DNA of 64,000 nucleotides from Sphingobium boeckii (GTDB lineage Bacteria; Pseudomonadota; Alphaproteobacteria; Sphingomonadales; Sphingomonadaceae), in contig NZ_JACIJC010000001.1 in assembly GCF_014199215.1 (NCBI RefSeq), forward strand, positions 684,001-748,000. Direction: 5' to 3'. The notes beneath the pieces are model-generated. The model saw nothing but the letters and a program-made list of their open reading frames with translations. It was not told the origin of the DNA and ran no database searches. Position 1 is the first letter of the stretch. Each line of letters begins with the position of its first letter. The position numbers and the translations under genes are program-made. This document shows positions 1 to 64,000 of the stretch, piece by piece.

Positions 1-1334
1 AACTGGCCCTTGTGATCGGGGACGCCTGCCAGTTCGAGGAAGGTGGGCACCACGTCGGCGACCGAAGTGAATGCGCCGCCCAGCCCGCCGCTGCGCTTGA
101 AATCCTTGCCGCCGACAAAGGCCACGGTGCGCGTGCCGCCCTCGGTGGCATAGGCTTTGAACAGCCATGACGGCGCGGTAGCCGCTTGCGCCCAGCCCGG
201 GCCATAGGCGACATAAGAAGTGGCGCTGCCGCGATTGTCGAAACTGTTGTCGGCACCGTCGTCGAGCGTGTTGATCCCGGCCATCTCGCTATGCGCTATG
301 TCCAGTCCTTCGGCACCATTGTCGGCCAGGAACAGGATCACGGTGTTGTCATATTCGTCCGTGCGTTTCAGCTCGGCGATCACCCGACCCACATTCTTGT
401 CCAGCCGATCGACCATCGCCGCATAGATTTCCATGTCGCGCGCGGCAGTCTTCTTCTCTTCAACGGAAAGCGCATCCCAATCCTTTTTGAGCACCGGGGC
501 ATGGGCCGCCGTGTCAGCGTCGATCAGCCCCAGTTCGACTTGACGCTTCAGCCTGCGCGCGCGCAACACTTCGAAGCCCGCATCATAGCGGCCGCGATAT
601 CTCTCGATATCCGCCTTGGGTGCCTGGAGCGGCCAATGCGGCGCGGTGAAGGCGAGATAGGCGAAGAAAGGCTTTGCGCCGTCCACGCCCTGCTTGGTTT
701 CATCTAGATATTGCACCAGCTTGGTGGCGAAATAATCGGATGAATAGAAATCCTGTGGAACGCCCGGCAAGGTATCTCCATTTTCGCGATAGGTGGTGCC
801 CTTGATCAGCGCATTGGAAGTCGCCAGCCCGAAATGATTGTGCCCACCCTGCAGCAGCGTGAAGCTGCGTTGAAAGCCGCGCGCATGAGGATCCTGATCC
901 GGCGTCAGGCCAAGATGCCATTTGCCGGAGAGCAGGGTGCGATAGCCGTTCGCGCCGAGCAATTCCGCGAGCGACGCAACATTGGGACGGAGATAGCCCT
1001 CGAAGCCCGGCTTGCCGCGTTGATTGGGCGCGATCAACTCCGCCATCGCGCCAACGCCGGCCAGATGGTTATCGGTGCCGGATAGCAGCATAGATCGCGT
1101 CGGCGAACAGGTGGGGGCGGTGTGAAAGGCGGTCAGTTTCACGCCCTTCTTCGCCAGCGCATCCAGATTGGGGGTGTCGATCTCACCCCCGAATGCGCCA
1201 ATATCGGAATAGCCGAGATCGTCGGCCACGATCACCAGGAAATTAGGGCGCTTTTCGGATTTCGCCGCTACCGGCGCGGCGAATGCGGCCAGTGGCAAAA
1301 CGGCGAGCATCGCAAACAGAAAACGGCTTCGCAT
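1..1334 (-). CDS. Secreted sulfatase (arylsulfatase family), C-terminus cut off by window edge
   Basis: Hydrolyses sulfate esters, releasing sulfate, probably in the periplasm. Reading leftward from an ATG at 1334, about 444 codons are open to the window edge, so roughly the last 100 residues are missing. A signal peptide covers about residues 1-24. A VADDLGYSD block carries the tandem Asp (38-39) that binds calcium. CSPTRS at about residue 76 is the Cys-type sulfatase signature, whose Cys is converted to formylglycine by a maturase. GKWHLG and DNGAEG are further family motifs. It is the last visible gene of the minus-strand run TonB receptor, transporter, TauD dioxygenase, sulfatase, 89 bp after the dioxygenase, which points to sulfate-ester scavenging. 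Substrate is not predictable. Confidence 0.93.
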   Translation of the reverse strand, partial: MRSRFLFAMLAVLPLAAFAAPVAAKSEKRPNFLVIVADDLGYSDIGAFGGEIDTPNLDALAKKGVKLTAFHTAPTCSPTRSMLLSGTDNHLAGVGAMAELIAPNQRGKPGFEGYLRPNVASLAELLGANGYRTLLSGKWHLGLTPDQDPHARGFQRSFTLLQGGHNHFGLATSNALIKGTTYRENGDTLPGVPQDFYSSDYFATKLVQYLDETKQGVDGAKPFFAYLAFTAPHWPLQAPKADIERYRGRYDAGFEVLRARRLKRQVELGLIDADTAAHAPVLKKDWDALSVEEKKTAARDMEIYAAMVDRLDKNVGRVIAELKRTDEYDNTVILFLADNGAEGLDIAHSEMAGINTLDDGADNSFDNRGSATSYVAYGPGWAQAATAPSWLFKAYATEGGTRTVAFVGGKDFKRSGGLGGAFTSVADVVPTFLELAGVPDHKGQ

Positions 1335-1423
1335 GGCAGATCGATCTTTCGTAAAAAGGCGGCCGCGCCTCCCTGAAGACGCGGCCCAGTTTGATCCGGG
1401 AAAGAGGGGCAAACCCGGATATG

Positions 1424-2368
1424 CTATTCGGCGGCGAGCAGCGTCTGTTCCTGCCGCTCGGGCTTGATCACGCGGCTGCGGCTGCCGTCGATCGCCACCG
1501 GCACATCGCCAGCAATCGTGGCGCGGCGCAGCGTGCGACGCTGCAGGCCGAAATCGGCGATGGCGCGATGCTGGGTCGAGCGATTGTCCCAGATTGCCAC
1601 GTCGCCCGCGCGCCAGCGCCAGCGCACCGTATTTTCCGGCTTGGTGATATGATCCTGCAGGATGCCGAACAGCCGCTGAGAATCCGCCTGGTTCAGCCCG
1701 ACGAAATTCTTCACGAAATGGCCGACGAGCAGGGCGCGTTCGCCCGATTCCGGATGGACGCGGACCACGGGATGCTCGGTTTCATAGACCGTGGAAGCGA
1801 ATACCTTGCGGTGCTCCTCCACGCGTGCCTGATCGGCATTGGAGAAGGTGCCGGCATAATCATAGTCATTGGTGTGCAGCGCCCAGAGGCCATCAACCAA
1901 GGTCTTGAGCGCTTCCGGCAATTCCTCATAAGCCGTCACACCATTGGCCCACAGCGTATCGCCGCCGGCTTCGGGAATGGTGATCGCACGCAGGATGGAG
2001 GCTTGGGGATAGGAATCGACGAATGTGACGTCGGTATGCCAGCTCGACGCGGCGTAGCCCTCCCTGGAATCCAGTTCGAGCAGATATTTGCTGCCCGGCA
2101 CGACCGGCACCGTGGGATGCGCCACAGGCTTGCCGAACCGCTCGGCGAAAGCCTCTTGCTTCGCATCGTCCAGCACGGTCTGATCGCGGAAAAAGATCAC
2201 CTTGTGCCGCACCAGCGCCGCGCGGATTGCCGCCAGCGTGGCGTCGTCGAGATCGCCCGAGAGCGCGACACCCCGGATTTCAGCGCCGATTCGCCCCGCG
2301 ACGGGTACGATATCGAGCGGGCTCTCGGCTTCATGGGCATTGATGAATTGATGGGTCAGAACAGACAT
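1424..2368 (-). CDS. TauD/TfdA-family Fe(II)/2-oxoglutarate dioxygenase
   Basis: A 314-residue non-haem iron dioxygenase of the taurine dioxygenase/alkylsulfatase (AtsK-like) family. It probably hydroxylates the carbon next to a sulfonate or sulfate so that sulfite or sulfate is released. The iron triad is visible as WHTDVTF (His111, Asp113) and a distal His267 in TQHRA, followed by the Arg-rich 2-oxoglutarate binding stretch near 277-282. The ATG at 2368 has an AAGGAG ribosome site 7-8 bases upstream. It lies 29 bp after the transporter and upstream of a sulfatase, which favours an organosulfur substrate over 2,4-D-type herbicides, but the exact substrate is unknown. Confidence 0.9.
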
Positions 2369-2397
2369 TGCATTGCTCCTTTAGTGAAAGATTGTGG

Positions 2398-3798
2398 TTA
2401 TTCGGCAGGCACCAGCGCGCGTTCGCGTTCGTCGAGCGCGCGGCGGATTTCGGAATGGCGGGCTTCGTCCAGCGGAAAGCCGTGTATGAGCCAGGCGGAA
2501 AAGGCGTGGGCGATCGCGGGACCAAGCGCGAAGACGTAAAGTAGGCCGTTGAGCGCCGCGGGCGTGTTCTGCACCTTGGGATCGAAGCCGATCCATCCAA
2601 CGAGCGGTAAAGCGATGCCGATGGCGACCGCTGTCGCCGCCTTGCCCGCCAGGCTGAAGACCGAGAAATAAAGACCTGCACGATCATCTCCCGTTTCGAG
2701 CCTATGCTTGTCCGCCACGTCCGCGACGATCGATCGCAGCATCAGATTGCCAGACCCTTGCGCCAACCCCTGCGCCAGGGTGAGGCCCAGCAGCAGCCCG
2801 AAGCTGTCCGGCGTTACAATCAACAGGCCAAGATTGACGGCGACCTGGACAAGCTCACCGGCCACCGCCGTCTGATGTTTGCCCAGGCGCAGACCGATTT
2901 TCATCCAGATCGGGCCGGCCAGGATGCCGAACACGAATTGAAACAGGAACAGCCCGCCGGCCCATTCAGGGCGGCCCATGTAGAAGGTGACCACGAACAC
3001 GATCAGCGCGCCACGGATCGTCTGACCCAGCGTTACCGCGAAATCCGATCCCAGCACGCGGAGCAGCAAGGGGTCGCCCAAAACGGTGCGAATGATCACC
3101 CCAATTGGTTGGCGCGCCCCTACGGAAACGGGTGCCGGCTGCTCGGGGAAGGCACGCAGCGTCAGGAACAAAGCGGGCAGGATCGAAACCGCCACCAGAC
3201 CGCCCATCAGCGCGAGCTTCAGCTTCCCGTCGCCGGGCCGCAACTGATCCGCAAGGGTGGGCAGGATCAGCGCGGTGAGCAGCGCAATCGCGGTGATCAC
3301 GGTCTGATAAGTCGCGACGCGGGTGCGTTCATGATAGCGGCCCGAAATCTCGCCGGACCAGGCGAGGAATGGGATCTGGATCGCCGTCCATCCCAGATAG
3401 AAGAAGAACAGGACGATCGCGAGCGAGGTTGCGGTCACCTGTCCCTGCGGGAAAAACAGGAAGAGCGACGATATGGCGAAGACGATGCCGCCGCCTGCGA
3501 TCCAGGGACGCCGCCTGCCGAAGCGGCTGCGGGTGCGATCGCTGAGCGCCCCCATGAACGGATCGAGCACAGCATCCCAGAGCCGCCCGACCAGAAAAAT
3601 CAACCCGATGGTAGCGAGAGAAAGCCCATACTCCTGCGCATAGACCGCAGGTAGATATACGCCGAGCGGGAGGCCCGCGGCGGCGACGGGCACCGCGATG
3701 GACGAGAAGGCCGCCAGTCGCCAACCGCTCAGCCGGGCCGGATCGGTCTGCGGGGTTGAACCCGATCGGAAGAAGGCGGATGGGAAGACAGTCGCCAT
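2398..3798 (-). CDS. GPH-type MFS transporter (MelB-like)
   Basis: A 466-residue inner-membrane transporter of the glycoside-pentoside-hexuronide:cation symporter branch, with about 12 hydrophobic segments. The N-terminal half carries the typical GRLWDAVLDP and DRTRSRFGRRRPW motifs of this branch. It starts 10 bp after the TonB receptor and ends 29 bp before the dioxygenase, so it is very likely co-transcribed. In context it would move an organosulfur compound or its desulfurised carbon skeleton across the inner membrane. The substrate is inference; the family is clear. Confidence 0.88.
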   Translation of the reverse strand: MATVFPSAFFRSGSTPQTDPARLSGWRLAAFSSIAVPVAAAGLPLGVYLPAVYAQEYGLSLATIGLIFLVGRLWDAVLDPFMGALSDRTRSRFGRRRPWIAGGGIVFAISSLFLFFPQGQVTATSLAIVLFFFYLGWTAIQIPFLAWSGEISGRYHERTRVATYQTVITAIALLTALILPTLADQLRPGDGKLKLALMGGLVAVSILPALFLTLRAFPEQPAPVSVGARQPIGVIIRTVLGDPLLLRVLGSDFAVTLGQTIRGALIVFVVTFYMGRPEWAGGLFLFQFVFGILAGPIWMKIGLRLGKHQTAVAGELVQVAVNLGLLIVTPDSFGLLLGLTLAQGLAQGSGNLMLRSIVADVADKHRLETGDDRAGLYFSVFSLAGKAATAVAIGIALPLVGWIGFDPKVQNTPAALNGLLYVFALGPAIAHAFSAWLIHGFPLDEARHSEIRRALDERERALVPAE

Positions 3799-3808
3799 TT
3801 CATTGACC

Positions 3809-6202
3809 TCACAATTTGGTGCGCAGGGTGACGCCCACGGTACGCGGTTCGCCGATCAGGCCGGTCACAAGCCCGGTGGTCCCCGGGCTCAGAGTCTGGA
3901 AATAATCCTTGTCGGTCAGGTTGCGCGCCCAGACGGAAAGGTCCCAACGAGCGTCGTCAGTACGAATGCCGATGCGCGCATTGAGCAGTCCATAGCCTTC
4001 GATCTGGGCGTAGCGGGAGTTGCTGGCCGAGGTGTTGAAGGACGAGCGATGCGAGAAATCCGCATGGCCATAGAGATGGATTTCGCGTGATCCCCATTGC
4101 CCGATCGGTTGCGCGATATCGGTCCCCAAAGTGTAGGTATATTTCGGAACGCCCGCGAGTTGCGCACCGGTGAGATTCTGTATTCCGCCTAGATTGGCCC
4201 GTTCGGGCGCTTGCGGCGCATTGGTATAGTTGCGGTAGGTCGTGTCGGCATAAGCGGCGGATGCGGAGATGCTGAACAGGGCCGTGGGCGCGTAGGTCAG
4301 ATCGCCCTCGAACCCGCGCGACCGGACCTTTGGAATATTGGCGATATATTGCCGCACGGCCTGCGAAACCTTGTCGAATTCGGTGATGGCGGTCTGGTAA
4401 TCGCTGACCTCATTCCAGAAGCCTGCCAGATTGAGTGTCACACTGCGGTCGAGGAACTGCGTCTTCAGACCCAGCTCGAAACTATCGACTTTTTCGGGAC
4501 TGACCTCGGGATCGACATTGGCCGGCAGAGCGGTGAGATTGAGGCCGCCCGATTTGTTGCCGCGCGAATAGCTGCCATAGATCAAGGCGTCGGGCGCGAT
4601 CTTGTAGGAAAGGTTGATCAGGCCCGAGAGGCTGTCATCTGTGAAACTGGTTTGATAGCTGGTGACCGGGCTGAACTGATTGCGGATGGCCAGTGCAGCG
4701 GCTGCCTGGGCCGCGGGGAGCGTGGCGAGACTGATCCCGGCCACATGATATTGATTGAACGCGCCAGACTTCTTTTCATGGGTGAAGCGCAGGCCGCCCG
4801 TTAGTTTCAGGGCGTCGCTGATATTCCATGTCCCCTGTCCGAACAAAGCATAGCTTTTCGTGGCGGGGGTTGACGTGGAATTGGATTCAAAGCCGTTCAG
4901 CGCGGCATTGCTCACCACCGCAGGCACTGCCGGAATATTCCAGCTTGCCGCATCAGGGCCGAATGCGGTGGCACCATAGCCGCGGATGATCTGCCAGAAA
5001 TAATAGGCACCCACGACATAATCGACCGAGCGTTCACCCGTGGACGCCAGGCGGATTTCCTGGCTGAATTGACGCTGGCGATTGGCCTGCTGGGCTTTGG
5101 TGATCACCGCCAGTCCCGTGCTGTCGCCATCATTGGCGGGATTCCAGTCCCACCAGCGATAGGCCGTGACGGATGTCAGCGCCGCGCCACCCAGATCCCA
5201 GTCCAGCTGGCCGGACAGGCCATAGCTTTTCATATTGGCCTGATAATGGGAATCCGATTCCCCGATCCTGTCGAACGGGCGGATCGGCGTGGGCGTGTAG
5301 CCCGCGCGCGTGACGCGATCGACGAAGTTGTTCGCGATCACGGCGCCATTGTCATAAGTGCCAAAATAATTGGCGAGGACGTTCAGCACGAAATTCTGTT
5401 TCTGCTTTGCGAAATCGCCGATCAGCTTGATCGATACATCCTCGGCCGGACGAAGAAGCAACTGGCCCCGTGCCGTGAAATTGTCATAATCCTGCGCCTT
5501 GCTGCCGTCATAGCGGTTCGTCAGGAAGCCATCGCGGTGGGTGTCTGCGATGCTCAGGCGGAAGGCCGCCTTGTCGCCAGCGATCGGGCCGGAGACCGAT
5601 CCGCGCACCTGATGATAGCCATAATCGCCCAGCGTCGTCTCGCCCGAAAATTCGGGTTCGAAGCTGGGCGCGCGCGTCGTGATGTTGATCGCGCCAGCCG
5701 TTGTGTTCTTGCCAAAGAGCGTGCCTTGCGGCCCGCGCAGCACTTCGATCTGCTGAAGATCGACCAGATCGAATTGCGACTGGCCGACGCGGCCGTAATA
5801 AACATTGTCGATATAGATGCCGACGCCGTTTTCCAGGCCGTCATTGGTCAGCGCCACGTTAGAGCCGAGCCCGCGGATGTTCACATTGGTGTTGCGCGGA
5901 TTGAAGCTGAACACCTGGAGGCTGGGGACGAGCTGCTGCACCTGACTCAACGTGAAATTGCCGGTGGCTTCAAGGGTCTGCGCACTCACTACGCTCAGCG
6001 CGATCGGGACATCCTGCGCATTTTCATCGCGTCGCCGCGCGGTCACCGTGATTTCGTCACCGGCCTCGCCCGCATCCAGAGCGGCATCGGGCGTAGGTTC
6101 GTCGGCAGCGATGGCGGGCAGGGATAGGCCAAGGCTCATGCCAAGCGCACCCAGCGCGATACCGTGGCGGAAATTCAATCGTCTTGAAACATTCTTTGTC
6201 AT
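3809..6202 (-). CDS. TonB-dependent outer-membrane receptor (organosulfur operon)
   Basis: An outer-membrane energy-coupled receptor of about 797 residues, first gene of the sulfur operon. The chosen ATG at 6202 gives an N-terminus (MTKNVSRRLNFR) with a signal peptide ending near PAIAA; an ATG-less extension upstream looks non-coding. A TonB box (DEITVTARR) is followed by a plug domain with VLRGPQGTLFGKNTTAGAINI, then the beta-barrel, ending in a short hydrophobic C-terminal strand. It belongs to the large sphingomonad family often annotated FecA/CirA-like, and such annotations do not indicate iron. Its operon partners suggest import of a sulfate ester or sulfonate. Confidence 0.92.
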   Translation of the reverse strand: MTKNVSRRLNFRHGIALGALGMSLGLSLPAIAADEPTPDAALDAGEAGDEITVTARRRDENAQDVPIALSVVSAQTLEATGNFTLSQVQQLVPSLQVFSFNPRNTNVNIRGLGSNVALTNDGLENGVGIYIDNVYYGRVGQSQFDLVDLQQIEVLRGPQGTLFGKNTTAGAINITTRAPSFEPEFSGETTLGDYGYHQVRGSVSGPIAGDKAAFRLSIADTHRDGFLTNRYDGSKAQDYDNFTARGQLLLRPAEDVSIKLIGDFAKQKQNFVLNVLANYFGTYDNGAVIANNFVDRVTRAGYTPTPIRPFDRIGESDSHYQANMKSYGLSGQLDWDLGGAALTSVTAYRWWDWNPANDGDSTGLAVITKAQQANRQRQFSQEIRLASTGERSVDYVVGAYYFWQIIRGYGATAFGPDAASWNIPAVPAVVSNAALNGFESNSTSTPATKSYALFGQGTWNISDALKLTGGLRFTHEKKSGAFNQYHVAGISLATLPAAQAAAALAIRNQFSPVTSYQTSFTDDSLSGLINLSYKIAPDALIYGSYSRGNKSGGLNLTALPANVDPEVSPEKVDSFELGLKTQFLDRSVTLNLAGFWNEVSDYQTAITEFDKVSQAVRQYIANIPKVRSRGFEGDLTYAPTALFSISASAAYADTTYRNYTNAPQAPERANLGGIQNLTGAQLAGVPKYTYTLGTDIAQPIGQWGSREIHLYGHADFSHRSSFNTSASNSRYAQIEGYGLLNARIGIRTDDARWDLSVWARNLTDKDYFQTLSPGTTGLVTGLIGEPRTVGVTLRTKL

Positions 6203-6662
6203 TGCGTTGATCACAGTCCCCCGAGGCCGGACGCACATGCGCCCGACGCCGCACGCTCAAGCGAGCGCGCAGTCACATTGATGATATGGATTCCCTTGAG
6301 GCGCGCCGGATTCCCGGCTGCGCAATCAGCTCAGTTCAACACACCGCGACATCGCCCCAAGAGGCGGGGCCGCTGCGCCCTGATTGCAATAGTGAGGTCG
6401 TACATTCGCATTCGTCCGTTCCCCTTGAACCGGGGGGATCACGAAGCCGGGCGTCACGCTACCCTGCATCGCGCTTTAGCCGTTGTTGACGCGGAGCAAG
6501 CTGCATCCCTTCAAAAGCCGCGGGCCGTTCAGCGGCACGAATGCCGCGGGCGACCGGCCGGTCCGCCCTATGATCTGATATGTCCATCTAATCGGTAGAC
6601 AATGAGTCGGTCAATCCAAGTTTTGCTTTAGCCGCGTAAAGCGGACGGCTTTGTCATCACTC
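6203..6662. other. Intergenic region upstream of the TonB receptor
   Basis: About 460 bp between the TonB receptor start and the end of mlaA. It should hold the promoter of the organosulfur operon. I see no convincing gene, no TATTAC-N14-GTAATA palindrome and no riboswitch. Near the mlaA end a short imperfect GC stem (about 6625-6645) could be a weak mlaA terminator, without a clear T-run. Confidence 0.5.
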
Positions 6663-7715
6663 TCAGGGTTGGGGCGCAGGCTGAACTGGCTGGATGGTCG
6701 GCGCGACCGGAGGCGGGGCCACTGCGGGCGGCGGTGCGAGGACCGGCGTTGCCACCGGGGGCTGAACAAGCGGCCCCATCGCGGGGGCCATCGGATCGGG
6801 CGCGGGCAATGCAGCCGCGCGGGGTTTGCCGCGTAGCGCATCGATTTCGGCCTGACGGTTTAGCAGATAATTGGCGCGCGACGCCGCATAGGGATCCGCC
6901 GCCTCGTGAATCTTGCGCAATTGCGTATCGAATTCGACACGATAGTCGATCGAGCCGATGATGCCTGCGGGAATGGAATAGGCGGGTTGGTTGAAGGGCG
7001 CGCCGACGGCCATCGGTACGAGCAGCCGATCCACGCCCGTGCCGATGAAATCGCGCACCGTGGTCGGTCCGATCAGCGGCAGAAACAGAAATGCGCCGGG
7101 CTTCACCCCATAATAGCCCAGGGTGTTCGCGAAGCCATTGGGGCGACGTGGCAGCTTGAACGGACGTCGTTTCGCCATGTCGAACAAACCGGCCGCCCCG
7201 ATCGTGGTGTTGATGGCGAAACGCCCCAATGTCTCCGCCGCCTTGCCCGGCTTGAGCTGCAGCATATAATTCAGGAAAACGACGGGTTCGGTGAGATTGT
7301 TGAAAAAATTGCGCAGGCCACTGCGCAACGGCGCGGGCACGGTCTTGCTATAGGCACTCGCGGCCGGGGCGACAAAAGCCCTGTCCACCACCTGCGTCAC
7401 CTCGAAGGATTTGGCGTTGATCGCCTCCAGCGGATCGCCCGGGGTGGAGATATTGGGCCGCGCAACGACCACAATTTCGTCGGGATCGGTGTCGGGGCTG
7501 GCTGGCGGTGCGAGCGGTTCGGTGGCGGGCGGCAATACAAGCGGAAGAGACGATTCGAGCGGAGTCGCAGGCTGCGGCACCGTGACGGGGGCCGCGTCCT
7601 GCTGATCGCTCATGGCGGGAACGGTCACCAGCACAGGTGCCGCTGGCGGTGCCTCGACCGGGGTCATCGATGCGCCGGCCAGCAGCAGGGCGGTGGTCAG
7701 TGCCGAAATACTCAA
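6663..7715 (-). CDS. mlaA: MlaA/VacJ-family lipid-asymmetry protein with Pro-rich tail
   Basis: Outer-membrane component of the Mla retrograde phospholipid pathway. The core (about residues 80-280) contains DPLEAINAKSFEVTQ, FFNNLTEPVVFLNYMLQ and LPLIGPTTVRDFIGTGVD, all typical of MlaA. The start is a TTG at 7715 preceded by AGAAGGA; no ATG gives a better N-terminus. The signal sequence (LTTALLLAGASM) has no lipobox Cys, unlike E. coli MlaA, so it may be soluble periplasmic or held by its amphipathic ring. The last about 60 residues are Pro/Ala/Val-rich low complexity. Monocistronic by position. Confidence 0.88.
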   Translation of the reverse strand: MSISALTTALLLAGASMTPVEAPPAAPVLVTVPAMSDQQDAAPVTVPQPATPLESSLPLVLPPATEPLAPPASPDTDPDEIVVVARPNISTPGDPLEAINAKSFEVTQVVDRAFVAPAASAYSKTVPAPLRSGLRNFFNNLTEPVVFLNYMLQLKPGKAAETLGRFAINTTIGAAGLFDMAKRRPFKLPRRPNGFANTLGYYGVKPGAFLFLPLIGPTTVRDFIGTGVDRLLVPMAVGAPFNQPAYSIPAGIIGSIDYRVEFDTQLRKIHEAADPYAASRANYLLNRQAEIDALRGKPRAAALPAPDPMAPAMGPLVQPPVATPVLAPPPAVAPPPVAPTIQPVQPAPQP

Positions 7716-8219
7716 ACGCCTGTTCCTTCTGCCGACCGCCGGGCTTGCATAACATTATCGATCACGCCCCACTTTAGGGCGTGTTGGTTAATTCAGGATT
7801 GGCAGGACAGAGCGAACGCAAGCGGAAAAAGCCGCCATGCGAATAAACCAAGCATCGGAGCGAAAGGCCGCTTTCGCAACACTTTCGTCCTCGCCTCTAC
7901 CCCGAAACCACCAACAGGGCGCTTCCTCTTCCATTGCCCCATGTTATTCAAGGGAAATTCCAACCGCCGATCCTCTCCAGCCGTGCCGGTTCGAGCCGTC
8001 GACCGGATTGCGGGCGCGGGATGGCCGGCTGAGATGATGCGAGATGGTGTTTACAATTGGGAGCGACGCCATCGGGCCTGGAAGGACACTGAGGCGCGGA
8101 TCAGCATGGATGGGCTGCCGGAAGGCATCATGGGCCGCCGGATGTAGCGATCAGTGTAATATGAACGCGTCCGTTGCGGAAGGACGGCGATGCTTGTCCT
8201 CCCGGCCCGTCCCCAATGT
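7716..8219. other. Intergenic region with one stem-loop and a doubtful small ORF
   Basis: About 500 bp between mlaA and allophanate hydrolase. A perfect 7-bp stem, CACGCCC...GGGCGTG with a 7-base loop, lies at 7763-7783, in the mlaA leader, with no T-run. A plus-strand frame from ATG 7941 to TAG 8147 (68 codons) ends in a plausible-looking stretch (VYNWERRHRAW), but it has no ribosome site and no recognisable family. It may be a relic. Nothing else was seen. Confidence 0.4.
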
Positions 8220-9986
8220 TCAGCCTCTTGCGATATAAGCGCGCCAGCCGCCGAGCGCGGTGATGTCTTCCGCGCCCGTCAGCGCGCGGGGCTCGGCGAC
8301 GAAGCCCTTGACGCTGGTGCCGTCGCTCAAAACCACCGTCCCGATCGCCAAAGGTGCCGGAACCTCCACCACGAAGCTGCCGAAGGCGGCGACATCCAGT
8401 TCATAGACTTCGAGCGCGATGGCGGCACCATCCTCGCTATGGACCAGCGCAGGCTTGGGCGGAATACTGTCCGCCATGGCATAGAGGCGATAGGTCGGCG
8501 CGGTCTCATAGGCCCCCACGAAGGTCGCATCGCGCGAGGTCAGTTGCCAATGCAGCGGCATGTCTTTCAGATGAGCGCCAACGACGGCCAGTTTCACTGT
8601 TTGCATTCTTCCCTCCAGATCGAGCAGCGGCGGGCCGGGCAGATCGGCCGCCGTGAGATAGGTGTTCGCCACGGCCAGCAGCCCCAGGTCGGTGTCGGCC
8701 GGGCCGATCAGCGTGATGCCAAAGCCCGTGCCATTGGACCGCGTGCCGGCAGGGATAGCGACCGCGGCCATGTCCAGCAGGTTCACGAAATTGGTGTAGC
8801 GGCCGAAGGCGCTGTTCAGCGCAATGGGTGCCGCCAGCATTTCCCGCACGCGATAGGTCGTGCCGGTGGTGGGAAACGCCATCAGGTCGATATCATCCCA
8901 CAGGGCATCGGCATGACGCTGGAGGTCGGCGAGGCGGTAGATGCCGTTCCACAGTTCGACCGCGCTCATGCCTGTTCCTGCTTCCACCACCGCGCGGACC
9001 GTCGGCTCGATCGCTTCGGGGTTGGTCGCCAGCATGTCGGCCATGGCGGCGGTGCGCTCGGCGACCCATGGGCCTTCATAGAGCAGGCGGGCGGCCTCCA
9101 GCAGCGGCTCGATGTCAATCTCGACAAGATTGGCGGTTCGCGCCAGCGTATCGAGCGCGCGGTCGTAAAAATACTCCGACTCGCTATCGCCGAAGAATAT
9201 GCGCTGCTCGCGGCGTGGCACGCCGATGCGATCGCCCCGAAGCCCACGATCGATCAAAGGTTTGGAATAAGGATCGGCGGGATCGAAACCCGCGATAATG
9301 TCGTCGATGATCCGTGCGTCCGATATCCTGTCCGTAAACACCGTGATGCAATCGAGCGTGCGGCAGGCGGGGACAAGCCCGCGCGTGCTCCAGCGGCCTT
9401 TGCTGGGCTTGAACCCAATCAGATGGTTGAAGGCGGCGGGGACGCGGCCCGAACCTGCGGTATCGGTGCCGAGCGCAAACGCGACCAGCCCCGCCGCCAC
9501 GGCGATCGACGAACCCGAGCTTGATCCGCCGCTGACATAGTTCAGATTATAGGCGTTGCGCGGGATCCCATAGGGGCTGCGCGTGCCGTTGAGGCCGGTC
9601 GCGAACTGGTCGAGATTGGTCTTGCCGATACAGAGCGCGCCCGCTGCGGTCAGCCGATCGATGACGTTTGCGGAAGACTCGGGGCGATAGGCAAAGGCGG
9701 GGCAGGCGGCGGTGGTCTCGAAACCTGTGACGTCGATATTGTCCTTGGCGGCAAAGGGCACCCCCGCCAGCGGTAGGCGCTCGCCCGCGGCGATCCGGGC
9801 ATCCACCGCGCGGGCGGCGGTGCGCAGGTCTTCGGGGGCGATGCGGCTGATCCAGATCTGCGGCTGGACGGCATCATAGGCGGCGAGGCGGGCGAGCGTC
9901 TCTTCCGCCACGGTAAGCGCGCTTGATGCCCCGTTGTTGACTGCGGCGGCGATCGCGGCGGGGCTCAGCCGGTCCAGCGCCGTCAT
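8220..9986 (-). CDS. atzF: Allophanate hydrolase (AtzF-type)
   Basis: Splits allophanate into ammonia and CO2 in the cytoplasm, the last step of the carboxylase route. The 588-residue protein has an amidase-signature domain with Lys81 (AAKDNIDV), the cis-Ser region SGGSSSGSS at 152-160 and the nucleophile Ser179 in GTDTAGSGR. A C-terminal domain of about 120 residues (from about 465) matches the extra AtzF domain. The ATG at 9986 overlaps the carboxylase stop as ATGA, so translation is coupled. It is the last gene of the operon. Confidence 0.95.
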   Translation of the reverse strand: MTALDRLSPAAIAAAVNNGASSALTVAEETLARLAAYDAVQPQIWISRIAPEDLRTAARAVDARIAAGERLPLAGVPFAAKDNIDVTGFETTAACPAFAYRPESSANVIDRLTAAGALCIGKTNLDQFATGLNGTRSPYGIPRNAYNLNYVSGGSSSGSSIAVAAGLVAFALGTDTAGSGRVPAAFNHLIGFKPSKGRWSTRGLVPACRTLDCITVFTDRISDARIIDDIIAGFDPADPYSKPLIDRGLRGDRIGVPRREQRIFFGDSESEYFYDRALDTLARTANLVEIDIEPLLEAARLLYEGPWVAERTAAMADMLATNPEAIEPTVRAVVEAGTGMSAVELWNGIYRLADLQRHADALWDDIDLMAFPTTGTTYRVREMLAAPIALNSAFGRYTNFVNLLDMAAVAIPAGTRSNGTGFGITLIGPADTDLGLLAVANTYLTAADLPGPPLLDLEGRMQTVKLAVVGAHLKDMPLHWQLTSRDATFVGAYETAPTYRLYAMADSIPPKPALVHSEDGAAIALEVYELDVAAFGSFVVEVPAPLAIGTVVLSDGTSVKGFVAEPRALTGAEDITALGGWRAYIARG

Positions 9987-12900
9987 GGGTGCCGCCTCAG
10001 CGCCAGCATCGGCGTGCCGGGCTGGAGGGACTGGCGTTCCTGCATGTAGAGCGCGGCGACCGTGCCGCTGGCCGGGCTTTCCAGCGGGCATTCCATCTTC
10101 ATGGCCTCGATCACGGCGATGATGTCCCCCTTCTTGACCGTGTCGCCGGGGGCGACCAGCAATTTCCAGACGCTCCCGCCAAAGGGTGCTTCGATCAATT
10201 CCGCGCCGTCCGGCAGGTCGATGGCCACGGGGGCGTCGGTTTCGGGGTTGTCGAGATCGGAAATCCGATCGAACTCGCCCGAGCGTTGCCATTCGGCGCG
10301 CTCCTCATCGAAGGCGGCCTTGCGCTGCGTCTCGAAGCCCGAGATGGACTCCGCATTCTCAGCGAGGAATGTGCGATAATCGGCAAGGCGAAATTCGGAT
10401 TGCTCGACCTGGATCGAGCGGCGGCCGCTGGGAAAGTCGCGGCGCCAGTCGATCAGTTCCTCCGCGCTGACCGGAAAGAAGCGGATCTGGTCGAAGAAGC
10501 GCAGGAGCCAAGGCTTGCCCTCGATAAAGGCGTCGGTCTGGCGATGCGTGTTCCAGATCTGGATGGTGCGGCCGAAAAGCTGATAGCCGCCCGGTCCCTC
10601 CATCCCATAGATGCACATATAAGCGCCGCCGATGCCGACGACATTGGGCGGGGTCCAAGTGCGCGCGGGATTGTATTTGGTGGTGACCAGCCGATGCCGC
10701 GGATCGATCGGGGTTGCCACCGGCGCGCCCAGATAGACGTCGCCCAGCCCAAGCACGAGATAGCTGGCATCGAAGATGAGGTTCTCCACCGCATCGGCAT
10801 CGGCCATGCCGTTGATGCGGCGGATGAACTCGATATTGTCCGGGCACCAGGGCGCATCCGCGCGGACGGCACCCATATATTTCTCGATCGTCTCGATCGT
10901 GGCGGGATCGCGCCAGCTTAAGGGGAGATGGACGATGCGCGAGGGGACGGTGAAATCCTCAAGGTCGCCCAGCCGCTCTTCGGCGGCGATCAACGTGGCC
11001 AGCGCACCGCGCTGGTCCAGCCGCTGCCCGTCGAAATGAAGCTGGAGCGAGCGGATGCCGGGGACAATGTCGATCACGCCCGCCAGCGCCTGCTTCTCCA
11101 ATTCGCACATCAGCGCGTGGACGCGGATGCGCAATTCGATGTCCAGCACGATCGGGCCGTATTCGACCAGGATATTGCGGTCGCCCTGCTGGCGATAGAC
11201 GGTGCGCGGGCGCGTCCCGTGGCCGGGGAGATCGGCAAGGATCGGCGACAGCGTGGCGATATCGCGGGCCGGTGTTTCCGCCTCGATGCTTTCCAGCGGG
11301 GCGTGGTCGGCTGCGGCTGCCTCTTCCAGCGCGACGGGCAGGAAGCGCAGGCGATCGCCCGGCGCGAGCTGTCCGATCTTCCAGCGATCCGCCGCGATCA
11401 CTACGAAGGGGCAGACGAAACCGCCGAGCGAAGGACCGTCGGGGCCGAGGATGATCGGCATGTCGCCGGTGAAATCCACCGCGCCCACGGCATAGGGATT
11501 GTCGTGGATGTTGGACGGGTGCAGCCCCGCCTCGCCGCCATCCTTGCGCGCCCAATGCGGCTTGGGGCCGACCAGCCGGATGCCGGTGCGGTTGCTGTTG
11601 TAATGCACCTGCCAGTCGGCGGAGACGATGGTCTCGATATCGCCGTCGGTGAAGAAATCCGGCGCGCCATGAGGGCCGTAAAGCACACGCAGCGTCCAGG
11701 TCTCGCCAAAGGCCGGCAGCGGCAGCGGCGCCAGAGGCGTGTCCACGGGCGCACTGCCCAGGTGCAGCGTATCGCCCGCGAGCAGCCGCCGCGCGGCATG
11801 GCCCCCGAACTGGCCGAGTTCGAAAGTGCTGTGGCTGTCGAGATAGGGCGCGATATCCAGCCCCCCGGCGAAGAGGAGATAACCCCTGATGCCGCCGCCG
11901 GCGGCGCGGCCCATCACCAGCGTCTGGCCGGCCTGCACGTCGATGGGAACGCCGCGCTCCACGGGCAGGTCATCCAGCGTGGCACCGAAATCGGCACCGG
12001 TGAAGCACAGGCGCGCGGGCGCGTTGAACAACAGCGTCGGTCCGCTGACCGCGATCTCCAGCCCGGCCTCGCCCTCTGCATTGCCGAGCAGCCGGTTCCC
12101 GATACGGAACGAGCGGTCGTCCATCGGACCCGAGGGCGGCACACCGATCGCCCACAGGCCCAGCCGGCCCGGCCAGTCCTGCACCGTGGTCGCGGTGCCG
12201 CCGCTGATCACGCGCAGGCTGCGCGGGTGATAAGCGATGGAGTCGAGCAGCCGGGTCGAGACTTGGCCTTCGGCAAATTCCGGGGTCCGCACGACATCAC
12301 GCAGCCAGCGCACATTGGTTTCGATGCCGTCCACGCGGCTGTCGTCGAGCGCGCGCTGCATGGCTAGGATCGCCGCGTCGCGCGTGGCCGCGCGGACGAT
12401 CAGCTTGGCGAGCATGGGATCGTAAAAGGCGCTGATAGCGCTGCCCGCCATCACCCAGGTCTCCGCGCGGATATCCGATGGAAAGTGGACGGCGGTCAGC
12501 GTGCCCGATGTGGGGCGATAGTCGAGCGCGGGATCCTCGGCATAAAGGCGCACCTGCACCGCATGGCCGCTCGGCACGGGCGGCGCAGCATCGAGGAAGG
12601 CGAAATCGCCCGCGGCACCGCGGATCATCCATTCGACGAGATCCACACCCGTCACCTCTTCGGTGACGCCATGCTCCACTTGCAGGCGAGTGTTCATCTC
12701 GAGGAAGAAGAAACTCTGCCGCTCGGCGTCGTAGAGGAATTCCACCGTGCCGGCGGATCGATACTGCGCCGCCTCGCCGAGACGCACGGCGGCGGCGATC
12801 AGGGCGCTGCGGACACTGTCGGGCAGATTGGGTGCAGGCGCTTCCTCGACCACTTTCTGGTTGCGGCGCTGCAGCGAGCAGTCGCGCTCGCCCAACGGCA

Positions 12901-13564
12901 TGACCCGGCCACGCCCGTCGCCGAAGATCTGGACCTCGATATGGCGCGCGCGGCCGACATAACTCTCGAGGAACACGCCGGCATCGCCGAAATTGCCCTC
13001 GCCCAGCCGCGCGACGCCCGCAAAGCCCTCGCGCACCGCGGCCTCATTCTCGCAGATCCGCATACCGATGCCGCCGCCGCCCGCCGTGGCTTTCAGGATG
13101 ACCGGATAGCCGATCGCGCGCGCGGCGATGGCGGCTTCCTCTGCGTCGGTCAGCAGGCCTGTGCCGGGGGCGAGCGGAACGCCATGTTCGGCTGCCAGCG
13201 CGCGGGCGCTGTGCTTCAGGCCGAAGATGCGGATATTCTCCGGCGTTGGGCCGATGAAGACGATCCCGGCGGCTGCGCAGGCCTCGGCAAACTCCGCATT
13301 CTCCGCCAGGAAGCCATAGCCCGGATGGATCGCGCCCGCGCCGCTGTCGCGCGCGGCCTTCAGGATCGCGGCGGTGTCGAGATAGCTTTCCGATGCGGGG
13401 GCGGGGCCGATGCAGAACGCTTCATCCGCCTGCGATACATGCAGCGAGCCGACGTCGGCTTCCGAATAGACCGCCACGGAGCGCAGGCCCATGCGGCGCA
13501 ACGTGCGGATGATCCGGGTGGCGATCGCCCCCCGGTTCGCCACCAGGACCGTGCCGAAGCTCAT
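9983..13564 (-). CDS. Biotin-dependent guanidine/urea carboxylase
   Basis: A 1193-residue ATP- and biotin-dependent carboxylase. Domain order: biotin carboxylase (about 1-450, with ATP-grasp KATAGGGGIGM and EMNTRLQVEHGVTEEVTG), the urea-carboxylase-type carboxyltransferase (about 480-1090, with NPARTWTPPNVVGIGG and IYGMEGPGGYQLFGRT), and a C-terminal biotinyl domain with EAMKME (biotin on about Lys1156). The ATG at 13564 overlaps the upstream stop as ATGA. Homologues are traditionally called urea carboxylases. Those encoded beside the two DUF1989-type subunits and this ABC importer are now known to prefer guanidine, so guanidine carboxylase is the better inference. True urea specificity cannot be excluded from sequence. 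Confidence 0.93.
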   Translation of the reverse strand: MSFGTVLVANRGAIATRIIRTLRRMGLRSVAVYSEADVGSLHVSQADEAFCIGPAPASESYLDTAAILKAARDSGAGAIHPGYGFLAENAEFAEACAAAGIVFIGPTPENIRIFGLKHSARALAAEHGVPLAPGTGLLTDAEEAAIAARAIGYPVILKATAGGGGIGMRICENEAAVREGFAGVARLGEGNFGDAGVFLESYVGRARHIEVQIFGDGRGRVMPLGERDCSLQRRNQKVVEEAPAPNLPDSVRSALIAAAVRLGEAAQYRSAGTVEFLYDAERQSFFFLEMNTRLQVEHGVTEEVTGVDLVEWMIRGAAGDFAFLDAAPPVPSGHAVQVRLYAEDPALDYRPTSGTLTAVHFPSDIRAETWVMAGSAISAFYDPMLAKLIVRAATRDAAILAMQRALDDSRVDGIETNVRWLRDVVRTPEFAEGQVSTRLLDSIAYHPRSLRVISGGTATTVQDWPGRLGLWAIGVPPSGPMDDRSFRIGNRLLGNAEGEAGLEIAVSGPTLLFNAPARLCFTGADFGATLDDLPVERGVPIDVQAGQTLVMGRAAGGGIRGYLLFAGGLDIAPYLDSHSTFELGQFGGHAARRLLAGDTLHLGSAPVDTPLAPLPLPAFGETWTLRVLYGPHGAPDFFTDGDIETIVSADWQVHYNSNRTGIRLVGPKPHWARKDGGEAGLHPSNIHDNPYAVGAVDFTGDMPIILGPDGPSLGGFVCPFVVIAADRWKIGQLAPGDRLRFLPVALEEAAAADHAPLESIEAETPARDIATLSPILADLPGHGTRPRTVYRQQGDRNILVEYGPIVLDIELRIRVHALMCELEKQALAGVIDIVPGIRSLQLHFDGQRLDQRGALATLIAAEERLGDLEDFTVPSRIVHLPLSWRDPATIETIEKYMGAVRADAPWCPDNIEFIRRINGMADADAVENLIFDASYLVLGLGDVYLGAPVATPIDPRHRLVTTKYNPARTWTPPNVVGIGGAYMCIYGMEGPGGYQLFGRTIQIWNTHRQTDAFIEGKPWLLRFFDQIRFFPVSAEELIDWRRDFPSGRRSIQVEQSEFRLADYRTFLAENAESISGFETQRKAAFDEERAEWQRSGEFDRISDLDNPETDAPVAIDLPDGAELIEAPFGGSVWKLLVAPGDTVKKGDIIAVIEAMKMECPLESPASGTVAALYMQERQSLQPGTPMLALRRHP

Positions 13565-14211
13565 GCGGTCACGATCATCCGCACGGATGTGGGGTTGAAG
13601 GCGTTGCACGGATTGTTGATCTGCGGGCAATTGGAGACGACCACGATGACGTCCATCTCCGCGCGCAGGTCCACGGTCAGTCCGGGCGCGGAAATGCCGT
13701 CGACGATCCCCAGCGCGCCGTCCGCCTCGACCGGCACGTTCATGAAGAAATTGATGTTGGAGACCATGTCGCGCTTCCCGCGGCCTTCGGTGAGATTGGC
13801 CTCGAGGAAATTCTCGACACAGGCATGTTGCGATTTGGTGTGATGGCCATAACGCAGCGTGTTGGACTCGCAGGAACAGGCGCCGCCAATCGTGTCGTGA
13901 TAGTCGACCGAAGTGGCGGTGATCGTCATCATCGGGCGGCCTTCGTTCGATCGCAGCACCGCGCCGGTGCGCAGGAAGAGATTTTGCTGCGCTGCAACGG
14001 TGTCTTGCGCGCTATAGCGCTCAGCATCGTCGGCGGCCGCATAGAGGAGAAAATCGACCGCCTGGTTGCCTTCCACGTCGACCACACGCAGCGTCTGGCC
14101 GGCGGCGACATGATGGAGCCAGGGCGCGCGAGCGAGAACGATCTCGTCATGGACGACGGCACCGGACAGGCCCGAGAGATGCGGGTCGCCAATATGGGAA
14201 CCAGGGGTCAT
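13561..14211 (-). CDS. Urea carboxylase-associated protein 2 (carboxyguanidine deiminase-type subunit)
   Basis: About 216 residues, DUF1989 family. Known homologues form, with the neighbouring subunit, carboxyguanidine deiminase (CgdAB), which turns carboxyguanidine into allophanate and ammonia. Conserved features include WLHHVAAGQTLRVVDVEGNQAVDFLLY, the CSCESN cysteines, HHTKSQHAC and the closing SNCPQINNPCN. The Cys/His set suggests a metal site. The start at 14211 follows AAAGAGG; an ATG at 14253 would overlap the previous gene by 26 bp. The end overlaps the carboxylase start by 4 bp. Confidence 0.9.
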   Translation of the reverse strand: MTPGSHIGDPHLSGLSGAVVHDEIVLARAPWLHHVAAGQTLRVVDVEGNQAVDFLLYAAADDAERYSAQDTVAAQQNLFLRTGAVLRSNEGRPMMTITATSVDYHDTIGGACSCESNTLRYGHHTKSQHACVENFLEANLTEGRGKRDMVSNINFFMNVPVEADGALGIVDGISAPGLTVDLRAEMDVIVVVSNCPQINNPCNAFNPTSVRMIVTA

Positions 14212-14227
14212 TTCGGCCTCTTTCGTT

Positions 14228-15052
14228 CTAGCGACGGAAATAATCTTCGACATTCAGGAAGGCGCGCAATGCCTCCGGCGTGGCCTTGCGGATGGGATCG
14301 TCTTCGGGGGTGACGGGGCCGCGCCACGCGGACACGCGCAGGGGAGTGACACACCAATCGTCGCGCGGATCCAGCACATGCGGGCAATTGGCGAGGACCA
14401 GGATAACGTCCATTTCTGCGCGCAGAACCATCGTGCGGCCCGCCTCATAGGGGCCGACCAGCGGGGTGATCGCGCCATCCGCCTCGATCCGCGTGCCCTT
14501 GAACAGATTGACGCAGGGGTGGACATCGCGGCGCTGCAGCCCATGCTTCGCCGAACCCAGCAAGAGGCGGTCGCGGCCATTGGGAAAAGCGCCGCTGTTG
14601 CGGCCTTCGCCATATTTCGCCTGATTGGTCGCGGCATTGGAGGTGCCGCAAAAGGCGTCATGGGTTTCCGCTCCATCCTCCAGGATGCTCATCAGCACGC
14701 GGCCCATGTCGGACAGCAGCAACTTGCCCGCGCCCAGATAGGCATTCCACTGGATCTTCACCGTATCCGCGACATTCAGCCGCTCGGCCGGCATCTCGGC
14801 ATTGAAGATGAGCAACGAGGCGCAGGCATCGCCCTCAAGATCGATCAGGCGCAGGCGCGATCCGCGCGTCAGGCGTCGAGTCGCATAGCCGCCCGCAGCA
14901 ATCGTTTCTTCCCAGAGCAGGTCTTCGCCAGACACATGGGCCGGCAAGTCGTCGGCAATCGGCGGCAGGATCGGCATCGCCTCCACCACCGTTCCCGCCA
15001 TGGCGCGCGCGTGATCGCGAGCGGCCATCGGATCGGCGAGCGTCGTCGTCAC
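14228..15052 (-). CDS. Urea carboxylase-associated protein 1 (carboxyguanidine deiminase-type subunit)
   Basis: A 274-residue DUF1989 protein, paralogous to the next gene and expected to be its partner in a heteromeric carboxyguanidine deiminase. Visible landmarks are the LRLIDLEGDACASLLIFNA block, THDAFCGTSN, the KHGLQRRDVHPCVNLFKG segment and ANCPHVLDPRDDW. The start is a GTG at 15052 that overlaps the stop of the regulator gene (GTGA), so it is translationally coupled to the regulator. There are 16 bp to the next start. Confidence 0.9.
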   Translation of the reverse strand: MTTTLADPMAARDHARAMAGTVVEAMPILPPIADDLPAHVSGEDLLWEETIAAGGYATRRLTRGSRLRLIDLEGDACASLLIFNAEMPAERLNVADTVKIQWNAYLGAGKLLLSDMGRVLMSILEDGAETHDAFCGTSNAATNQAKYGEGRNSGAFPNGRDRLLLGSAKHGLQRRDVHPCVNLFKGTRIEADGAITPLVGPYEAGRTMVLRAEMDVILVLANCPHVLDPRDDWCVTPLRVSAWRGPVTPEDDPIRKATPEALRAFLNVEDYFRR

Positions 15053-15558
15053 GCGGCGACACGCTTGCTGGTCGAACTCCTGCCGGATGCTGCGGTATCA
15101 TTGTTGGCCCGGCCATCCTGCTCGTGCAGCGGCGGGAGCAGCGCGGTGGTGGTAACAAGCTGGATCTGATGGACGCTGCGAATGCTGCGCAGCGCGTCGC
15201 ACAATTCCTTCAGCCGCATCGCCGGCCCCTGCACCAGCAACACTTCAAGCGACTGATCATCCTCCAGAAAGACGTGCTGAGAAGAGATCACTTCCTTGAG
15301 ATAGTCGGCCTGGGTCTGGGCGAGCTGCTGGCGCACCCGGCCACGATCACCGCGATAGACCAGGGTGATCGTTCCCGCGAGCATGGCTTCGGGGCGGGTC
15401 AGCGCCTCATGTTCAGCAAGTGCATGGCGGATCAGTTCTGCAATCAATTGGGATCGGGATGGCAGTCCGCGTTCCTCGACCATCACATCCAATTGACGAA
15501 ACAACTCTGCCGGAAGGCTCATGCTCAGCCGGGCAAGACTGGTAGGTTCGGTACTCAT
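15049..15558 (-). CDS. NikR-like ribbon-helix-helix regulator lacking the nickel site
   Basis: A 169-residue DNA-binding protein. Residues about 9-50 form a ribbon-helix-helix (SMSLPAELFRQLDVMVEERG, then SRSQLIAELIRHAL) and residues about 58-142 an ACT-like NikR C-terminal domain. Ungapped alignment to E. coli NikR from memory gives His76 to Ala84, His87 to His95, His89 to Phe97 and Cys95 to Ser103. Only one of the four square-planar nickel ligands remains, so it probably senses something else. A 27-residue tail extends past the usual end. Its ATG is 17 bp from a TATTAC-N14-GTAATA palindrome, implying autoregulation. It sits inside the guanidine operon, between importer and catabolic genes. 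Confidence 0.85.
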   Translation of the reverse strand: MSTEPTSLARLSMSLPAELFRQLDVMVEERGLPSRSQLIAELIRHALAEHEALTRPEAMLAGTITLVYRGDRGRVRQQLAQTQADYLKEVISSQHVFLEDDQSLEVLLVQGPAMRLKELCDALRSIRSVHQIQLVTTTALLPPLHEQDGRANNDTAASGRSSTSKRVAA

Positions 15559-15570
15559 GCTGCACTCATC

Positions 15571-16353
15571 TCAATTATTACAAATATCGTCAAGTGTAAT
15601 ACTCTTGTCTTTTTCCTTGGGGGGCGAAATACGCTTGGTCAGCGGCAGATCATAGACCGCCGTCGCGCCGAAGCGATGGGGGGCGTGCGGATCGTGGCGG
15701 CGCTTGTCCAATGTAAGCACGCGCGTGCCCAGCGTGAAGGCCTCGCGGATGTCGTGCGTCACCATGACGACGGTCAGGGCATAATCGGTCCACAGCCGGG
15801 TGATCAGCGCGTGCATGTCCGCCTTGATGCCCGGATCGAGCGCGCCGAAGGGCTCGTCGAGCAGCAGGATTCGCGGTCGCTTGATCAGCGCCTGCGCGAT
15901 GGCGAGCCGTTGCTGCATCCCGCCCGACATTTGCGCAGGATAGAGATGCAGACTGTCGCCCAGGCCGACCGCGGCCAGCATGTTTTCGGCCTCCTGCATC
16001 GCGGCGCGGCGGCGCGCGCCGAACAATCTCGCGGTGAAGGGTGCCTGCGCGCATTCCAGCCCGAACAGCGTGTTACCTAATACGGACAGATGCGGGAACA
16101 CCGAATAGCGCTGGAACACCACTCCACGATCCGGCCCGCATTCGGGCTTGAGCGGAATGCCGTCGAGCAGGATCGATCCGCGCGTCGGCGTTTCCTGGCC
16201 CAGAATGATGCGCAGCAGGCTGCTCTTGCCGGCACCCGAGGGGCCGATGATCGAGACGAAGGAGCCTGCCGCAATCTCCAAGCTTACCCGTTCCAGCACC
16301 ACCTTGTCGCCATATTCGACCCAGATATTGTTCAGGCTCAGCAGCGCGCTCAA
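15571..16353 (-). CDS. ABC transporter ATP-binding protein (guanidine/urea-type importer)
   Basis: A 260-residue cytoplasmic ATPase of the TauB/SsuB type. Walker A is GPSGAGKSS, the signature is MSGGMQQRLAIAQAL, Walker B is ILLLDEPFGALD and the switch His is in MVTHD. No ATG precedes the conserved start; the proposed TTG at 16353 overlaps the permease stop (TTGA), mirroring the 4-bp overlaps elsewhere in this operon. The last codons coincide with the operator in front of the regulator gene. Confidence 0.92.
   Translation of the reverse strand: MSALLSLNNIWVEYGDKVVLERVSLEIAAGSFVSIIGPSGAGKSSLLRIILGQETPTRGSILLDGIPLKPECGPDRGVVFQRYSVFPHLSVLGNTLFGLECAQAPFTARLFGARRRAAMQEAENMLAAVGLGDSLHLYPAQMSGGMQQRLAIAQALIKRPRILLLDEPFGALDPGIKADMHALITRLWTDYALTVVMVTHDIREAFTLGTRVLTLDKRRHDPHAPHRFGATAVYDLPLTKRISPPKEKDKSITLDDICNN
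15576..15601. promoter_or_regulatory. Palindromic operator, TATTAC-N14-GTAATA (site upstream of NikR-like gene)
   Basis: TATTAC at 15576-15581 and GTAATA at 15596-15601, separated by 14 bp. An extra base pair extends each arm to 7 bp. The site is 17 bp upstream of the NikR-like ATG and overlaps the last codons of the ABC ATPase gene. On the minus strand a TTGACG hexamer (complement of 15588-15593) lies inside the spacer and could be a -35 element, so binding would repress. The 14-bp spacing is of the kind described for NikR-type palindromes. Confidence 0.8.
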
Positions 16354-17165
16354 TGGTTGGCTCCATGCGCCCAAGGGAAGAGCCTGCGGCTGGTCCAGCT
16401 CAGCATCAGGTCGATCACGATCGCCAGCAATGCGATCCAGGCGACATAGGGCAGGATGATGTCCATCGAAAGATAACGGCGCACCAGGAAAATGCGATAG
16501 CCCAAGCCGATATCGGAGGCGATCGCCTCGGCCGAAATCAGGAATACCCAGGCCGGGCCGAGCGACAGACGCACCGCCTGGATCAGGCGCGGCATCGCCT
16601 GGGGCAGCGCCACGCGCAGCATCAATTGCCAACTGCTCGCGCCTAATGTCTGAGCCTTGGCGATCTGCTCGCGCGGCAGCGCGGTGATGTGCGCAGCCAC
16701 GTCGCGGATCATGAAGGGCGCGATGCCGATGAAGATCAGCATGACTTTGGAGGTTTCGCCCAGCCCGAAGGCGATGAACAGGATCGGCAGGAGGGCGATC
16801 GGCGGGATGACCGCGATCCCCGTCACCAGCGGGCCGAAAGTCGCCCGCACCGGGGGGAGGACGCCCAGCAGCAGGCCCACCAGCAAGGCGGAGAGGGTGG
16901 ACACGCCGAGGCCCAGACCAAGGCGTTGCAGGCTGGCGAACGTATCCGCCCAGAAGATCAGCGTGCCGCTGAGCGGGTCCGGTTGAAACAGCAGCGCCGC
17001 CATCGCTTCAGCCATGCCGCTCGGCAACGGCAGGATCTTGTCGCTGGGATTGGCCGCATGGCGGCCGGCCGCCGCAACGAGATAGACCAAAGCCAGCAGC
17101 AGGATCGGCAGGGCGCCAAGCAGAATGCTGTTTCCCCGGCCGATGCGGCGGTTTACCCAGCGCAT
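16350..17165 (-). CDS. ABC transporter permease (TauC/SsuC type)
   Basis: A 271-residue inner-membrane permease with about six hydrophobic segments and a cytoplasmic EAA-like loop (LPREQIAKAQTLGASSWQLMLRVALPQAMP). It belongs to the taurine/sulfonate/nitrate permease group. With the lipoprotein binding protein 30 bp upstream and the ATPase overlapping downstream it forms the importer that accompanies guanidine/urea carboxylase operons. Confidence 0.92.
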   Translation of the reverse strand: MRWVNRRIGRGNSILLGALPILLLALVYLVAAAGRHAANPSDKILPLPSGMAEAMAALLFQPDPLSGTLIFWADTFASLQRLGLGLGVSTLSALLVGLLLGVLPPVRATFGPLVTGIAVIPPIALLPILFIAFGLGETSKVMLIFIGIAPFMIRDVAAHITALPREQIAKAQTLGASSWQLMLRVALPQAMPRLIQAVRLSLGPAWVFLISAEAIASDIGLGYRIFLVRRYLSMDIILPYVAWIALLAIVIDLMLSWTSRRLFPWAHGANH

Positions 17166-17195
17166 CGCGTGCTGTCCTCGCTGCGACCGATCGCC

Positions 17196-18281
17196 TCAGA
17201 GCGTCCCATCGGCGGCCATCTGCATATAGCTGGCGTCGAAGCGCAGGGTTACATGATCGGCATCGCCGAGCGTCTTGTTGCCGGGGAAGGACATGCCGAC
17301 CACATCGGCCGATTTCGCACCCTGGCCGAAGAGACCTTTGGAGAAGCTGAAATCGCGCACGCGGGTCATGGTGGAGAGGAGTGCCGGGGCGGATGTGGCC
17401 GCCACCGCCGCCTTGGGATCGGCATAGAGAAAGGTGGTAGCCAATTGCCCGTCGAACATCTCCGGCGTGCTCCCCGCGAGCTTGGCCATGGCGGCACGCG
17501 CCGCCTTGCCCTGCGCATCCTGGCGCTGCATCAGTGCGGTGGTCTCATACCAGATGCCGGCCAGCGCCTTGCCCAGATTGGGATTGGCCTTGAGCGTCGC
17601 GGTATCGACCACGAGCAGGTCGAGAATCTCGCCGGGAATGTCGGCTGAACTGAATACCATCTTGGCACCTGGCACACCCTTCATGACCGAAAGCTGCGGA
17701 TTCCAGGTTACGGCGGCGGTGACGTCGGGCGCGGCGAAGGCACCGACGATATCCGCATCCGACGTGTTGACCGTCTTCACGTCCGTCATCGCCATGCCGG
17801 CGCGCTCCAGCGCGCGGGCGAGCAGATAATGGGAGACGGAAAGCTCGACGAGATAGATCTGCCTGCCCTTGATCGCGGCCAGCGTGTCCGCATTTTTCAG
17901 CACGATCCCGTCATTGCCGTTGGAATAGTCGCCCACGATGATCGCGCTGGTATCCTTGCCGCCTGCCGCGGGAATGGTGAGCGCATCCATATTGGCGACC
18001 GTCACGCCATCGAATTTGCCGGCGGTATATTGGTTCACCGATTCGACGTAATCGTTCACTTGGACGATATCGATCTTGATCCCGTATTTGTCGGCCCATT
18101 TCTTCACGATCCCAGCCTGCTCGGCATAGGGCCAAGGCATCCAGCCCGCATAGATCGACCAGCCGATGCTGAATTCGGTGCGCGGTTCTGGTGCCGTGTT
18201 CGATGAAGGCGCGCAGGATGCTCCGATAAGCGTGCACGCCATGAGCGCGAGGCGGCGCGCGCTGCGGATCCAGTTGAACAT
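17196..18281 (-). CDS. ABC transporter substrate-binding lipoprotein (carboxylase-region type)
   Basis: A 361-residue periplasmic binding protein of the NMT1/SsuA fold, first gene of the operon. The ATG at 18281 is preceded by AAAGGGG. The N-terminus MFNWIRSARRLALMACTLIGASC ends in a lipobox (IGASC), so it should be anchored as a lipoprotein. The FSIGWSIYAGWMPWPYAEQAGIVKKWADKYG opening is typical of the binding protein linked to urea/guanidine carboxylase. The promoter region contains a TATTAC-N14-GTAATA palindrome 61 bp from the start, shared with the divergent gene. Ligand is inferred as guanidine or a relative. Confidence 0.9.
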   Translation of the reverse strand: MFNWIRSARRLALMACTLIGASCAPSSNTAPEPRTEFSIGWSIYAGWMPWPYAEQAGIVKKWADKYGIKIDIVQVNDYVESVNQYTAGKFDGVTVANMDALTIPAAGGKDTSAIIVGDYSNGNDGIVLKNADTLAAIKGRQIYLVELSVSHYLLARALERAGMAMTDVKTVNTSDADIVGAFAAPDVTAAVTWNPQLSVMKGVPGAKMVFSSADIPGEILDLLVVDTATLKANPNLGKALAGIWYETTALMQRQDAQGKAARAAMAKLAGSTPEMFDGQLATTFLYADPKAAVAATSAPALLSTMTRVRDFSFSKGLFGQGAKSADVVGMSFPGNKTLGDADHVTLRFDASYMQMAADGTL

Positions 18282-18341
18282 GATTCGAACCCCTTTCGCG
18301 CTGCAGCATTGCCGCAAAGCATTGTCTTGTCCATGGCCGAT

Positions 18342-18367
18342 TATTACTATTGCGGGAATTGGTAATA
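18342..18367. promoter_or_regulatory. Palindromic operator in divergent promoter (TATTAC-N14-GTAATA)
   Basis: TATTAC at 18342-18347 and GTAATA at 18362-18367, a perfect copy of the motif. It sits almost exactly in the middle of the 151-bp divergent region, 60 bp from the importer lipoprotein ATG and 65 bp from the metallo-beta-lactamase-fold ATG, so one bound dimer or tetramer could control both directions. Its flanks (ATTATTACT and GTAATATCAAT) are identical to those of the 21680 site. No guanidine-I (ykkC) riboswitch consensus was found in this leader. Confidence 0.8.
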
Positions 18368-18432
18368 TCAATATTATGCCGTTGGTGCCGTCCGGCTCAG
18401 GCCGCTTCAGCGTCTCTTTTCGGGAGAATACT

Positions 18433-19521
18433 ATGGTGCAGAGCGCGACGCCCACCCCCGCACGACCAGGCATCGCGCCGTCGCCAAAGGGGCGCACTTT
18501 TCCGAACGGAAACCCCGAACTGGGATATAATCCCTCCGGCGTCCGCAACACCGACAGCGCCATACCGCTGCACCGCAGCAAGCCGGTGATCCACGATTAT
18601 GCCTGCGAAGGCCCGGCCCCGGGCAATCTTGGCTTCCGCTGGACCTATGGCTCCAACGTCGCCGCCAAGAATCGCGATCCGCGCGTGCAGGTGGTGCAAT
18701 ATAATGAAGACAGCTTCGTGCTGCGCCAGAATGTCTGCGTGCATTGGGAAGCGCCCTTCACCTATCTGCTGTTTGGCAATACGGGCGCGTTGCTCATCGA
18801 TAGCGGCGCGACCGCGCGCGGTGATCACTATCCGCTGCGCGAGACGGTTGACGCGATCATCACGCGATGGGCGCAGGCGCGTGGACGGAGCAGAATTCCC
18901 CTGACCGTCGCGCTGACATCCGGTGAGGATGTCGCGCAAAACCAGGGGCTGGTGCAGTTTGCAGGACGGCGAGATACCGTTATCGTCCCGCGGCCGCTGG
19001 AGGTGATGAAGCGTTTCTACGGCCTCGGGAAAAGCTGGCCATCGGACACGGGGAAGATCGATCTCGGCGATCGCGTGATCGATGTGATCCCGACCCCGGG
19101 CACGCACAAGGACGGTGTGAGCTTTTACGATCCCTATTGCGACTTTCTCTTCACCGGCGACCTTCTGTTTCCCGGCAAGATCAACATCGGCAACGATCGC
19201 GATTTCATCGCATCGCTTGAGCGGCTCAAGGCTTTTGCGGCCGCCCATCCCGTAAAATGGCTTCTCGGCGGTCATGTGGAAATGATGTTCGTGCCCGGAA
19301 AATACTATCCACGTTTCGCAAATTACAAACCCTATGAGCGCGTGCTGGAGATGGCGCCCGAACTGATCGACGAGGCGATCCAATATGCCCGTGAGGTGCA
19401 GGGCAGAGACATGATGCTCATCCGGCCCGATTTTGCGCTGTTCAACGGGGTCAGCCCTGATCAGCGAACGCAGGCCTGGCCCGCGGGCGTGCCCAAGATC
19501 AATCCGCCGCATCCCTTCTGA
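18433..19521 (+). CDS. Metallo-beta-lactamase-fold protein with lost HxHxDH motif
   Basis: A 362-residue MBL-fold protein. The ATG at 18433 follows GGGAG; a longer frame to 18166 would run through the operator and the opposite gene's start and is rejected. It aligns along its length with the next gene (LRQN...EAPF...FGN; TGDLLF with TGDMFY; GGHVE with GCHVE). Where the neighbour has HLHDDH this one has SGEDVA (163-168), so four of the usual ligands are Ser, Glu, Val and Ala. His in GTHKDG, Asp in FTGD and His in GGHVE remain. No signal peptide is visible. It may be a non-catalytic partner or a one-metal enzyme. First gene of a three-gene operon. Confidence 0.82.
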   Translation: MVQSATPTPARPGIAPSPKGRTFPNGNPELGYNPSGVRNTDSAIPLHRSKPVIHDYACEGPAPGNLGFRWTYGSNVAAKNRDPRVQVVQYNEDSFVLRQNVCVHWEAPFTYLLFGNTGALLIDSGATARGDHYPLRETVDAIITRWAQARGRSRIPLTVALTSGEDVAQNQGLVQFAGRRDTVIVPRPLEVMKRFYGLGKSWPSDTGKIDLGDRVIDVIPTPGTHKDGVSFYDPYCDFLFTGDLLFPGKINIGNDRDFIASLERLKAFAAAHPVKWLLGGHVEMMFVPGKYYPRFANYKPYERVLEMAPELIDEAIQYAREVQGRDMMLIRPDFALFNGVSPDQRTQAWPAGVPKINPPHPF

Positions 19522-19538
19522 CGATAAGGAGAGCTTCC

Positions 19539-20552
19539 ATGGATCGTCGTACTTTTCTGTCCTATAATGCCGCGGCAGCCGCCATTCCTCTGTCGGGCGG
19601 GATGCTTGCCGGCCTGGCTGATACGGCGTCGGCGGCGGCCCGTCCGGTGGCGGTCGATTTCAAAAGCGATCTTCCCGCGAAGGGCAGTTTCCCCAAAAAA
19701 TGGATCTGCGGCTCATCTTCTTGCATGGACAATGAGGATCCGGCGATCCAGGTCCATTGGTATAATCCGCACACCGCGATTTTGCGGCAAAACAAAGCCT
19801 ATAGTTACGAAGCACCGTTCGCCCCGCTCTATTTCGGCAATGATCGCGTATTGCTGCTCGACGAAGGTTATGTGCAGTTGCGCAACGACTATGATCTGCG
19901 CGGCGTCGTTGACCAGTGCATAGAGGATTGGTGCGCGCGCAATGGCCGTGATCCATCCAGCATGGAGTTGCTGGTGGCGTTCAGCCATCTGCATGATGAT
20001 CATTATGCCGCGACCAACCAGTTCGCGGACCGCCCCAATACGCGCTATATGGGCCTCACTCATGAGGAGATGGTCGGCTTTTGGGGGATGACCAAATTCC
20101 CCGAAGAGCGGGTGACCCTCGATCTGGGCGGCCGCGACATATTGATCTGGGGTTCGCCCGGGCATGTCGTCTCGGAATTCGCTTATTACGACAGCTACAC
20201 CCAGATTTTATATACCGGCGACATGTTCTATCGCGGGCGTTGTTACATCAGCTTCTGGGAACCCTGGTTCGACAGCATGAAGCGGCTGATCGATTTTTGC
20301 GACACCCATCCGGTGACGCATGTGATGGGTTGCCATGTGGAGATCAGCAGGGATGGCGAGGACTATGCCTATGGCATGACCTGGCAGCCCGATGAGGCAC
20401 CCGTGGAGATGACCGTGCAACAATTGCGCGAGGCCTTCGCCTTTGCGCAGACGATCACCAAGCCCGGCATCTATTTCACGGGCACCGTCTTCCTCTGCAA
20501 TCAGACACGCAGCATGACGACGATCGACAAGAACCCGTATCGTTACAGTTGA
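19539..20552 (+). CDS. Tat-exported metallo-beta-lactamase-fold hydrolase
   Basis: A 337-residue hydrolase with an intact dinuclear site: His150, His152, Asp154, His155 (SHLHDDH), then His in SPGHVVSE, Asp in YTGDMFY and His in MGCHVE. The N-terminus MDRRTFLSYNAAAAA is a twin-arginine signal ending near ASAAA, so a folded, metal-loaded enzyme would be exported to the periplasm. It lies 17 bp after its degenerate paralogue with an AAGGAG ribosome site. Substrate class (lactone, ester, amide or phosphoester) cannot be told. Confidence 0.88.
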   Translation: MDRRTFLSYNAAAAAIPLSGGMLAGLADTASAAARPVAVDFKSDLPAKGSFPKKWICGSSSCMDNEDPAIQVHWYNPHTAILRQNKAYSYEAPFAPLYFGNDRVLLLDEGYVQLRNDYDLRGVVDQCIEDWCARNGRDPSSMELLVAFSHLHDDHYAATNQFADRPNTRYMGLTHEEMVGFWGMTKFPEERVTLDLGGRDILIWGSPGHVVSEFAYYDSYTQILYTGDMFYRGRCYISFWEPWFDSMKRLIDFCDTHPVTHVMGCHVEISRDGEDYAYGMTWQPDEAPVEMTVQQLREAFAFAQTITKPGIYFTGTVFLCNQTRSMTTIDKNPYRYS

Positions 20553-20583
20553 AACGCCGCATTATCAGAGTGGGAGTGAGCGC

Positions 20584-21504
20584 ATGAAACGGTCCGTTGG
20601 TTTGCCATTGATGTTCGCCATGCTGTGCGCCGCATCCGCACCGGACCCGGCTGCACTGCGCGAACAGGCCTTCGATGTGCCGGGTTTTGCAGATTTCCTG
20701 GCGGTCGACGGTGATACGGTGTGGGCCACCAATGACGGCCGAGTCGAACAATGGTCGATCAAAGGCAAACTGGCGTCCGTTGCGGTGCCCAAGCCCTGCG
20801 GTGCGATGGCGGTGGCCTATGGCTCGCTCTGGGTCGCCAATTGCAAGGACGGCAATCTTTACCGGATCGATGTGAAGACAGCCAAGGTGCAGGCGATCAT
20901 CGCGACGGGTATCGCCAATCCCAAGGGCGAGACCAATGTCGTTGCGGGCGCTGGGTCGATTTGGGTGCCCAGCGACGGGGCGGGAAAGATTGCCCGGATA
21001 GACCCGGCAAACAACAAGATGTCGGCTGCGATCGTGGTTGATCCGGGCACCTTCTATCTGGCCTTCGGGTTTGACGCGCTATGGGCGGTCAGCAGTGACG
21101 AACAGTCTCTTCAGAAAATCGATCCGCAGACGGATACGGTGGTGAACAAGGTGAAATTGGGCAAGCAGCCCGGCTTTCTCGCTGCGGGCGAAGGCGCGGT
21201 CTGGGTGCAGGAGCAGCGCGACGGCACTGTGGCGCGGATCGATCCGCACACCGCCGCCGTGTCCGGGCGCGTCACGGTCGGAAAGACCCTGATTTATGGC
21301 GATATCGACGTGGGCGGCGGGAAGGTGTGGCTCCGCACGACGGAGGATCAGACATTTGTCGCCATCAATCCGGCATCGATGGAAATTCTCGGGCGTTTGG
21401 GCAAGCCGTCAGGCAGCGGTGCGTTGCGTTACACCGCGTCCGGCATCTGGACGTCCGCGCATGATGTGAAGACCTTATCCTGGTGGAGTGCCTCGGAAGA
21501 CTGA
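20584..21504 (+). CDS. Periplasmic beta-propeller protein (YncE/Vgb-like repeats)
   Basis: A 306-residue protein with a short signal peptide (to about residue 20) and six or seven repeats of the form GSLWVAN...GNLYRIDVKTAKV, GSIWVPS...GKIARIDPANNKM, AVWVQE...GTVARIDPHTAAV. Such NHL/PQQ-type propellers are binding or scaffold proteins; some are lyases, but no catalytic residues can be assigned here. It follows the Tat hydrolase by 31 bp and is probably the third gene of the same operon. A GC stem (about 21510-21528) follows the stop without a T-run. Confidence 0.75.
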   Translation: MKRSVGLPLMFAMLCAASAPDPAALREQAFDVPGFADFLAVDGDTVWATNDGRVEQWSIKGKLASVAVPKPCGAMAVAYGSLWVANCKDGNLYRIDVKTAKVQAIIATGIANPKGETNVVAGAGSIWVPSDGAGKIARIDPANNKMSAAIVVDPGTFYLAFGFDALWAVSSDEQSLQKIDPQTDTVVNKVKLGKQPGFLAAGEGAVWVQEQRDGTVARIDPHTAAVSGRVTVGKTLIYGDIDVGGGKVWLRTTEDQTFVAINPASMEILGRLGKPSGSGALRYTASGIWTSAHDVKTLSWWSASED

Positions 21505-21679
21505 GCGGCCCGGCCAGATTTCGGCCGGTGGATGACGAATCGGCGCACGACTCGATCCCCACGTTCGCAGCCAGGGACTTTGAACGCGCGACATGGCGAA
21601 ACCCGGTTTCATCCCTTGACGGGAAGGGCAGTTTTACGCGCTTCTGCACATTTTCGGATCATATGAGATCGGTCAGCAT

Positions 21680-21705
21680 TATTACTCTTGACGCATTATG
21701 TAATA
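21680..21705. promoter_or_regulatory. Palindromic operator upstream of hydroxylase 1 (TATTAC-N14-GTAATA)
   Basis: Perfect copy: TATTAC at 21680-21685 and GTAATA at 21700-21705. A TTGACG hexamer at 21688-21693 lies within the spacer, as in the site before the regulator gene, and is a candidate -35 element. The site is 97 bp upstream of the proposed ATG (21802). It implies that hydroxylase 1, and perhaps the TonB receptor behind it, is in the same regulon as the guanidine operon. Confidence 0.8.
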
Positions 21706-21801
21706 TCAATAGCCTGTGTCACATCGCCTAGTAGAGCGACATCACCATGGGAGAGGATCGAACACGTTGGGCCAGTCGCTGGCTTGATATGGGAGATTTC
21801 G

Positions 21802-22734
21802 ATGGATCAACCGCATGGCTATGGCGCAGGCGACTTGGGGGGGAGCACCTTCAAGGATGCCGTGTTCAATCTGGTGCCGCCCGCGACCATCGCCGTCGTG
21901 ATGCTGTTCTGGGCATTCGGTCCGGCGGAATGGATCAAGAGCCCATGGTCTATCGTGGTTGCAGGCGCGCTCACCTCGGCCTTCATCCAGGGGCTTGAAT
22001 GGGTGCATGAGCGGCACGCCGGCTGGCGCATCGACAGGCGTGAATTAGCGACGGATCTCTTCTATGTGATCCTGGGCAATACGGCGATCGGCTGGGCCAC
22101 CGCCACGCTGGCCGAGGCTCCGCTTACGGCGATGAAGCAATCGCTCGGCATCACCACCGCATGGGCAATGCAGATGCCGTTCGTGCTTCAAGTGCTGTTC
22201 GTCATTGTCCTCATCGAGTTCGGCCAATATTGGATGCACCGGCTGATGCACGGCAACGCCTTCTTCTGGGCGACCCACGCGCCGCATCATCATATCACGC
22301 AGCTTAATGCCATGAAGGGTTTCGTGGGGAATCCGGTGGAGCTTTTTCTCATCAGCCTCAGCGTGGTCGCGCTGTTCGATCTGCCGCAAGCGGCCTTATT
22401 CTGCGCTTTCAACGTGATGGGGGTGATCTCCGGTTTCGCCCACGCCAATGTGAGGTCCGATCCGCCGCGCTGGTATGCCTTCTTCTTCACCACGATCCGG
22501 CACCACAGTCTCCATCATTCGGTGGGATATGAAGACACCCGCTGCAATTACGGAAATTCGCTCATCCTGTGCGATCGGATCTTCGGCACCTATCGCGAAG
22601 GAGAAGCCTCGATCGTCGGCCAGGACGATCGCAAGAGGCTCTCCATCTGGGAGCAGACGATCTTTCCGGTCCGCCCTTTGATCGAGAAATTCAGGGAAAA
22701 AAAGCAGGCCAGATCAATGGCCGCAATCAACTGA
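21802..22734 (+). CDS. Sterol desaturase/fatty acid hydroxylase-family membrane di-iron enzyme 1
   Basis: A 310-residue integral membrane oxygenase. The His clusters that bind the two irons are visible: HRLMH (146-150), HAPHHH (159-164) and HHSLHH near 230. Several membrane segments precede and separate them. The ATG at 21802 has GGGAG six bases upstream; an upstream in-frame ATG at 21688 would start inside the operator. Members hydroxylate or desaturate C-H bonds of sterols, carotenoids or lipids; the substrate here is unknown. A paralogue lies at 27783-28787 with its own operator copy. The next gene, a TonB receptor, is 181 bp downstream. Confidence 0.85.
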   Translation: MDQPHGYGAGDLGGSTFKDAVFNLVPPATIAVVMLFWAFGPAEWIKSPWSIVVAGALTSAFIQGLEWVHERHAGWRIDRRELATDLFYVILGNTAIGWATATLAEAPLTAMKQSLGITTAWAMQMPFVLQVLFVIVLIEFGQYWMHRLMHGNAFFWATHAPHHHITQLNAMKGFVGNPVELFLISLSVVALFDLPQAALFCAFNVMGVISGFAHANVRSDPPRWYAFFFTTIRHHSLHHSVGYEDTRCNYGNSLILCDRIFGTYREGEASIVGQDDRKRLSIWEQTIFPVRPLIEKFREKKQARSMAAIN

Positions 22735-22915
22735 TTCAAGGCATCAGATATCAGGTCTCGACGAGTTCTGGAGCGTCGAGCGGCAAGCGCGTCAGCCAAT
22801 AATCCGGAAAACCGGCGGCAGGCGCAGCGCGCAATATTTTCAATAGCAGACGCTCGGGCGCTGGCAGGGACACCTCCGGCGCACGGGGGAGATTTAACCA
22901 AAAAAGGGGAAGTTC

Positions 22916-25339
22916 ATGTCACGTCGCGCGAAACTCAAATTGGGGCTTTTGTCTGCCACCATTTTTACGAATATGGTCGCGATGACACCGGCCATGGCGG
23001 AAGCGCCTGTAGAGGCCGAAGCGGAGGGCGATTCCATCATCGTCACCGGCACGCGCCGCATCACGACGATCATGGATAGCCCGATCAATATCTCCGCGGT
23101 CAGTGCCGAAGACATGGCACGCCAGCGCATTCAGGATGTGCGCGATCTTGCGGATTTCACGCCCGGCCTGACCATTTCGGACACCGGCCCCGGCACCACC
23201 GGCACGGTCGTGCTCCGTGGTCTCAGCGCCTCGGACGTGGATTCCAGCGGCAGCAATTATGACGATTCGGTCGGGGTCTATCTGGGCGAGGTTCCGCTCT
23301 ATTACGATTTCAAGCTGCTCGATATCGAACGGGTGGAAACGCTGCTCGGGCCGCAGGGTACGCTTTACGGTCTGGGCACGCTGGCCGGTGCGATCCGTTA
23401 CATTCCAAACCGCCCCGACGTCGAAAAATTCGAGGGCGAAGTCCATGGCAGCTTTTATGGCAAGAGCCACGGCAGCAAGCCTGGTTATCAGATGGACGCG
23501 GTCATCAACATTCCGATCGCCAAGGACCATATAGCGTTCCGGTCGGCCACGGGTTATTATTACGATCCCGGCTTCATCGATTATACGCTGCTGATCCAGG
23601 AGCCCGGCGTGTCGCTGCCGCAGCCGGCCGGTTCGACCACTATTTCTGACAGCTTCCGTGCGGCCAACCTTACAAGCCGCAAGGATCTGAACTTCGAAAA
23701 GACGATCACGACGCGCAATCAGTTGCTATTCCAGGTGGACGAGGATTTCTCCGCGACCGTCACCTACGCATTCCAGCAGACCAAGACCGATGGTGCCCAG
23801 TCCAATGGTGCCGGTGTTTTCGGGACGGGGAAATATGAGAATGCCAGCCGCTATATCGAACCCGTGAAACGCCGCGCGCACCTGGTCAGTCTCGAAATCA
23901 ACGCCAATGTGTTCAACATCGCCGATCTGGTGGCGACGACGGCCTATACCGACGTCAAATCGGATTCGCAGGGCGACAATACCGATCTGCTGCTCGATCT
24001 CGATTATGATTATGAGCTGTTCCCGGCCTTCTCAAGCTGGAGCGAGAGCCACACCCGGCGCAAGCAATATAATCAGGAAGTCCGCCTCGTCTCAAGCCAT
24101 GGGGGGCCGTTCAGTTGGTCGATCGGCGGCTTTTACAATGAGAATAAATATGGCAGCGACTATGCCGAACATATCCCCAATCATCCGTGGGCCGATGCCG
24201 CAACGAACCCGGATTATCTCGAATATGTCAGCTATACCCGCTCGAAGGTGACCGAACAGGCCATTTTCGGCGAAGGATCATTCCATATCACGCCGGACTG
24301 GCAGGTCACCGGCGGCGCGCGTTACTTCAAATATACCTCCACCATCGCCGGTGCGCAGACACTGCCGATCCTTGGCGATCCGCTCGACCCACGTGACCTG
24401 ACGCCACGCGGCGGCGATGCCGGCAAGAACGGAACGGTGTGGAAAATCAACAGCTCCTACAAATTCACCGATGGCCTGATGGCCTATGCGACCTACAGCA
24501 AGGGCTATCGCATCGGCGGCCCCAACAGCGTCGCGCCATGCCCCACCCCGCTGCCAAACGATCCAGATGGCGACAACATCAATAATACCCAGCTCATCTG
24601 CGCTCTGCCGAACGAGATTCAGTTCGGACCGGACAGCACCAAGAACATCGAAATCGGCATCCGCTCGCAGTTGTTCGATCGCAAGCTGAGCTTCAGTTTC
24701 AACGTCTTCCAGATCAAGTGGCAGGGGCTTCAGGTCGATTCCGCCACGCTGAACGGCATTGCCGGCATCACGGTGAACGGCGGTGGTGCCGAGTCCAAGG
24801 GCTTCGAATCGTCGTTTCAGTTGAGGCCGCTGGCCGGGCTGTCCATCCAGGGCACCTATTCCTACACCGATGCCAAGTTGACCGACGATGTACCTGGCAT
24901 CATCCCGGTCAACGATCCGCCGGGCACCTATCCCAGCGCGCCGATCACGCTGGCCGCGCTTTCGGGTGATCGCCTGCCGGGTTCGACGAAGAACAGCGGC
25001 AGCCTTGGCGCGGCCTACACCATGCCGCTGATGGCAGGTTCACTGACGGCCAACTGGACGGCGACCTATCGGGGAAGCGTTGTCACGCGGCTTGGCTGGG
25101 ATCGCGCCTATGGCGACAAGCTGCCCAGCTTTGTGATGCACCGGGCGTCGCTGAGCTATGACGCGGGTCAATACAGTGTCAGCCTGTTTGCGAACAACAT
25201 CTTCGACAAATATGCGGTCGTGTCCGTGTCCAACGACCGGTCCCGCACAGGCCTCAACGACGGCGTTCTTCTGCGCTATTATCAGAAAGCCGTCGCCAAC
25301 CCGCGCACCTTCGGCGTCGACGTGCGCTTCAAATATTGA
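22916..25339 (+). CDS. TonB-dependent outer-membrane receptor (regulon module)
   Basis: An 807-residue receptor with a signal peptide ending near AMAEA, a TonB box (DSIIVTGTRR), a plug domain (LRGLSASDVDSSGSN, LGPQGTLYGLGTLAGAIRYI) and a barrel ending in VDVRFKY. The ribosome site GGGGAAG precedes the ATG. There is no copy of the palindromic operator in the 181 bp upstream, so it is either read through from hydroxylase 1 or separately controlled. It suggests that the module acts on a solute too large for porins. Confidence 0.92.
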   Translation: MSRRAKLKLGLLSATIFTNMVAMTPAMAEAPVEAEAEGDSIIVTGTRRITTIMDSPINISAVSAEDMARQRIQDVRDLADFTPGLTISDTGPGTTGTVVLRGLSASDVDSSGSNYDDSVGVYLGEVPLYYDFKLLDIERVETLLGPQGTLYGLGTLAGAIRYIPNRPDVEKFEGEVHGSFYGKSHGSKPGYQMDAVINIPIAKDHIAFRSATGYYYDPGFIDYTLLIQEPGVSLPQPAGSTTISDSFRAANLTSRKDLNFEKTITTRNQLLFQVDEDFSATVTYAFQQTKTDGAQSNGAGVFGTGKYENASRYIEPVKRRAHLVSLEINANVFNIADLVATTAYTDVKSDSQGDNTDLLLDLDYDYELFPAFSSWSESHTRRKQYNQEVRLVSSHGGPFSWSIGGFYNENKYGSDYAEHIPNHPWADAATNPDYLEYVSYTRSKVTEQAIFGEGSFHITPDWQVTGGARYFKYTSTIAGAQTLPILGDPLDPRDLTPRGGDAGKNGTVWKINSSYKFTDGLMAYATYSKGYRIGGPNSVAPCPTPLPNDPDGDNINNTQLICALPNEIQFGPDSTKNIEIGIRSQLFDRKLSFSFNVFQIKWQGLQVDSATLNGIAGITVNGGGAESKGFESSFQLRPLAGLSIQGTYSYTDAKLTDDVPGIIPVNDPPGTYPSAPITLAALSGDRLPGSTKNSGSLGAAYTMPLMAGSLTANWTATYRGSVVTRLGWDRAYGDKLPSFVMHRASLSYDAGQYSVSLFANNIFDKYAVVSVSNDRSRTGLNDGVLLRYYQKAVANPRTFGVDVRFKY

Positions 25340-25347
25340 GGATGAGA

Positions 25348-25385
25348 GGAAAGGGCGCCGCTCCGGAAGGAAGGGCGCCCTTTCC
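25348..25385. terminator. Bidirectional stem-loop terminator between convergent genes
   Basis: Perfect 12-bp arms, GGAAAGGGCGCC (25348-25359) and GGCGCCCTTTCC (25374-25385), with a 14-base loop. It lies between the convergent TonB receptor and sulfotransferase genes. T-runs are short, so efficiency is uncertain. Confidence 0.7.
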
Positions 25386-25396
25386 ACCACTGACCG

Positions 25397-26965
25397 TCAG
25401 CGTGTTTGAATGCCTTGCGCTTCCAGCCAGGCTCGCGTTGGCTCCAATGCCTCGGCATGAGATCGCCATTTGCCGACGGCATCGGCATTGATCGGCCGTC
25501 GCACCTGCGCGGCGCTGGGCGTCGCAACGGCGGCGCTATTTTCGTGGAACGACAGGCAGGCTTCGTCCCATTCGAGGCCGCAATGCTCCAGCAGCCGCCG
25601 CGTCTGCCCTTCCTGATCGGCGACCAGCGCTTCATAGGATAGCTGAAGCACCCGCCCCGGCCAGAGGCTTTCCCACAAGGCCATCAGCCGGTCAAAGCGC
25701 GCATAGTAGCGCGCCGTATCCATCAGATCGTAGGAATAGGCATAATAAGCCGACTGGCTGGCGAATAGATTTTTGTAATTGCTCCAGACGGTATCCATCG
25801 GGTTCCGCCGCAGGCAGACGATCCGGGCGTTGGGCAAGGCCCGTGCGATATGGCCGATATAAAGGAAGTTGGCCGGCAGCTTGTCCGTGAACCGTGCCAT
25901 GCCTTGGGGGCGGTGGTGGCTGGCGCGTTCGAGATAGGCGGTGCCGATGGCGGCGGGATCGATGGTGCCGCTGGCCGCCACGGTTGCGGGGTCGATGACC
26001 ACGCGGGAGGCGGTGCCGGCCAGTTTCTTGACCGACAGCGGCACGGCCTGAAGTTCGCCCGCTGACCCGACATCGCGGTGGGATGACAGGATGCGATCGA
26101 CCAGAGTGGTGCCCGTGCGGGGCATTCCCACCACGAAAATCGGGGCCGGATCGGCATTGCCCGTCCCGGTGGCAAGCGCGCTCGCGCCGCTGCCAAACAG
26201 CGTCTCGATCGCGTCGAATATCGCGGCGTCCTGCGCGAAATCATAGCGAATCGTTTGCTTGTGCGCGGCATTGGCGACCGACAGGTGTCGAAAGGCATCG
26301 GGCGCATTCCCGATGTCTTCCAATTCCTTGGCCAGGGCATAATGAATGCGCAGCGAATCCTCGGGTCGGCGTGTTTGCGCCAATGCGGTTTGCAGTCTGG
26401 GCACATGATTGGCCTGGGCCGTTTGGCGCGAGAGGATGGCAAGCGCATAATGCACGCGCGCGTTGCCGGGGTCTGCGGCCAGGATCATCTCATAATGCGC
26501 GCGCGCCTCGGCCACCCGGCCGGTGAAGCCGCTGGCCGCCGCGAGATTGTAGCGATAATTCAGATTGCCGGGATCAGCGGCTACCGCTGCGGTGAACGGC
26601 ACGACCGATGTTTCATGGTCTCCGAGCCGGGCCAGAACGCATCCGATGGTATCGAGCGTGAGGGCATCGACGGGGGCCAGCGCCATGGCCTCACGCGCGG
26701 CCTTGGCGGCTTGCCCATCGCGCCGCAACAGGCTGAGCAGCCGTGCAAGTTGGGCCAGATGTTCCGCCCGCGGCCCGCGTTCCACCGCGGCCTCGATCAG
26801 CGGAACTGCCTTGGCGATCTGGCCCGCTTCGGCCGCGGCCATGCCCAGCAGGAAGAAGCCCATGGATTGCTCCGGGTGGGCGAGGGTAAGCGCCTTTGCA
26901 GCGGAGACCGCGGCCGGCAGATCACCACGCTTGAGCGCCGCCCTCGCTTGTGCTTCCAGCGTCAC
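25397..26965 (-). CDS. TPR-containing sulfotransferase-family protein
   Basis: About 522 residues: TPR-like repeats (about 1-240: AALKRGDLPAAVSAAKALTLAHPEQ and later copies) followed by a sulfotransferase domain (about 265-515). The PAPS 5'-phosphosulfate loop is FVVGMPRTGTTLVDRILSSH; RNPMDTVWSNYKNLF fits the 3'-phosphate motif. It would transfer sulfate from PAPS to an unknown acceptor. The start is unclear: GTG 26965 opens exactly at the first repeat, while ATG 26995 and 27037 add residues that look non-coding. It may be the last gene of an operon with hydroxylase 2. Confidence 0.82.
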   Translation of the reverse strand: MTLEAQARAALKRGDLPAAVSAAKALTLAHPEQSMGFFLLGMAAAEAGQIAKAVPLIEAAVERGPRAEHLAQLARLLSLLRRDGQAAKAAREAMALAPVDALTLDTIGCVLARLGDHETSVVPFTAAVAADPGNLNYRYNLAAASGFTGRVAEARAHYEMILAADPGNARVHYALAILSRQTAQANHVPRLQTALAQTRRPEDSLRIHYALAKELEDIGNAPDAFRHLSVANAAHKQTIRYDFAQDAAIFDAIETLFGSGASALATGTGNADPAPIFVVGMPRTGTTLVDRILSSHRDVGSAGELQAVPLSVKKLAGTASRVVIDPATVAASGTIDPAAIGTAYLERASHHRPQGMARFTDKLPANFLYIGHIARALPNARIVCLRRNPMDTVWSNYKNLFASQSAYYAYSYDLMDTARYYARFDRLMALWESLWPGRVLQLSYEALVADQEGQTRRLLEHCGLEWDEACLSFHENSAAVATPSAAQVRRPINADAVGKWRSHAEALEPTRAWLEAQGIQTR

Positions 26966-27052
26966 GCAATGCCCGCGGTGAGGTGGACCACGCATGTCGC
27001 TGTGAGAGAGACGATTTCGCGCAAAAATGTCTCCCATGCGCGACAGCGCCGA

Positions 27053-27655
27053 TTATGAGCCCAGCAAGCTCTTTTTGAACAGCGCCTTGATCCACCTGGC
27101 TTCGAAAATGCGTCCCACGCCATAGAGCGTGGCAAAGATCGCTGCAAAGACATAGGCGGGTGTGGGAGAGGGTTTCTTGTCCTCGTCCTTATCCTTGTCT
27201 TTCTTTTTGGGCTTGTCGGGTGCGGGCGCGCCGAGGGCTTTGTCGATCGGGTTCATGGGCAGTTCCGCTTTCTTCTTTTCGGGCTTTTTCTTCGCGGCTT
27301 CTGTGGAGGGTTTTTCCAGATTGCCGATGGCGATGGTCAGTTGCGCGAAGCCCAGAAACAGCAAGGGTGCCAGAAAGCAGAACAGCAATCCCCGGCTGAT
27401 CAGATCATAGCGCATCACAGGCCCGGCCTCGCCCTTGTCGATCTGCAGTACACCTCCGTCGAAAATGGCCATCTTGTCCTGCGCCGCCTGGTCTTTCTTG
27501 CTGAAGGTCAGCGTGTCGTCCGTCCGTTCGTGATGGGTGTTCCTCTCGCGAAACAGAGGGTCGAGCCGCGCGAAGGCGTCATCGCCCGATTGCCCGGGTG
27601 CCAGCGCCAGGCTGCCCCTGACATGCCAGATCCAGTCGATGAAACGCAGGTTCAC
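27053..27655 (-). CDS. Unknown small membrane protein with Lys-rich linker
   Basis: A 200-residue protein I do not recognise. The GTG at 27655 is supported by AAGGAG seven bases upstream. A cytoplasmic-looking N-terminal domain (FIDWIWHVRGSLAL opening) is followed by a hydrophobic segment (about 87-109), a highly charged Lys/Asp/Pro linker (about 115-165) and a second short hydrophobic segment (AYVFAAIFATLYGVG). It lies between hydroxylase 2 and the sulfotransferase on the same strand, so it may belong to the regulon. No function assigned. Confidence 0.7.
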   Translation of the reverse strand: MNLRFIDWIWHVRGSLALAPGQSGDDAFARLDPLFRERNTHHERTDDTLTFSKKDQAAQDKMAIFDGGVLQIDKGEAGPVMRYDLISRGLLFCFLAPLLFLGFAQLTIAIGNLEKPSTEAAKKKPEKKKAELPMNPIDKALGAPAPDKPKKKDKDKDEDKKPSPTPAYVFAAIFATLYGVGRIFEARWIKALFKKSLLGS

Positions 27656-27782
27656 AGGATCTCCTTCGAAGAGAGATTTTCGAGGCCGCACTGGACGGCA
27701 AGGCCTAAGCCGGCGCACTGACGGCGACCCCGTTCAGGGCAGGGAGTATGAGGAAAGGGCGGGTGTGCGACCGGCGATGGCC

Positions 27783-28787
27783 TCACTCGGCCGGAACCGC
27801 CGTCGCGCCCTCGGATGGGTCCAGGTGACCCTTGCCAAATCGTCCCTTGATGGACTTCCAGCCTTCGGTGAAGGGATAGAGCATCGTCTCGGCGACCGAC
27901 ATGCGGCGTCCGCCCTCCATCCCGAGCAGTTCCGCCTCGCCATCCACACAGGTGCCGAACATGCGATCGATGATGATCCAGGTTCCGGAATAATTGCTGC
28001 GGGTGGCTTCATAATCCTGCGAATGATGAACGCTGTGATGCTCGGTGGTGTTGAACAGGAACCGCCACCATTTTGGCGAATTGAAGCGGACATTGATATG
28101 CTGATAGGTTCCGACAGCCAGGCCGAGGGTGCCGGCGAGCAGGGCTGCGCGCGGCAGAAAGTCAAAGAATCCGCCGATGCCGAGGCCGATCAGGAAAAGC
28201 TCGACCGGATTGCCGACCGCGCCTTTGTTGATGTTGAGCTGGGTAATGTAGTGATGCGGCGCGTGGGTCAGCCACAGTGGGTACCAATTGTGCATCCCGC
28301 GGTGCATCCAATATTGCCCGAAATCGAAGACGAACGAGATCAGGAAAGCCTGCACCAGCAGCGGCAAAACCGTGAACCAGGCGAATTTGTCCCAGTTGAA
28401 AGACTGCTGGACGGCTTCGATCATGGCACCGTCGCCGATATAGCTGTCGACCATGCGGAGCACCGTGTAGCCAAGCCCGACATAGAACAGGTCGGTGGTC
28501 AGTTCCTTCCAGGTCAGGCGCCAGCTATCGTGGCGCGGGACGAGCCATTCGAGCCCCAACATGAGCAGCTTGAACCCGATGCCGATGCCGATGGCGGTCG
28601 ATGTCACGGCGATGGAATTGGGTGCGTAATACCAGAAAGCGAGCAATGCGAAGAGCACGGCGGGCTGGAACCAGGTGAAAAAGAGCTGCTTGGCCCGGCC
28701 GCCTTCCACCTTGGGAATGTTCTCCCAGCCCACGGTTACCGGCGCCTGTGTGCCGATCATCCTGTTACCTACGCGAACTCCATCCAT
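27783..28787 (-). CDS. Sterol desaturase/fatty acid hydroxylase-family membrane di-iron enzyme 2
   Basis: A 334-residue paralogue of the enzyme at 21802. Shared blocks include FGQYWMHRGMH, THAPHHYITQLN, KGAVGNPVELFLI and HHSVHHSQDYEATRSNY, so the full di-iron His set is present, with about five membrane segments. The ATG at 28787 has GGGGA upstream; ATG 28760 is an alternative. An operator copy lies 37 bp upstream. Two related hydroxylases in one regulon suggest either consecutive oxidations or two related substrates. Confidence 0.85.
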   Translation of the reverse strand: MDGVRVGNRMIGTQAPVTVGWENIPKVEGGRAKQLFFTWFQPAVLFALLAFWYYAPNSIAVTSTAIGIGIGFKLLMLGLEWLVPRHDSWRLTWKELTTDLFYVGLGYTVLRMVDSYIGDGAMIEAVQQSFNWDKFAWFTVLPLLVQAFLISFVFDFGQYWMHRGMHNWYPLWLTHAPHHYITQLNINKGAVGNPVELFLIGLGIGGFFDFLPRAALLAGTLGLAVGTYQHINVRFNSPKWWRFLFNTTEHHSVHHSQDYEATRSNYSGTWIIIDRMFGTCVDGEAELLGMEGGRRMSVAETMLYPFTEGWKSIKGRFGKGHLDPSEGATAVPAE

Positions 28788-29127
28788 ATCGCCCGTCCCC
28801 GCAATGTTTGGTCGCCGATTCCAGTAATACCAATTTGCATGATCGTAATATCATTGCACCCCCTTTGTCTACACGATTTGGTAGACGTGGCCTCCGTTCC
28901 GAAAGGGCGGTGTGCGCAGGCAAACGGAAAGCTCGGTTCAGAGGGCCGGTTTGGTCTGATGGACAGCGCAAGACTTGAGCAACGTGCGCAGATTTTCACC
29001 GCGCTATCAGCGCGTCATTCCACTGCGCGTTCGCAAAAACGTATCAAATGATCCGCTGCGCAGCGATGGACGGGAAATGGACGCACCAGGCATCGCGAAC
29101 GATATCGACCAGGAACAGTGATATTTT
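28788..29127. promoter_or_regulatory. Intergenic region with second palindrome, GTCTAC-N8-GTAGAC
   Basis: 340 bp between hydroxylase 2 and tRNA-Glu. Besides the operator at 28825, it holds a perfect inverted repeat GTCTAC (28867-28872), 8-bp spacer, GTAGAC (28881-28886), 16 bp from the operator. This has the size of a dimeric regulator site. A related half, CGGTAGACA, occurs near 6590 upstream of the organosulfur operon. From 28890 to 29127 I see no gene. Confidence 0.5.
28825..28850. promoter_or_regulatory. Palindromic operator upstream of hydroxylase 2 (one mismatch)
   Basis: TAATAC at 28825-28830 and GTAATA at 28845-28850, spacer 14 bp. One base differs from the perfect TATTAC arm. The flank GTAATATCA matches the 18342 and 21680 sites. 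The site is 37 bp upstream of the hydroxylase 2 ATG, where binding would overlap the promoter. Confidence 0.72.
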
Positions 29128-29202
29128 TGGTGACCCCTACGGGAATCGAACCCGTGCTTCAGCCGTGAAAGGGCCGCGTCCTAACCGCTAGACGAAGGGG
29201 CC
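29128..29202 (-). tRNA. tRNA-Glu (anticodon TTC)
   Basis: Full cloverleaf on the minus strand: acceptor GGCCCCT pairing with AGGGGTC, anticodon loop CTTTCAC giving UUC (Glu), T-arm GGGTTCGATTCCC, discriminator A and an encoded CCA (29128-29130). 75 nt including CCA. Confidence 0.96.
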
Positions 29203-29287
29203 GCGAGGGCAGGGCGTGCAACTAGGCGAGGACGGGGGCGGGGTCAAGACCGTGGTTGACCGTTTCTCGCGAAACATGCGGTTTTCT

Positions 29288-31051
29288 TCAGTCGATCCAG
29301 GCGGCATCGTCGAGATGCAGTTCGGCGGCGGGGCGGCTGCCCCAATCGTCGATCTTGGGGCGGCCCGCGATCCAGAGCTTGCGGTCCTTCGGTGCGCCCA
29401 GCAAGGCCTGGCCGAGATCGGTGGCGGCGGCGCGAAAGGCGACAGCCTTGAAGCTGCGCCCGTCATCGCCCGCCACGATCGCGCGGACGTGATCGGTGCC
29501 CACCACATCGGCTTTGATGATCCGCACTGGCCCTGCGGCCACGCGGGGTGCTGGCCAGCCCATGCCATAGGGTCCGGCACCTTCCAGGGCCTCCACCAGC
29601 CCCGGTGTGACCCCACCGGGTGCCACGACCGCATCAAGCAGCAATGCGCGGCCGCCCTGGGATCGAGTCACGTCTGCCGCAAGGCGTTCGTCCAGAAATT
29701 CCGCGAGCGCGTCGATCCGGTCTTCCGCGATGGTGAGGCCCGCGGCCATCGCATGGCCGCCGCCCGCTGCGAGCAGACCAAGATCCTTGGCAGCGAGGAT
29801 GGCCGCACCCAGATCGACTCCGCTGATCGAGCGACCCGATCCCTTGCCAACGCCCTGATCATCCACCGCGATCACGATCACCGGACGTCCGAGTTTTTCC
29901 TTCAACCGACCAGCGACGATCCCGATCACGCCGGGGTGCCAGCCCTTGCCCGAGACGAGGGCAACCGCACGATTGCCCTGTCGCAGCGCGGCATCCTCCG
30001 CTTCGGCCTGAACCCCGCTCTCGATCGCTCGACGTTCTTCGTTCAGGCGGCTGAGTTCCTCCGCGATCTGCTGCGCTTCATCCGGATCCTGGGTTGTAAG
30101 CAGACGCACCCCCAGATCGGATTTGCCGACGCGGCCCCCCGCATTGATCCGCGGCCCCAGCGCGAAGCCGAGATCGGAGCAGGTGGGTGCGCGGGTAAGC
30201 CGTGAGGCTGCTATGAGCGCGTTCAGCCCGATATTGCGCCGCCCGGCCATGACTTTCAGCCCCTGCGCCACAAAGGCGCGATTGAGCCCCTTCAACTGCG
30301 CGACATCGGCCACGGTGCCCAAAGCGACGATATCGAGCAGTTCGAGCAGCTTCGGCTCGGTGCGATGGGCGAAATAGCCGCGCTGCCGTAGCAGCCGCAC
30401 CAGCGCCGCTCCGAGCAGAAAGGCCACGCCGACCGCCGCGAGATGACCGTGCGCCGCGCCTTCATCCTCATCCAGCCGGTTGGGATTGACCAGCGCGTGT
30501 GCCACGGGCAGCGCGCTGGCGCATTGATGGTGATCGACCACGATCACATCCACGCCCGCCGCCTGCGCCATCTCCAGCGCCTCGAATGCCTGCGCGCCGC
30601 AATCCACCGTGACGATCAGTGAGGCTCCGCCCTGCGCGATGCGCACCAATGCCTCGCCCGAGGGGCCATAGCCCTCCATCAGCCGATCCGGGATATAGGC
30701 CTTGGCGGGCAGCCCCAGATCGCGCAACAGCCGCACGAGCAGCGCCGCCGATGTCGCGCCATCGACATCGTAATCACCGAAGATGGTGACATTTTCACCC
30801 GCGATCACGGCGGCCGCCATGCGTTCCGACGCCTTGTCCATGTCGCGGAAGATGGACGGATCAGGCATGAAGCCGCGAATGCTGGGCAGGCGGTGCGCCG
30901 CCAGATCCTCGCGCGAAACGCCGCGCGTCATCAGAAGCTGCGTGATCAGATCATCCGGCGCAAAGCCCTCGTCGCGCGTGTCCGTCTGCATCCCCCGCCA
31001 GCGCCAGGGCTGGCCGAGGATCGAATGAGTGATGTTGAGCGCTGGGTTCAT
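29288..31051 (-). CDS. recJ: Single-stranded-DNA-specific exonuclease RecJ
   Basis: A 587-residue 5'-3' exonuclease acting on single-stranded DNA in recombination and mismatch repair. The DHH core is visible: FGDYDVDGATSAALL, then IVTVDCG, VVDHHQ and later the DHHA1 region with SGKGWHPGVIGIVAGRL and SGGGHAMAAGLT-like GGGHAMAAG. Length is normal. It follows a ketopantoate reductase-like gene by 63 bp on the same strand. Confidence 0.96.
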   Translation of the reverse strand: MNPALNITHSILGQPWRWRGMQTDTRDEGFAPDDLITQLLMTRGVSREDLAAHRLPSIRGFMPDPSIFRDMDKASERMAAAVIAGENVTIFGDYDVDGATSAALLVRLLRDLGLPAKAYIPDRLMEGYGPSGEALVRIAQGGASLIVTVDCGAQAFEALEMAQAAGVDVIVVDHHQCASALPVAHALVNPNRLDEDEGAAHGHLAAVGVAFLLGAALVRLLRQRGYFAHRTEPKLLELLDIVALGTVADVAQLKGLNRAFVAQGLKVMAGRRNIGLNALIAASRLTRAPTCSDLGFALGPRINAGGRVGKSDLGVRLLTTQDPDEAQQIAEELSRLNEERRAIESGVQAEAEDAALRQGNRAVALVSGKGWHPGVIGIVAGRLKEKLGRPVIVIAVDDQGVGKGSGRSISGVDLGAAILAAKDLGLLAAGGGHAMAAGLTIAEDRIDALAEFLDERLAADVTRSQGGRALLLDAVVAPGGVTPGLVEALEGAGPYGMGWPAPRVAAGPVRIIKADVVGTDHVRAIVAGDDGRSFKAVAFRAAATDLGQALLGAPKDRKLWIAGRPKIDDWGSRPAAELHLDDAAWID

Positions 31052-31114
31052 CGGTGCAATTTCATATGGCGCTGGACCATGGCAGAATGGAAGGCCGGAG
31101 GACAGCGCTCCACG

Positions 31115-31990
31115 TCAGCCTATGGCGGCTTCGATCAGCGCGACCATCATGGCGTTGGCTGGCGTCGGAATGCCATGCTTCTCACCCAGCCGGACGATCA
31201 CGCCATTGCGCGCATCCAATTCCAGCGGACGACCCGCCAGACGATCGGCGTGCATCGAATTGATCGAATCGGGCGCGGCGCGAAGATAGTGCGCGATCAC
31301 GTCCTGGGGCATCGTGTCGGGCATGGTCGCCCTCTCCGCGCGCGCCACGGCGACGCATTCCGCCACGAGCGTGCGCATGACGTCCGCCGCCCCCTGATTC
31401 GCAGCGACGCCGCCCGGCTTTAATGTCAGCGCCGATACGGCCCCGGCGCAATTGATGCAGAGCTTTTTCCATATGGCGGTCGTGAAATCATCGGTCAGCG
31501 AGACCGTGATGGGCGTGTGTGCAAATAACGACGCGAACGCACGTCCTCCGTCGCCGTCGGGGACGACCAGCAGGCCATCACCGCGCTGGAGAATATGGCC
31601 CGGTGCGGTCCGCTCGGCCGGAATATCGACCATGACCGGAACAATGGAGTCAGGGGCGATCCAGTGGGCGAAACGGGCGATATGCTCCACGCCATTCTGA
31701 AGCACCGCGACGCGCGTTCCGGCCTTGATCAGGCCAGGGAACCAGAGGGCGGTGCCCTCCGCCTCATAGGTCTTGGTGGCGATCAAAATCCAGTCGACAG
31801 GCGTTGCCGCGGCGGGATCGGTGAGGATCGCGGGTGTAGCCGTGATCGGTCCCGATGGCGTCTCCACCTTCAGCCGGTCGAATGGCGTGCGGGCGCAGAG
31901 CGAAACATCATGCGCTTCATCCTGCGCGAGCCACGCGGCGATCGTGCCGCCGATCGCGCCAGGGCCGATCACGGCGATGGAAACCGGCAT
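31115..31990 (-). CDS. Ketopantoate reductase (PanE/ApbA)-family oxidoreductase
   Basis: A 291-residue NAD(P)-dependent reductase: Rossmann motif IAVIGPGAIGGTIAAWLA at the N-terminus, LQNGVEH, and a C-terminal helical domain with WKKLCINCAGAVSALT and SMHADRLAGRPLELD. True PanE reduces 2-dehydropantoate in pantothenate synthesis; the family has many members of other specificity, so no symbol is given. It is 6 bp after glpX. Confidence 0.85.
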   Translation of the reverse strand: MPVSIAVIGPGAIGGTIAAWLAQDEAHDVSLCARTPFDRLKVETPSGPITATPAILTDPAAATPVDWILIATKTYEAEGTALWFPGLIKAGTRVAVLQNGVEHIARFAHWIAPDSIVPVMVDIPAERTAPGHILQRGDGLLVVPDGDGGRAFASLFAHTPITVSLTDDFTTAIWKKLCINCAGAVSALTLKPGGVAANQGAADVMRTLVAECVAVARAERATMPDTMPQDVIAHYLRAAPDSINSMHADRLAGRPLELDARNGVIVRLGEKHGIPTPANAMMVALIEAAIG

Positions 31991-31996
31991 AAGCGT

Positions 31997-32971
31997 TCAG
32001 ACCGCCTGGCGGTGTTCGCCCTTGACCCAGCGTACCGTGCCGGAGCTGGCGCGCATCACCACGCTGTCGGTGGTCATCACGCCGCCCTTGCGGCGCTTGA
32101 CGCCTGCGAGCAGCGAACCATCGGTCACGCCGGTCGCGGCGAAGATGCAATCGCCCTTGGCCAGCTCTTTCAGATCATAGATCTTGTCGAGATCCGTGAT
32201 GCCCCATTTATAGGCGCGCTGCTTTTCATCCTCATTGCGGAATAGCAGGCGGCCCTTGAACTGCCCGCCAACGCAGCGCAGCGCCGCACAGGCCAGAACG
32301 CCCTCGGGTGCGCCGCCCGAACCCATATACATGTCGATCGTTGTGTCTGGATCAGTGGTGGCGATCACGCCGGCGACATCGCCATCGGGGATCAGCATGA
32401 TGCCGCAACCAATCGCGCGCAGTTCTGCAATCAATTTTTCATGACGCGGACGATCCAGCACGCAGACGATAATCTCATCAGGCTGCACGCCCTTGTGCGC
32501 GGCGACCGCGCAGACATTGTCCTTCACCGATTTGTTCAGATCGATGATGTCTTCAGGATAGCCGGGGCCGACGGCGAGCTTTTCCATATAGACGTCCGGC
32601 GCATTGAGCAGGCCGCCCGCTTCGGAGATGGCCAGCACGGCGAGCGCGTTGGGACCGGCCTTGGCGGTGATGGTGGTGCCTTCCAGCGGATCGAGCGCGA
32701 TATCGATCTTGGGGCCGGTGCCGATCGCATTGCCGACCTTTTCGCCGATATACAGCATCGGTGCCTCGTCGCGCTCGCCCTCGCCGATGACGACGGTGCC
32801 GTCCATATAGAGATCGTTGAACGCTAGGCGCATGGCCTCCACGGCGGCGGCGTCGGCGGCCTTTTCATCGCCGCGGCCGATCAGCTTGGAGGCGGCGATG
32901 GCCGCCGCTTCGGTCACGCGGACCATTTCCAGCACGAGGACGCGATCGAGTATCCGGCTTGCTTCCACCAT
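31997..32971 (-). CDS. glpX: Class II fructose-1,6-bisphosphatase GlpX
   Basis: A 324-residue metal-dependent phosphatase of gluconeogenesis. Visible family motifs are VVIGEGERDEAPMLYIGE, IDIALDPLEGTTITAKAGPNALAVLA and GSGGAPEGVLACAALRCVGGQFKGRL. It heads the glpX-panE-like-recJ run on the minus strand. Confidence 0.95.
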   Translation of the reverse strand: MVEASRILDRVLVLEMVRVTEAAAIAASKLIGRGDEKAADAAAVEAMRLAFNDLYMDGTVVIGEGERDEAPMLYIGEKVGNAIGTGPKIDIALDPLEGTTITAKAGPNALAVLAISEAGGLLNAPDVYMEKLAVGPGYPEDIIDLNKSVKDNVCAVAAHKGVQPDEIIVCVLDRPRHEKLIAELRAIGCGIMLIPDGDVAGVIATTDPDTTIDMYMGSGGAPEGVLACAALRCVGGQFKGRLLFRNEDEKQRAYKWGITDLDKIYDLKELAKGDCIFAATGVTDGSLLAGVKRRKGGVMTTDSVVMRASSGTVRWVKGEHRQAV

Positions 32972-33086
32972 GGTTCTTTATTCCCCTGAATTTCCTGCAC
33001 GTCCGATAGGCGAGCGTTGTGGCAATGTCGAGAATGCACGCGCCAGGTTAACAGGATAGCGCACCGGTCCGCCGCGGCTGCGTAAA

Positions 33087-33494
33087 TTAGTCTCCGCGCT
33101 GGAAAAACCGCTCCGTGATCTCGCTGGCGATGCGGGCAGGCCGCAAGGTCTTGGCGTCGATGCAGCACCAGCTTGATTTCACCTCGGCCAGCACGTCTTC
33201 GCCACGCTTGATCAGCGTTTCATAGAAAGCACGCGCGCCATGCACCTTTTCGAGGATGACCGTGGCGATCACGTCATCATCCAGAAACGCCGGCTTGCGA
33301 TATGTGATCTCGTGCTTCAGCGCGACCCAGAGATGCTGGGCGACGGCTTCCGCCGGAGCCAGCTTCTGCCAATGCGCTACAACGGCTTCCTGCACCCATT
33401 TGAGATAATGGGCATTGTTTACATGGCCCATGAAATCGATGTCGCCGGGAACGATAAAGATCGGGTGATCATGCGGGAGCGATGTGGCTGTCAT
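33087..33494 (-). CDS. Acyl-CoA thioesterase of the 4HBT/YbgC family
   Basis: A 135-residue single hot-dog domain. The motif DIDFMGHVNNAHYLKWVQEA holds the catalytic Asp typical of 4-hydroxybenzoyl-CoA/YbgC thioesterases. The ATG at 33494 was preferred over a TTG six codons upstream; neither has a strong ribosome site. It is unlinked in function to its neighbours. Confidence 0.85.
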   Translation of the reverse strand: MTATSLPHDHPIFIVPGDIDFMGHVNNAHYLKWVQEAVVAHWQKLAPAEAVAQHLWVALKHEITYRKPAFLDDDVIATVILEKVHGARAFYETLIKRGEDVLAEVKSSWCCIDAKTLRPARIASEITERFFQRGD

Positions 33495-33542
33495 GATCTG
33501 ATAATAGTGCAAAAAGCCCGGAAAAGCGAAGAAATTCGCATA

Positions 33543-34826
33543 TTATTGCATCAGCTCAAGCAGCGCCTTGACCGGTACGAACGCGAAGGCAACCGAACTA
33601 TCGGCCACGCCATAGGGCATGAAGATCATATCCCCATGCTTCATCGCGCCGCAGGTGTAGACCACATTGGGCACATAGCCTTCGCGATCCTGATCAGCCG
33701 CGGCCAACACGGGTTCGGGCGTGCGCGCCAGCACCTTGGAAGGGTCATCCTTGTCGAGCAGCACCGCGCCGATCGAATATTTGCGCATCGCGCCCACGCC
33801 ATGGGTCAGCAACAGCCAGCCTTCATCCAGCTCGATGGGCGGACCGCAATTGCCGATCTGGACGAACTCCCAGGGATAATAAGGGGCCAGCAGCTTATCG
33901 CCGCCATCCCAATGCTCCAGATTGTCCGATTTGAGCAGGAACAGGTTTTCGCCGTCCTGCCGACCGATCGCCATATATTGCCCGCCGATCATGCGCGGGA
34001 AGATCGCGATGCCCTTGTTGCGTGAGGCTGATCCGGTCATCGGCACCAGATCGAAGCTCCTGAAATCGCTGGTCCGCATCAGCTCGGATTGGATTTCGCG
34101 GCCGGAATAGGCGGTATAGGTGCCCAGCCACTCCACCTTGCCATCTTCATGCGTGAATTTCACGAGGCGGAGATCCTCCAGCCCGTTGCGCTGTGCGGGC
34201 GTGATCGGAAAGATCACCGTGCCGGAAATCGTGCTGTCCGTATGGCGGTGAACGGTCACCGGACCGTCTGGCATCTCGTCTTCGCCCATATGGGTGTCTG
34301 CGGCGGTGGCGAAGGGCGGCTCTGCCGCGAGCTTCAGATCACCCTTGTCCGTGATGATCCCCTCACGGAAGGCCACGGACGAGATATGGCCTTCGCCCAC
34401 GGCGCGCAGCGACATCAGGATGCGCTGAGACCCCGGCGGCATACCGGATTGATCGAAATGCGGCACCACGCTGGGGTTCATCAGCGCGGCGGCGGCGTAG
34501 CTATATTCGTGGCAGAAATAAGCACCGATCAACTGGCGCTTGTCATCCCCGATATCGCCCGTCTTCAACTGAAGCTGCGCCTGGATTTCCTCATAACGGG
34601 TCATGAACACCCGTCGCGTCTGCCAATGGCGTTCCTCGAAATCGCGCAACACGAGCTCGAGCTGCGCGCGCGCAGCCATGTTGTCCATTTCCAGCACCTC
34701 GTCCACGAGACGCTGGGCGCGGCTGGGCGCGGAGCCGTTGGCTTGCCAGGCCAGATGAAAAGGGCGGACCACTACGCGAGATGGATCGGCATAAAGCCGC
34801 AATTCATGATTATAAACGTCGAGCAA
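33543..34826 (-). CDS. GH130-family glycoside phosphorylase/glycosidase-related protein
   Basis: A 427-residue five-bladed-propeller enzyme. GLEDLRLVKF, RNKGIAIFPRMIGGQYM and GNCGPPIELDEGWLLLTHGV match the GH130 pattern (mannosyl phosphorylases and mannosidases). The start is TTG 34826 with GGGGAGG six bases upstream. It lies 100 bp after a glycosyltransferase with a C-terminal helical domain, a pair seen together in many bacteria and probably acting on the same beta-mannoside-like glycan. Exact activity is unknown. Confidence 0.85.
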   Translation of the reverse strand: MLDVYNHELRLYADPSRVVVRPFHLAWQANGSAPSRAQRLVDEVLEMDNMAARAQLELVLRDFEERHWQTRRVFMTRYEEIQAQLQLKTGDIGDDKRQLIGAYFCHEYSYAAAALMNPSVVPHFDQSGMPPGSQRILMSLRAVGEGHISSVAFREGIITDKGDLKLAAEPPFATAADTHMGEDEMPDGPVTVHRHTDSTISGTVIFPITPAQRNGLEDLRLVKFTHEDGKVEWLGTYTAYSGREIQSELMRTSDFRSFDLVPMTGSASRNKGIAIFPRMIGGQYMAIGRQDGENLFLLKSDNLEHWDGGDKLLAPYYPWEFVQIGNCGPPIELDEGWLLLTHGVGAMRKYSIGAVLLDKDDPSKVLARTPEPVLAAADQDREGYVPNVVYTCGAMKHGDMIFMPYGVADSSVAFAFVPVKALLELMQ

Positions 34827-34926
34827 TTTGCCCTCCCCGGCGTGTCGTCGATAATGCCTTCTATCCGCGTTGAGCGATTAAGAAAGGCTCTCCCCCAAGT
34901 AATTCTGTCGCGGCACGCCCCCGCGC

Positions 34927-37203
34927 TTACGCCGCGTCCGTCGCTTGCCCCGCCGATCGTGCCGCGCTGATCGAAAGCCGGCTGATCGCGGCCGATGCCA
35001 ATTGCAGCGCCAGGATCGATTCGGCGCCCTGGTTGCGGTTCAACCCCCCCGGCATCAGGCCATCGAAACAGCCGCCGTCCGAAGGACTGGACAAGGGCAG
35101 GGACAGATCGTTCGCGCCGAGATACCAGCGATAGGCGCGCTGCGCTTCTTCGATCCAGCGCTTGTCACCCGAAGCTTCGAACGCCGCCTCGCAGGCATCG
35201 ATCGTCGCTTGGGCTTCCAGGGGCTGCTGATCGAATGGCAGGGGTGGCTCGAACTCTCGACCGAAACTATCGGTACCCACAGCGCGGAAATGACCTTCGG
35301 GCGCGGTCTGCTGGCCGATGATCCAATCCAGTGTGGAAAGCCCGCATTCGATATAATCTGCGCGGTTCAAAACGATCCCGGCGCGCAGCAGCGCCTCGGG
35401 CAGGCGCGCATTGTCATAGGCCAAGACCGCCTCGAACCAAGGCCAGTCCGGCCGGCGTGATGCCGCCAGCAGGCTGAGCGAATGATCGCCAAAAGTAGTC
35501 AATATCTCACGCGCCAGCGCGTGGCCGGGGTGAGCCTGCGCGATCGCGGCGGCCCCCAGCATGGCAAAGCCCTGCGCGCGGGGCGATCCGAGCTTCAAGC
35601 CGCTGGCGGCTGTGAGATCATAAAGCGACGAGGCCCAATCACGGTGCTTGGACAGCCTGGCATGGCGCGCGGTAATCCCGATCGACCAGAAGGTGCGGCC
35701 CTGACTGTCTTCGGAACCGGTGTCTTCCGCCCAGCTCCGATCGAAGCGCATGAAATTGCGGAACGCCTGCTTGTCGGGGTTCCAAGCATGTTGGACGAAC
35801 GCGCCATAAACCGTGGTCCAGAGATCGCGGACATCCTCGTCCATATCCTCGATCCGGCACATCAGGATCAACGCGCGGGCGTTATCGTCCACGCAATAAC
35901 CATGCGCGCGATCGGGCACGGAATAGATGCTGTGCTGTAACATGCCGGTTGCATCGCTCATGCGCACGACTCCACTGATATCGACGGGCAGGATGGTATC
36001 GAGCACGCGGCTTGGATGAATGCGCGGCGTCGCTTTCCCCTTCATGCCGCCGAGCAATCCGATCGCGCGTTCCGCAAGCCGCGACCAGACCATCGTGCGG
36101 CCACGGGCATAGGCGCGCAGACACAAGGCTTCGCGCGCCGCATCGTCGCCCAGCAGCGTGATGATCGCCGCTGCCATGGCCGCGCTGTCACGGAAATCGA
36201 CGATCACGCCATGATCGTCGGCCAGTATTTCGGTCGCGTGGACATAGGGGGTGGAAACCACTGCCTTGCCCACGCTGACGGCATAGGAGAGCGTGCCGGA
36301 CGTGATCTGCGCCGGATTGAGATAGGGCGTGGCATAGACGTCTGCCGCCTGCAGATAATCGAGCAACTCTTCCTGCTCGACAAAGGCATCCACGAAGCGG
36401 ACGTGATCGCTCACGCCCAGACGATCGGCCTCCGCCTTCAGATGGTCGCGATATGCTTCGCCTTGATTGCGGACGAGATTGGGGTGAGTGGCACCCAGCA
36501 CGACGTAAAGTGCCTGGGGGTGGGCTTCCACGATCGCCGGCATCGCCGCGATCATATGCTCGATGCCCTTATCCGGCGCGAGCAGGCCGAAGGTGAGGAT
36601 CGTCTTGCGCCCCTCGAAACCGAAACGCGATTTCATGACGTCGGCAGCAACATAGGCGCGATCGGGCACGCCATGGGGGATGACTTCAATCTGGCGATCG
36701 GAAATGCCGTAAACCGATTTGAGCATCGCGCGGCCCTTTTCGGCCATCACGATCAACTTGGTGGCCCGCGCTGCAATTGCTTCGAGCACACGACGTTCGT
36801 CGAAGCTCGGCTTTTCGAGCACGGTGTGGAGCGTGACCAGCACGGGCAGCGTGGTGCGATCCAGCAGTGTCAGGATGAAGTCGCCGGCAGACCCGCCGAA
36901 GATACCATATTCATGCTGAAGCCAGATGGCTTCTGCGCCACCCGCTTCGATCTGACGGGCGGCAGCGCGATAGGCCGCGGCATCTTTTTCAGGGATGGTG
37001 TTGATGCCATCGGGATAGACCACGCCGGAGCCGTCATCCATGGCGTAGAAATCGACCGTCATGCCGGGGAAACTAGCGGCGAGCGCGTCAAAGGTGTCGC
37101 TGGTGAAGGTGGCCAGGCCGCAACGCCGCGGCAACGCATTTCCGATCAGCGCGATATGGCTGGGTGTCTTCACGGAAATCGGACGTTCGGCGCTCCCGGT
37201 CAT
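34927..37203 (-). CDS. GT4-family glycosyltransferase fused to a C-terminal helical domain
   Basis: 758 residues. Residues about 15-385 are a GT-B glycosyltransferase (GNALPRRCGLATFTSDTF, ILTFGLLAPDKGIEHMI, DVYATPYLNPAQITSGTLSYA). Residues about 400-750 look like an (alpha/alpha) barrel of the kind found in glycan-processing enzymes (HGYCVDDNARAL, WFEAVLAYDNARLPEALL). Two ATGs lie two codons apart; GAAGGA supports the second (37203). Partner of the GH130 gene. Acceptor not predictable. Confidence 0.85.
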   Translation of the reverse strand: MTGSAERPISVKTPSHIALIGNALPRRCGLATFTSDTFDALAASFPGMTVDFYAMDDGSGVVYPDGINTIPEKDAAAYRAAARQIEAGGAEAIWLQHEYGIFGGSAGDFILTLLDRTTLPVLVTLHTVLEKPSFDERRVLEAIAARATKLIVMAEKGRAMLKSVYGISDRQIEVIPHGVPDRAYVAADVMKSRFGFEGRKTILTFGLLAPDKGIEHMIAAMPAIVEAHPQALYVVLGATHPNLVRNQGEAYRDHLKAEADRLGVSDHVRFVDAFVEQEELLDYLQAADVYATPYLNPAQITSGTLSYAVSVGKAVVSTPYVHATEILADDHGVIVDFRDSAAMAAAIITLLGDDAAREALCLRAYARGRTMVWSRLAERAIGLLGGMKGKATPRIHPSRVLDTILPVDISGVVRMSDATGMLQHSIYSVPDRAHGYCVDDNARALILMCRIEDMDEDVRDLWTTVYGAFVQHAWNPDKQAFRNFMRFDRSWAEDTGSEDSQGRTFWSIGITARHARLSKHRDWASSLYDLTAASGLKLGSPRAQGFAMLGAAAIAQAHPGHALAREILTTFGDHSLSLLAASRRPDWPWFEAVLAYDNARLPEALLRAGIVLNRADYIECGLSTLDWIIGQQTAPEGHFRAVGTDSFGREFEPPLPFDQQPLEAQATIDACEAAFEASGDKRWIEEAQRAYRWYLGANDLSLPLSSPSDGGCFDGLMPGGLNRNQGAESILALQLASAAISRLSISAARSAGQATDAA

Positions 37204-37291
37204 GCTCATTCCTTCGCTCGTGCAAAATCAGCCCGTTGCTGTCAAAACCAAGCTCCCAAACGAATCTGGATCATAATGGTTGCTCAAATTG

Positions 37292-37308
37292 TGCGATGCA
37301 GCAACAGA
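37292..37308. promoter_or_regulatory. Shared 17-bp intergenic motif (copy 1)
   Basis: TGCGATGCAGCAACAGA occurs here, about 90 bp upstream of the glycosyltransferase start, and again identically at 42062-42078. In the second copy it is half of a perfect CTGTTGC-N6-GCAACAG palindrome; here the left arm is degenerate. Likely a regulator site, unidentified. Confidence 0.5.
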
Positions 37309-37356
37309 ATTCCACGATATGAGGGAATCGCGCGCTCAATCGTGCGCAGAGCCGGA

Positions 37357-37803
37357 TCAGCCCCTGCCGCGATAGCCCTGAACGCCTTGATCAGGGATCC
37401 ACAGTCCCTTGGGCGACTCGCCCGATTGCCAGAATACGTCGATCGGAATTCCGCCGCGCGGATACCAATAGCCGCCGATGCGCAGCCACAAAGGCTTCAT
37501 CTCGGCAAACAGGCGTTCGCCGATGCCCACCGTGCAATCCTCATGAAAGGCGCGGTGGTTGCGGAAGGATCCGAGAAACAGCTTGAGCGACTTCGATTCG
37601 ACGATGCGCGCGTCCGGCGCATAATCGATCACCAGATGCGCGAAATCAGGCTGGCCGGTCACCGGGCAAAGCGAGGTGAATTCGGGCGCTGAAAAGCGGA
37701 CGAGATAGGGCCGTCCGGTGCGCGGGTTGGGGACGTAATCGAGCACCGCGTCTTCGGGAGAGGCGGGAAGGGCGCTGTTCTGGCCGAGATGAGTGGTTTG
37801 CAT
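37357..37803 (-). CDS. queF: NADPH-dependent 7-cyano-7-deazaguanine reductase QueF
   Basis: A 148-residue type I QueF that reduces preQ0 to preQ1 in queuosine synthesis. The catalytic Cys is in [14 protein letters not shown] with the following Asp, and the QueF signature is [15 protein letters not shown]. The ATG at 37803 matches the family start; a longer frame is non-coding. A 23-bp palindrome lies 28 bp upstream. Confidence 0.96.
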
Positions 37804-37830
37804 GGCAGGCTCTTTAGCGATTTGCCGCGA

Positions 37831-37853
37831 AAATCCCAAACCGTTTGGGATTT
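37831..37853. promoter_or_regulatory. Perfect 23-bp palindrome between queF and S10 peptidase
   Basis: Arms AAATCCCAAAC (37831-37841) and GTTTGGGATTT (37843-37853) around one central C. It lies in the 119-bp divergent promoter region, 28 bp from the queF ATG and 70 bp from the peptidase ATG. Most likely an operator; the regulator is unknown. Confidence 0.65.
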
Positions 37854-37922
37854 CGCCGGTCACCCCTTTCCTTTGCGCCGCTTCCGTCCGAATAATGCGC
37901 CATAGTGAAAAGGGGCATTTCC

Positions 37923-39425
37923 ATGAAATCCATCGCATTGAGCCTGGCATTTGCCTTTGCCATGAGCGCCGCGCCGCTGCTGGCCGAAGACGCTGCCGGG
38001 CCACCGAAGGCAAAGGCTGCCGAAGATATCCCCCCGCCGCAGGTGTCGGTCACCAAGGCGAGCGGCACATTCGGAGGCCAGCGCGTCGCCTTCACCGCGA
38101 CCGCGGGGGAAACCTATCTCAAGGCCGAGGATGGCACACCGCGGGCCGCGATCTTTTCCACCGCCTATGTGAAAGACGGCAAGGATCCCAATCGCCCCGT
38201 GACCTTCCTTTTCAATGGCGGTCCCGGCTCCGGCTCCGTCTGGTTGCACATGGGCGCGTTCGGGCCGAAGCGCGTCGCCATCCCTTCGGACGCCAAAGAC
38301 GATGGCGCGCCGCCTTTTCCGATCGTGGACAATCCAGACAGTTTGCTCGACGTGACCGATATCGTGTTCATCGATCCCGTGGGCACCGGCTTCAGCCATG
38401 CGCTGGGCAAGACCGATCCCAAGGATTTCTGGGGGGTGACCAAGGATGCCGAATCGATCGCCGAGTTCATCCGGATCTGGCTGAATGAGAATGGCCGCTG
38501 GAACGCGCCCAAATTCCTCGGCGGCGAAAGCTATGGCACCACGCGCTCGGCTGCGGTGCTGAACCAGCTTGAGGGCCGCTATAACGATGTCTCGATGAAC
38601 GGCGTGATCCTGATCTCGACCATCCTCGATTTCGCCGCCGGGGCTGATACTCCTGGCAATGAGATGACTCACATCCTGAACCTGCCCTCCATGGCGGCGA
38701 CGGCGTTGTTTCATGGCAAGGCGCAATCCGCAGGCACGCCCGCGCAATTTGCGGACGAGGCGCGGCAATGGGCGATCGGCCCCTATGCTGCGGCTCTGCT
38801 GAAAGGCAGCGCGCTTGGTGCCGACGAACGCACGCAGGTGCGCAAGGAATTGGCGCGCTTCACCGGGCTTTCGGAAACCTATCTGGAGCAGGCCGATCTG
38901 CGCGTGACGCCCGATCGCTTCTACAAGGAATTGCTCCGCGATCGCGGATTGACCGTGGGCCGGCTCGACAGCCGCTATACCGGCAAGGATTATGACAATG
39001 CAGGCGAGGGGCCGGATAATGATCCGAGCTTTTACGGCATCGACGGCGGCTATACCGCCGCGATCAACAGCTACGCCCGCGAAACACTGAAATTTCAGAC
39101 CAATCGCAGCTATGTGACGATCGGCAGCGTCGGCCCGTGGGATTGGCGGCTGGGTGACGGGCGCGACAGCGACGTCTATATGAACGTGGCCCCCTATATC
39201 GGTCGCGGGTTGCGGGAGAATAGCGGCCTGCGGATCTTCGTGGGGCAGGGCTATTATGATTTCGCCACCCCCTTCTTCGCGGCCGAATATTCATTGAGCC
39301 GCACGGGCATTCCCAAGGATCGGGTGGAGTTTCATTATTATGAGGCTGGTCACATGATGTATGTCCGCGATGAGGATCGGATGAAACTGAGCAAGGATAT
39401 CCGCCAGTTCATCCGATCACGATAA
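37923..39425 (+). CDS. Secreted serine carboxypeptidase (S10 family)
   Basis: A 500-residue exported peptidase. Signal peptide to about residue 21 ([12 protein letters not shown]). The oxyanion block [21 protein letters not shown], the nucleophile in GGESYGTTR, the Asp in GYYDFATPF and the His in EAGHMMY make up the S10 machinery. The ATG at 37923 follows AAGGGG; an upstream in-frame ATG at 37905 is less likely. Probably removes C-terminal residues from peptides in the periplasm. Confidence 0.93.
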
Positions 39426-39507
39426 GCCTGGAATATGGCGCGTCGCATCTCGACGGGGGAGCGGCGGCGGCTTAATCAGGGCTGGAATCATGTTGGGGAG
39501 TGTGTCC

Positions 39508-40347
39508 ATGGAAAAGCTGGTGTCCACTGAATGGCTGGCGGGTGAGCTTGGCGCGCCCGATCTGCGCGTGGTCGACGCCACCCTAATCTCCCCCGGCATC
39601 ACAAATCCGGCGAGAGATTATGAGGCTGGGCATATCCCCGGCGCCGTTTTCATGGATCTGGACAATCTGGTCGATACCAACACCGATCTGCCCAACATGC
39701 TGCCCCCGGCCGAGAAATTCGCCAGCCGGATGCAGTCGCTCGGTCTCGGCGATGGCAGCCGGATCGTGCTCTATGACAATTCGCCGTACCGCACCGCGGC
39801 GCGCGCCTGGTGGATGCTCAATCTGTTTGGTGCGCATGATGTCGCCATACTCGATGGCGGTCTCGCCAAATGGAAGGCCGAAGAACGTCCGCTGAGCAGC
39901 GGCAAGGAAAAGCTGCGCCATCGGCATTTCACCGTGTGGAAAGACGAGGCGACTGTCCGCAATAAGGACCAGATGACGGCGAACATCGGTCACGGCGTAT
40001 CGCAGGTGCTCGATGCGCGCGGCGAAGCGCGTTTTACAGGTGCCGAACCCGATCCGCGCCCGCGCACCCATGCCGGTCATATCCCCGGATCGAGGAATCT
40101 GCCCTATGAGCGGCTGTTCAATGAAGACGGCACCTGGAAACAGGGCGATGCGTTGAAGGCCGCGTTCGATAGCGCCGGGATCGATCTGGATCAGCCGTTG
40201 ATCACCACCTGCGGATCGGGAATCACGGCGGCCATATTGCTGTTCGGTGCCAATCTGCTGGGTGCCAAGGACGTGTCGCTTTACGATGGTTCGTGGAGCG
40301 AATGGGGCGCGGATATGGCCACGCCCAAGGCCATGGGCGCGGCGTGA
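39508..40347 (+). CDS. sseA: 3-mercaptopyruvate sulfurtransferase (two-rhodanese protein)
   Basis: A 279-residue protein with two rhodanese domains (about 1-135 and 155-275). The active loop CGSGIT in the second domain is typical of mercaptopyruvate sulfurtransferases rather than thiosulfate rhodaneses. GGGGAG sits seven bases before ATG 39508. The stop overlaps the metC start (GTGA), coupling two enzymes of cysteine sulfur handling. Confidence 0.93.
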   Translation: MEKLVSTEWLAGELGAPDLRVVDATLISPGITNPARDYEAGHIPGAVFMDLDNLVDTNTDLPNMLPPAEKFASRMQSLGLGDGSRIVLYDNSPYRTAARAWWMLNLFGAHDVAILDGGLAKWKAEERPLSSGKEKLRHRHFTVWKDEATVRNKDQMTANIGHGVSQVLDARGEARFTGAEPDPRPRTHAGHIPGSRNLPYERLFNEDGTWKQGDALKAAFDSAGIDLDQPLITTCGSGITAAILLFGANLLGAKDVSLYDGSWSEWGADMATPKAMGAA

Positions 40348-41543
40348 ACGATCGGGAAAAAGAAAAGACCGTAGGCGATGCAACCCGGCTGGTTCAGGCC
40401 GGGCGGCGCAAGGAATGGACTCAGGGGATCGTCAATCCGCCGGTGTGGCGCGCCTCGACGATTCTCTATGACAGCATCGCGGAAATGCGGGAGCGCAATC
40501 GCGATACGCATCACAAGCTCTATTACGGTCGGCGCGGCACGCCGACGCAATGGTCGCTCGCCGATGCCTTGACCGAGATGGAGCCGGGCGCAGAGGGCAC
40601 CTTGCTCTATCCCTCCGGCGTCGCGGCGGTCACCACCGCCCTGCTCGCCGTGCTGCGGCCGGGCGACGAATTGCTGATGGTGGACAGCGCCTATGAGCCG
40701 ACCCGTGCCTTCTGCAACGGGCTGCTCAAGACCTTCGGCATCACCACGGTCTATTATGATCCGTTGATCGGCACCGGGATCAGCGATTTGATCACGGACC
40801 AGACCCGCGCGATTTTCATGGAAAGTCCGGGCAGCCTGACCTTCGAAGTGCAGGACGTGCCCGCGATCTGCGCCGTGGCGAAAGCGCGTGGCGTGGTGAC
40901 CTTGCTGGACAATACTTGGGCCACGCCTCTGCTGTTTCCCGCGATCGAAAAGGGCGTCGATCTCAGCATCCTTGCCTGCACCAAATATATCGTCGGCCAT
41001 TCGGATGCGATGCTCGGCTCGGTCACGGCGAATGCGGCCTGGTGGCCGAAATTGCGCCATATCACTCATGCGCTGGGCCAGCATGTCGGTCCGGATGATG
41101 CCTATCTCGCATCCCGCGGCCTGCGCACGCTCGATGTGCGACTGGCGCGGCATCAGGAAAGCGCGCTGGCGATCGCCGAATGGCTCCGCACGCGGGACGA
41201 AGTGGCGCGCGTGCTGCATCCCGCTTTTGCGGACTGCCCCGGCAACGATATCTTCCAGCGCGATTTTCGCGGCGCATCGGGCCTCTTCGCGTTCATCTTG
41301 AAGGGCGGGGACGATGCCGCGCGGACGGCGCTGATCGATGGACTGGATCTGTTCGGCATCGGTTTCAGTTGGGGCGGCTATGAAAGCCTGGTGATCCCCG
41401 CCGATCCCGAGAAATTGCGCAGCGCCGTCAAATGGGAAGCCGAAGGGCCGCTGGTGCGGCTGCAGATCGGTCTTGAAGATGCGGACGATCTGATCGCGGA
41501 TCTGGCGGCCGGGCTGGATCGGTTCCGGGCGGCGAGAGGCTAG
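40344..41543 (+). CDS. metC: Cystathionine beta-lyase
   Basis: A 399-residue PLP enzyme cleaving cystathionine to homocysteine, pyruvate and ammonia. Cofactor Lys is in ILACTKYIVGHSDAMLG; YYGRRGTPTQWSL and YPSGVAAVTTALLA are family motifs, and SWGGYESLV near the end is typical. The start is a GTG at 40344, four bases overlapping sseA. Other PLP Cys/Met enzymes are possible but less likely. Confidence 0.92.
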   Translation: MNDREKEKTVGDATRLVQAGRRKEWTQGIVNPPVWRASTILYDSIAEMRERNRDTHHKLYYGRRGTPTQWSLADALTEMEPGAEGTLLYPSGVAAVTTALLAVLRPGDELLMVDSAYEPTRAFCNGLLKTFGITTVYYDPLIGTGISDLITDQTRAIFMESPGSLTFEVQDVPAICAVAKARGVVTLLDNTWATPLLFPAIEKGVDLSILACTKYIVGHSDAMLGSVTANAAWWPKLRHITHALGQHVGPDDAYLASRGLRTLDVRLARHQESALAIAEWLRTRDEVARVLHPAFADCPGNDIFQRDFRGASGLFAFILKGGDDAARTALIDGLDLFGIGFSWGGYESLVIPADPEKLRSAVKWEAEGPLVRLQIGLEDADDLIADLAAGLDRFRAARG

Positions 41544-41566
41544 TCAGCAGCCAACTATCTAAACCG

Positions 41567-41633
41567 TTTGTCCCGAGCGCAGTCGAGGGGCGTGGTGACA
41601 GTTTCCACGTCCCTCGACTGCGCTCGGGACAAA
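41567..41633. repeat. Repeat family 1, copy a (29-bp hairpin)
   Basis: Arms 41567-41595 and 41605-41633 pair with one G:T wobble, loop 9 bases; core TTTGTCCCGAGCG...CGCTCGGGACAAA. It lies between convergent metC and a small hypothetical gene and is followed by a short T-run, so it may terminate metC. Other copies: 47353-47428, 48438-48512 and a diverged one inside ileS. Confidence 0.9.
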
Positions 41634-41665
41634 AGGGCTTTTATGACCCGTGATGACGGGGAATA

Positions 41666-42007
41666 TTATCCCAGCATCTTTTCCATGCGGACAATGGCGC
41701 GGTCCATCGAGCGTGCCAGATAGGCAGCGGCGGCCTTGGTGTTGCCGCGTTCGCGTCCGCCGATGAGCGCTGACAGTCCCGTCGCCGAAAAGGCGGCTGT
41801 TTCCGAAGCCAGCGCATCGAAGCGGCGGCGCACGAGCGGCGCGGCGGCGGCATAGCGCACGTCGGCGTCGGTCATTTCGGGCCGGTCGATCCCCATCTCA
41901 TTGCCTGCGAGCGCATGAACCAGCCCCAGAATCGCGCGTAATTCCCCGATCTGGGTGCCGGGGGTGACGGGCGCTGTGCTGATCGAAGAGGCGGACTGCT
42001 GATTCAT
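41666..42007 (-). CDS. Small hypothetical protein (113 aa)
   Basis: Not recognised. ATG 42007 with AAAAGAG upstream. No signal peptide or membrane segment; mostly predicted helix, with ELRAILGLVHALAGNEMG and a C-terminal RSMDRAIVRMEKMLG. Promoter region shared with the TorF-like porin contains the CTGTTGC-N6-GCAACAG palindrome 51 bp upstream. Confidence 0.7.
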   Translation of the reverse strand: MNQQSASSISTAPVTPGTQIGELRAILGLVHALAGNEMGIDRPEMTDADVRYAAAAPLVRRRFDALASETAAFSATGLSALIGGRERGNTKAAAAYLARSMDRAIVRMEKMLG

Positions 42008-42057
42008 ATCGGCTCTTTTAGCCGTCACAGGGCTAACAAAGCCTTTACCTGCAAAAA

Positions 42058-42078
42058 CTGTTGCGATGCAGCAACAGA
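42058..42078. promoter_or_regulatory. Shared 17-bp motif (copy 2) within perfect palindrome
   Basis: CTGTTGC (42058-42064), 6 bp, GCAACAG (42071-42077). It includes the same 17 bases (42062-42078) found at 37292-37308. It lies between the divergent 113-aa gene and the TorF-like porin gene. Regulator unknown. Confidence 0.55.
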
Positions 42079-42239
42079 TCAGAAACATATTTTCACAATC
42101 TAGACATTATTGTTGTGCGGCGCAGCAGCTTCCGGCATCTTTTGTGCGTTGGCGGTCATCTGCTCCGGCCCTGGGGGGACAGAGATGCGGAGGCTGCAAC
42201 GCAGGCGGGACGAACGCATCGCATTTGAAAGGGTTTACC

Positions 42240-43001
42240 ATGCGCACGTCCATCACCGGCCTCACGGCCTTGGCTCTCTCCATGCTCGCATCGCCGGCCT
42301 TCGCTCAGGAAGAAGCCGAAGACACGAGCAGCGTCACCATTTCCGGCAGCGCGACTGTCGTCACCGATTACCGGTTCCGCGGCATTTCGCAGACCGACAA
42401 GGATTTCGCGGTTCAGGCCGGCTTCACCGTCGCGCACGATTCCGGCTTCTATGTCAGCGTCTGGGGCTCCTCGGTCGATGAATATGTCGCAGCCGGCAGC
42501 GATCAGGAAATCGATCTGATCGCCGGCTTCAAGAAGACGACTGAAAGCGGCACCACATTCGATATCGGTGTGCTTTATTATTACTATCCCGGCGCCGAGA
42601 AGTTCATTCCCGGATATGACAGTGATTTCATCGAGCCTTATGTTTCCGTGTCGCACACGTTCGGCCCGGTTTCCGGCAAGCTGACTGCCAATTACGCGCC
42701 TAAATCCAATGCGCTTTCCATCGGCAACGGCAAGGAAGACAATCTGTACGTCGCGGGCGATCTGGGCGTCGGCGTTCCCAACACGCCGGTCAGCGTGTCG
42801 GCGCATCTCGGCCACAGCTTCGGCCCGAGCTTCCTGACGATCGGCAAGGAATATACCGACTGGAGCGTGGGCGCGACCTATGCGTTCAAGAATCTCTCGT
42901 TCGGCGTCGCCTATGTCGATACGAACAAGGCGTCATACAGCTATTCGGGCAAGAACATCGCCAAGGCCGGCGTGGTCGGCTCGATCGGCGTGTCGTTCTG
43001 A
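42240..43001 (+). CDS. TorF-family putative porin
   Basis: A 253-residue outer-membrane beta-barrel with a signal peptide ending PAFAQ. The opening SATVVTDYRFRGISQTDKDFAVQAG is diagnostic of this family, and the protein ends in a strand with terminal Phe (VGSIGVSF). GAAAGGG precedes ATG 42240. Such proteins are abundant in sphingomonads; the solute is unknown. A strong terminator follows at 43107. Confidence 0.9.
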   Translation: MRTSITGLTALALSMLASPAFAQEEAEDTSSVTISGSATVVTDYRFRGISQTDKDFAVQAGFTVAHDSGFYVSVWGSSVDEYVAAGSDQEIDLIAGFKKTTESGTTFDIGVLYYYYPGAEKFIPGYDSDFIEPYVSVSHTFGPVSGKLTANYAPKSNALSIGNGKEDNLYVAGDLGVGVPNTPVSVSAHLGHSFGPSFLTIGKEYTDWSVGATYAFKNLSFGVAYVDTNKASYSYSGKNIAKAGVVGSIGVSF

Positions 43002-43010
43002 TCACCTGAT

Positions 43011-43091
43011 ACCGTTCACCCCGAGCCTGTCGGAGGGTTTTCTTTCTTGTAAACAGAAGGAAAGGGCTTCGAAGGGCTCGGCCAGAGCGGG
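43011..43091. repeat. Repeat family 3, copy a (imperfect hairpin)
   Basis: Left arm ACCGTTCACCCCGAGCCTGTC and a right arm GGGCTCGGCCAGAGCGGG with AGAAGGAAAGGGCTTCGA between. It is a decayed relative of the copy at 62063-62146. Confidence 0.7.
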
Positions 43092-43106
43092 CTATTGCGG
43101 GCATAG

Positions 43107-43141
43107 AAAAGGCCGCGATCCGAAAGGGTCGCGGCCTTTTT
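43107..43141 (+). terminator. Rho-independent terminator of the TorF-like porin gene
   Basis: AAAAGGCCGCGA (43107-43118) pairs with TCGCGGCCTTTT (43129-43140) and is followed by a further T. The 12-bp GC-rich stem with T-run is the clearest intrinsic terminator of the window. Confidence 0.9.
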
Positions 43142-43148
43142 GGTTTCC

Positions 43149-43236
43149 GTCATGCTGAATTTGTTTCAGCATCCATTTCAACGCCGCACGGTGGTCGTGA
43201 CCTCAAAATGGACCCCCAAACAAGTTCAGGGTGACG
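43149..43236. repeat. Repeat family 2, copy a
   Basis: Begins GTCATGCTGAATTTG and ends CAAGTTCAGGGTGACG; the two ends are inverted and TTTCAGCATCCATTT/AAAATGGACCC lie further in. Same architecture as 44219-44305 and 59736-59827. It lies just beyond the bamF stop. Confidence 0.85.
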
Positions 43237-43251
43237 CCTTATCTGAAATTC

Positions 43252-43677
43252 TTATTGCGGTGTTGGCGTCGCGGCGCGCGCGTCCTGGCCATCGCCTTCT
43301 GGCGCTGCGATGATGTCACGGGTCACGGCACCCTTGTCGACCACGGCGGTATCGGGATCACCCACATCGGAACGGATGCCCGCTGCCGAGGTCCGGCCAC
43401 CAGCCTGGCTGATCACGCCGCTTTCCGAAGCGCTACGTGCGGACGGGCCGCCGAACAGCGCCTGAAGCGCCTGGCTGCTCGTGTCGCTTTCCTGCGGGCG
43501 GGGCTGACCGGGCGTGGGCGGCACCAGGGCGAAATCGGGCGGGATCACCAGAGGGGCTTTGCGCGACACGGCAAATTCATCCGGCGCATTGCGGTTATTG
43601 AGCCCATTATTGCCGCCGCAACCCGCGAGGGTGAGGGCAGCGAGGCCGAGGCCCGCAAAAATAACCGTCTTACGCAT
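43252..43677 (-). CDS. bamF: BamF-type lipoprotein (DUF3035)
   Basis: A 141-residue lipoprotein with lipobox LAGC at residues 17-20, followed by APDEFAVSRKAPLVIPPDFALVPP, the DUF3035 signature. In alphaproteobacteria this family is a subunit (BamF) of the outer-membrane beta-barrel assembly machine. Its start overlaps the lspA end by 8 bp, the order expected in this class. Confidence 0.85.
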   Translation of the reverse strand: MRKTVIFAGLGLAALTLAGCGGNNGLNNRNAPDEFAVSRKAPLVIPPDFALVPPTPGQPRPQESDTSSQALQALFGGPSARSASESGVISQAGGRTSAAGIRSDVGDPDTAVVDKGAVTRDIIAAPEGDGQDARAATPTPQ

Positions 43678-44194
43678 CCAGTGTCTCCGTTACTTCCGGC
43701 TGTTTCGGGGGATCGCGCACCAGCAGCGCCCGAATGAGCAGGATCAATACGCCGATGGTAATAGCAGCATCGGCGAGGTTGAAAATCAAAAAGGGACGAA
43801 ATTCGCCGATATGCAGATCGGCAAAGTCGGCGACGTAGCCCAGCCGCACGCGATCGATGATATTGCCCAGCGCCCCGCCCAGCACGAGGCCGAGAGAAAG
43901 CACGTCGCCACGTCTGGTTTCGCGCCACATCCACACGACCACGCCGCACGCGATCACCGCGGTGAGCGCCACCAGCCCCCAGCGCATCGCGGGGCTGTCG
44001 GCCTGGAGGAAGCCCATGGACACGCCAAAATTCTGCACCCAGGTGAGGTTGAAGAAGGGCAATATCTCGATCTGCCCGATCGCCGGCAGATTGAGCGGCC
44101 CCATCACGGCGAATTTCAGCGCCTGATCGAGGATCAGGGTGATGAACGCCAGGATAAGCCCAGTGCGGCGGTGATTGTGCAGGGTTTGGGTCAT
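43670..44194 (-). CDS. lspA: Lipoprotein signal peptidase
   Basis: A 174-residue membrane aspartyl peptidase that removes the signal peptide from prolipoproteins. Four hydrophobic segments; catalytic Asp residues in GNIIDRVRLGYVADFAD and FNLADAAI. It lies between ileS and bamF on the same strand, with repeat family 2 copy b separating it from ileS. Confidence 0.96.
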   Translation of the reverse strand: MTQTLHNHRRTGLILAFITLILDQALKFAVMGPLNLPAIGQIEILPFFNLTWVQNFGVSMGFLQADSPAMRWGLVALTAVIACGVVVWMWRETRRGDVLSLGLVLGGALGNIIDRVRLGYVADFADLHIGEFRPFLIFNLADAAITIGVLILLIRALLVRDPPKQPEVTETLDA

Positions 44195-44218
44195 AGATTC
44201 CCGACTTTGGAGAGACCT

Positions 44219-44305
44219 TCATGCTGAACTCGTTTCAGCATCCATTCCGTCGCTGCACATTCGCCGAGACTTTGGAATGGACCCTGAAACGAGTTCAGGG
44301 TGACG
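44219..44305. repeat. Repeat family 2, copy b
   Basis: Begins TCATGCTGAACTCG and ends CGAGTTCAGGGTGACG, with TTTCAGCATCCATTC and GGAATGGACCC inside. It sits between ileS and lspA. Confidence 0.88.
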
Positions 44306-44323
44306 CGGTTTATGGGGTGACAT

Positions 44324-47314
44324 TCAGCCATTGACGACCGTCTCACAACGATCGCACAGATCGCCGTCTTCCTGCACTTCGGGCAGGTGGCGCCAGCAGC
44401 GGCCGCATTTCTGCTTCTCGGTCTTGGTCACCGCGATGCCGTCAGCGCCCGGCGTAGCGCTCGCCACGATGCAGATTTCGGCAAAGTCTTCGGCGGAGAG
44501 ATCGCCCAGATCGGCGGCCGTGATTTCGGCTTCGAGGCTGGAGCGCACGATCTTCTCGCGGCGCAGCGGCTCGATCGCTTCGGTCACCGATGCACGAAGC
44601 TGCCGGATACGTGCCCATTTTTCTTCCAGCCCGTCATTCCCGCTTTCGCGAGGATGACGGAGATCGAGCGTCGGCCATTCCAGCATGTGCACCGAATCCG
44701 CCTCGGGATAGCGCGTCTGCCACACTTCCTCCGCCGTGAAGCACAGCACCGGCGCGGCATAGCGGACGAGCGCGTGGAACAGCGTATCGAGCACCGTGCG
44801 ATAGGCGCGGCGCTTAGGATCGTCGGGGGCGTCGCAATAGAGGCTGTCCTTGCGGATATCGAAGAAGAAGGCCGACAGGTCTTCATTCGCGAAATCGGTG
44901 AGGCGGCGGATGTAGCGGTTGAACTCGAAATTGTTCGCCGCGTCCTTCAGATCCGCGTCGAGCGTGGCAAGCAGGTGCAGGATATAGCGTTCCAGCTCGG
45001 GCATCTCGCTCACCGGCAGCTTTTCGGCATCGGTGAAACCGTCGAGCGCGCCCAGCATATAGCGGAAGGTGTTGCGCAATTTGCGATAGGCGTCGCTGGT
45101 GGTGGCGAGCACCTCCTTGCCGATGCGGACGTCCTCGAAATAATCGACCGAGGCCACCCACATGCGCAATATGTCCGCGCCCGATTCCTGAATGATCTTT
45201 AAGGGATCGACGACATTGCCGAGCGATTTGGACATTTTCTTGCCGGTGCCATCGAGCGCGAAACCATGGGTGAGCACGGCATCATAAGGCGCGCGGCCGC
45301 GCGTGCCGCTGGATTCGAGCAGCGACGACTGGAACCAGCCGCGATGCTGATCCGAACCCTCGACATAGAGGTTCGCGCGGGTGCCTTCCCCATAACGCGC
45401 CTCGACCACGAAGGCGTGGGTGGAGCCAGAATCGAACCACACGTCGAGAATGTCGGTCACCACCTCATAATCGTCGAGCCTGTAATCCGGGCCGAGCAGG
45501 CTCTGGTGATCGGTCGCATACCAGGCGTCCGCGCCGCCCTGCAGCACCGCGTCGATGATGCGTGCGTTGACGGCTGGATCGCGGAGATAGTCGCCGGTGG
45601 CGCGATTGACATAAAGCGCGATCGGCACGCCCCAGGCACGCTGGCGGCTGATCACCCAATCGGGGCGGCCTTCCACCATGGCATGAATGCGGTTGCGCGA
45701 TTTCTCGGGCACCCAGCGGGTGTTGGCGATGGCGTCCAGCGCGATGCCGCGGAGGGTGGGGTTGTTCGACTGGCGTCCCTCGACGGTCGCGTCTCGGCTG
45801 CACTCGACGCTGCTCGGGACAAACGGTTTTTGGGAAACATCAACATTTCCGTTTGTGTCGAGCGTAGTCGAGACACGTTCAACAGCCCGTGCATCCATCG
45901 GGATGAACCATTGCGGGGTGCAGCGGAAGATGATCTTGGCCTTGCTGCGCCACGAATGCGGATAGCTGTGGGAGAAATCGTCCGAGGCGGCGAGCAGAGC
46001 GCCGGCTTCGCGCAGATCGGTGCAGATCGGGCCGTCGCTGGCCACGAACTTCTTGTTGATCACCGAACCCTGACCGCCCAGCCAGAGCCAGTCATCGCGG
46101 TACATGCCATCGCCATTCACCGCGAAGACGGGATCGATGCCATTGGCCTTGCACAGCAGGAAATCGTCCTCGCCGTGGTCCGGGGCCATATGGACGAGGC
46201 CGGTGCCGGTTTCAGTGGTGACGAAATCGCCGGGCAGGAAGGGGCGGGGCTTCGCGAAGAAACCACCGAGCCCGTGCATCGGGTGGCGGGCGATTGCGCC
46301 TGCGAGTTTGGACGACGGCACATCAGCTTCGCGAACTAGGTATACCTGACGATGTTCACCTACGCCCAGTGACAGTCGCTTCGCGGTCGACTCGGCAAGG
46401 TCATCCGCCATGACAATTTGCCGCTCTAACCAAACCATCAATGGATGAGTAGCCAATAAACCTGTCTGTTCCACCCTGACAGAATCTAAAGACGCGCCTT
46501 CAGCATCTGATCCCAGTTGGAATGAATAGCGACCGTACTTAACGTCAGGTCCATAGCTCAGAGCCTGGTTCACCGGAATCGTCCAAGGCGTGGTCGTCCA
46601 GATCACCGCATGGGCGCCGACCAGTTCAGGGGCGTTCGGCGCTTCCATGATTTCGAATGCCACATCGATCTGCGTCGAGACCACATCCTCATATTCCACC
46701 TCGGCTTCGGCGAGCGCGGTCTTTTCCACCGGGCTCCACATCACGGGCTTGGCCCCGCGATAGAGCTGGCCGCTTTCGGCGAATTTCAGCAGTTCGTTCA
46801 CGATCGCGGCCTCGGCCTCGAACTTCATCGTGAGATAGGGATCGCCCCAATCGCCCATCACGCCCAGCCGCTGGAATTGCGCGCGCTGCACGTCCACCCA
46901 TTTTTCCGCATAGGCGCGGCATTCGGCGCGGAATTCGGCCGGGGGCACCTCATCCTTGTTCAGCTTTTTCTTGCGATAGGCTTCCTCGATCTTCCATTCG
47001 ATCGGCAGGCCGTGACAATCCCAGCCGGGCACATAGGGCGCGTCCTTGCCCATCAGGCTCTGGCTGCGGACGATGATGTCTTTCAGCACCTTGTTCATCG
47101 CATGGCCCATGTGAATGTCGCCATTCGCATAAGGCGGGCCATCGTGCAGGATGAAGCGCTCGCGGCCCTTGCGGGTTTCGCGCAGTTTTTCGTAAATTCC
47201 CAGAGCGTCCCAGCGCGCGAGAATCGCGGGCTCCTTGGCGGCGAGGCCGGCCTTCATCGGAAAGTCGGTCTTCGGGAGGAAGACGGTGTCTCTATAGTCG
47301 GGTTTTTCGGTCAT
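44324..47314 (-). CDS. ileS: Isoleucyl-tRNA synthetase with two repeat-derived insertions
   Basis: Charges tRNA-Ile. The 996-residue protein has the HMGH class I motif at 68-71, KKMSKSLGN and a C-terminal zinc finger (CGRCWRHLP...CDRC). ATG 47314 gives the family start. Two in-frame insertions coincide with palindromic repeats: about 45 residues after FRCTPQWFIPMD (475-519) and about 10 residues RHPRESGNDG (885-895). About 240 bp in the editing domain (46330-46560) are unusually AT-rich. All catalytic motifs are intact, so the gene should be functional. Confidence 0.95.
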   Translation of the reverse strand: MTEKPDYRDTVFLPKTDFPMKAGLAAKEPAILARWDALGIYEKLRETRKGRERFILHDGPPYANGDIHMGHAMNKVLKDIIVRSQSLMGKDAPYVPGWDCHGLPIEWKIEEAYRKKKLNKDEVPPAEFRAECRAYAEKWVDVQRAQFQRLGVMGDWGDPYLTMKFEAEAAIVNELLKFAESGQLYRGAKPVMWSPVEKTALAEAEVEYEDVVSTQIDVAFEIMEAPNAPELVGAHAVIWTTTPWTIPVNQALSYGPDVKYGRYSFQLGSDAEGASLDSVRVEQTGLLATHPLMVWLERQIVMADDLAESTAKRLSLGVGEHRQVYLVREADVPSSKLAGAIARHPMHGLGGFFAKPRPFLPGDFVTTETGTGLVHMAPDHGEDDFLLCKANGIDPVFAVNGDGMYRDDWLWLGGQGSVINKKFVASDGPICTDLREAGALLAASDDFSHSYPHSWRSKAKIIFRCTPQWFIPMDARAVERVSTTLDTNGNVDVSQKPFVPSSVECSRDATVEGRQSNNPTLRGIALDAIANTRWVPEKSRNRIHAMVEGRPDWVISRQRAWGVPIALYVNRATGDYLRDPAVNARIIDAVLQGGADAWYATDHQSLLGPDYRLDDYEVVTDILDVWFDSGSTHAFVVEARYGEGTRANLYVEGSDQHRGWFQSSLLESSGTRGRAPYDAVLTHGFALDGTGKKMSKSLGNVVDPLKIIQESGADILRMWVASVDYFEDVRIGKEVLATTSDAYRKLRNTFRYMLGALDGFTDAEKLPVSEMPELERYILHLLATLDADLKDAANNFEFNRYIRRLTDFANEDLSAFFFDIRKDSLYCDAPDDPKRRAYRTVLDTLFHALVRYAAPVLCFTAEEVWQTRYPEADSVHMLEWPTLDLRHPRESGNDGLEEKWARIRQLRASVTEAIEPLRREKIVRSSLEAEITAADLGDLSAEDFAEICIVASATPGADGIAVTKTEKQKCGRCWRHLPEVQEDGDLCDRCETVVNG
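44631..44660. repeat. Short palindromic repeat inserted in ileS coding sequence
   Basis: CCGTCATTCCCGC, short loop, GCGAGGATGACGG; 11 of 13 positions pair. Ten codons, read as RHPRESGNDG on the coding strand. This is the widespread CGTCATTCCCGC-type intergenic repeat of Proteobacteria, here inside a gene. Confidence 0.8.
45758..45892. repeat. Repeat family 1, copy d: 135-bp in-frame insertion in ileS
   Basis: Contains CTCGGGACAAACGG (45813-45826) and CCGTTTGTGTCGAGCG (45849-45864), the diagnostic cores of family 1, in inverted order, plus a CGTCCCTCGAC fragment. Encodes residues 475-519 of IleS, absent from typical homologues. Length is a multiple of three and the frame is kept. Confidence 0.8.
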
Positions 47315-47352
47315 ATCGCCGCGGTGCTTAGAGCAAGAGCGGGTCAAAGAAA

Positions 47353-47428
47353 ACCGTTTGTCCCGAGCGAAGTCGAGGGACGTTTGTCGCTTCACCAGCG
47401 TCCCTCGACTTCGCTCGGGACAAACGGT
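47353..47428. repeat. Repeat family 1, copy b (perfect 30-bp hairpin)
   Basis: Arms 47353-47382 and 47399-47428 are perfectly complementary (ACCGTTTGTCCCGAGCG...), loop 16 bases. Lies between ribF and ileS, where it could terminate or stabilise transcripts. Confidence 0.93.
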
Positions 47429-47438
47429 GTAAAATTGA

Positions 47439-48368
47439 TCAGCTTTCCGCCAAAACCCGCTTTGCCTCGGCGCAATCCTTGTCCATCTGCGCCACCAAAG
47501 GTTCGATCCCGTCGAACTTCATCTCGGGCCGCAGGAAGCGGATCAATTCCACCTCGATCACCTGCCCGTAAAGACTCTCATGAAAATCGAAGAAATAAGG
47601 CTCCAGCAATTCCTTGGGCGGATCGAAGGTGGGCCGGATGCCGAGATTCGCCGCGCCCTCCAGCACGCGGCCGTCAGCCAGCCTCCCGCGCACCGCATAG
47701 ATGCCGTAGCGCGGGCGCAGATAATGGCCGAGCGACACGTTGGCGGTGGGATAGCCGATGGTGCGGCCCAATTTGTCGCCATGGATCACATCGCCCTGAA
47801 TGGCGAAGGGGCGGGTGAGCAGGCGTGTCGCGGTCTCGCAATCGCCCGCTTGAAGCGCCGTGCGGATGCGGCTGGACGAGATGGTCTCATCCCCCTCCGC
47901 CACGGGACCGACCGCTTCGGTGGTGAGGCCATGCACTTGGCCGAGCTCAGCCAGCACGCGCACATTGCCGCCGCGATCCTTGCCGAAGGTGAAATCCTCC
48001 CCCGTCACCACGCCCGCCGCGCCGATCAGATCGATCAGCCGTTGCTCCACGAATTCCTGCGCGGTGAGCGCGGCCAGATGATCATCGAAGGTGAATACCA
48101 GCATCGCGTCGGCACCCGCTTCGGCAAACAGGCGTTCGCGCTGGTCCAGCGTGGTGAGGCGGAAGGGGGGGGCATCGGGCTTGAAATAACGGATCGGGTG
48201 CGGATCGAAGGTGGCCACGAGCGCGGGGCGACCCTGCTCGCGCGCCAAAGCCACGGCACTGCCGACCACGGCCTGATGACCCCGGTGAAACCCGTCGAAA
48301 TTTCCCAAAGCGATCACGCCCCCGCGCAAATCATCGGGAACCCGCCGCTCGCCCGAAAGCCGCTGCAT
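47439..48368 (-). CDS. ribF: Bifunctional riboflavin kinase/FAD synthetase
   Basis: A 309-residue enzyme making FMN and FAD. N-terminal nucleotidyltransferase: ALGNFDGFHRGHQAVV, ATFDPHP and SSSRIRTAL. C-terminal riboflavin kinase: GDKLGRTIGYPTANVSL and YGIYAVRGRL with NLGIRPTF. Upstream of ileS, a usual arrangement. Confidence 0.97.
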   Translation of the reverse strand: MQRLSGERRVPDDLRGGVIALGNFDGFHRGHQAVVGSAVALAREQGRPALVATFDPHPIRYFKPDAPPFRLTTLDQRERLFAEAGADAMLVFTFDDHLAALTAQEFVEQRLIDLIGAAGVVTGEDFTFGKDRGGNVRVLAELGQVHGLTTEAVGPVAEGDETISSSRIRTALQAGDCETATRLLTRPFAIQGDVIHGDKLGRTIGYPTANVSLGHYLRPRYGIYAVRGRLADGRVLEGAANLGIRPTFDPPKELLEPYFFDFHESLYGQVIEVELIRFLRPEMKFDGIEPLVAQMDKDCAEAKRVLAES

Positions 48369-48437
48369 GGCGGGGCTTTAGCGGGGGGGAGGGCACCTGT
48401 AAAACCCTTCTCCCTTCCTATGGCTCAATGCCAAACA

Positions 48438-48512
48438 CCGTTTGTCCCGAGCGCAGTCGAGGGACGTGGGTGCAGGTGACGGACGTCCCTCGACTTCGCT
48501 CGGGACAAACGG
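48438..48512. repeat. Repeat family 1, copy c (29 of 30 bp paired)
   Basis: Arms 48438-48467 and 48483-48512, one mismatch, loop 15 bases. It lies in the 163 bp between the dipeptidase stop and ribF. Confidence 0.92.
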
Positions 48513-48531
48513 CTTATGATATACGCTTCTG

Positions 48532-49707
48532 CTAAGGCTGCTTTGGCACCAGCCCCTGTTCCAGCAACCGGATCACATTGCCGCCCATCACCGCGCGGAT
48601 CTCGCTTGGCGTGAACCGGCGATCGACCAATGCCTGCGTCACGGCGGCAAGTTGGCTCGCGTCCCAGCGCGTGGTCACCGCGCCATCGAAATCGCTGCCG
48701 AGGCCGACATGCTTTACCCCCACCAGATCGCGGACGTGCGCGATCGCGTCGGCTACGGCCTCGGTGGAGGTGTCGCAGATCGCGCCCTCCCAATAGCCGA
48801 TGCCGATCACCCCGCCGGTGCGCGCGACGCCGCGGATCTCGTCATCGGTGAGGTTGCGATTGACCTTGCACGTCGCCTGCACCCCGCCATGGCTGGACAC
48901 CACCGGACGGGTGGCCATCGCCAGAATGTCGGCGACCGACTGATGGCTGGCATGGGCGATATCGACGATCATCCCCTTGCTTTCCATCGCCTGGATCACC
49001 TGCCGACCGAGCGGCCTCAGCCCACCCTTCTTTAGGCCGTGCATCGATCCGGCGAGTTCATTGTCGAAAAAATGCGCGGGGCCGGCCATGCGGAAGCCAG
49101 CCTTGTAGAGCACATCCAGATTGGTCGCCTTGCCCTCGAGATCCTGCAGCCCCTCGATCGAGAGCAAAGCGCCTGTCACGGTTTTGCCCGCCACGCGGTC
49201 GGCGATCAGCGTCTGCACGTCCGCGCCGCTGCGCACGATCCGCAGCCGTCCGTTTGATCCGGCCTCGGCCTTCTGCAATTTCTCCGCATGAAAGAGCGAA
49301 CGCTGGAGCAGCGATGTCCAGGTCCAGGGTGGCTGCAACTGGGCGATCGTCAGCAGCGTGATATTGTCGCTATCCTCGCCATTGGCGTCGTAATTCTGAC
49401 CCTTGGGCGTCTTGGTGACCGATGAGAATATCTGCAGCGCGACATTGCCAGCCTCCAGGCGTCTCAGATCGACCTGCCCCTGCCAGGTCTCGCTCAGAAG
49501 ATCGCGCTGCCACATCAACGTATCGGCGTGCATGTCGACCAAGTGAAGCGTGCGGTGAAGTTCGGCGGTTTCGGCCGAAACCTCGGGCAATTCCCCCGGC
49601 TGCACCACATTCATAGTGCGCTCGACCACGCCGGGCGCGACGCCGAAAAAGCCGACGCCGGCGAGGATCAGCAGCATCGCGAGGCCGATGCCGATCGCGC
49701 GTTTCAC
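48532..49707 (-). CDS. Membrane dipeptidase (M19 family)
   Basis: A 391-residue zinc dipeptidase with an N-terminal membrane anchor or signal (about 1-26). Zinc-ligand blocks are LVDMHADTLMW, LSIEGLQDL, VDIAHASHQSV and VVSSHGGVQA, with GLGSDFDG near the end. It overlaps the folA stop by 4 bp, so it is co-transcribed with folA and thyA. Confidence 0.93.
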   Translation of the reverse strand: MKRAIGIGLAMLLILAGVGFFGVAPGVVERTMNVVQPGELPEVSAETAELHRTLHLVDMHADTLMWQRDLLSETWQGQVDLRRLEAGNVALQIFSSVTKTPKGQNYDANGEDSDNITLLTIAQLQPPWTWTSLLQRSLFHAEKLQKAEAGSNGRLRIVRSGADVQTLIADRVAGKTVTGALLSIEGLQDLEGKATNLDVLYKAGFRMAGPAHFFDNELAGSMHGLKKGGLRPLGRQVIQAMESKGMIVDIAHASHQSVADILAMATRPVVSSHGGVQATCKVNRNLTDDEIRGVARTGGVIGIGYWEGAICDTSTEAVADAIAHVRDLVGVKHVGLGSDFDGAVTTRWDASQLAAVTQALVDRRFTPSEIRAVMGGNVIRLLEQGLVPKQP

Positions 49708-50192
49708 CCGGCGCGCACCAGGGTCACGAAGCTATAGGCGGGGCGGGGGGCTTCGGCCGCGTGATGCTCGCGCCGGGCCTCGCGCCAGCCGGGGCCGAAC
49801 GGATCGAGGCTTGTGTCGCCTTCAGCTTCGATATGCACTTCGGTCAGTTCGATCCGGTCCGCACGCGGCAGGAACAGCCGATAGATTTCCGCGCCGCCGA
49901 TCACCGAGACATGCGGCGCATTGGCGAGCCTGAGCGCCTCCTCCACGCTATGCGCCACTTCCGCGCCGTCCTCCTGCCAATCCGTATCACGGGTCAGCAC
50001 GATATGGCGGCGGCCGGGCAACAGACCGGGCAGGCTGTCGAATGTCTTGCGGCCCATGATCATGGGCTTGTCCTGCGTCAGCATCTTGAAATGGCGCAGG
50101 TCAGCGGGAAGGTGCCACGGCAAAGCACCATCCTTGCCGATGACGCCATTGTCCGCACGCGCGAGGATCAGGGCGATTTCCGGATGGTTCAA
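49704..50192 (-). CDS. folA: Dihydrofolate reductase
   Basis: A 162-residue enzyme regenerating tetrahydrofolate. [43 protein letters not shown] and VIGGAEIY are canonical. Overlaps thyA and the dipeptidase by 4 bp each. Confidence 0.97.
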
Positions 50193-50983
50193 ACCGCCAC
50201 CGCCGCCTTGATGTGCGGATGCGCTTCATAGCCGCTGATCTCGAAATCCTTATAGTCATAGCCGTCGATCCCGTCCGGCGTGCGGAGAATCTTGAGCGTG
50301 GGCAGCGGATAGGGATCGCGCGTAAGCTGTTCGCGCGCCTGATCGAGATGGTTGAGATAGAGATGCGTGTCGCCGCCGGTCCAGATGAAATGGCCCGGTT
50401 TCAGCCCGCATTGATCGGCCAGCATGTGGGTGAGCAAGGCATAGCTCGCGATGTTGAACGGGATGCCCAGGAAGGCGTCGCCACTGCGTTGATAAAGCTG
50501 GAGGCTCAATTTGCCATCGGCCACCTGCGTCTGGAACAGGCAATGGCAGGGCGCGAGCGCCATCTTCTCGATCTCGCCGGGGTTCCAGGCGGAAACGATC
50601 TGGCGGCGGGAGGCGGGATTGGTGTTGATCTGATGCACCAGCGCGGCGATCTGGTCGATATGGCGGCCATCCGCCGCCTCCCAATCGCGCCACTGCTTGC
50701 CATAGACCGGGCCGAGATCGCCGGTCTCGTCGGCCCATTCGTCCCAAATGCGCACCTTGTGATCCTGCAGGTAGCGGACATTGGTGTCGCCCTTGAGGAA
50801 CCAGAGCAGTTCGTAGATGATCGAACGCAGGTGAAGTTTTTTGGTCGTGACCAAGGGAAAGCCCTGGCTCAGATCGAAGCGCATCTGATGGCCGAAGATG
50901 GCGAGCGTGCCCGTCCCGGTGCGATCCTCCTGCCGGGTGCCTTCGTTCAGGATACGCTGGAGGAGATCAAGATAGGGCTGCAT
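50189..50983 (-). CDS. thyA: Thymidylate synthase (ThyA)
   Basis: A 264-residue folate-dependent dTMP synthase. Active-site Cys is in [29 protein letters not shown] and [18 protein letters not shown] are family motifs. ATG 50983 agrees with the usual start; an open frame further upstream is repeat-derived. Confidence 0.97.
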
Positions 50984-51028
50984 GGAGACGCTTATGGCGA
51001 GACCGGGGGGAGTCGCCAAGCCCTTACT

Positions 51029-51162
51029 CCCTCTCCCCTTCAGGGGAGAGGGCCGGGGAGAGGGGGAGTGAGGCAAATGAGCAGAGGCCGGTGCACTACG
51101 ACCCGCATTCCTCTCTCCCGGCGGGGCTTCGCCCGCCACCCTCTCCCCTAAAGGGGAGAGGG
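51029..51162. repeat. Repeat family 4: paired CCCTCTCCCCT hairpins
   Basis: Two copies of the same 11-bp stem, CCCTCTCCCCT/AGGGGAGAGGG, at 51029-51052 and 51139-51162, with GC-rich sequence between. It fills the gap between the thyA start and the methyltransferase stop. Confidence 0.8.
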
Positions 51163-51164
51163 AA

Positions 51165-51848
51165 TTAGCCTTTGCACGCCTTGATCGTTTCCGGCTCCGG
51201 CCGTGCACCGGTCGCCTGGAATTGCGCGATATAACCATCGACAGCGGGCAGCGGCGTGTTTTGCACCAGCTTGTAACCCACGGCCGCAAATTCGCAGGTG
51301 AGCAAGGCGATCGGCGTGCCATGATCCTTGGTCGGGCGCTCGGCGTCCACCACGATCACGCGACCGTCTGCGTTCAGCGAGGGCCGCATCCGCCAGAGGA
51401 ATTCATAGGGCTCGGCGATCTCGTGATACATGTGCACCATGAAAATCCGGTCGAAGCTGTTTTCGGGCAGCTTGGGATCATCCGGCTCACCCAGGCGCAC
51501 GCTGACATTGTCGAGCTGCTCGCGGGTCACGCGGGCGGCCAGCGCATTGCGGACATCCGGCACGATATCCTCTGCCAGCACCCGGCCCTTCTCGCCGACG
51601 CGCTGAGCGAGACGGATCGTATAATAACCCTCGCCGGCACCGATATCGGCAATCGTCATGCCCGGTGCGATCCCGGCATTGTCCATCACAGTGCCGGATT
51701 CATTTACCCGGTCACGGGCTTCCTCAGTGGAGAATCGGTTCGACGTGATCGGCGCGACGGGCCGATCGGCTTCCGGGAACACAGGCGCCGTTTCGCCGCG
51801 ATTGCACGCGACGAGTGTCAACAGAAGAAGCGGGAGGGCGCGCCGCAT
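51165..51848 (-). CDS. Exported class I methyltransferase-like lipoprotein
   Basis: About 227 residues. The N-terminus [15 protein letters not shown] is a lipoprotein signal (lipobox LVAC). The rest is a SAM-binding Rossmann domain ([61 protein letters not shown]). A SAM-dependent enzyme outside the cytoplasm would lack cofactor, so its role is puzzling. It begins 1 bp after the prfB stop; an earlier ATG at 51860 would overlap prfB. Confidence 0.82.
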
Positions 51849-51849
51849 C

Positions 51850-52977
51850 CTAATCCACATCCTCCACGTCGACGCTCTCGCCGGTTACGCGCTGCGAGAG
51901 TGCGGCGGCCATGAACGGATCGAGCGCGCCATCCAGCACGTCATCGGGCGCGGTGGAGACCACGCCGGTGCGCAGATCCTTCACCATCTGATAGGGCTGG
52001 AGCACATAGGAACGGATCTGGTGGCCCCAGCCGATTTCGGTCTTGGCGGCATAGCCCACCGCGGCTTCGGCCTCGCGCTTCTGCAATTCGGCCTCATAAA
52101 GCCGCGCCTTCAGCATGTTCATCGCCTCGGCCTTGTTCTTGTGCTGCGAACGCTGGTTTTGGCACGCCACGATGATTCCGCTGGGCACATGGGTGATGCG
52201 CACCGCCGAATCGGTGGTGTTGATATGCTGCCCGCCCGCGCCCGATGCACGATAGGTGTCGATCTTGAGATCGCTGTCATTCACTTCGATATCGATATTA
52301 TCGTCGATCACGGGATAGACCCAGACGGACGAGAAGCTCGTGTGCCGGCGCGCGGAGGAATCATAGGGGCTGATGCGGACCAGCCGGTGGACGCCGCTCT
52401 CCGTCTTGGCATAGCCATAGGCATTTTCGCCCTTGATCAGCAATGTGGCGGATTTGATCCCGGCCTGTTCGCCGCCGTGATAATCGACGATCTCCACCTT
52501 CATGCCGCGGCGCTCGGCCCAGCGCTGATACATGCGCTGGAGCATCTCGGCCCAATCCTGGCTCTCGGTGCCGCCCGCGCCCGCATGGACTTCGAGATAG
52601 GCGTCATTGGGATCGGCCTCGCCCGCGAGCAGCGCCTTCACCTTGTCGGTCTCGGCGCGTGCGGCGAGGGCGGCAAGGCTCTCGAGGCCGTCATTGACCA
52701 TGTCGTCATCGCCTTCGGCTTCGGCCATCTCCATCAGCTCGGCGGTATCAGCGAGTTCGGTCTCGATCGCGCGCGTGGCGTTGATCGCTTCGTCCAGGCG
52801 GCGACGTTCGCGCATCACCTCCTGCGCAGCGCGTGGATCATTCCACAGCGTGGGATCTTCCACGCGCGCGTTCAACTCGTCGAGCCGCCGCAGCGCGCGA
52901 TCCCAATCGAGGAATCGGCGCAGCAGATCGAGGGCGGCATTGATCTTGTCGGCGTGAGCCTGCGCTTCGGCGCGCAT
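51850..52977 (-). CDS. prfB: Peptide chain release factor 2
   Basis: A 375-residue RF2 terminating at UGA and UAA. GGQ is in [21 protein letters not shown]; the codon-recognition tripeptide reads SPY ([15 protein letters not shown]) instead of SPF. The frame is continuous from ATG 52977, with no in-frame TGA and so no programmed frameshift. It follows mrcA by 66 bp. Confidence 0.96.
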
Positions 52978-53043
52978 GGTGATAACTCCAGAATAGTGTC
53001 AGCCGTTCGAACGCGGGGATGACATGATGTATGACGACGGGCT

Positions 53044-55563
53044 CTAGTAAATCCCGTCACGTTTTTGCAAGAATTCGCGGTCTCCGGCGCTGATGGCGGC
53101 GGGGCCGGCGGCCTTGTCGGCTTTCTTCGGTTTGGCGATCTCATCCTTGCGGATGGAACGGCGCGGCTCGCTTTCGGGCTTGAAGGCTTCCCAGATGACG
53201 GCCGCCTTGGGTTCGTCACCTGGCCAGGCACCAAACACCTTGCGACCGCTCTTGCGATCGATGCGCACCATGCGGATGCCCGGTGGCGCCTTGAACGGCA
53301 CCACGGGCATATCGACCATCGCCTTTTTGGCGAAGGAAAGGAAAATCGGCGCGGCGAGCGTGCCGCCCTGGGCATAGCCGCCCATCGGGCGCGGCTGATC
53401 GAAGCCCATATACACGCCAGCGACGAGATCGGCCGATCCGCCCACGAACCACACATTGGTCGGGCCGCTGGTCGTGCCGGTCTTGCCGAAGATTGGGCGC
53501 TTCAGCGCCTGCAACGATGGTGCGGTGCCGCGCAGGATCACGCCTTCGAGAATATGGACCATCTGATAGGCGGTCATCGGATCGAGCGCCTGCTTTGTGC
53601 GGGCGGGCGGGCGGGGCATGGCCTTGCCATCCCAATCCTTGGCGTTGCAGCGTTCGCACGGGCGGGTGTCGGCGCGGAAGATCACCTTGCCCTTGCGATC
53701 CTGCACATAGTCGATCAGCGACGGGCTCATCGCCTTGCCGTTGTTCGCCAGCATCGCATAGGCGTTGGTCAGCCGCATCACCGTGGTGTCGCCCGCGCCC
53801 AGAGCAATGGCGAGCACTTTGGGATAGAGCTTGCCCGGCGCGCTGACGCCCATCCGCGCTGCGGTTTCCACCACCTTGTCCATGCCGGTCTGCGATGCGG
53901 TGCGCACGGTCATCAAATTGCGCGATTGCTCGATGCCCCAGCGCATCGTCTGCGGCCCCGCGCCAGCACTGCCGCCGAAATTGCGGAAGCATTTCTGGCC
54001 GAGGCGACCGCCCTGGTAGACGCAAAAGGGTCCGTCCACGATGATCGACGCCGGGGTCATGCCATTGTCCAGCGCGGCGGAATAAGCGATCGGCTTGAAG
54101 GTGGAGCCGGGCTGGCGCTCCGCCTGGGTGGCGCGATTGTAACTGGCGAGTTGCGCGTCGAACCCGCCCTGCATCGCCAGCACGCGGCCGGTATGCGGAT
54201 CTTCCACCACCATGCCGCCCGACACTTCGGGGATGTTGCGCAGCGCCCACAGGCTGCCTTCCTGTTTCACTGCGATGATATCGCCGGGCTGCATCGCACT
54301 GAACGCCGTGCCGCCGCTGCGCTTTGGCATGGCGGCGGCGCTGGCGGGCAGCGCGCCCGTGCTGCCATCGGTGAAGCCGATCGTCGCACTGCCGCCATCC
54401 TTGGACAGCACCACGGCGGCGCGCCAGTCATCGTAATTGATGCCGATATTCTTGACGACGAAATTGGTCTGCCAGCGTTCGCCGACCTCGATCCTGGCAA
54501 TCGGTCCGCTCCAGCCCTTGCCGCGATCATAGCGCAGCAGCCCTTCGCGCAGCGCATCCTCCGCATAATCCTGCAGTTTGGGATCGAGCGAGGTGCGCAC
54601 CCAGAGACCACCGTCATAAACGCTGTAGGGCTTGCGTCCGTCATCCGACGATTCGCCGAATTTGGAGATGAGCAGGCGACGCACCTCTTCCATATAATAG
54701 TCGCCGACGCGCTCATAACGCGCGCCGCCCGTGGGTTTCAGCCCGAGTGGCTGGGCCTTGGCATCGCTTGCCTGCGCCTGGGTGATGAATTCGTTGCGCG
54801 CCATCTCTCCCAGCACGAAATTGCGGCGAGAGATCGCTTTTTCGGCATATTTGGCACGGCCATAGGTGGACGGTGCCTTGGGCAGGATCGCCAGAAACGC
54901 CATCTCGTTGAGCGTCAGCCCATCCACATCCTTGTTGAAATAGGCGCGGGCCGCGGCCTGCACGCCGAAACTGTTGCGCCCCAATGCGATCTGGTTGAGG
55001 TACAATTCCATGATCTGCTCTTTGGTGAGCGCGGCTTCGATCCTCCTGGCGAGGATCGCTTCCTTCATCTTGCGGACGTAGCTCACTTCGTTGGTCAGCA
55101 GCAGATTCTTGGCTACCTGCTGGGTGATGGTCGATGCGCCCACCGGGCGACCGGAACTGGTGAGATTGTTGACCGCCGCGCTGATGATGCCGGGATAATC
55201 CAGGCCACCATGTTCGAAGAACGTCCGGTCTTCCGCGGCCATGAACGCCTGGACCAGCGGCTTGGGAAATTCCTCATAGGCAAGCTGGACCCGGCGTTCG
55301 CGCGCATAGCTGTGCACCGGCGTGCCATCGATCGCGCGCACGCTGGTGGGCAAAGGCGGCTCATAGGTTTTCAGCGTTTCAACCGAAGGCAGGTTGCGCG
55401 CGAAGATCGCCCAGATCAGCAGCCATCCGATCAGCGCCAGCAGGACCAGCGCCATCAGCCATCGAACCCACCGCTTCTGGCGCCATTGCCGCACAGTCTC
55501 CCAAGCGCCACTGGCTTCGCGCTTGATCTTGTAGCTGAAGTTTTCCGCGGCCGGTTCGGTCAT
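53044..55563 (-). CDS. mrcA: Penicillin-binding protein 1A
   Basis: An 839-residue bifunctional peptidoglycan synthase. Cytoplasmic N-terminus, one membrane segment (about 35-55), glycosyltransferase domain (AAEDRTFFEHGG, STITQQVAKNLLL) and transpeptidase with STFK, SRN and KTGTT. The OB-like insertion between domains is present. ATG 55563 lies 50 bp after the amidase gene. Confidence 0.96.
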   Translation of the reverse strand: MTEPAAENFSYKIKREASGAWETVRQWRQKRWVRWLMALVLLALIGWLLIWAIFARNLPSVETLKTYEPPLPTSVRAIDGTPVHSYARERRVQLAYEEFPKPLVQAFMAAEDRTFFEHGGLDYPGIISAAVNNLTSSGRPVGASTITQQVAKNLLLTNEVSYVRKMKEAILARRIEAALTKEQIMELYLNQIALGRNSFGVQAAARAYFNKDVDGLTLNEMAFLAILPKAPSTYGRAKYAEKAISRRNFVLGEMARNEFITQAQASDAKAQPLGLKPTGGARYERVGDYYMEEVRRLLISKFGESSDDGRKPYSVYDGGLWVRTSLDPKLQDYAEDALREGLLRYDRGKGWSGPIARIEVGERWQTNFVVKNIGINYDDWRAAVVLSKDGGSATIGFTDGSTGALPASAAAMPKRSGGTAFSAMQPGDIIAVKQEGSLWALRNIPEVSGGMVVEDPHTGRVLAMQGGFDAQLASYNRATQAERQPGSTFKPIAYSAALDNGMTPASIIVDGPFCVYQGGRLGQKCFRNFGGSAGAGPQTMRWGIEQSRNLMTVRTASQTGMDKVVETAARMGVSAPGKLYPKVLAIALGAGDTTVMRLTNAYAMLANNGKAMSPSLIDYVQDRKGKVIFRADTRPCERCNAKDWDGKAMPRPPARTKQALDPMTAYQMVHILEGVILRGTAPSLQALKRPIFGKTGTTSGPTNVWFVGGSADLVAGVYMGFDQPRPMGGYAQGGTLAAPIFLSFAKKAMVDMPVVPFKAPPGIRMVRIDRKSGRKVFGAWPGDEPKAAVIWEAFKPESEPRRSIRKDEIAKPKKADKAAGPAAISAGDREFLQKRDGIY

Positions 55564-55613
55564 GACGGACCGGCTCTAGCAACTTTTAAGCGCTTTGCCA
55601 GCCATGGGGAGGA

Positions 55614-56498
55614 TCACTTTGCCGCGCGTTTGGCGAAATGGGTCTCGATCGCGCTCGCTGCGCCGTCGACGATGCTTTCCCGGCCCTGTCTGGAAAAGAT
55701 GAACGCGGCATCGGCCTCATTGCTCAGATAGCCCGTTTCGAAAAGTACCGAGGGCACGTCGGGCGCTTTCAATACGATCAGCGCGGCAAAGCGGTGATAA
55801 TCGGTGCGGAACGGCACATTGCCGGATTCGCGACGGAGCAGCGCGGCGAATTGGGATGATATTTCCATCGTCTCGCGCTGCGTGAGATCGATCAGGATCG
55901 AGCTGACATCACCGCTGGCGCCCCCCAGATTGACGCCGTTCAGGATATCCGCCTTGTTTTCCCGCGCGGCGAGCCGTGCGGCCTCCCTGTCGGATGCGAT
56001 TTCGGACAGCGTATAGATTGTCGCGCCGGACGCCAGGGGATTGGCGGCGCTGTCCGCATGGATGGACAGGAACAGATTGGCCTTCAGCCGGCGCGCGATC
56101 TCATAGCGCTGGTTGAGCACGATAAAACGGTCGTCCTCCCGCGTCAGCGCCACACGCACCCGGCCCGATTCCACCAGCCGATCGCGGATCGCGCGCGCCA
56201 GGGTGAGTGTCGCCTCCTTTTCGCGCTGGCCCCCATAAGGGGAGAGGGCGCCCGGATCGTGCCCGCCATGCCCCGCGTCGATCACGACCAGCGGCCGGCC
56301 GGCGGGGCCGAGTATCCGGGGTAGCGGCGGTGCCTTGCGCGGCGGGTCCAGCTTGATGGTGAGATTATATTTGCTCCGCGGGGGCGGGCGGCGGAGAAAT
56401 CTGGGAAGTTCCCAGCCCAGAAAGGTGGGCGCGGCGGATGACGACGCGACCGGGTTCGCCGCGAGCATAGATGCCATGATCAGAAAGCCCGCTCCCAT
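55614..56498 (-). CDS. N-acetylmuramoyl-L-alanine amidase (AmiC-type, Amidase_3)
   Basis: A 294-residue periplasmic zinc amidase cleaving peptidoglycan side chains at division. Signal peptide to about residue 22; no AMIN domain. Zinc and catalytic residues in VIDAGHGGHDPGA, GQREKEATL, LSIHADSA and LFETGYLSN. It heads the amidase-mrcA-prfB-methyltransferase run and is divergent from rne. Confidence 0.93.
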   Translation of the reverse strand: MGAGFLIMASMLAANPVASSSAAPTFLGWELPRFLRRPPPRSKYNLTIKLDPPRKAPPLPRILGPAGRPLVVIDAGHGGHDPGALSPYGGQREKEATLTLARAIRDRLVESGRVRVALTREDDRFIVLNQRYEIARRLKANLFLSIHADSAANPLASGATIYTLSEIASDREAARLAARENKADILNGVNLGGASGDVSSILIDLTQRETMEISSQFAALLRRESGNVPFRTDYHRFAALIVLKAPDVPSVLFETGYLSNEADAAFIFSRQGRESIVDGAASAIETHFAKRAAK

Positions 56499-56935
56499 GG
56501 ATGCCTTATTGCCAGCATCAGCGGGCTTGGGTCCAGCCCGGCTGGAAGATTAAGATCCTGTTCACCATATCCATCCATATCGCTTGGCGCAGGCTCCGCG
56601 CTTTTTGTTGCCCCCGGGCAATGTGAATGCTAGCGATGCAAGCGGCTGGAAAAGCGCACTGCTTTCTACCAGTCAAACGCGAATCGCCCGATCCGGGCGA
56701 TCAATTCAGGTTGACGCTGCAATGAGGCATTTCTCCCCCCTAACGCATCAGGCCCGCCGGGCCGTGGATGCGCGGGCTTTGGGGGAGGCTCCGGCCGATC
56801 GGGCCGGACATGCTTACGCAGCAGAGGCATATTTCACATCAACCAAGATGCCCGCGGCGCTTTGCCCGGCATCCCATTCATTTCGCGCGCCGCCGGCCTA
56901 TCTGGCCGGGATGAGGCGCGCACGGAGAATTTTCA
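56499..56935. promoter_or_regulatory. Divergent promoter and structured leader of rne
   Basis: 437 bp between the amidase and rne starts. Stem-loops on the rne side: ATCGCCCG-ATC-CGGGCGAT (56683-56701) and TCCGGCC-GATCG-GGCCGGA (56790-56808), plus a GGCCCG/GGGCC stem near 56752. Structured rne leaders mediate feedback by RNase E in other bacteria; that role here is inference. GGAG lies 9-10 bases before the rne ATG. Confidence 0.5.
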
Positions 56936-59704
56936 ATGACAATGCGTATGCTGATCGACGCGCGCCACCGGGAAGAGACCCGTGTGGCGGTGGTCAAGGG
57001 TAACCGGATCGAGGAATTCGATTTCGAATCCGCCGAGCACAAGCAGCTCAAGGGCAATATCTATCTCGCCAAAGTAACCAGGGTCGAACCGTCGCTTCAG
57101 GCGGCGTTCGTCGATTATGGCGGCAATCGCCATGGTTTCCTGGCGTTTAGCGAAATTCATCCCGATTATTACCAGATCCCCAAGGAAGATCGTGAAGCGC
57201 TGCTGCGCGAGGAAGCCGAGCACGCCGCCGAGGAAGAGGCGCTGCGCGCGCGTGCCGATGAGGATGATGACGACGAGGATTATGGCGACGACCGCGAGGG
57301 CGGCGATGATGATGGCATTGAGGAAATGTCCGACATCGATCACGATTATGACGCCGATGAAGACGGCGATCAGGAAGAGCGTGCTTCTGAAGATGGCGCG
57401 CCGCGCAGCGAAGGCGGACGCGGCCGTGGTCGCCGCGGCAAGGCGCAGGCCGATGACGGCGCTGTAGAAGCGCTGCGCACGAAGCGCATGAATTTGCGCC
57501 GTCGCTACAAGATTCAGGATGTGATTCGCCGCCGTCAGGTGCTGCTGGTTCAGGTCGTGAAGGAAGAGCGCGGCAATAAGGGCGCTGCGCTCACCACCTA
57601 TCTGTCGCTGGCCGGCCGTTATTGCGTGCTCATGCCAAACACGTCGCATGGCGGCGGGATCAGCCGCAAGATTTCGAATGCGGGCGATCGCAAGCGTTTG
57701 AAGTCGATCATGGCCGATATGCAATTGCCGTCCAGCATGGGCTGCATCGTGCGCACCGCCGGGCTCAGCCGCACAAAGGTAGAGATCAAGCGCGATTTCG
57801 ATTATCTGGCGCGCCTGTGGGACGAAATCCGCGAAAAGACGCTGGCTTCCGCAGCACCTGCGCTGGTTTATGGTGACAGCGATCTGATGAAGCGGGCGAT
57901 CCGCGACATCTATAACCGCGATATCGAAGACGTGATCATCGAGGGCGAGGAGGGGTATCGCGCAGCGAAGGACTTCATGAAGCTCCTCATGCCGAGCCAT
58001 GCCCGCAAGGTGAAGCCCTATGCGGACGCCGTGCCGCTGTTCCAGCGCTTTGGCGTGGAAGACCAGTTGGCGGCGATGTATAACCCCACCGTCCAGCTCA
58101 AATCGGGCGGCTATCTGGTGATCAACCCCACCGAAGCGCTCGTCTCGATCGATATCAACTCCGGTCGTTCGACCCGTGAGCATGGTATCGAGCAGACCGC
58201 GGTCGCGACCAATCTGGAAGCGGCGCACGAGATTGCCCGCCAGCTTCGCCTGCGCGATATGGCCGGCCTGGTCGTGATCGATTTCATCGACATGGAGAAT
58301 AACTCCAACATCCGTAAGGTCGAAAAGGCCATGAAGGGTGCGCTGGCGAACGATCGCGCGCGCATCCAGGTGGGCCGGATCAGCTCCTTTGGTCTGATGG
58401 AGATGAGCCGCCAGCGCTTGCGCACCGGTGTGCTTGAAGCCTCCACCCGCGTTTGCCCGCATTGCGAAGGCACCGGACTGGTGCGCACGGCATCGTCGGC
58501 AGGTCTGTCCGCGCTGCGGATGCTGGAAGACGAAGCCGGTCGTGGCCGCGGCAGCCGCCTCACCCTGCGCGCCAGCCAGGAAGCCGCCGTTTATGTGCTC
58601 AATCGCAAGCGCGCCGAACTGGCCGAGATCGAAGAGCGCTATGGCGTCCTGATCGACATCCTGCCCGACGGCGAGACCGAGGGCGCGCGCATGAGCGTCG
58701 AGGCCAGCGGCCCGCCGCCCGAGCACGCGCCGCGGTTTGAGCTGCCCGTGTTCGAGGATGACGACGACGATCTGCCGTTGGAAGACGAGGACGAGGAAGA
58801 AGAGACCGTCGCCGAGGAAGAAGCGCGCGAGGCTCGCGAAGAACGAGGCGAGCGTGGCGAGCGCGAAGGGGGTGGCAAGCGCCGTCGCCGTCGCCGTGGC
58901 CGCCGCAGCGGACGCCGCGAAGATGGCGAACCCCGCGAGGAGGGTGATGAACCCCGCAGCGAGGACGAGCCCGGTCACGAAGACGATGCAGAGTCCATCG
59001 AGGGCGAGGCTACCGAGGCGCAGGAAGCGGGCGACCGCGAGGCCGATACCGAAGAAGGCCGCGATGCCAAGCGTCGCCGCAGCCGTCGTGGCCGCCGTGG
59101 TGGTCGTCGTCGTCGCGAAGGTGGCGAAGCTGGTGCGGAAGGTTCGGAAGAGCTGAATGCCGAGGGCGAGACGGTTGAAGCCGAAGCATCTTCGGACGCC
59201 GAAGCGGCTGCTGAACCTGTGGCCGAAACGGAGGACAAGCCCAAGCGGGCGCGTCGCCGTCCCAAGGCCGAAGCCAAGATCGATCCGCCCGCTGCGCCGG
59301 AGGCAGAAGCCGCACCGACCGAAGCGCCCAAGCGTCGTGGCCGTGCCAAGGCCGCGCCCGTCGCTGAGATCGCTGCTGTGGAAGCGGTCGTTTCCGAAGT
59401 GCCTGCACCGGCTGCCGAAGAGGTTGTGGCCGAGAAGCCCAAGCGCGGCCGCAAGAAAGCCGCGCCCAAGGCCGATGCCGAGCCTGAAGTCGTGGCGGAG
59501 CCTGAAGTCGTGATCGAAGCACCCGTTGAAGCCGCTTCGGAAGAGGCTGTTGCCGAAAAGCCCAAGCGGACGCGTAAAAAGGCTGTCACCCAGGCAGAGG
59601 CGGCACCCGCCGTTGAAGCCAAGACGGCCGAAGCAACGGCCGAGGCCGAGGACGCCGAACCGCGTCGCGGCTGGTGGCAGCGGACGTTCGGCGCACCGGA
59701 GTAA
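56936..59704 (+). CDS. rne: Ribonuclease E
   Basis: A 922-residue endoribonuclease and degradosome scaffold. The S1 domain (about 37-200) is split by a long Asp/Glu-rich insertion (about 95-165), as in other alphaproteobacteria. The catalytic domain has INPTEALVSIDINSGRST and VVIDFIDMEN; the Zn-link is CPHCEG. The last about 330 residues are disordered Arg/Glu/Ala/Lys low complexity for RNA and partner binding. Starts at ATG 56936 or 56942. Confidence 0.96.
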   Translation: MTMRMLIDARHREETRVAVVKGNRIEEFDFESAEHKQLKGNIYLAKVTRVEPSLQAAFVDYGGNRHGFLAFSEIHPDYYQIPKEDREALLREEAEHAAEEEALRARADEDDDDEDYGDDREGGDDDGIEEMSDIDHDYDADEDGDQEERASEDGAPRSEGGRGRGRRGKAQADDGAVEALRTKRMNLRRRYKIQDVIRRRQVLLVQVVKEERGNKGAALTTYLSLAGRYCVLMPNTSHGGGISRKISNAGDRKRLKSIMADMQLPSSMGCIVRTAGLSRTKVEIKRDFDYLARLWDEIREKTLASAAPALVYGDSDLMKRAIRDIYNRDIEDVIIEGEEGYRAAKDFMKLLMPSHARKVKPYADAVPLFQRFGVEDQLAAMYNPTVQLKSGGYLVINPTEALVSIDINSGRSTREHGIEQTAVATNLEAAHEIARQLRLRDMAGLVVIDFIDMENNSNIRKVEKAMKGALANDRARIQVGRISSFGLMEMSRQRLRTGVLEASTRVCPHCEGTGLVRTASSAGLSALRMLEDEAGRGRGSRLTLRASQEAAVYVLNRKRAELAEIEERYGVLIDILPDGETEGARMSVEASGPPPEHAPRFELPVFEDDDDDLPLEDEDEEEETVAEEEAREAREERGERGEREGGGKRRRRRRGRRSGRREDGEPREEGDEPRSEDEPGHEDDAESIEGEATEAQEAGDREADTEEGRDAKRRRSRRGRRGGRRRREGGEAGAEGSEELNAEGETVEAEASSDAEAAAEPVAETEDKPKRARRRPKAEAKIDPPAAPEAEAAPTEAPKRRGRAKAAPVAEIAAVEAVVSEVPAPAAEEVVAEKPKRGRKKAAPKADAEPEVVAEPEVVIEAPVEAASEEAVAEKPKRTRKKAVTQAEAAPAVEAKTAEATAEAEDAEPRRGWWQRTFGAPE

Positions 59705-59735
59705 TCGGCGCCAAGGTTGGATACGCCCGCGCCCG

Positions 59736-59827
59736 CCGTCATGCTGAACTTGTTTCAGCATCCATTCGTCCGCCCCACCATTGGTCTGGACTTTGGAATG
59801 GACCTGGAAACACGTTCAGGGTGACGG
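59736..59827. repeat. Repeat family 2, copy c
   Basis: Begins CCGTCATGCTGAACTTG, contains TTTCAGCATCCATTCG and GGAATGGACCT, and ends ACGTTCAGGGTGACGG. Lies just after the rne stop, where it could form the 3' end of the mRNA. Confidence 0.88.
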
Positions 59828-59893
59828 CGGGAGGGATTGTTCGAAGCTACTTTAATCCCGGGTTCAGACGGGAAGACGGAAGGAAGAGCGGCC

Positions 59894-61264
59894 ATGGCCA
59901 TCCAGTTCCGATCTTTTGCGCCGGCGATCCGCTTTGCGATCGCGCTTCTGCTCTCCCTGGCCGTGCTGGTGCGCCCGGCCTTTGCTCAATCGATCCTGCG
60001 TGATGCGGAGACCGAGGCGCTCTTTGCCGACATGTCCGCCCCGCTCATCGTGGCGGCGGGGCTCGATCCCCGCAATGTGAAGGTCGTGCTGATCAACGAT
60101 CCGTCGATCAACGCCTTCGTCGCGGGCGGTCAGGCGGTCTATATCCATTCCGGCCTGATTTCGGCCGCGGACAATATCAATGAAGTGCAAGGCGTGGTCG
60201 CGCATGAAATCGGCCACATCACCGGCGGACATATCGTGCGTTTCGGCGAGGGGATGAAGGTGGCTTCGGGCATCAGCATCCTGAGCCTGGTGCTGGGCGC
60301 AGCCGCGCTGGCGGCAGGCGCTGGCGATGCCGGCATGGGTATCTTGGCGGCGGGTCAGCAGGCGGCGATGGGCAAGTTTCTCGCGTTCAGCCGCACGCAG
60401 GAATCCAGTGCCGATGCCGCGGGCGTCAGTTTTCTCGCAAAGGCCGGAATCAGTGGCAAAGGCTCGCTCGCTTTTTTCAAGCGGCTGCAGAATATGGAAT
60501 ATCGGCTCGGCATCCCGCAGACCGACAGTTATGCGCGCACCCACCCGCTGAGCGGGGAGCGGATCGCAGTGCTTGAGCATCAATATCAATCATCGCCATC
60601 CTGGAATGCACCGATCGATCAAACGCTCGAGGCGCGGTTCGAGCGTGTGAAGGCCAAGCTCAATGGCTTCGTTTCGGAGCCGGCCACGACGCTCAGGCAA
60701 TATCCCGAACGCGACAAGACCGTGCCTGCGCGCTACGCCCGCGCCTATGCTTGGCATAAATCGGCTTATCCCGATAAGGCGCTGGCCGAGGTTTCATCCT
60801 TGCTGACCACCAATCCCGACGATCCCTATTTCCTGGAACTCGAAGGCCAGATCCTGCTGGAATCGGGCCGGGTGGCCGAGGCCCTGCCGCCGCTGCGGGA
60901 AGCGGTGGAGCGCACGCGCAATCAGCCGTTGATCGCCGCACTCTTCGGCCATGCGTTGATCGCGACGGAAGATCCGAAGAATTTCGATGAGGCGCGCACC
61001 GTGCTGAAGGCCGCTGTAGCGCGCGACAATGACAATCCTTTTGCCTGGTATCAGCTCGGCGTGGTCTATGAGCGCGAGGGCGATGTACCGCGCGCGCAAC
61101 TGGCAACCGCGGAGCGCTATAATCTGGAGGGCGTGGCCCCGCTCGCGCTTGCCAATGCGCGGCAGGCCATGCAGGGCATCCCTGAAGGCACTTCCGATTG
61201 GCTGCGGGCGCAGGATATCGCGCTCGTGTCCGAGGCTGAAGTGCAGAAAAAGAAGAAGCGGTAG
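59894..61264 (+). CDS. Periplasmic M48 metalloprotease with TPR repeats (BepA-like)
   Basis: A 456-residue protease/chaperone. Signal peptide ends RPAFAQ. Zinc motif HEIGH (VVAHEIGHITGGHIV) with the third ligand in SRTQESSADAAG. TPR-like repeats from about residue 270 to the end. BepA-type proteins clear misassembled outer-membrane proteins. AGGAAGAG precedes ATG 59894. The DsbA-like gene follows by 34 bp. Confidence 0.92.
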   Translation: MAIQFRSFAPAIRFAIALLLSLAVLVRPAFAQSILRDAETEALFADMSAPLIVAAGLDPRNVKVVLINDPSINAFVAGGQAVYIHSGLISAADNINEVQGVVAHEIGHITGGHIVRFGEGMKVASGISILSLVLGAAALAAGAGDAGMGILAAGQQAAMGKFLAFSRTQESSADAAGVSFLAKAGISGKGSLAFFKRLQNMEYRLGIPQTDSYARTHPLSGERIAVLEHQYQSSPSWNAPIDQTLEARFERVKAKLNGFVSEPATTLRQYPERDKTVPARYARAYAWHKSAYPDKALAEVSSLLTTNPDDPYFLELEGQILLESGRVAEALPPLREAVERTRNQPLIAALFGHALIATEDPKNFDEARTVLKAAVARDNDNPFAWYQLGVVYEREGDVPRAQLATAERYNLEGVAPLALANARQAMQGIPEGTSDWLRAQDIALVSEAEVQKKKKR

Positions 61265-61298
61265 GCCGCGCGGCCGGATAAGTGAGCGGATATCTTCA

Positions 61299-62048
61299 AT
61301 GACACCCAAGGAAAAGACGATCATGATTGCAGGCGGCGCATTTCTTGCTGGAGCCGCGGCGACCGCGCTTGCGGCCACCGTCAGTGGCGGTGCCAGCATA
61401 GCCGGCGTCAGTGAGGCCGAGCGCACGAAGATCGAGGCCGTGGTGCGCGCCTATATTCTGGATCATCCCGAAATCATTCCGGAAGCCATGCAGAAACTGG
61501 AGCAGAAGCAGGCGGCCGGCGCGGTCGAGGCCAATCGCGCGCAGATCGAAACGCCATTTGCAGGTGCCTGGGCGGGCAATGAAAAGGGCGACGCTACTCT
61601 GGTCGTCTTTTATGATTATGCCTGCGGTTTCTGCCGCAAGAGCCTGCCCGATATCGAGCGGTTGCTGGCTGAGGACAAGGGTCTGAAGATCGTGTTCCGC
61701 GAACTGCCGATCCTCAGCCCGGAGAGCGAAGTGGCAGCGCGCGTCAGTCTGGCTGCGGCGAAGCAGGGCAAGTTCAAGGCGTTTCACGATGCGCTCTATG
61801 CCGAGGGCCGCCCCACCGCCGCAAATGTGGAAAAGGTGGAAGCCAAGCTCGGCCTGGATAGCAAGCGCATCGCAGCCGAGGCCGGCTCGGGCGAATATCA
61901 GAAGGAAATAGACGCCAACATCGCGGTCGCGCGCGCCTTGGGTTTCACCGGCACGCCAAGCTGGGTGGTGGGCGATCAGGTGCTGAACGGCGCCGTGGGC
62001 TATGACGCGCTGAAGGCCGCGATCGCGGACGCGCGCAAGAAGGGGTAA
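61299..62048 (+). CDS. DsbA-family thiol-disulfide oxidoreductase
   Basis: A 249-residue periplasmic thioredoxin-fold protein. N-terminal signal/anchor (IMIAGGAFLAGAAATALAA), then a helical segment and a thioredoxin domain with CGFC (FYDYACGFCRKSLP) and cis-Pro in TGTPSWVVGDQ. It resembles the Com1/ScsC-like branch rather than classic DsbA (CPHC). Probably co-transcribed with the M48 protease. Confidence 0.9.
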   Translation: MTPKEKTIMIAGGAFLAGAAATALAATVSGGASIAGVSEAERTKIEAVVRAYILDHPEIIPEAMQKLEQKQAAGAVEANRAQIETPFAGAWAGNEKGDATLVVFYDYACGFCRKSLPDIERLLAEDKGLKIVFRELPILSPESEVAARVSLAAAKQGKFKAFHDALYAEGRPTAANVEKVEAKLGLDSKRIAAEAGSGEYQKEIDANIAVARALGFTGTPSWVVGDQVLNGAVGYDALKAAIADARKKG

Positions 62049-62062
62049 TTTGACTCCTTTTT

Positions 62063-62146
62063 ACCGTTCGGGCTGAGCCTGTCGAAGTCTTTTCCTTCTC
62101 GTGATTTTGAAGAAGAAAGGGCTTCGACAGGCTCAGCCCAAACGGG
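62063..62146. repeat. Repeat family 3, copy b (24-bp hairpin)
   Basis: Arms 62064-62087 and 62122-62145 pair at 23 of 24 positions (CCGTTCGGGCTGAGCC... with CTTCGACAGGCTCAGCC...), loop 34 bases. Between convergent DsbA-like and rlmE genes. Confidence 0.9.
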
Positions 62147-62162
62147 ATTTGAAATATCGAAT

Positions 62163-62837
62163 TTAATCTTCGGTCAGCCGCCCCTTGAACCCCTGCGCAA
62201 TCACATACCATTCGGACGAATCCTTCCGGCTCGCGGCGGGTTTGGCGTGTTTCACGGTGGTGAAGTTCTTCTTGAGGATCGCGAGAAGCGCGTGATCCGT
62301 GCCCCCGGCGAAGACCTTCGCCACAAAGGCGCCGCCCGGCTCCAGCACATCGCACGCGAAATCCACTGCGGCCTCCACCAGCCCCATGGTGCGCAGATGA
62401 TCGGTCTGCGGGTGGCCCACCGTATTGGCGGCCATGTCGGACAGGATCAGGTCGGCCGGGCCGCCCAGGGCGTCCTTCAGCGCTTCGAGCGCCTCATCGG
62501 CCAGGAAGTCCATCTCGAAGATCGTTACGCCGTCGATCGGATCGACGGGCAGCAGATCGATGCCGACGATTGTGGCACGCGGCACGGTCTTGCGGGCGAC
62601 CTGGCTCCAGCCGCCCGGCGCGATCCCCAGATCGAGGATGCGTTTCGCGCCTTTCAGCAGGTTGAATTTCTCGTCCAGCCCGATCAATTTATAGGCCGCA
62701 CGGCTGCGATAGCCTTCGGCGCGCGCCTTCTTCACCCAGGGATCGTTCAACTGGCGCTCCAGCCAGCGCGTCGATTGCGCGGTGCGGCCCTTTGATGTCT
62801 TGACGCGCGTCCGCCCGCCCGATCCGCCCCGGCTCAT
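62163..62837 (-). CDS. rlmE: 23S rRNA (uridine 2'-O) methyltransferase RlmE
   Basis: A 224-residue FtsJ-family enzyme. YRSRAAYKLIGLDEKF, LDLGIAPGGWSQVA (SAM site) and LILSDMAANTVGHPQTDH carry the K-D-K-E framework. The N-terminal 30 residues are Arg/Gly/Lys-rich. ATG 62837 overlaps the ppx stop by 4 bp. Confidence 0.95.
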   Translation of the reverse strand: MSRGGSGGRTRVKTSKGRTAQSTRWLERQLNDPWVKKARAEGYRSRAAYKLIGLDEKFNLLKGAKRILDLGIAPGGWSQVARKTVPRATIVGIDLLPVDPIDGVTIFEMDFLADEALEALKDALGGPADLILSDMAANTVGHPQTDHLRTMGLVEAAVDFACDVLEPGGAFVAKVFAGGTDHALLAILKKNFTTVKHAKPAASRKDSSEWYVIAQGFKGRLTED

Positions 62838-63889
62838 CTCTTGTCCCCGTCGCGTGCCATCAACAGCCGCAAAATGCCTTCGCGAATGCCGCGATCCGCC
62901 ACGCCCAGCCGTTCGGCGGGCCAGATATCCGTGATCGCCTCGAGGATCGCGCAACCGGCCACCACCAGGTCCGCGCGCTCATGCCCGATGCAGGGCTGGT
63001 TTTCGCGATCCGCCACCGACATGGCGGACAATTCGGTGCTGATCGCGCGCATCGCCTGGGTCGGCACGATCAGCCCATCGATCGCGCTGCGATCATAGGA
63101 ACTGAGCTTGAGATAGAGGCTGGCGAGCGTGGTCACCGTGCCGCTGGTGCCGAGCAGGCGGATGTCGGGCAATTTTTCCGCGGGCAATCGGGCTGCAAAG
63201 GGGGCGAAACTCTCGGTGACACGCGCCTTCATCCGCGCATAAGCCGCCAAGCGCGCGGGTGCATTGTCCGCAATGTCCGGCTCGCTCTCGGTCAATGAGA
63301 CCACCCCCCAGGGGGCGCTCTGCCAATCGAGGATCTTCGGCGCCGATTCGAGCGTATCGACCAGCACCAATTCGGTCGAGCCGCCGCCGATATCGAAGAT
63401 CAGCGCCTGACCATCACCCGGCTCGAGCAGCGTATGGCAGCCGATCACGGCCAGCCGAGCCTCTTCCTCCGCGCTGATGATGTCCAGCGCGATCCCGGTT
63501 TCATTATACACCCGATCGATGAAATCCTGGCCGTTGGCGGCCTGGCGACAGGCTTCGGTGGCGACGGAGCGGGCCAGCGTCACATGGCGGCGTTTCAGCT
63601 TGTCCGCGCAGATCTTGAGCGCGGCGATGGCGCGCTCGATCGCGGCGTCGCTCAGCCGGCCATTGGCAGAAAGCCCTTCGCCCAGCCTGACGATCCGGGA
63701 AAACGCATCAACCACCACAAAGCCGTCGCCTTCGGGCTTGGCGATCAGCAGACGGCAATTGTTGGTGCCGAGATCGAGCGCGGCATAAGCGCGCCGCTGA
63801 TGCCAGCGCTGAACAGGCTGGCGGTTTGCCGCGAGGCCCGCCTGTGCTGGCGCGGACCGGTGCGGCGATGGCGTGGAAGGATCCACCAT
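62834..63889 (-). CDS. ppx: Exopolyphosphatase/guanosine pentaphosphatase (Ppx/GppA)
   Basis: About 351 residues, shorter than E. coli Ppx because the C-terminal HD-type domain is missing, as in many alphaproteobacteria. ASKHA-fold motifs: AALDLGTNNCRLLIA and ALIFDIGGGSTELVLV, with SAEEEARLAVIG. The ATG at 63889 is chosen; a TTG at 63949 would add 20 poor-looking residues. About 110 bp beyond it hold no gene. Confidence 0.9.
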   Translation of the reverse strand: MVDPSTPSPHRSAPAQAGLAANRQPVQRWHQRRAYAALDLGTNNCRLLIAKPEGDGFVVVDAFSRIVRLGEGLSANGRLSDAAIERAIAALKICADKLKRRHVTLARSVATEACRQAANGQDFIDRVYNETGIALDIISAEEEARLAVIGCHTLLEPGDGQALIFDIGGGSTELVLVDTLESAPKILDWQSAPWGVVSLTESEPDIADNAPARLAAYARMKARVTESFAPFAARLPAEKLPDIRLLGTSGTVTTLASLYLKLSSYDRSAIDGLIVPTQAMRAISTELSAMSVADRENQPCIGHERADLVVAGCAILEAITDIWPAERLGVADRGIREGILRLLMARDGDKR

Positions 63890-64000
63890 GGCCGTCAATT
63901 CACTCTTATGTTCTCCGGAAACGGGAATACCGCCGGTACTTGGGGCCAAGTCTAAAGGTTCAAGCGATTTCCCGCAAGGCGGCGTTGACTTGAACGAGCG

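Follow-up and report, generated by a model that had tools for sequence, protein, structure and literature searches.

The Sphingobium boeckii locus described here raises the question of whether one palindromic operator, bound by a NikR-like protein, joins guanidine catabolism to a set of hydrolase, hydroxylase and transport genes of uncertain role and, if so, which compound such a regulator would sense. The analysis covers a stretch of 64,000 nucleotides (hereafter, the window), the relevant features of which are collected in Table 1.

Table 1. Genes, operators and putative promoters of the locus (window coordinates; bit scores are followed by the curated cut-off).
Feature	Position	Strand	Remarks
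Allophanate hydrolase-like amidase	8220..9986	-	Open reading frame, conserved beside the carboxylase; name presumed
Urea/guanidine carboxylase	9983..13564	-	TIGR02712, 1746.1 bits (1303.85)
UAAP2, carboxyguanidine deiminase subunit (DUF1989)	13561..14217 (start approximate)	-	TIGR03424, 330 bits (284.7)
UAAP1, carboxyguanidine deiminase subunit (DUF1989)	14228..15052	-	TIGR03425, 310.7 bits (205.95)
NikR-like RHH regulator	15049..15558	-	Pfam RHH_1 and NikR_C; nickel ligands largely lost
ABC transporter ATPase	15571..16380 (start approximate)	-	PF00005
Operator 1	15576..15601	-	Exact; before the NikR-like gene, in the ATPase 3' end
ABC transporter permease	16350..17165	-	PF00528
SBP of urea/guanidine ABC importer	17196..18281 (start approximate)	-	TIGR03427, 541.7 bits (333.9)
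Operator 2	18342..18367		Exact; between divergent SBP (-) and MBL1 (+)
Putative MBL1 promoter	18350..18377	+	-35 TTGCGG 18350-18355, -10 TATTAT 18372-18377, 16-bp spacing; overlaps operator 2
MBL1, MBL-fold protein	18433..19521	+	PF00753; TSGEDxAQ-type motif replaces HxHxDH
MBL2, MBL-fold hydrolase	19539..20552	+	PF00753; motif HLHDDH
PROP, beta-propeller protein	20584..21504	+	PF21959, TIGR02276; N terminus signal-peptide-like by eye
Operator 3	21680..21705	+	Exact; precedes FAH1-TBDR
Putative FAH1 promoter	21688..21715	+	-35 TTGACG 21688-21693, -10-like TAGCCT 21710-21715
FAH1, membrane di-iron hydroxylase	21802..22734	+	PF04116; His boxes HRLMH, HAPHH, HHSLH
TBDR, TonB-dependent receptor	22916..25339	+	PF00593/PF07715; downstream of FAH1
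TPR-sulfotransferase	25397..27037	-	PF13469 and TPR; downstream of FAH2-HYP27
HYP27	27053..27655 (start approximate)	-	No family; downstream of FAH2
FAH2, membrane di-iron hydroxylase	27783..28787	-	PF04116; His boxes HRGMH, HAPHH, HHSVH
Operator 4	28825..28850	-	One mismatch; precedes FAH2

The palindrome TATTAC-N14-GTAATA is found in the window as three exact copies and one with a single mismatch, as a preliminary description of this DNA had reported. Its statement that the window has no further copies also stands: 13 matches were counted at up to 3 mismatches (2.48 expected; 13 reached in 0 of 100 shuffles), and the remaining nine each carry two or three mismatches. The distances of 17-97 bp to start codons were likewise recovered, with gaps of 17 bp for the NikR-like gene, about 60 for SBP, 65 for MBL1, 96 for FAH1 and 37 for FAH2. 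The sites are intergenic or at a gene end, operator 1 lying, more precisely, within the final codons of the ATPase gene (stop at 15571). Two finer details described earlier were found again, namely the flank GTAATATCA, common to operators 2, 3 and 4 on the plus strand, and TTGACG inside the spacer of operators 1 (minus strand) and 3 (plus strand). Over the whole genome (4,031,522 bases), 25 operator-like places were obtained at up to 2 mismatches versus 104 for a reversed control pattern, and two-mismatch places are therefore uninformative. At up to one mismatch, the four window sites are joined by a single extra place, C3:592143, with a GC-rich spacer and overlapped by two mechanical open frames whose coding status is unsettled. 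The genome-wide search, proposed as a check in the preliminary description, thus did not reveal the many copies that would have refuted the regulon.

Phylogenetic footprinting, the second check proposed, gave a positive answer, with the operator present in all 80 orthologous loci (232 sites at up to one mismatch, 148 of them exact). Exact arms always enclosed an N14 spacer, and no exact pair turned up when the other spacer lengths between 4 and 25 were tried. As a control, the arms were shuffled twelve times, which yielded eleven different pairs; searched in these loci at up to one mismatch, the draws gave 0-1 matches, except for one with 13. A module gene starts within 400 bp of 228 of the 232 sites, which supports one regulon spanning guanidine and hydrolase/hydroxylase genes, as had been proposed. 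The right-hand gene is SBP at 102 sites and the NikR-like gene at 75, while the left-hand gene is MBL1 at 35 and TBDR at 27; this comparative evidence supports counting the TonB receptor, only tentatively included before, as part of the regulon. FAH2 flanks 11 sites, and FAH1-side sites mostly carry one mismatch (6 of 54 exact; FAH1 and FAH2 matches overlap in count).

The operators also follow the regulator gene. In a family survey of 199 genomes, of which 25 carry the regulator (at least 65% identity) and 174 do not, exact sites occur in 22/25 and 3/174, respectively, and the reversed control pattern in 2/25 and 20/174. Two of the three regulator-bearing genomes without an exact site were inspected, and both have a one-mismatch site at the same junction. 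The regulator-free genomes hold four exact sites in three genomes. Three of these sites were inspected and lie in DNA of 42-45% GC, two inside a frame that we take to be icd-like (isocitrate-dehydrogenase-like) and one beside an unrelated frame; the remaining one is the second site of genome G109. Genome G138 has extra exact sites, one preceding a TonB receptor and one, unexplained, near a methionine-aminopeptidase-like frame. As the survey genomes are related, these counts are not independent, and Fisher p-values ignore phylogeny. Outside the family, the operator beside the NikR-like gene is conserved in two other families. One of these regulators (locus L237; 44% identical, from another family of the same class) has a one-mismatch operator in its guanidine cluster, and locus L259 has an exact GTATTAC-N14-GTAATAC, both between the NikR-like and SBP genes. 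For the G579 outgroup regulator, the arm differs, reading GTATGAC, and its stretch lacks an SBP homologue.

A chance origin of the palindromes is rejected on the basis of the window shuffles, the genome count, the conservation in orthologues and the co-occurrence with the regulator gene, and their belonging to a regulator encoded elsewhere, for which nothing speaks beyond the absence of wet data, is very unlikely given the invariant spacer, the nearly empty controls and the pairing with the NikR-like gene within and beyond the family. The regulon and the NikR-like protein as its binder, the candidate named in the preliminary description, are well supported in silico, although no binding or expression data exist.

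Putative promoters overlap two of the operators. At MBL1-side sites (35 in relatives) the consensus is TTGc ... TATgaT, and at FAH1-side sites TTGAC and TAnnnT are conserved. Downstream of operator 1, no -10 element is evident in the sequence.

The regulator resembles NikR (P. horikoshii 2bj1, E. coli 1q5v, H. pylori 2ca9) in having both domains, RHH_1 (9.7e-07) and NikR_C (8.7e-21), and a two-arm operator. It nevertheless falls below all five NikR model cut-offs (best NF003381, 96.2 bits versus 105; TIGR02793, 59.6 versus 175.45), and its targets are guanidine and accessory genes. P. horikoshii NikR (PhNikR), the best PDB match (4e-24), offers four residues that we take to be nickel ligands, H78, H89, H91 and C97. 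In all 127 aligned rows (112 distinct), the H89 equivalent, H95, is kept, whereas the other three positions have no His, His and Cys. The former nickel pocket would consist of H95, F97 and S103, with E99, D101 and Q102 close by in the sequence. In 17 other NikR homologues, these four positions read HHHC in 14, and GHHC, HSPA and QAPR in one each. The NikR-like clade forms a separate branch (100/100) against 22 other NikR-family rows, in a tree that carried long-branch warnings. The operator criterion for NikR, two arms with a spacer of about 13-16 bp, is met. The layout ascribed earlier to NikR-family operators agrees with the deltaproteobacterial NikR operator GTGTTAC-N13/14-GTAACAC predicted in PMC545781, as far as the available part of that source goes.

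A rival view is that the regulator has kept metal sensing, for nickel or some other metal, through a modified site, and that the regulon serves to spare or supply metal. The NikR domains, the PhNikR match, the retained histidine and the metal-dependent families to which MBL2 and the hydroxylases belong all fit this. It is nonetheless improbable: three of four ligands are replaced throughout, no nickel transporter or nickel enzyme was found among the window targets scanned with Pfam and NCBIfam, guanidine would be degraded here through a biotin carboxylase and not a nickel guanidinase, and a guanidine-II riboswitch is present in the L237 cluster. Because of this ligand loss, the NikR-like protein is, judged by its residues, not a nickel sensor. 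A covariation between residue 12 of the RHH beta-strand (S/T) and operator base 5 (GTATTAC/GTATGAC) was sought in the outgroup regulators and dropped, since L259 combines T with GTATTAC and L258 T with GTATGAC.

The carboxylase, UAAP1 and UAAP2 all exceed curated cut-offs, which fulfils the criterion for a guanidine carboxylase pathway. A TIGR02712 match alone does not separate urea from guanidine; the presence of UAAP1 and UAAP2 favours guanidine, the substrate being inferred. We presume these two to be the deiminase proteins of the study cited next. Its title names carboxyguanidine deiminase (PMC8184117). To judge from the parts consulted of PMC12186494 and PMC12508155, guanidine carboxylase operons of Klebsiella, Raoultella and Vreelandella combine, as here, importer, UAAP1/UAAP2, carboxylase and allophanate hydrolase, but under guanidine-I/II riboswitches, whereas the present locus has a DNA operator with inferred protein control and extra MBL, propeller, FAH and TonB genes. 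No guanidine riboswitch was found in the window, where an RNA family scan gave only tRNA, and neither RF01068 nor RF00442 is matched in genome G000. Across the family, guanidine-I matches occur in 0/199 genomes and guanidine-II matches in 3/199, none of them among the 25 regulator genomes.

The ligand could also be another nitrogen compound or intermediate (carboxyguanidine, allophanate, urea or a creatinine-like cyclic guanidine), or nitrogen status, guanidine being merely one substrate. TIGR03427 and TIGR02712 carry urea names, and two outgroup regulators have nearby frames that we take to be creatininase-like, one of them also a presumed type III glutamine synthetase-like frame. The pocket varies between clades, the sphingomonad residues E99 and D101 not being kept in outgroup regulators, so one ligand across the whole clade is not guaranteed. 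Still, we regard this as unlikely, as UAAP1 above its cut-off accompanies the regulator in 25/25 genomes (5/174 others), and the L237 riboswitch, of the guanidine-II family, precedes UAAP1. The NikR-like protein thus appears to be a candidate protein sensor of guanidine, its ligand being inferred.

The role of the accessory genes is poorly understood. FAH1 and FAH2 meet the criterion for the FA_hydroxylase superfamily (PF04116 and three histidine boxes), MBL1 keeps later ligand-like residues (alignment of 32 rows), and HYP27 matches no family in Pfam or NCBIfam. PDB searches gave only a chance match for FAH1 (E 0.17) and weak or no matches for MBL1 and MBL2. FAH1 and FAH2 lack a characterised close relative. 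The MBL2 structure (mean pLDDT 75) returned generic MBL matches, with the GIM-1, IMP and BcII lactamases first and no hint of a substrate. HYP27 is present in 25 of 87 clustered sequences and the TPR-sulfotransferase in 43. The propeller (at least 55%) occurs in 21/25 regulator genomes versus 2/174 others, and MBL2 (at least 75%) in 16/25 versus 1/174. In two of the three module exceptions, G028 and G029, the NikR-like regulator is missing, with the module still beside guanidine genes; the third, G106, has the propeller and FAH1 without a regulator or UAAP1 match.

It is quite possible, if short of probable, that the MBL/propeller/FAH/TonB genes form a separate pathway, co-regulated for a shared growth condition such as nitrogen scavenging or membrane modification, and no source of guanidine. 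FAH1 and FAH2 distantly resemble the ornithine-lipid hydroxylase OlsE, though with 82 and 63 bits they do not reach the cut-off of 475 of its model, NF052566. In L155, L156 and L237, the fetched surroundings of the regulator lack the module, which is therefore not needed for guanidine use. A regulator paralogue in G138 (L154) neighbours a propeller, FAH, TonB receptor and 2OG-oxygenase, without guanidine genes in its 15-kb stretch. In G028 and G029, the module has stayed close to guanidine genes, which argues against such independence, as do the different oxygenases adjoining guanidine operons of relatives (2OG in L222, luciferase-like in L223). An operator common to the L154 module was also sought and rejected, no TATTAC site lying within 2 mismatches and an open palindrome scan giving only noise.

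A precedent for guanidine release is provided by MgdH/MgdL, which, according to the portion of PMC12508155 available, release guanidine from methylguanidine within a guanidine operon. Both systems join oxygenase genes to a guanidine carboxylase operon, with N-dealkylation to guanidine proposed; unlike the MgdH/MgdL 2OG dioxygenase, those here are membrane di-iron hydroxylases of unknown substrate, and the sequences were not compared. That the hydroxylases may free guanidine from alkylguanidines is an inference by analogy. The single metabolic pathway suggested earlier for all targets is likewise an inference, drawn from co-regulation and co-occurrence seen in silico, without chemistry.

We favour, with moderate confidence, a NikR-derived, guanidino-responsive repressor of import, the carboxylase pathway and the accessory module as a guanidine supply. 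This RHH protein, without a nickel site, would bind TATTAC-N14-GTAATA as a two-arm operator overlapping the promoter, with a -35 TTGAC in the spacer and a TAnnnT -10 16 bp later (FAH1, MBL1). It would repress the operon that encodes the regulator itself together with carboxyguanidine deiminase, guanidine carboxylase and allophanate hydrolase, as well as the divergent ABC importer for guanidine and three further units, MBL1-MBL2-propeller, FAH1-TonB receptor and FAH2-HYP27-sulfotransferase. Repression would be relieved by a guanidino compound, either guanidine or a close derivative, held where NikR holds nickel. The TonB receptor would bring in an N-alkylated guanidine, the hydroxylases would hydroxylate the carbon adjoining its nitrogen, and the product would give guanidine and an aldehyde, perhaps aided by the MBL pair. 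The sites, their conservation, regulator co-occurrence, gene content and nickel ligand loss were established computationally; operon structure, binding, repression, ligand, polarity, substrate and accessory chemistry are inferred, and there are no growth data. More tentative, and in our judgement doubtful as a whole, is the proposal that a converted NikR pocket senses guanidine or alkylguanidine in bacteria with no guanidine riboswitch at their guanidine genes, together with a new membrane di-iron hydroxylase/MBL route in sphingomonads from alkylguanidines, taken up through the TonB receptor, to guanidine.

The accessible part of a 2025 review (PMC12186494) describes guanidine riboswitches as the only known guanidine receptors besides transporters and enzymes, leaves room for the discovery of transcription factors that bind guanidine and names the natural source of guanidine as a major gap. 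Among the matches listed in the open-licence literature, no title or abstract opening mentioned guanidine genes controlled by a NikR-like protein. With the present regulon, a named protein, an operator of defined sequence and candidate guanidine-releasing genes are at hand, so that the questions of guanidine receptor and source become directly testable. It suggests that a metalloregulator family has changed its ligand and kept its operator architecture.

The preliminary description had claimed four copies of the palindrome TATTAC-N14-GTAATA in the window. A pattern search recovers all of them as described, and reading the sequence around the sites bears out what had been said of their flanks and distances to genes; operator 1 sits within the final codons of the importer ATPase gene. 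Many random copies genome-wide would have refuted a regulon. At up to two mismatches, the 4.03 Mb genome holds 25 operator places, but the reversed control pattern reaches 104, which leaves only closer matches meaningful; at up to one mismatch, there are only the four window sites and one other, which is GC-rich and overlapped by two mechanical open frames.

The sites also had to be conserved in orthologous loci, and they are. One scan of named genomes gave 204 relatives of the NikR-like protein (the window's RHH + NikR_C regulator), and the best 80 were taken as loci L016-L095, whose titles, except that of L079, we take to denote sphingomonad genera or MAGs. The operator is present in 80/80, with at least one exact copy in every locus and at least two sites in 78, and the total at up to one mismatch is 232 sites, of which 148 are exact. 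Those 148 all have a 14-bp spacer, and nowhere in these loci are exact arms separated by any other length between 4 and 25. Twelve shuffled-arm draws on the same loci, 11 of them different, yielded 0-1 hits each at up to one mismatch, except for one with 13. Of the 232 sites, 228 have a window-gene homologue starting within 400 bp. When a site between divergent genes is scored for both, the right-hand gene is the importer's SBP at 102 sites and the NikR-like gene at 75, the MBL-fold gene MBL1 stands on the left at 35, and the di-iron hydroxylase gene FAH1 on either side at 43; the TonB receptor (27), the propeller (12), and the second hydroxylase, FAH2 (11), follow. Locus L079, titled Candidatus Poribacteria, carries a sphingomonad cluster much like that of L078 (Croceicoccus) and is probably a misbinned contig.

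The NikR-like protein is very probably the regulator of this regulon. It has matches in 28 of 199 family genomes; identity is at least 65% in 25 of them and 22-24% in the other three. The exact operator occurs in 22 of these 25 regulator genomes versus 3 of the 174 others, and the reversed control in 2/25 versus 20/174. The three regulator genomes without an exact site belong to one genus (g35), and both of those opened (G177 was left out) have a one-mismatch site at the same junction. The three regulator-free genomes hold four exact sites in total; of the three sites opened, two fall within a frame resembling icd and the third beside an unrelated one, all in DNA of 42-45% GC.

Outside the family, 385 genomes of the class yielded one clear relative (G478, 43% identity). 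A further 150 genomes from the order of G478 added those of G579 and G686, 62-64% identical to the G478 regulator. In a tree, the NikR-like regulators are split from 22 other NikR-family rows by a 100/100 branch, with a long-branch warning from the tool. The G478 site, GTATTAC-N14-GTACTAC, separates the NikR-like gene from an SBP gene, after which come the genes for permease, ATPase, UAAP1 and UAAP2 (carboxyguanidine deiminase subunits), and carboxylase. In G686, an exact site with 7-bp arms adjoins the SBP, permease, and ATPase genes, and the stretch shows no UAAP match; G579 has GTATGAC-N14-GTCATAC beside the NikR-like gene, and its stretch contains no SBP homologue. The operator layout agrees with the predicted deltaproteobacterial NikR operator consensus, GTGTTAC-N13/14-GTAACAC (PMC545781).

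The G478 cluster also contains a guanidine-II riboswitch, which independently ties the NikR-like clade to guanidine. There, riboswitch, NikR-like gene, and operator amount to two kinds of control. Under strict filters, by which weak matches may be lost, guanidine-I riboswitches were found in 0/199 family genomes and guanidine-II in 3/199, none among the 25 with the regulator; other classes were covered only by scanning the window and 14 loci against all of Rfam, as far as it includes them. The three guanidine-II genomes (G107, G168, G067), two of the window's genus, have neither a NikR-like gene nor UAAP1 over the cut-off.

Nickel is a poor fit as the ligand. In P. horikoshii NikR, we take H78, H89, H91, and C97 to be the nickel ligands. 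Across 127 compared rows (112 distinct, derived from 106 source sequences), the His, His, and Cys of positions 78, 91, and 97 are missing throughout, and the His of position 89 is always kept; position 97 is Ser in all, position 91 holds Phe (112 rows) or Val (15), and position 78 is mostly Ala (82). Q94, E99, S103, and Q110 of the NikR-like protein are invariant, and D101 and Q102 are each kept in 126/127. The three outgroup regulators read R-H-H-T at the four ligand positions and do not keep E99 and D101, and 17 other NikR homologues read HHHC in 14 cases and GHHC, HSPA, and QAPR in one each. The protein falls under the cut-off of all five NikR models listed. Judged by its residues, it is not a nickel sensor; a guanidino compound is the most likely ligand.

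Where the operator faces FAH1 or MBL1, its spacer contains a conserved TTGAC or TTGc, followed 16 bp later by TAnnnT (in the window, TTGACG/TAGCCT and TTGCGG/TATTAT, respectively). A protein bound there would cover the putative -35, an overlap that fits repression, although polarity is without experimental data. At operator 1, inspection revealed no clear -10 at the 16-bp distance.

Window UAAP1, UAAP2, carboxylase, and SBP each exceed their curated cut-offs. UAAP1 does so in 30/199 family genomes, including 25/25 with the regulator; the remaining five (G028, G029, G061, G139, G189) lack the exact operator in a whole-genome pattern search. A LysR-type frame lies upstream of SBP in all three regions read (G028, G061, G189; not G029, G139) and apparently replaces the NikR-like regulator.

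Positions of features in the window and in fetched loci
Feature	Sequence	Position	Strand	Remarks
Operators 1-4	Window	15576-15601; 18342-18367; 21680-21705; 28825-28850		One mismatch in operator 4
MBL1	Window	18433-19521
Presumed TauD-like dioxygenase, MFS-like transporter, another TonB receptor	Window	1424-6238		Past amidase end; no operator within one mismatch
Guanidine-II riboswitch	L237 (G478)	16530-16579	+	46.6 bits, gathering 32; directly upstream of UAAP1
Presumed creatininase-family-like frames	L237; L258 (G579)	13594-15836; 10421-11188		Near outgroup NikR-like genes; in L237 only, presumably also a type III glutamine synthetase-like frame
LysR-type frames	L217 (G028); L222 (G061); L223 (G189)	8663-9601; 2140-3192; 13028-13963		Only L217 scanned with family models
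2OG oxygenase fused to unassigned N-terminal region	L222 (G061)	256-2130		Beside guanidine operon with LysR-like gene
Paralogous module	L154 (G138)	4419-14342		PQQ dehydrogenase, second NikR-like (66%), propeller, 2OG oxygenase, FAH, TonB receptor; no TATTAC site or guanidine genes in stretch
Exact operator	L151 (G138)	7284-7309		Near methionine-aminopeptidase-like frame, away from guanidine cluster

Of the accessory module, a propeller orthologue (at least 55%) occurs in 21/25 regulator genomes versus 2/174 others and MBL2 (at least 75%) in 16/25 versus 1/174. Without a NikR-like gene, MBL1, MBL2, and the TonB receptor still adjoin the guanidine genes in G028, as do propeller, FAH1, MBL-like, TonB receptor, and sulfotransferase genes in G029; the link is thus more than a shared operator. 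In G106, propeller and FAH1 occur with neither a NikR-like gene nor a UAAP1 match. All three histidine boxes are present in FAH1 and FAH2, whose best named relative, OlsE, is far under cut-off. MBL2 has a predicted generic MBL fold. MBL1 has a TSGEDxAQ-type sequence in place of MBL2's HLHDDH, and its orthologues lack the HxHxDH metal motif in 32/32 rows while keeping later ligand-like residues; the sequences suggest a catalytic/non-catalytic pair.

In relatives, other oxygenases occupy a similar place: a luciferase-like protein in G189 and a 2OG oxygenase beside the guanidine operon of G061. The G061 enzyme is a candidate MgdH/MgdL-like demethylase, without comparison to the MgdH sequence, and is 50% identical to the 2OG oxygenase of the paralogous module, for which the top PDB hit (5e-48) is an entry named ethylene/succinate-forming enzyme. 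MgdH/MgdL demethylate methylguanidine to guanidine within a guanidine carboxylase operon (PMC12508155), and plant homoarginine-6-hydroxylases release guanidine (PMC11018352). From these analogies, we propose by inference that FAH1 and FAH2 would free guanidine through N-dealkylation. The regulon passes every in silico test made, and one pathway for all its targets, while not shown, is plausible.
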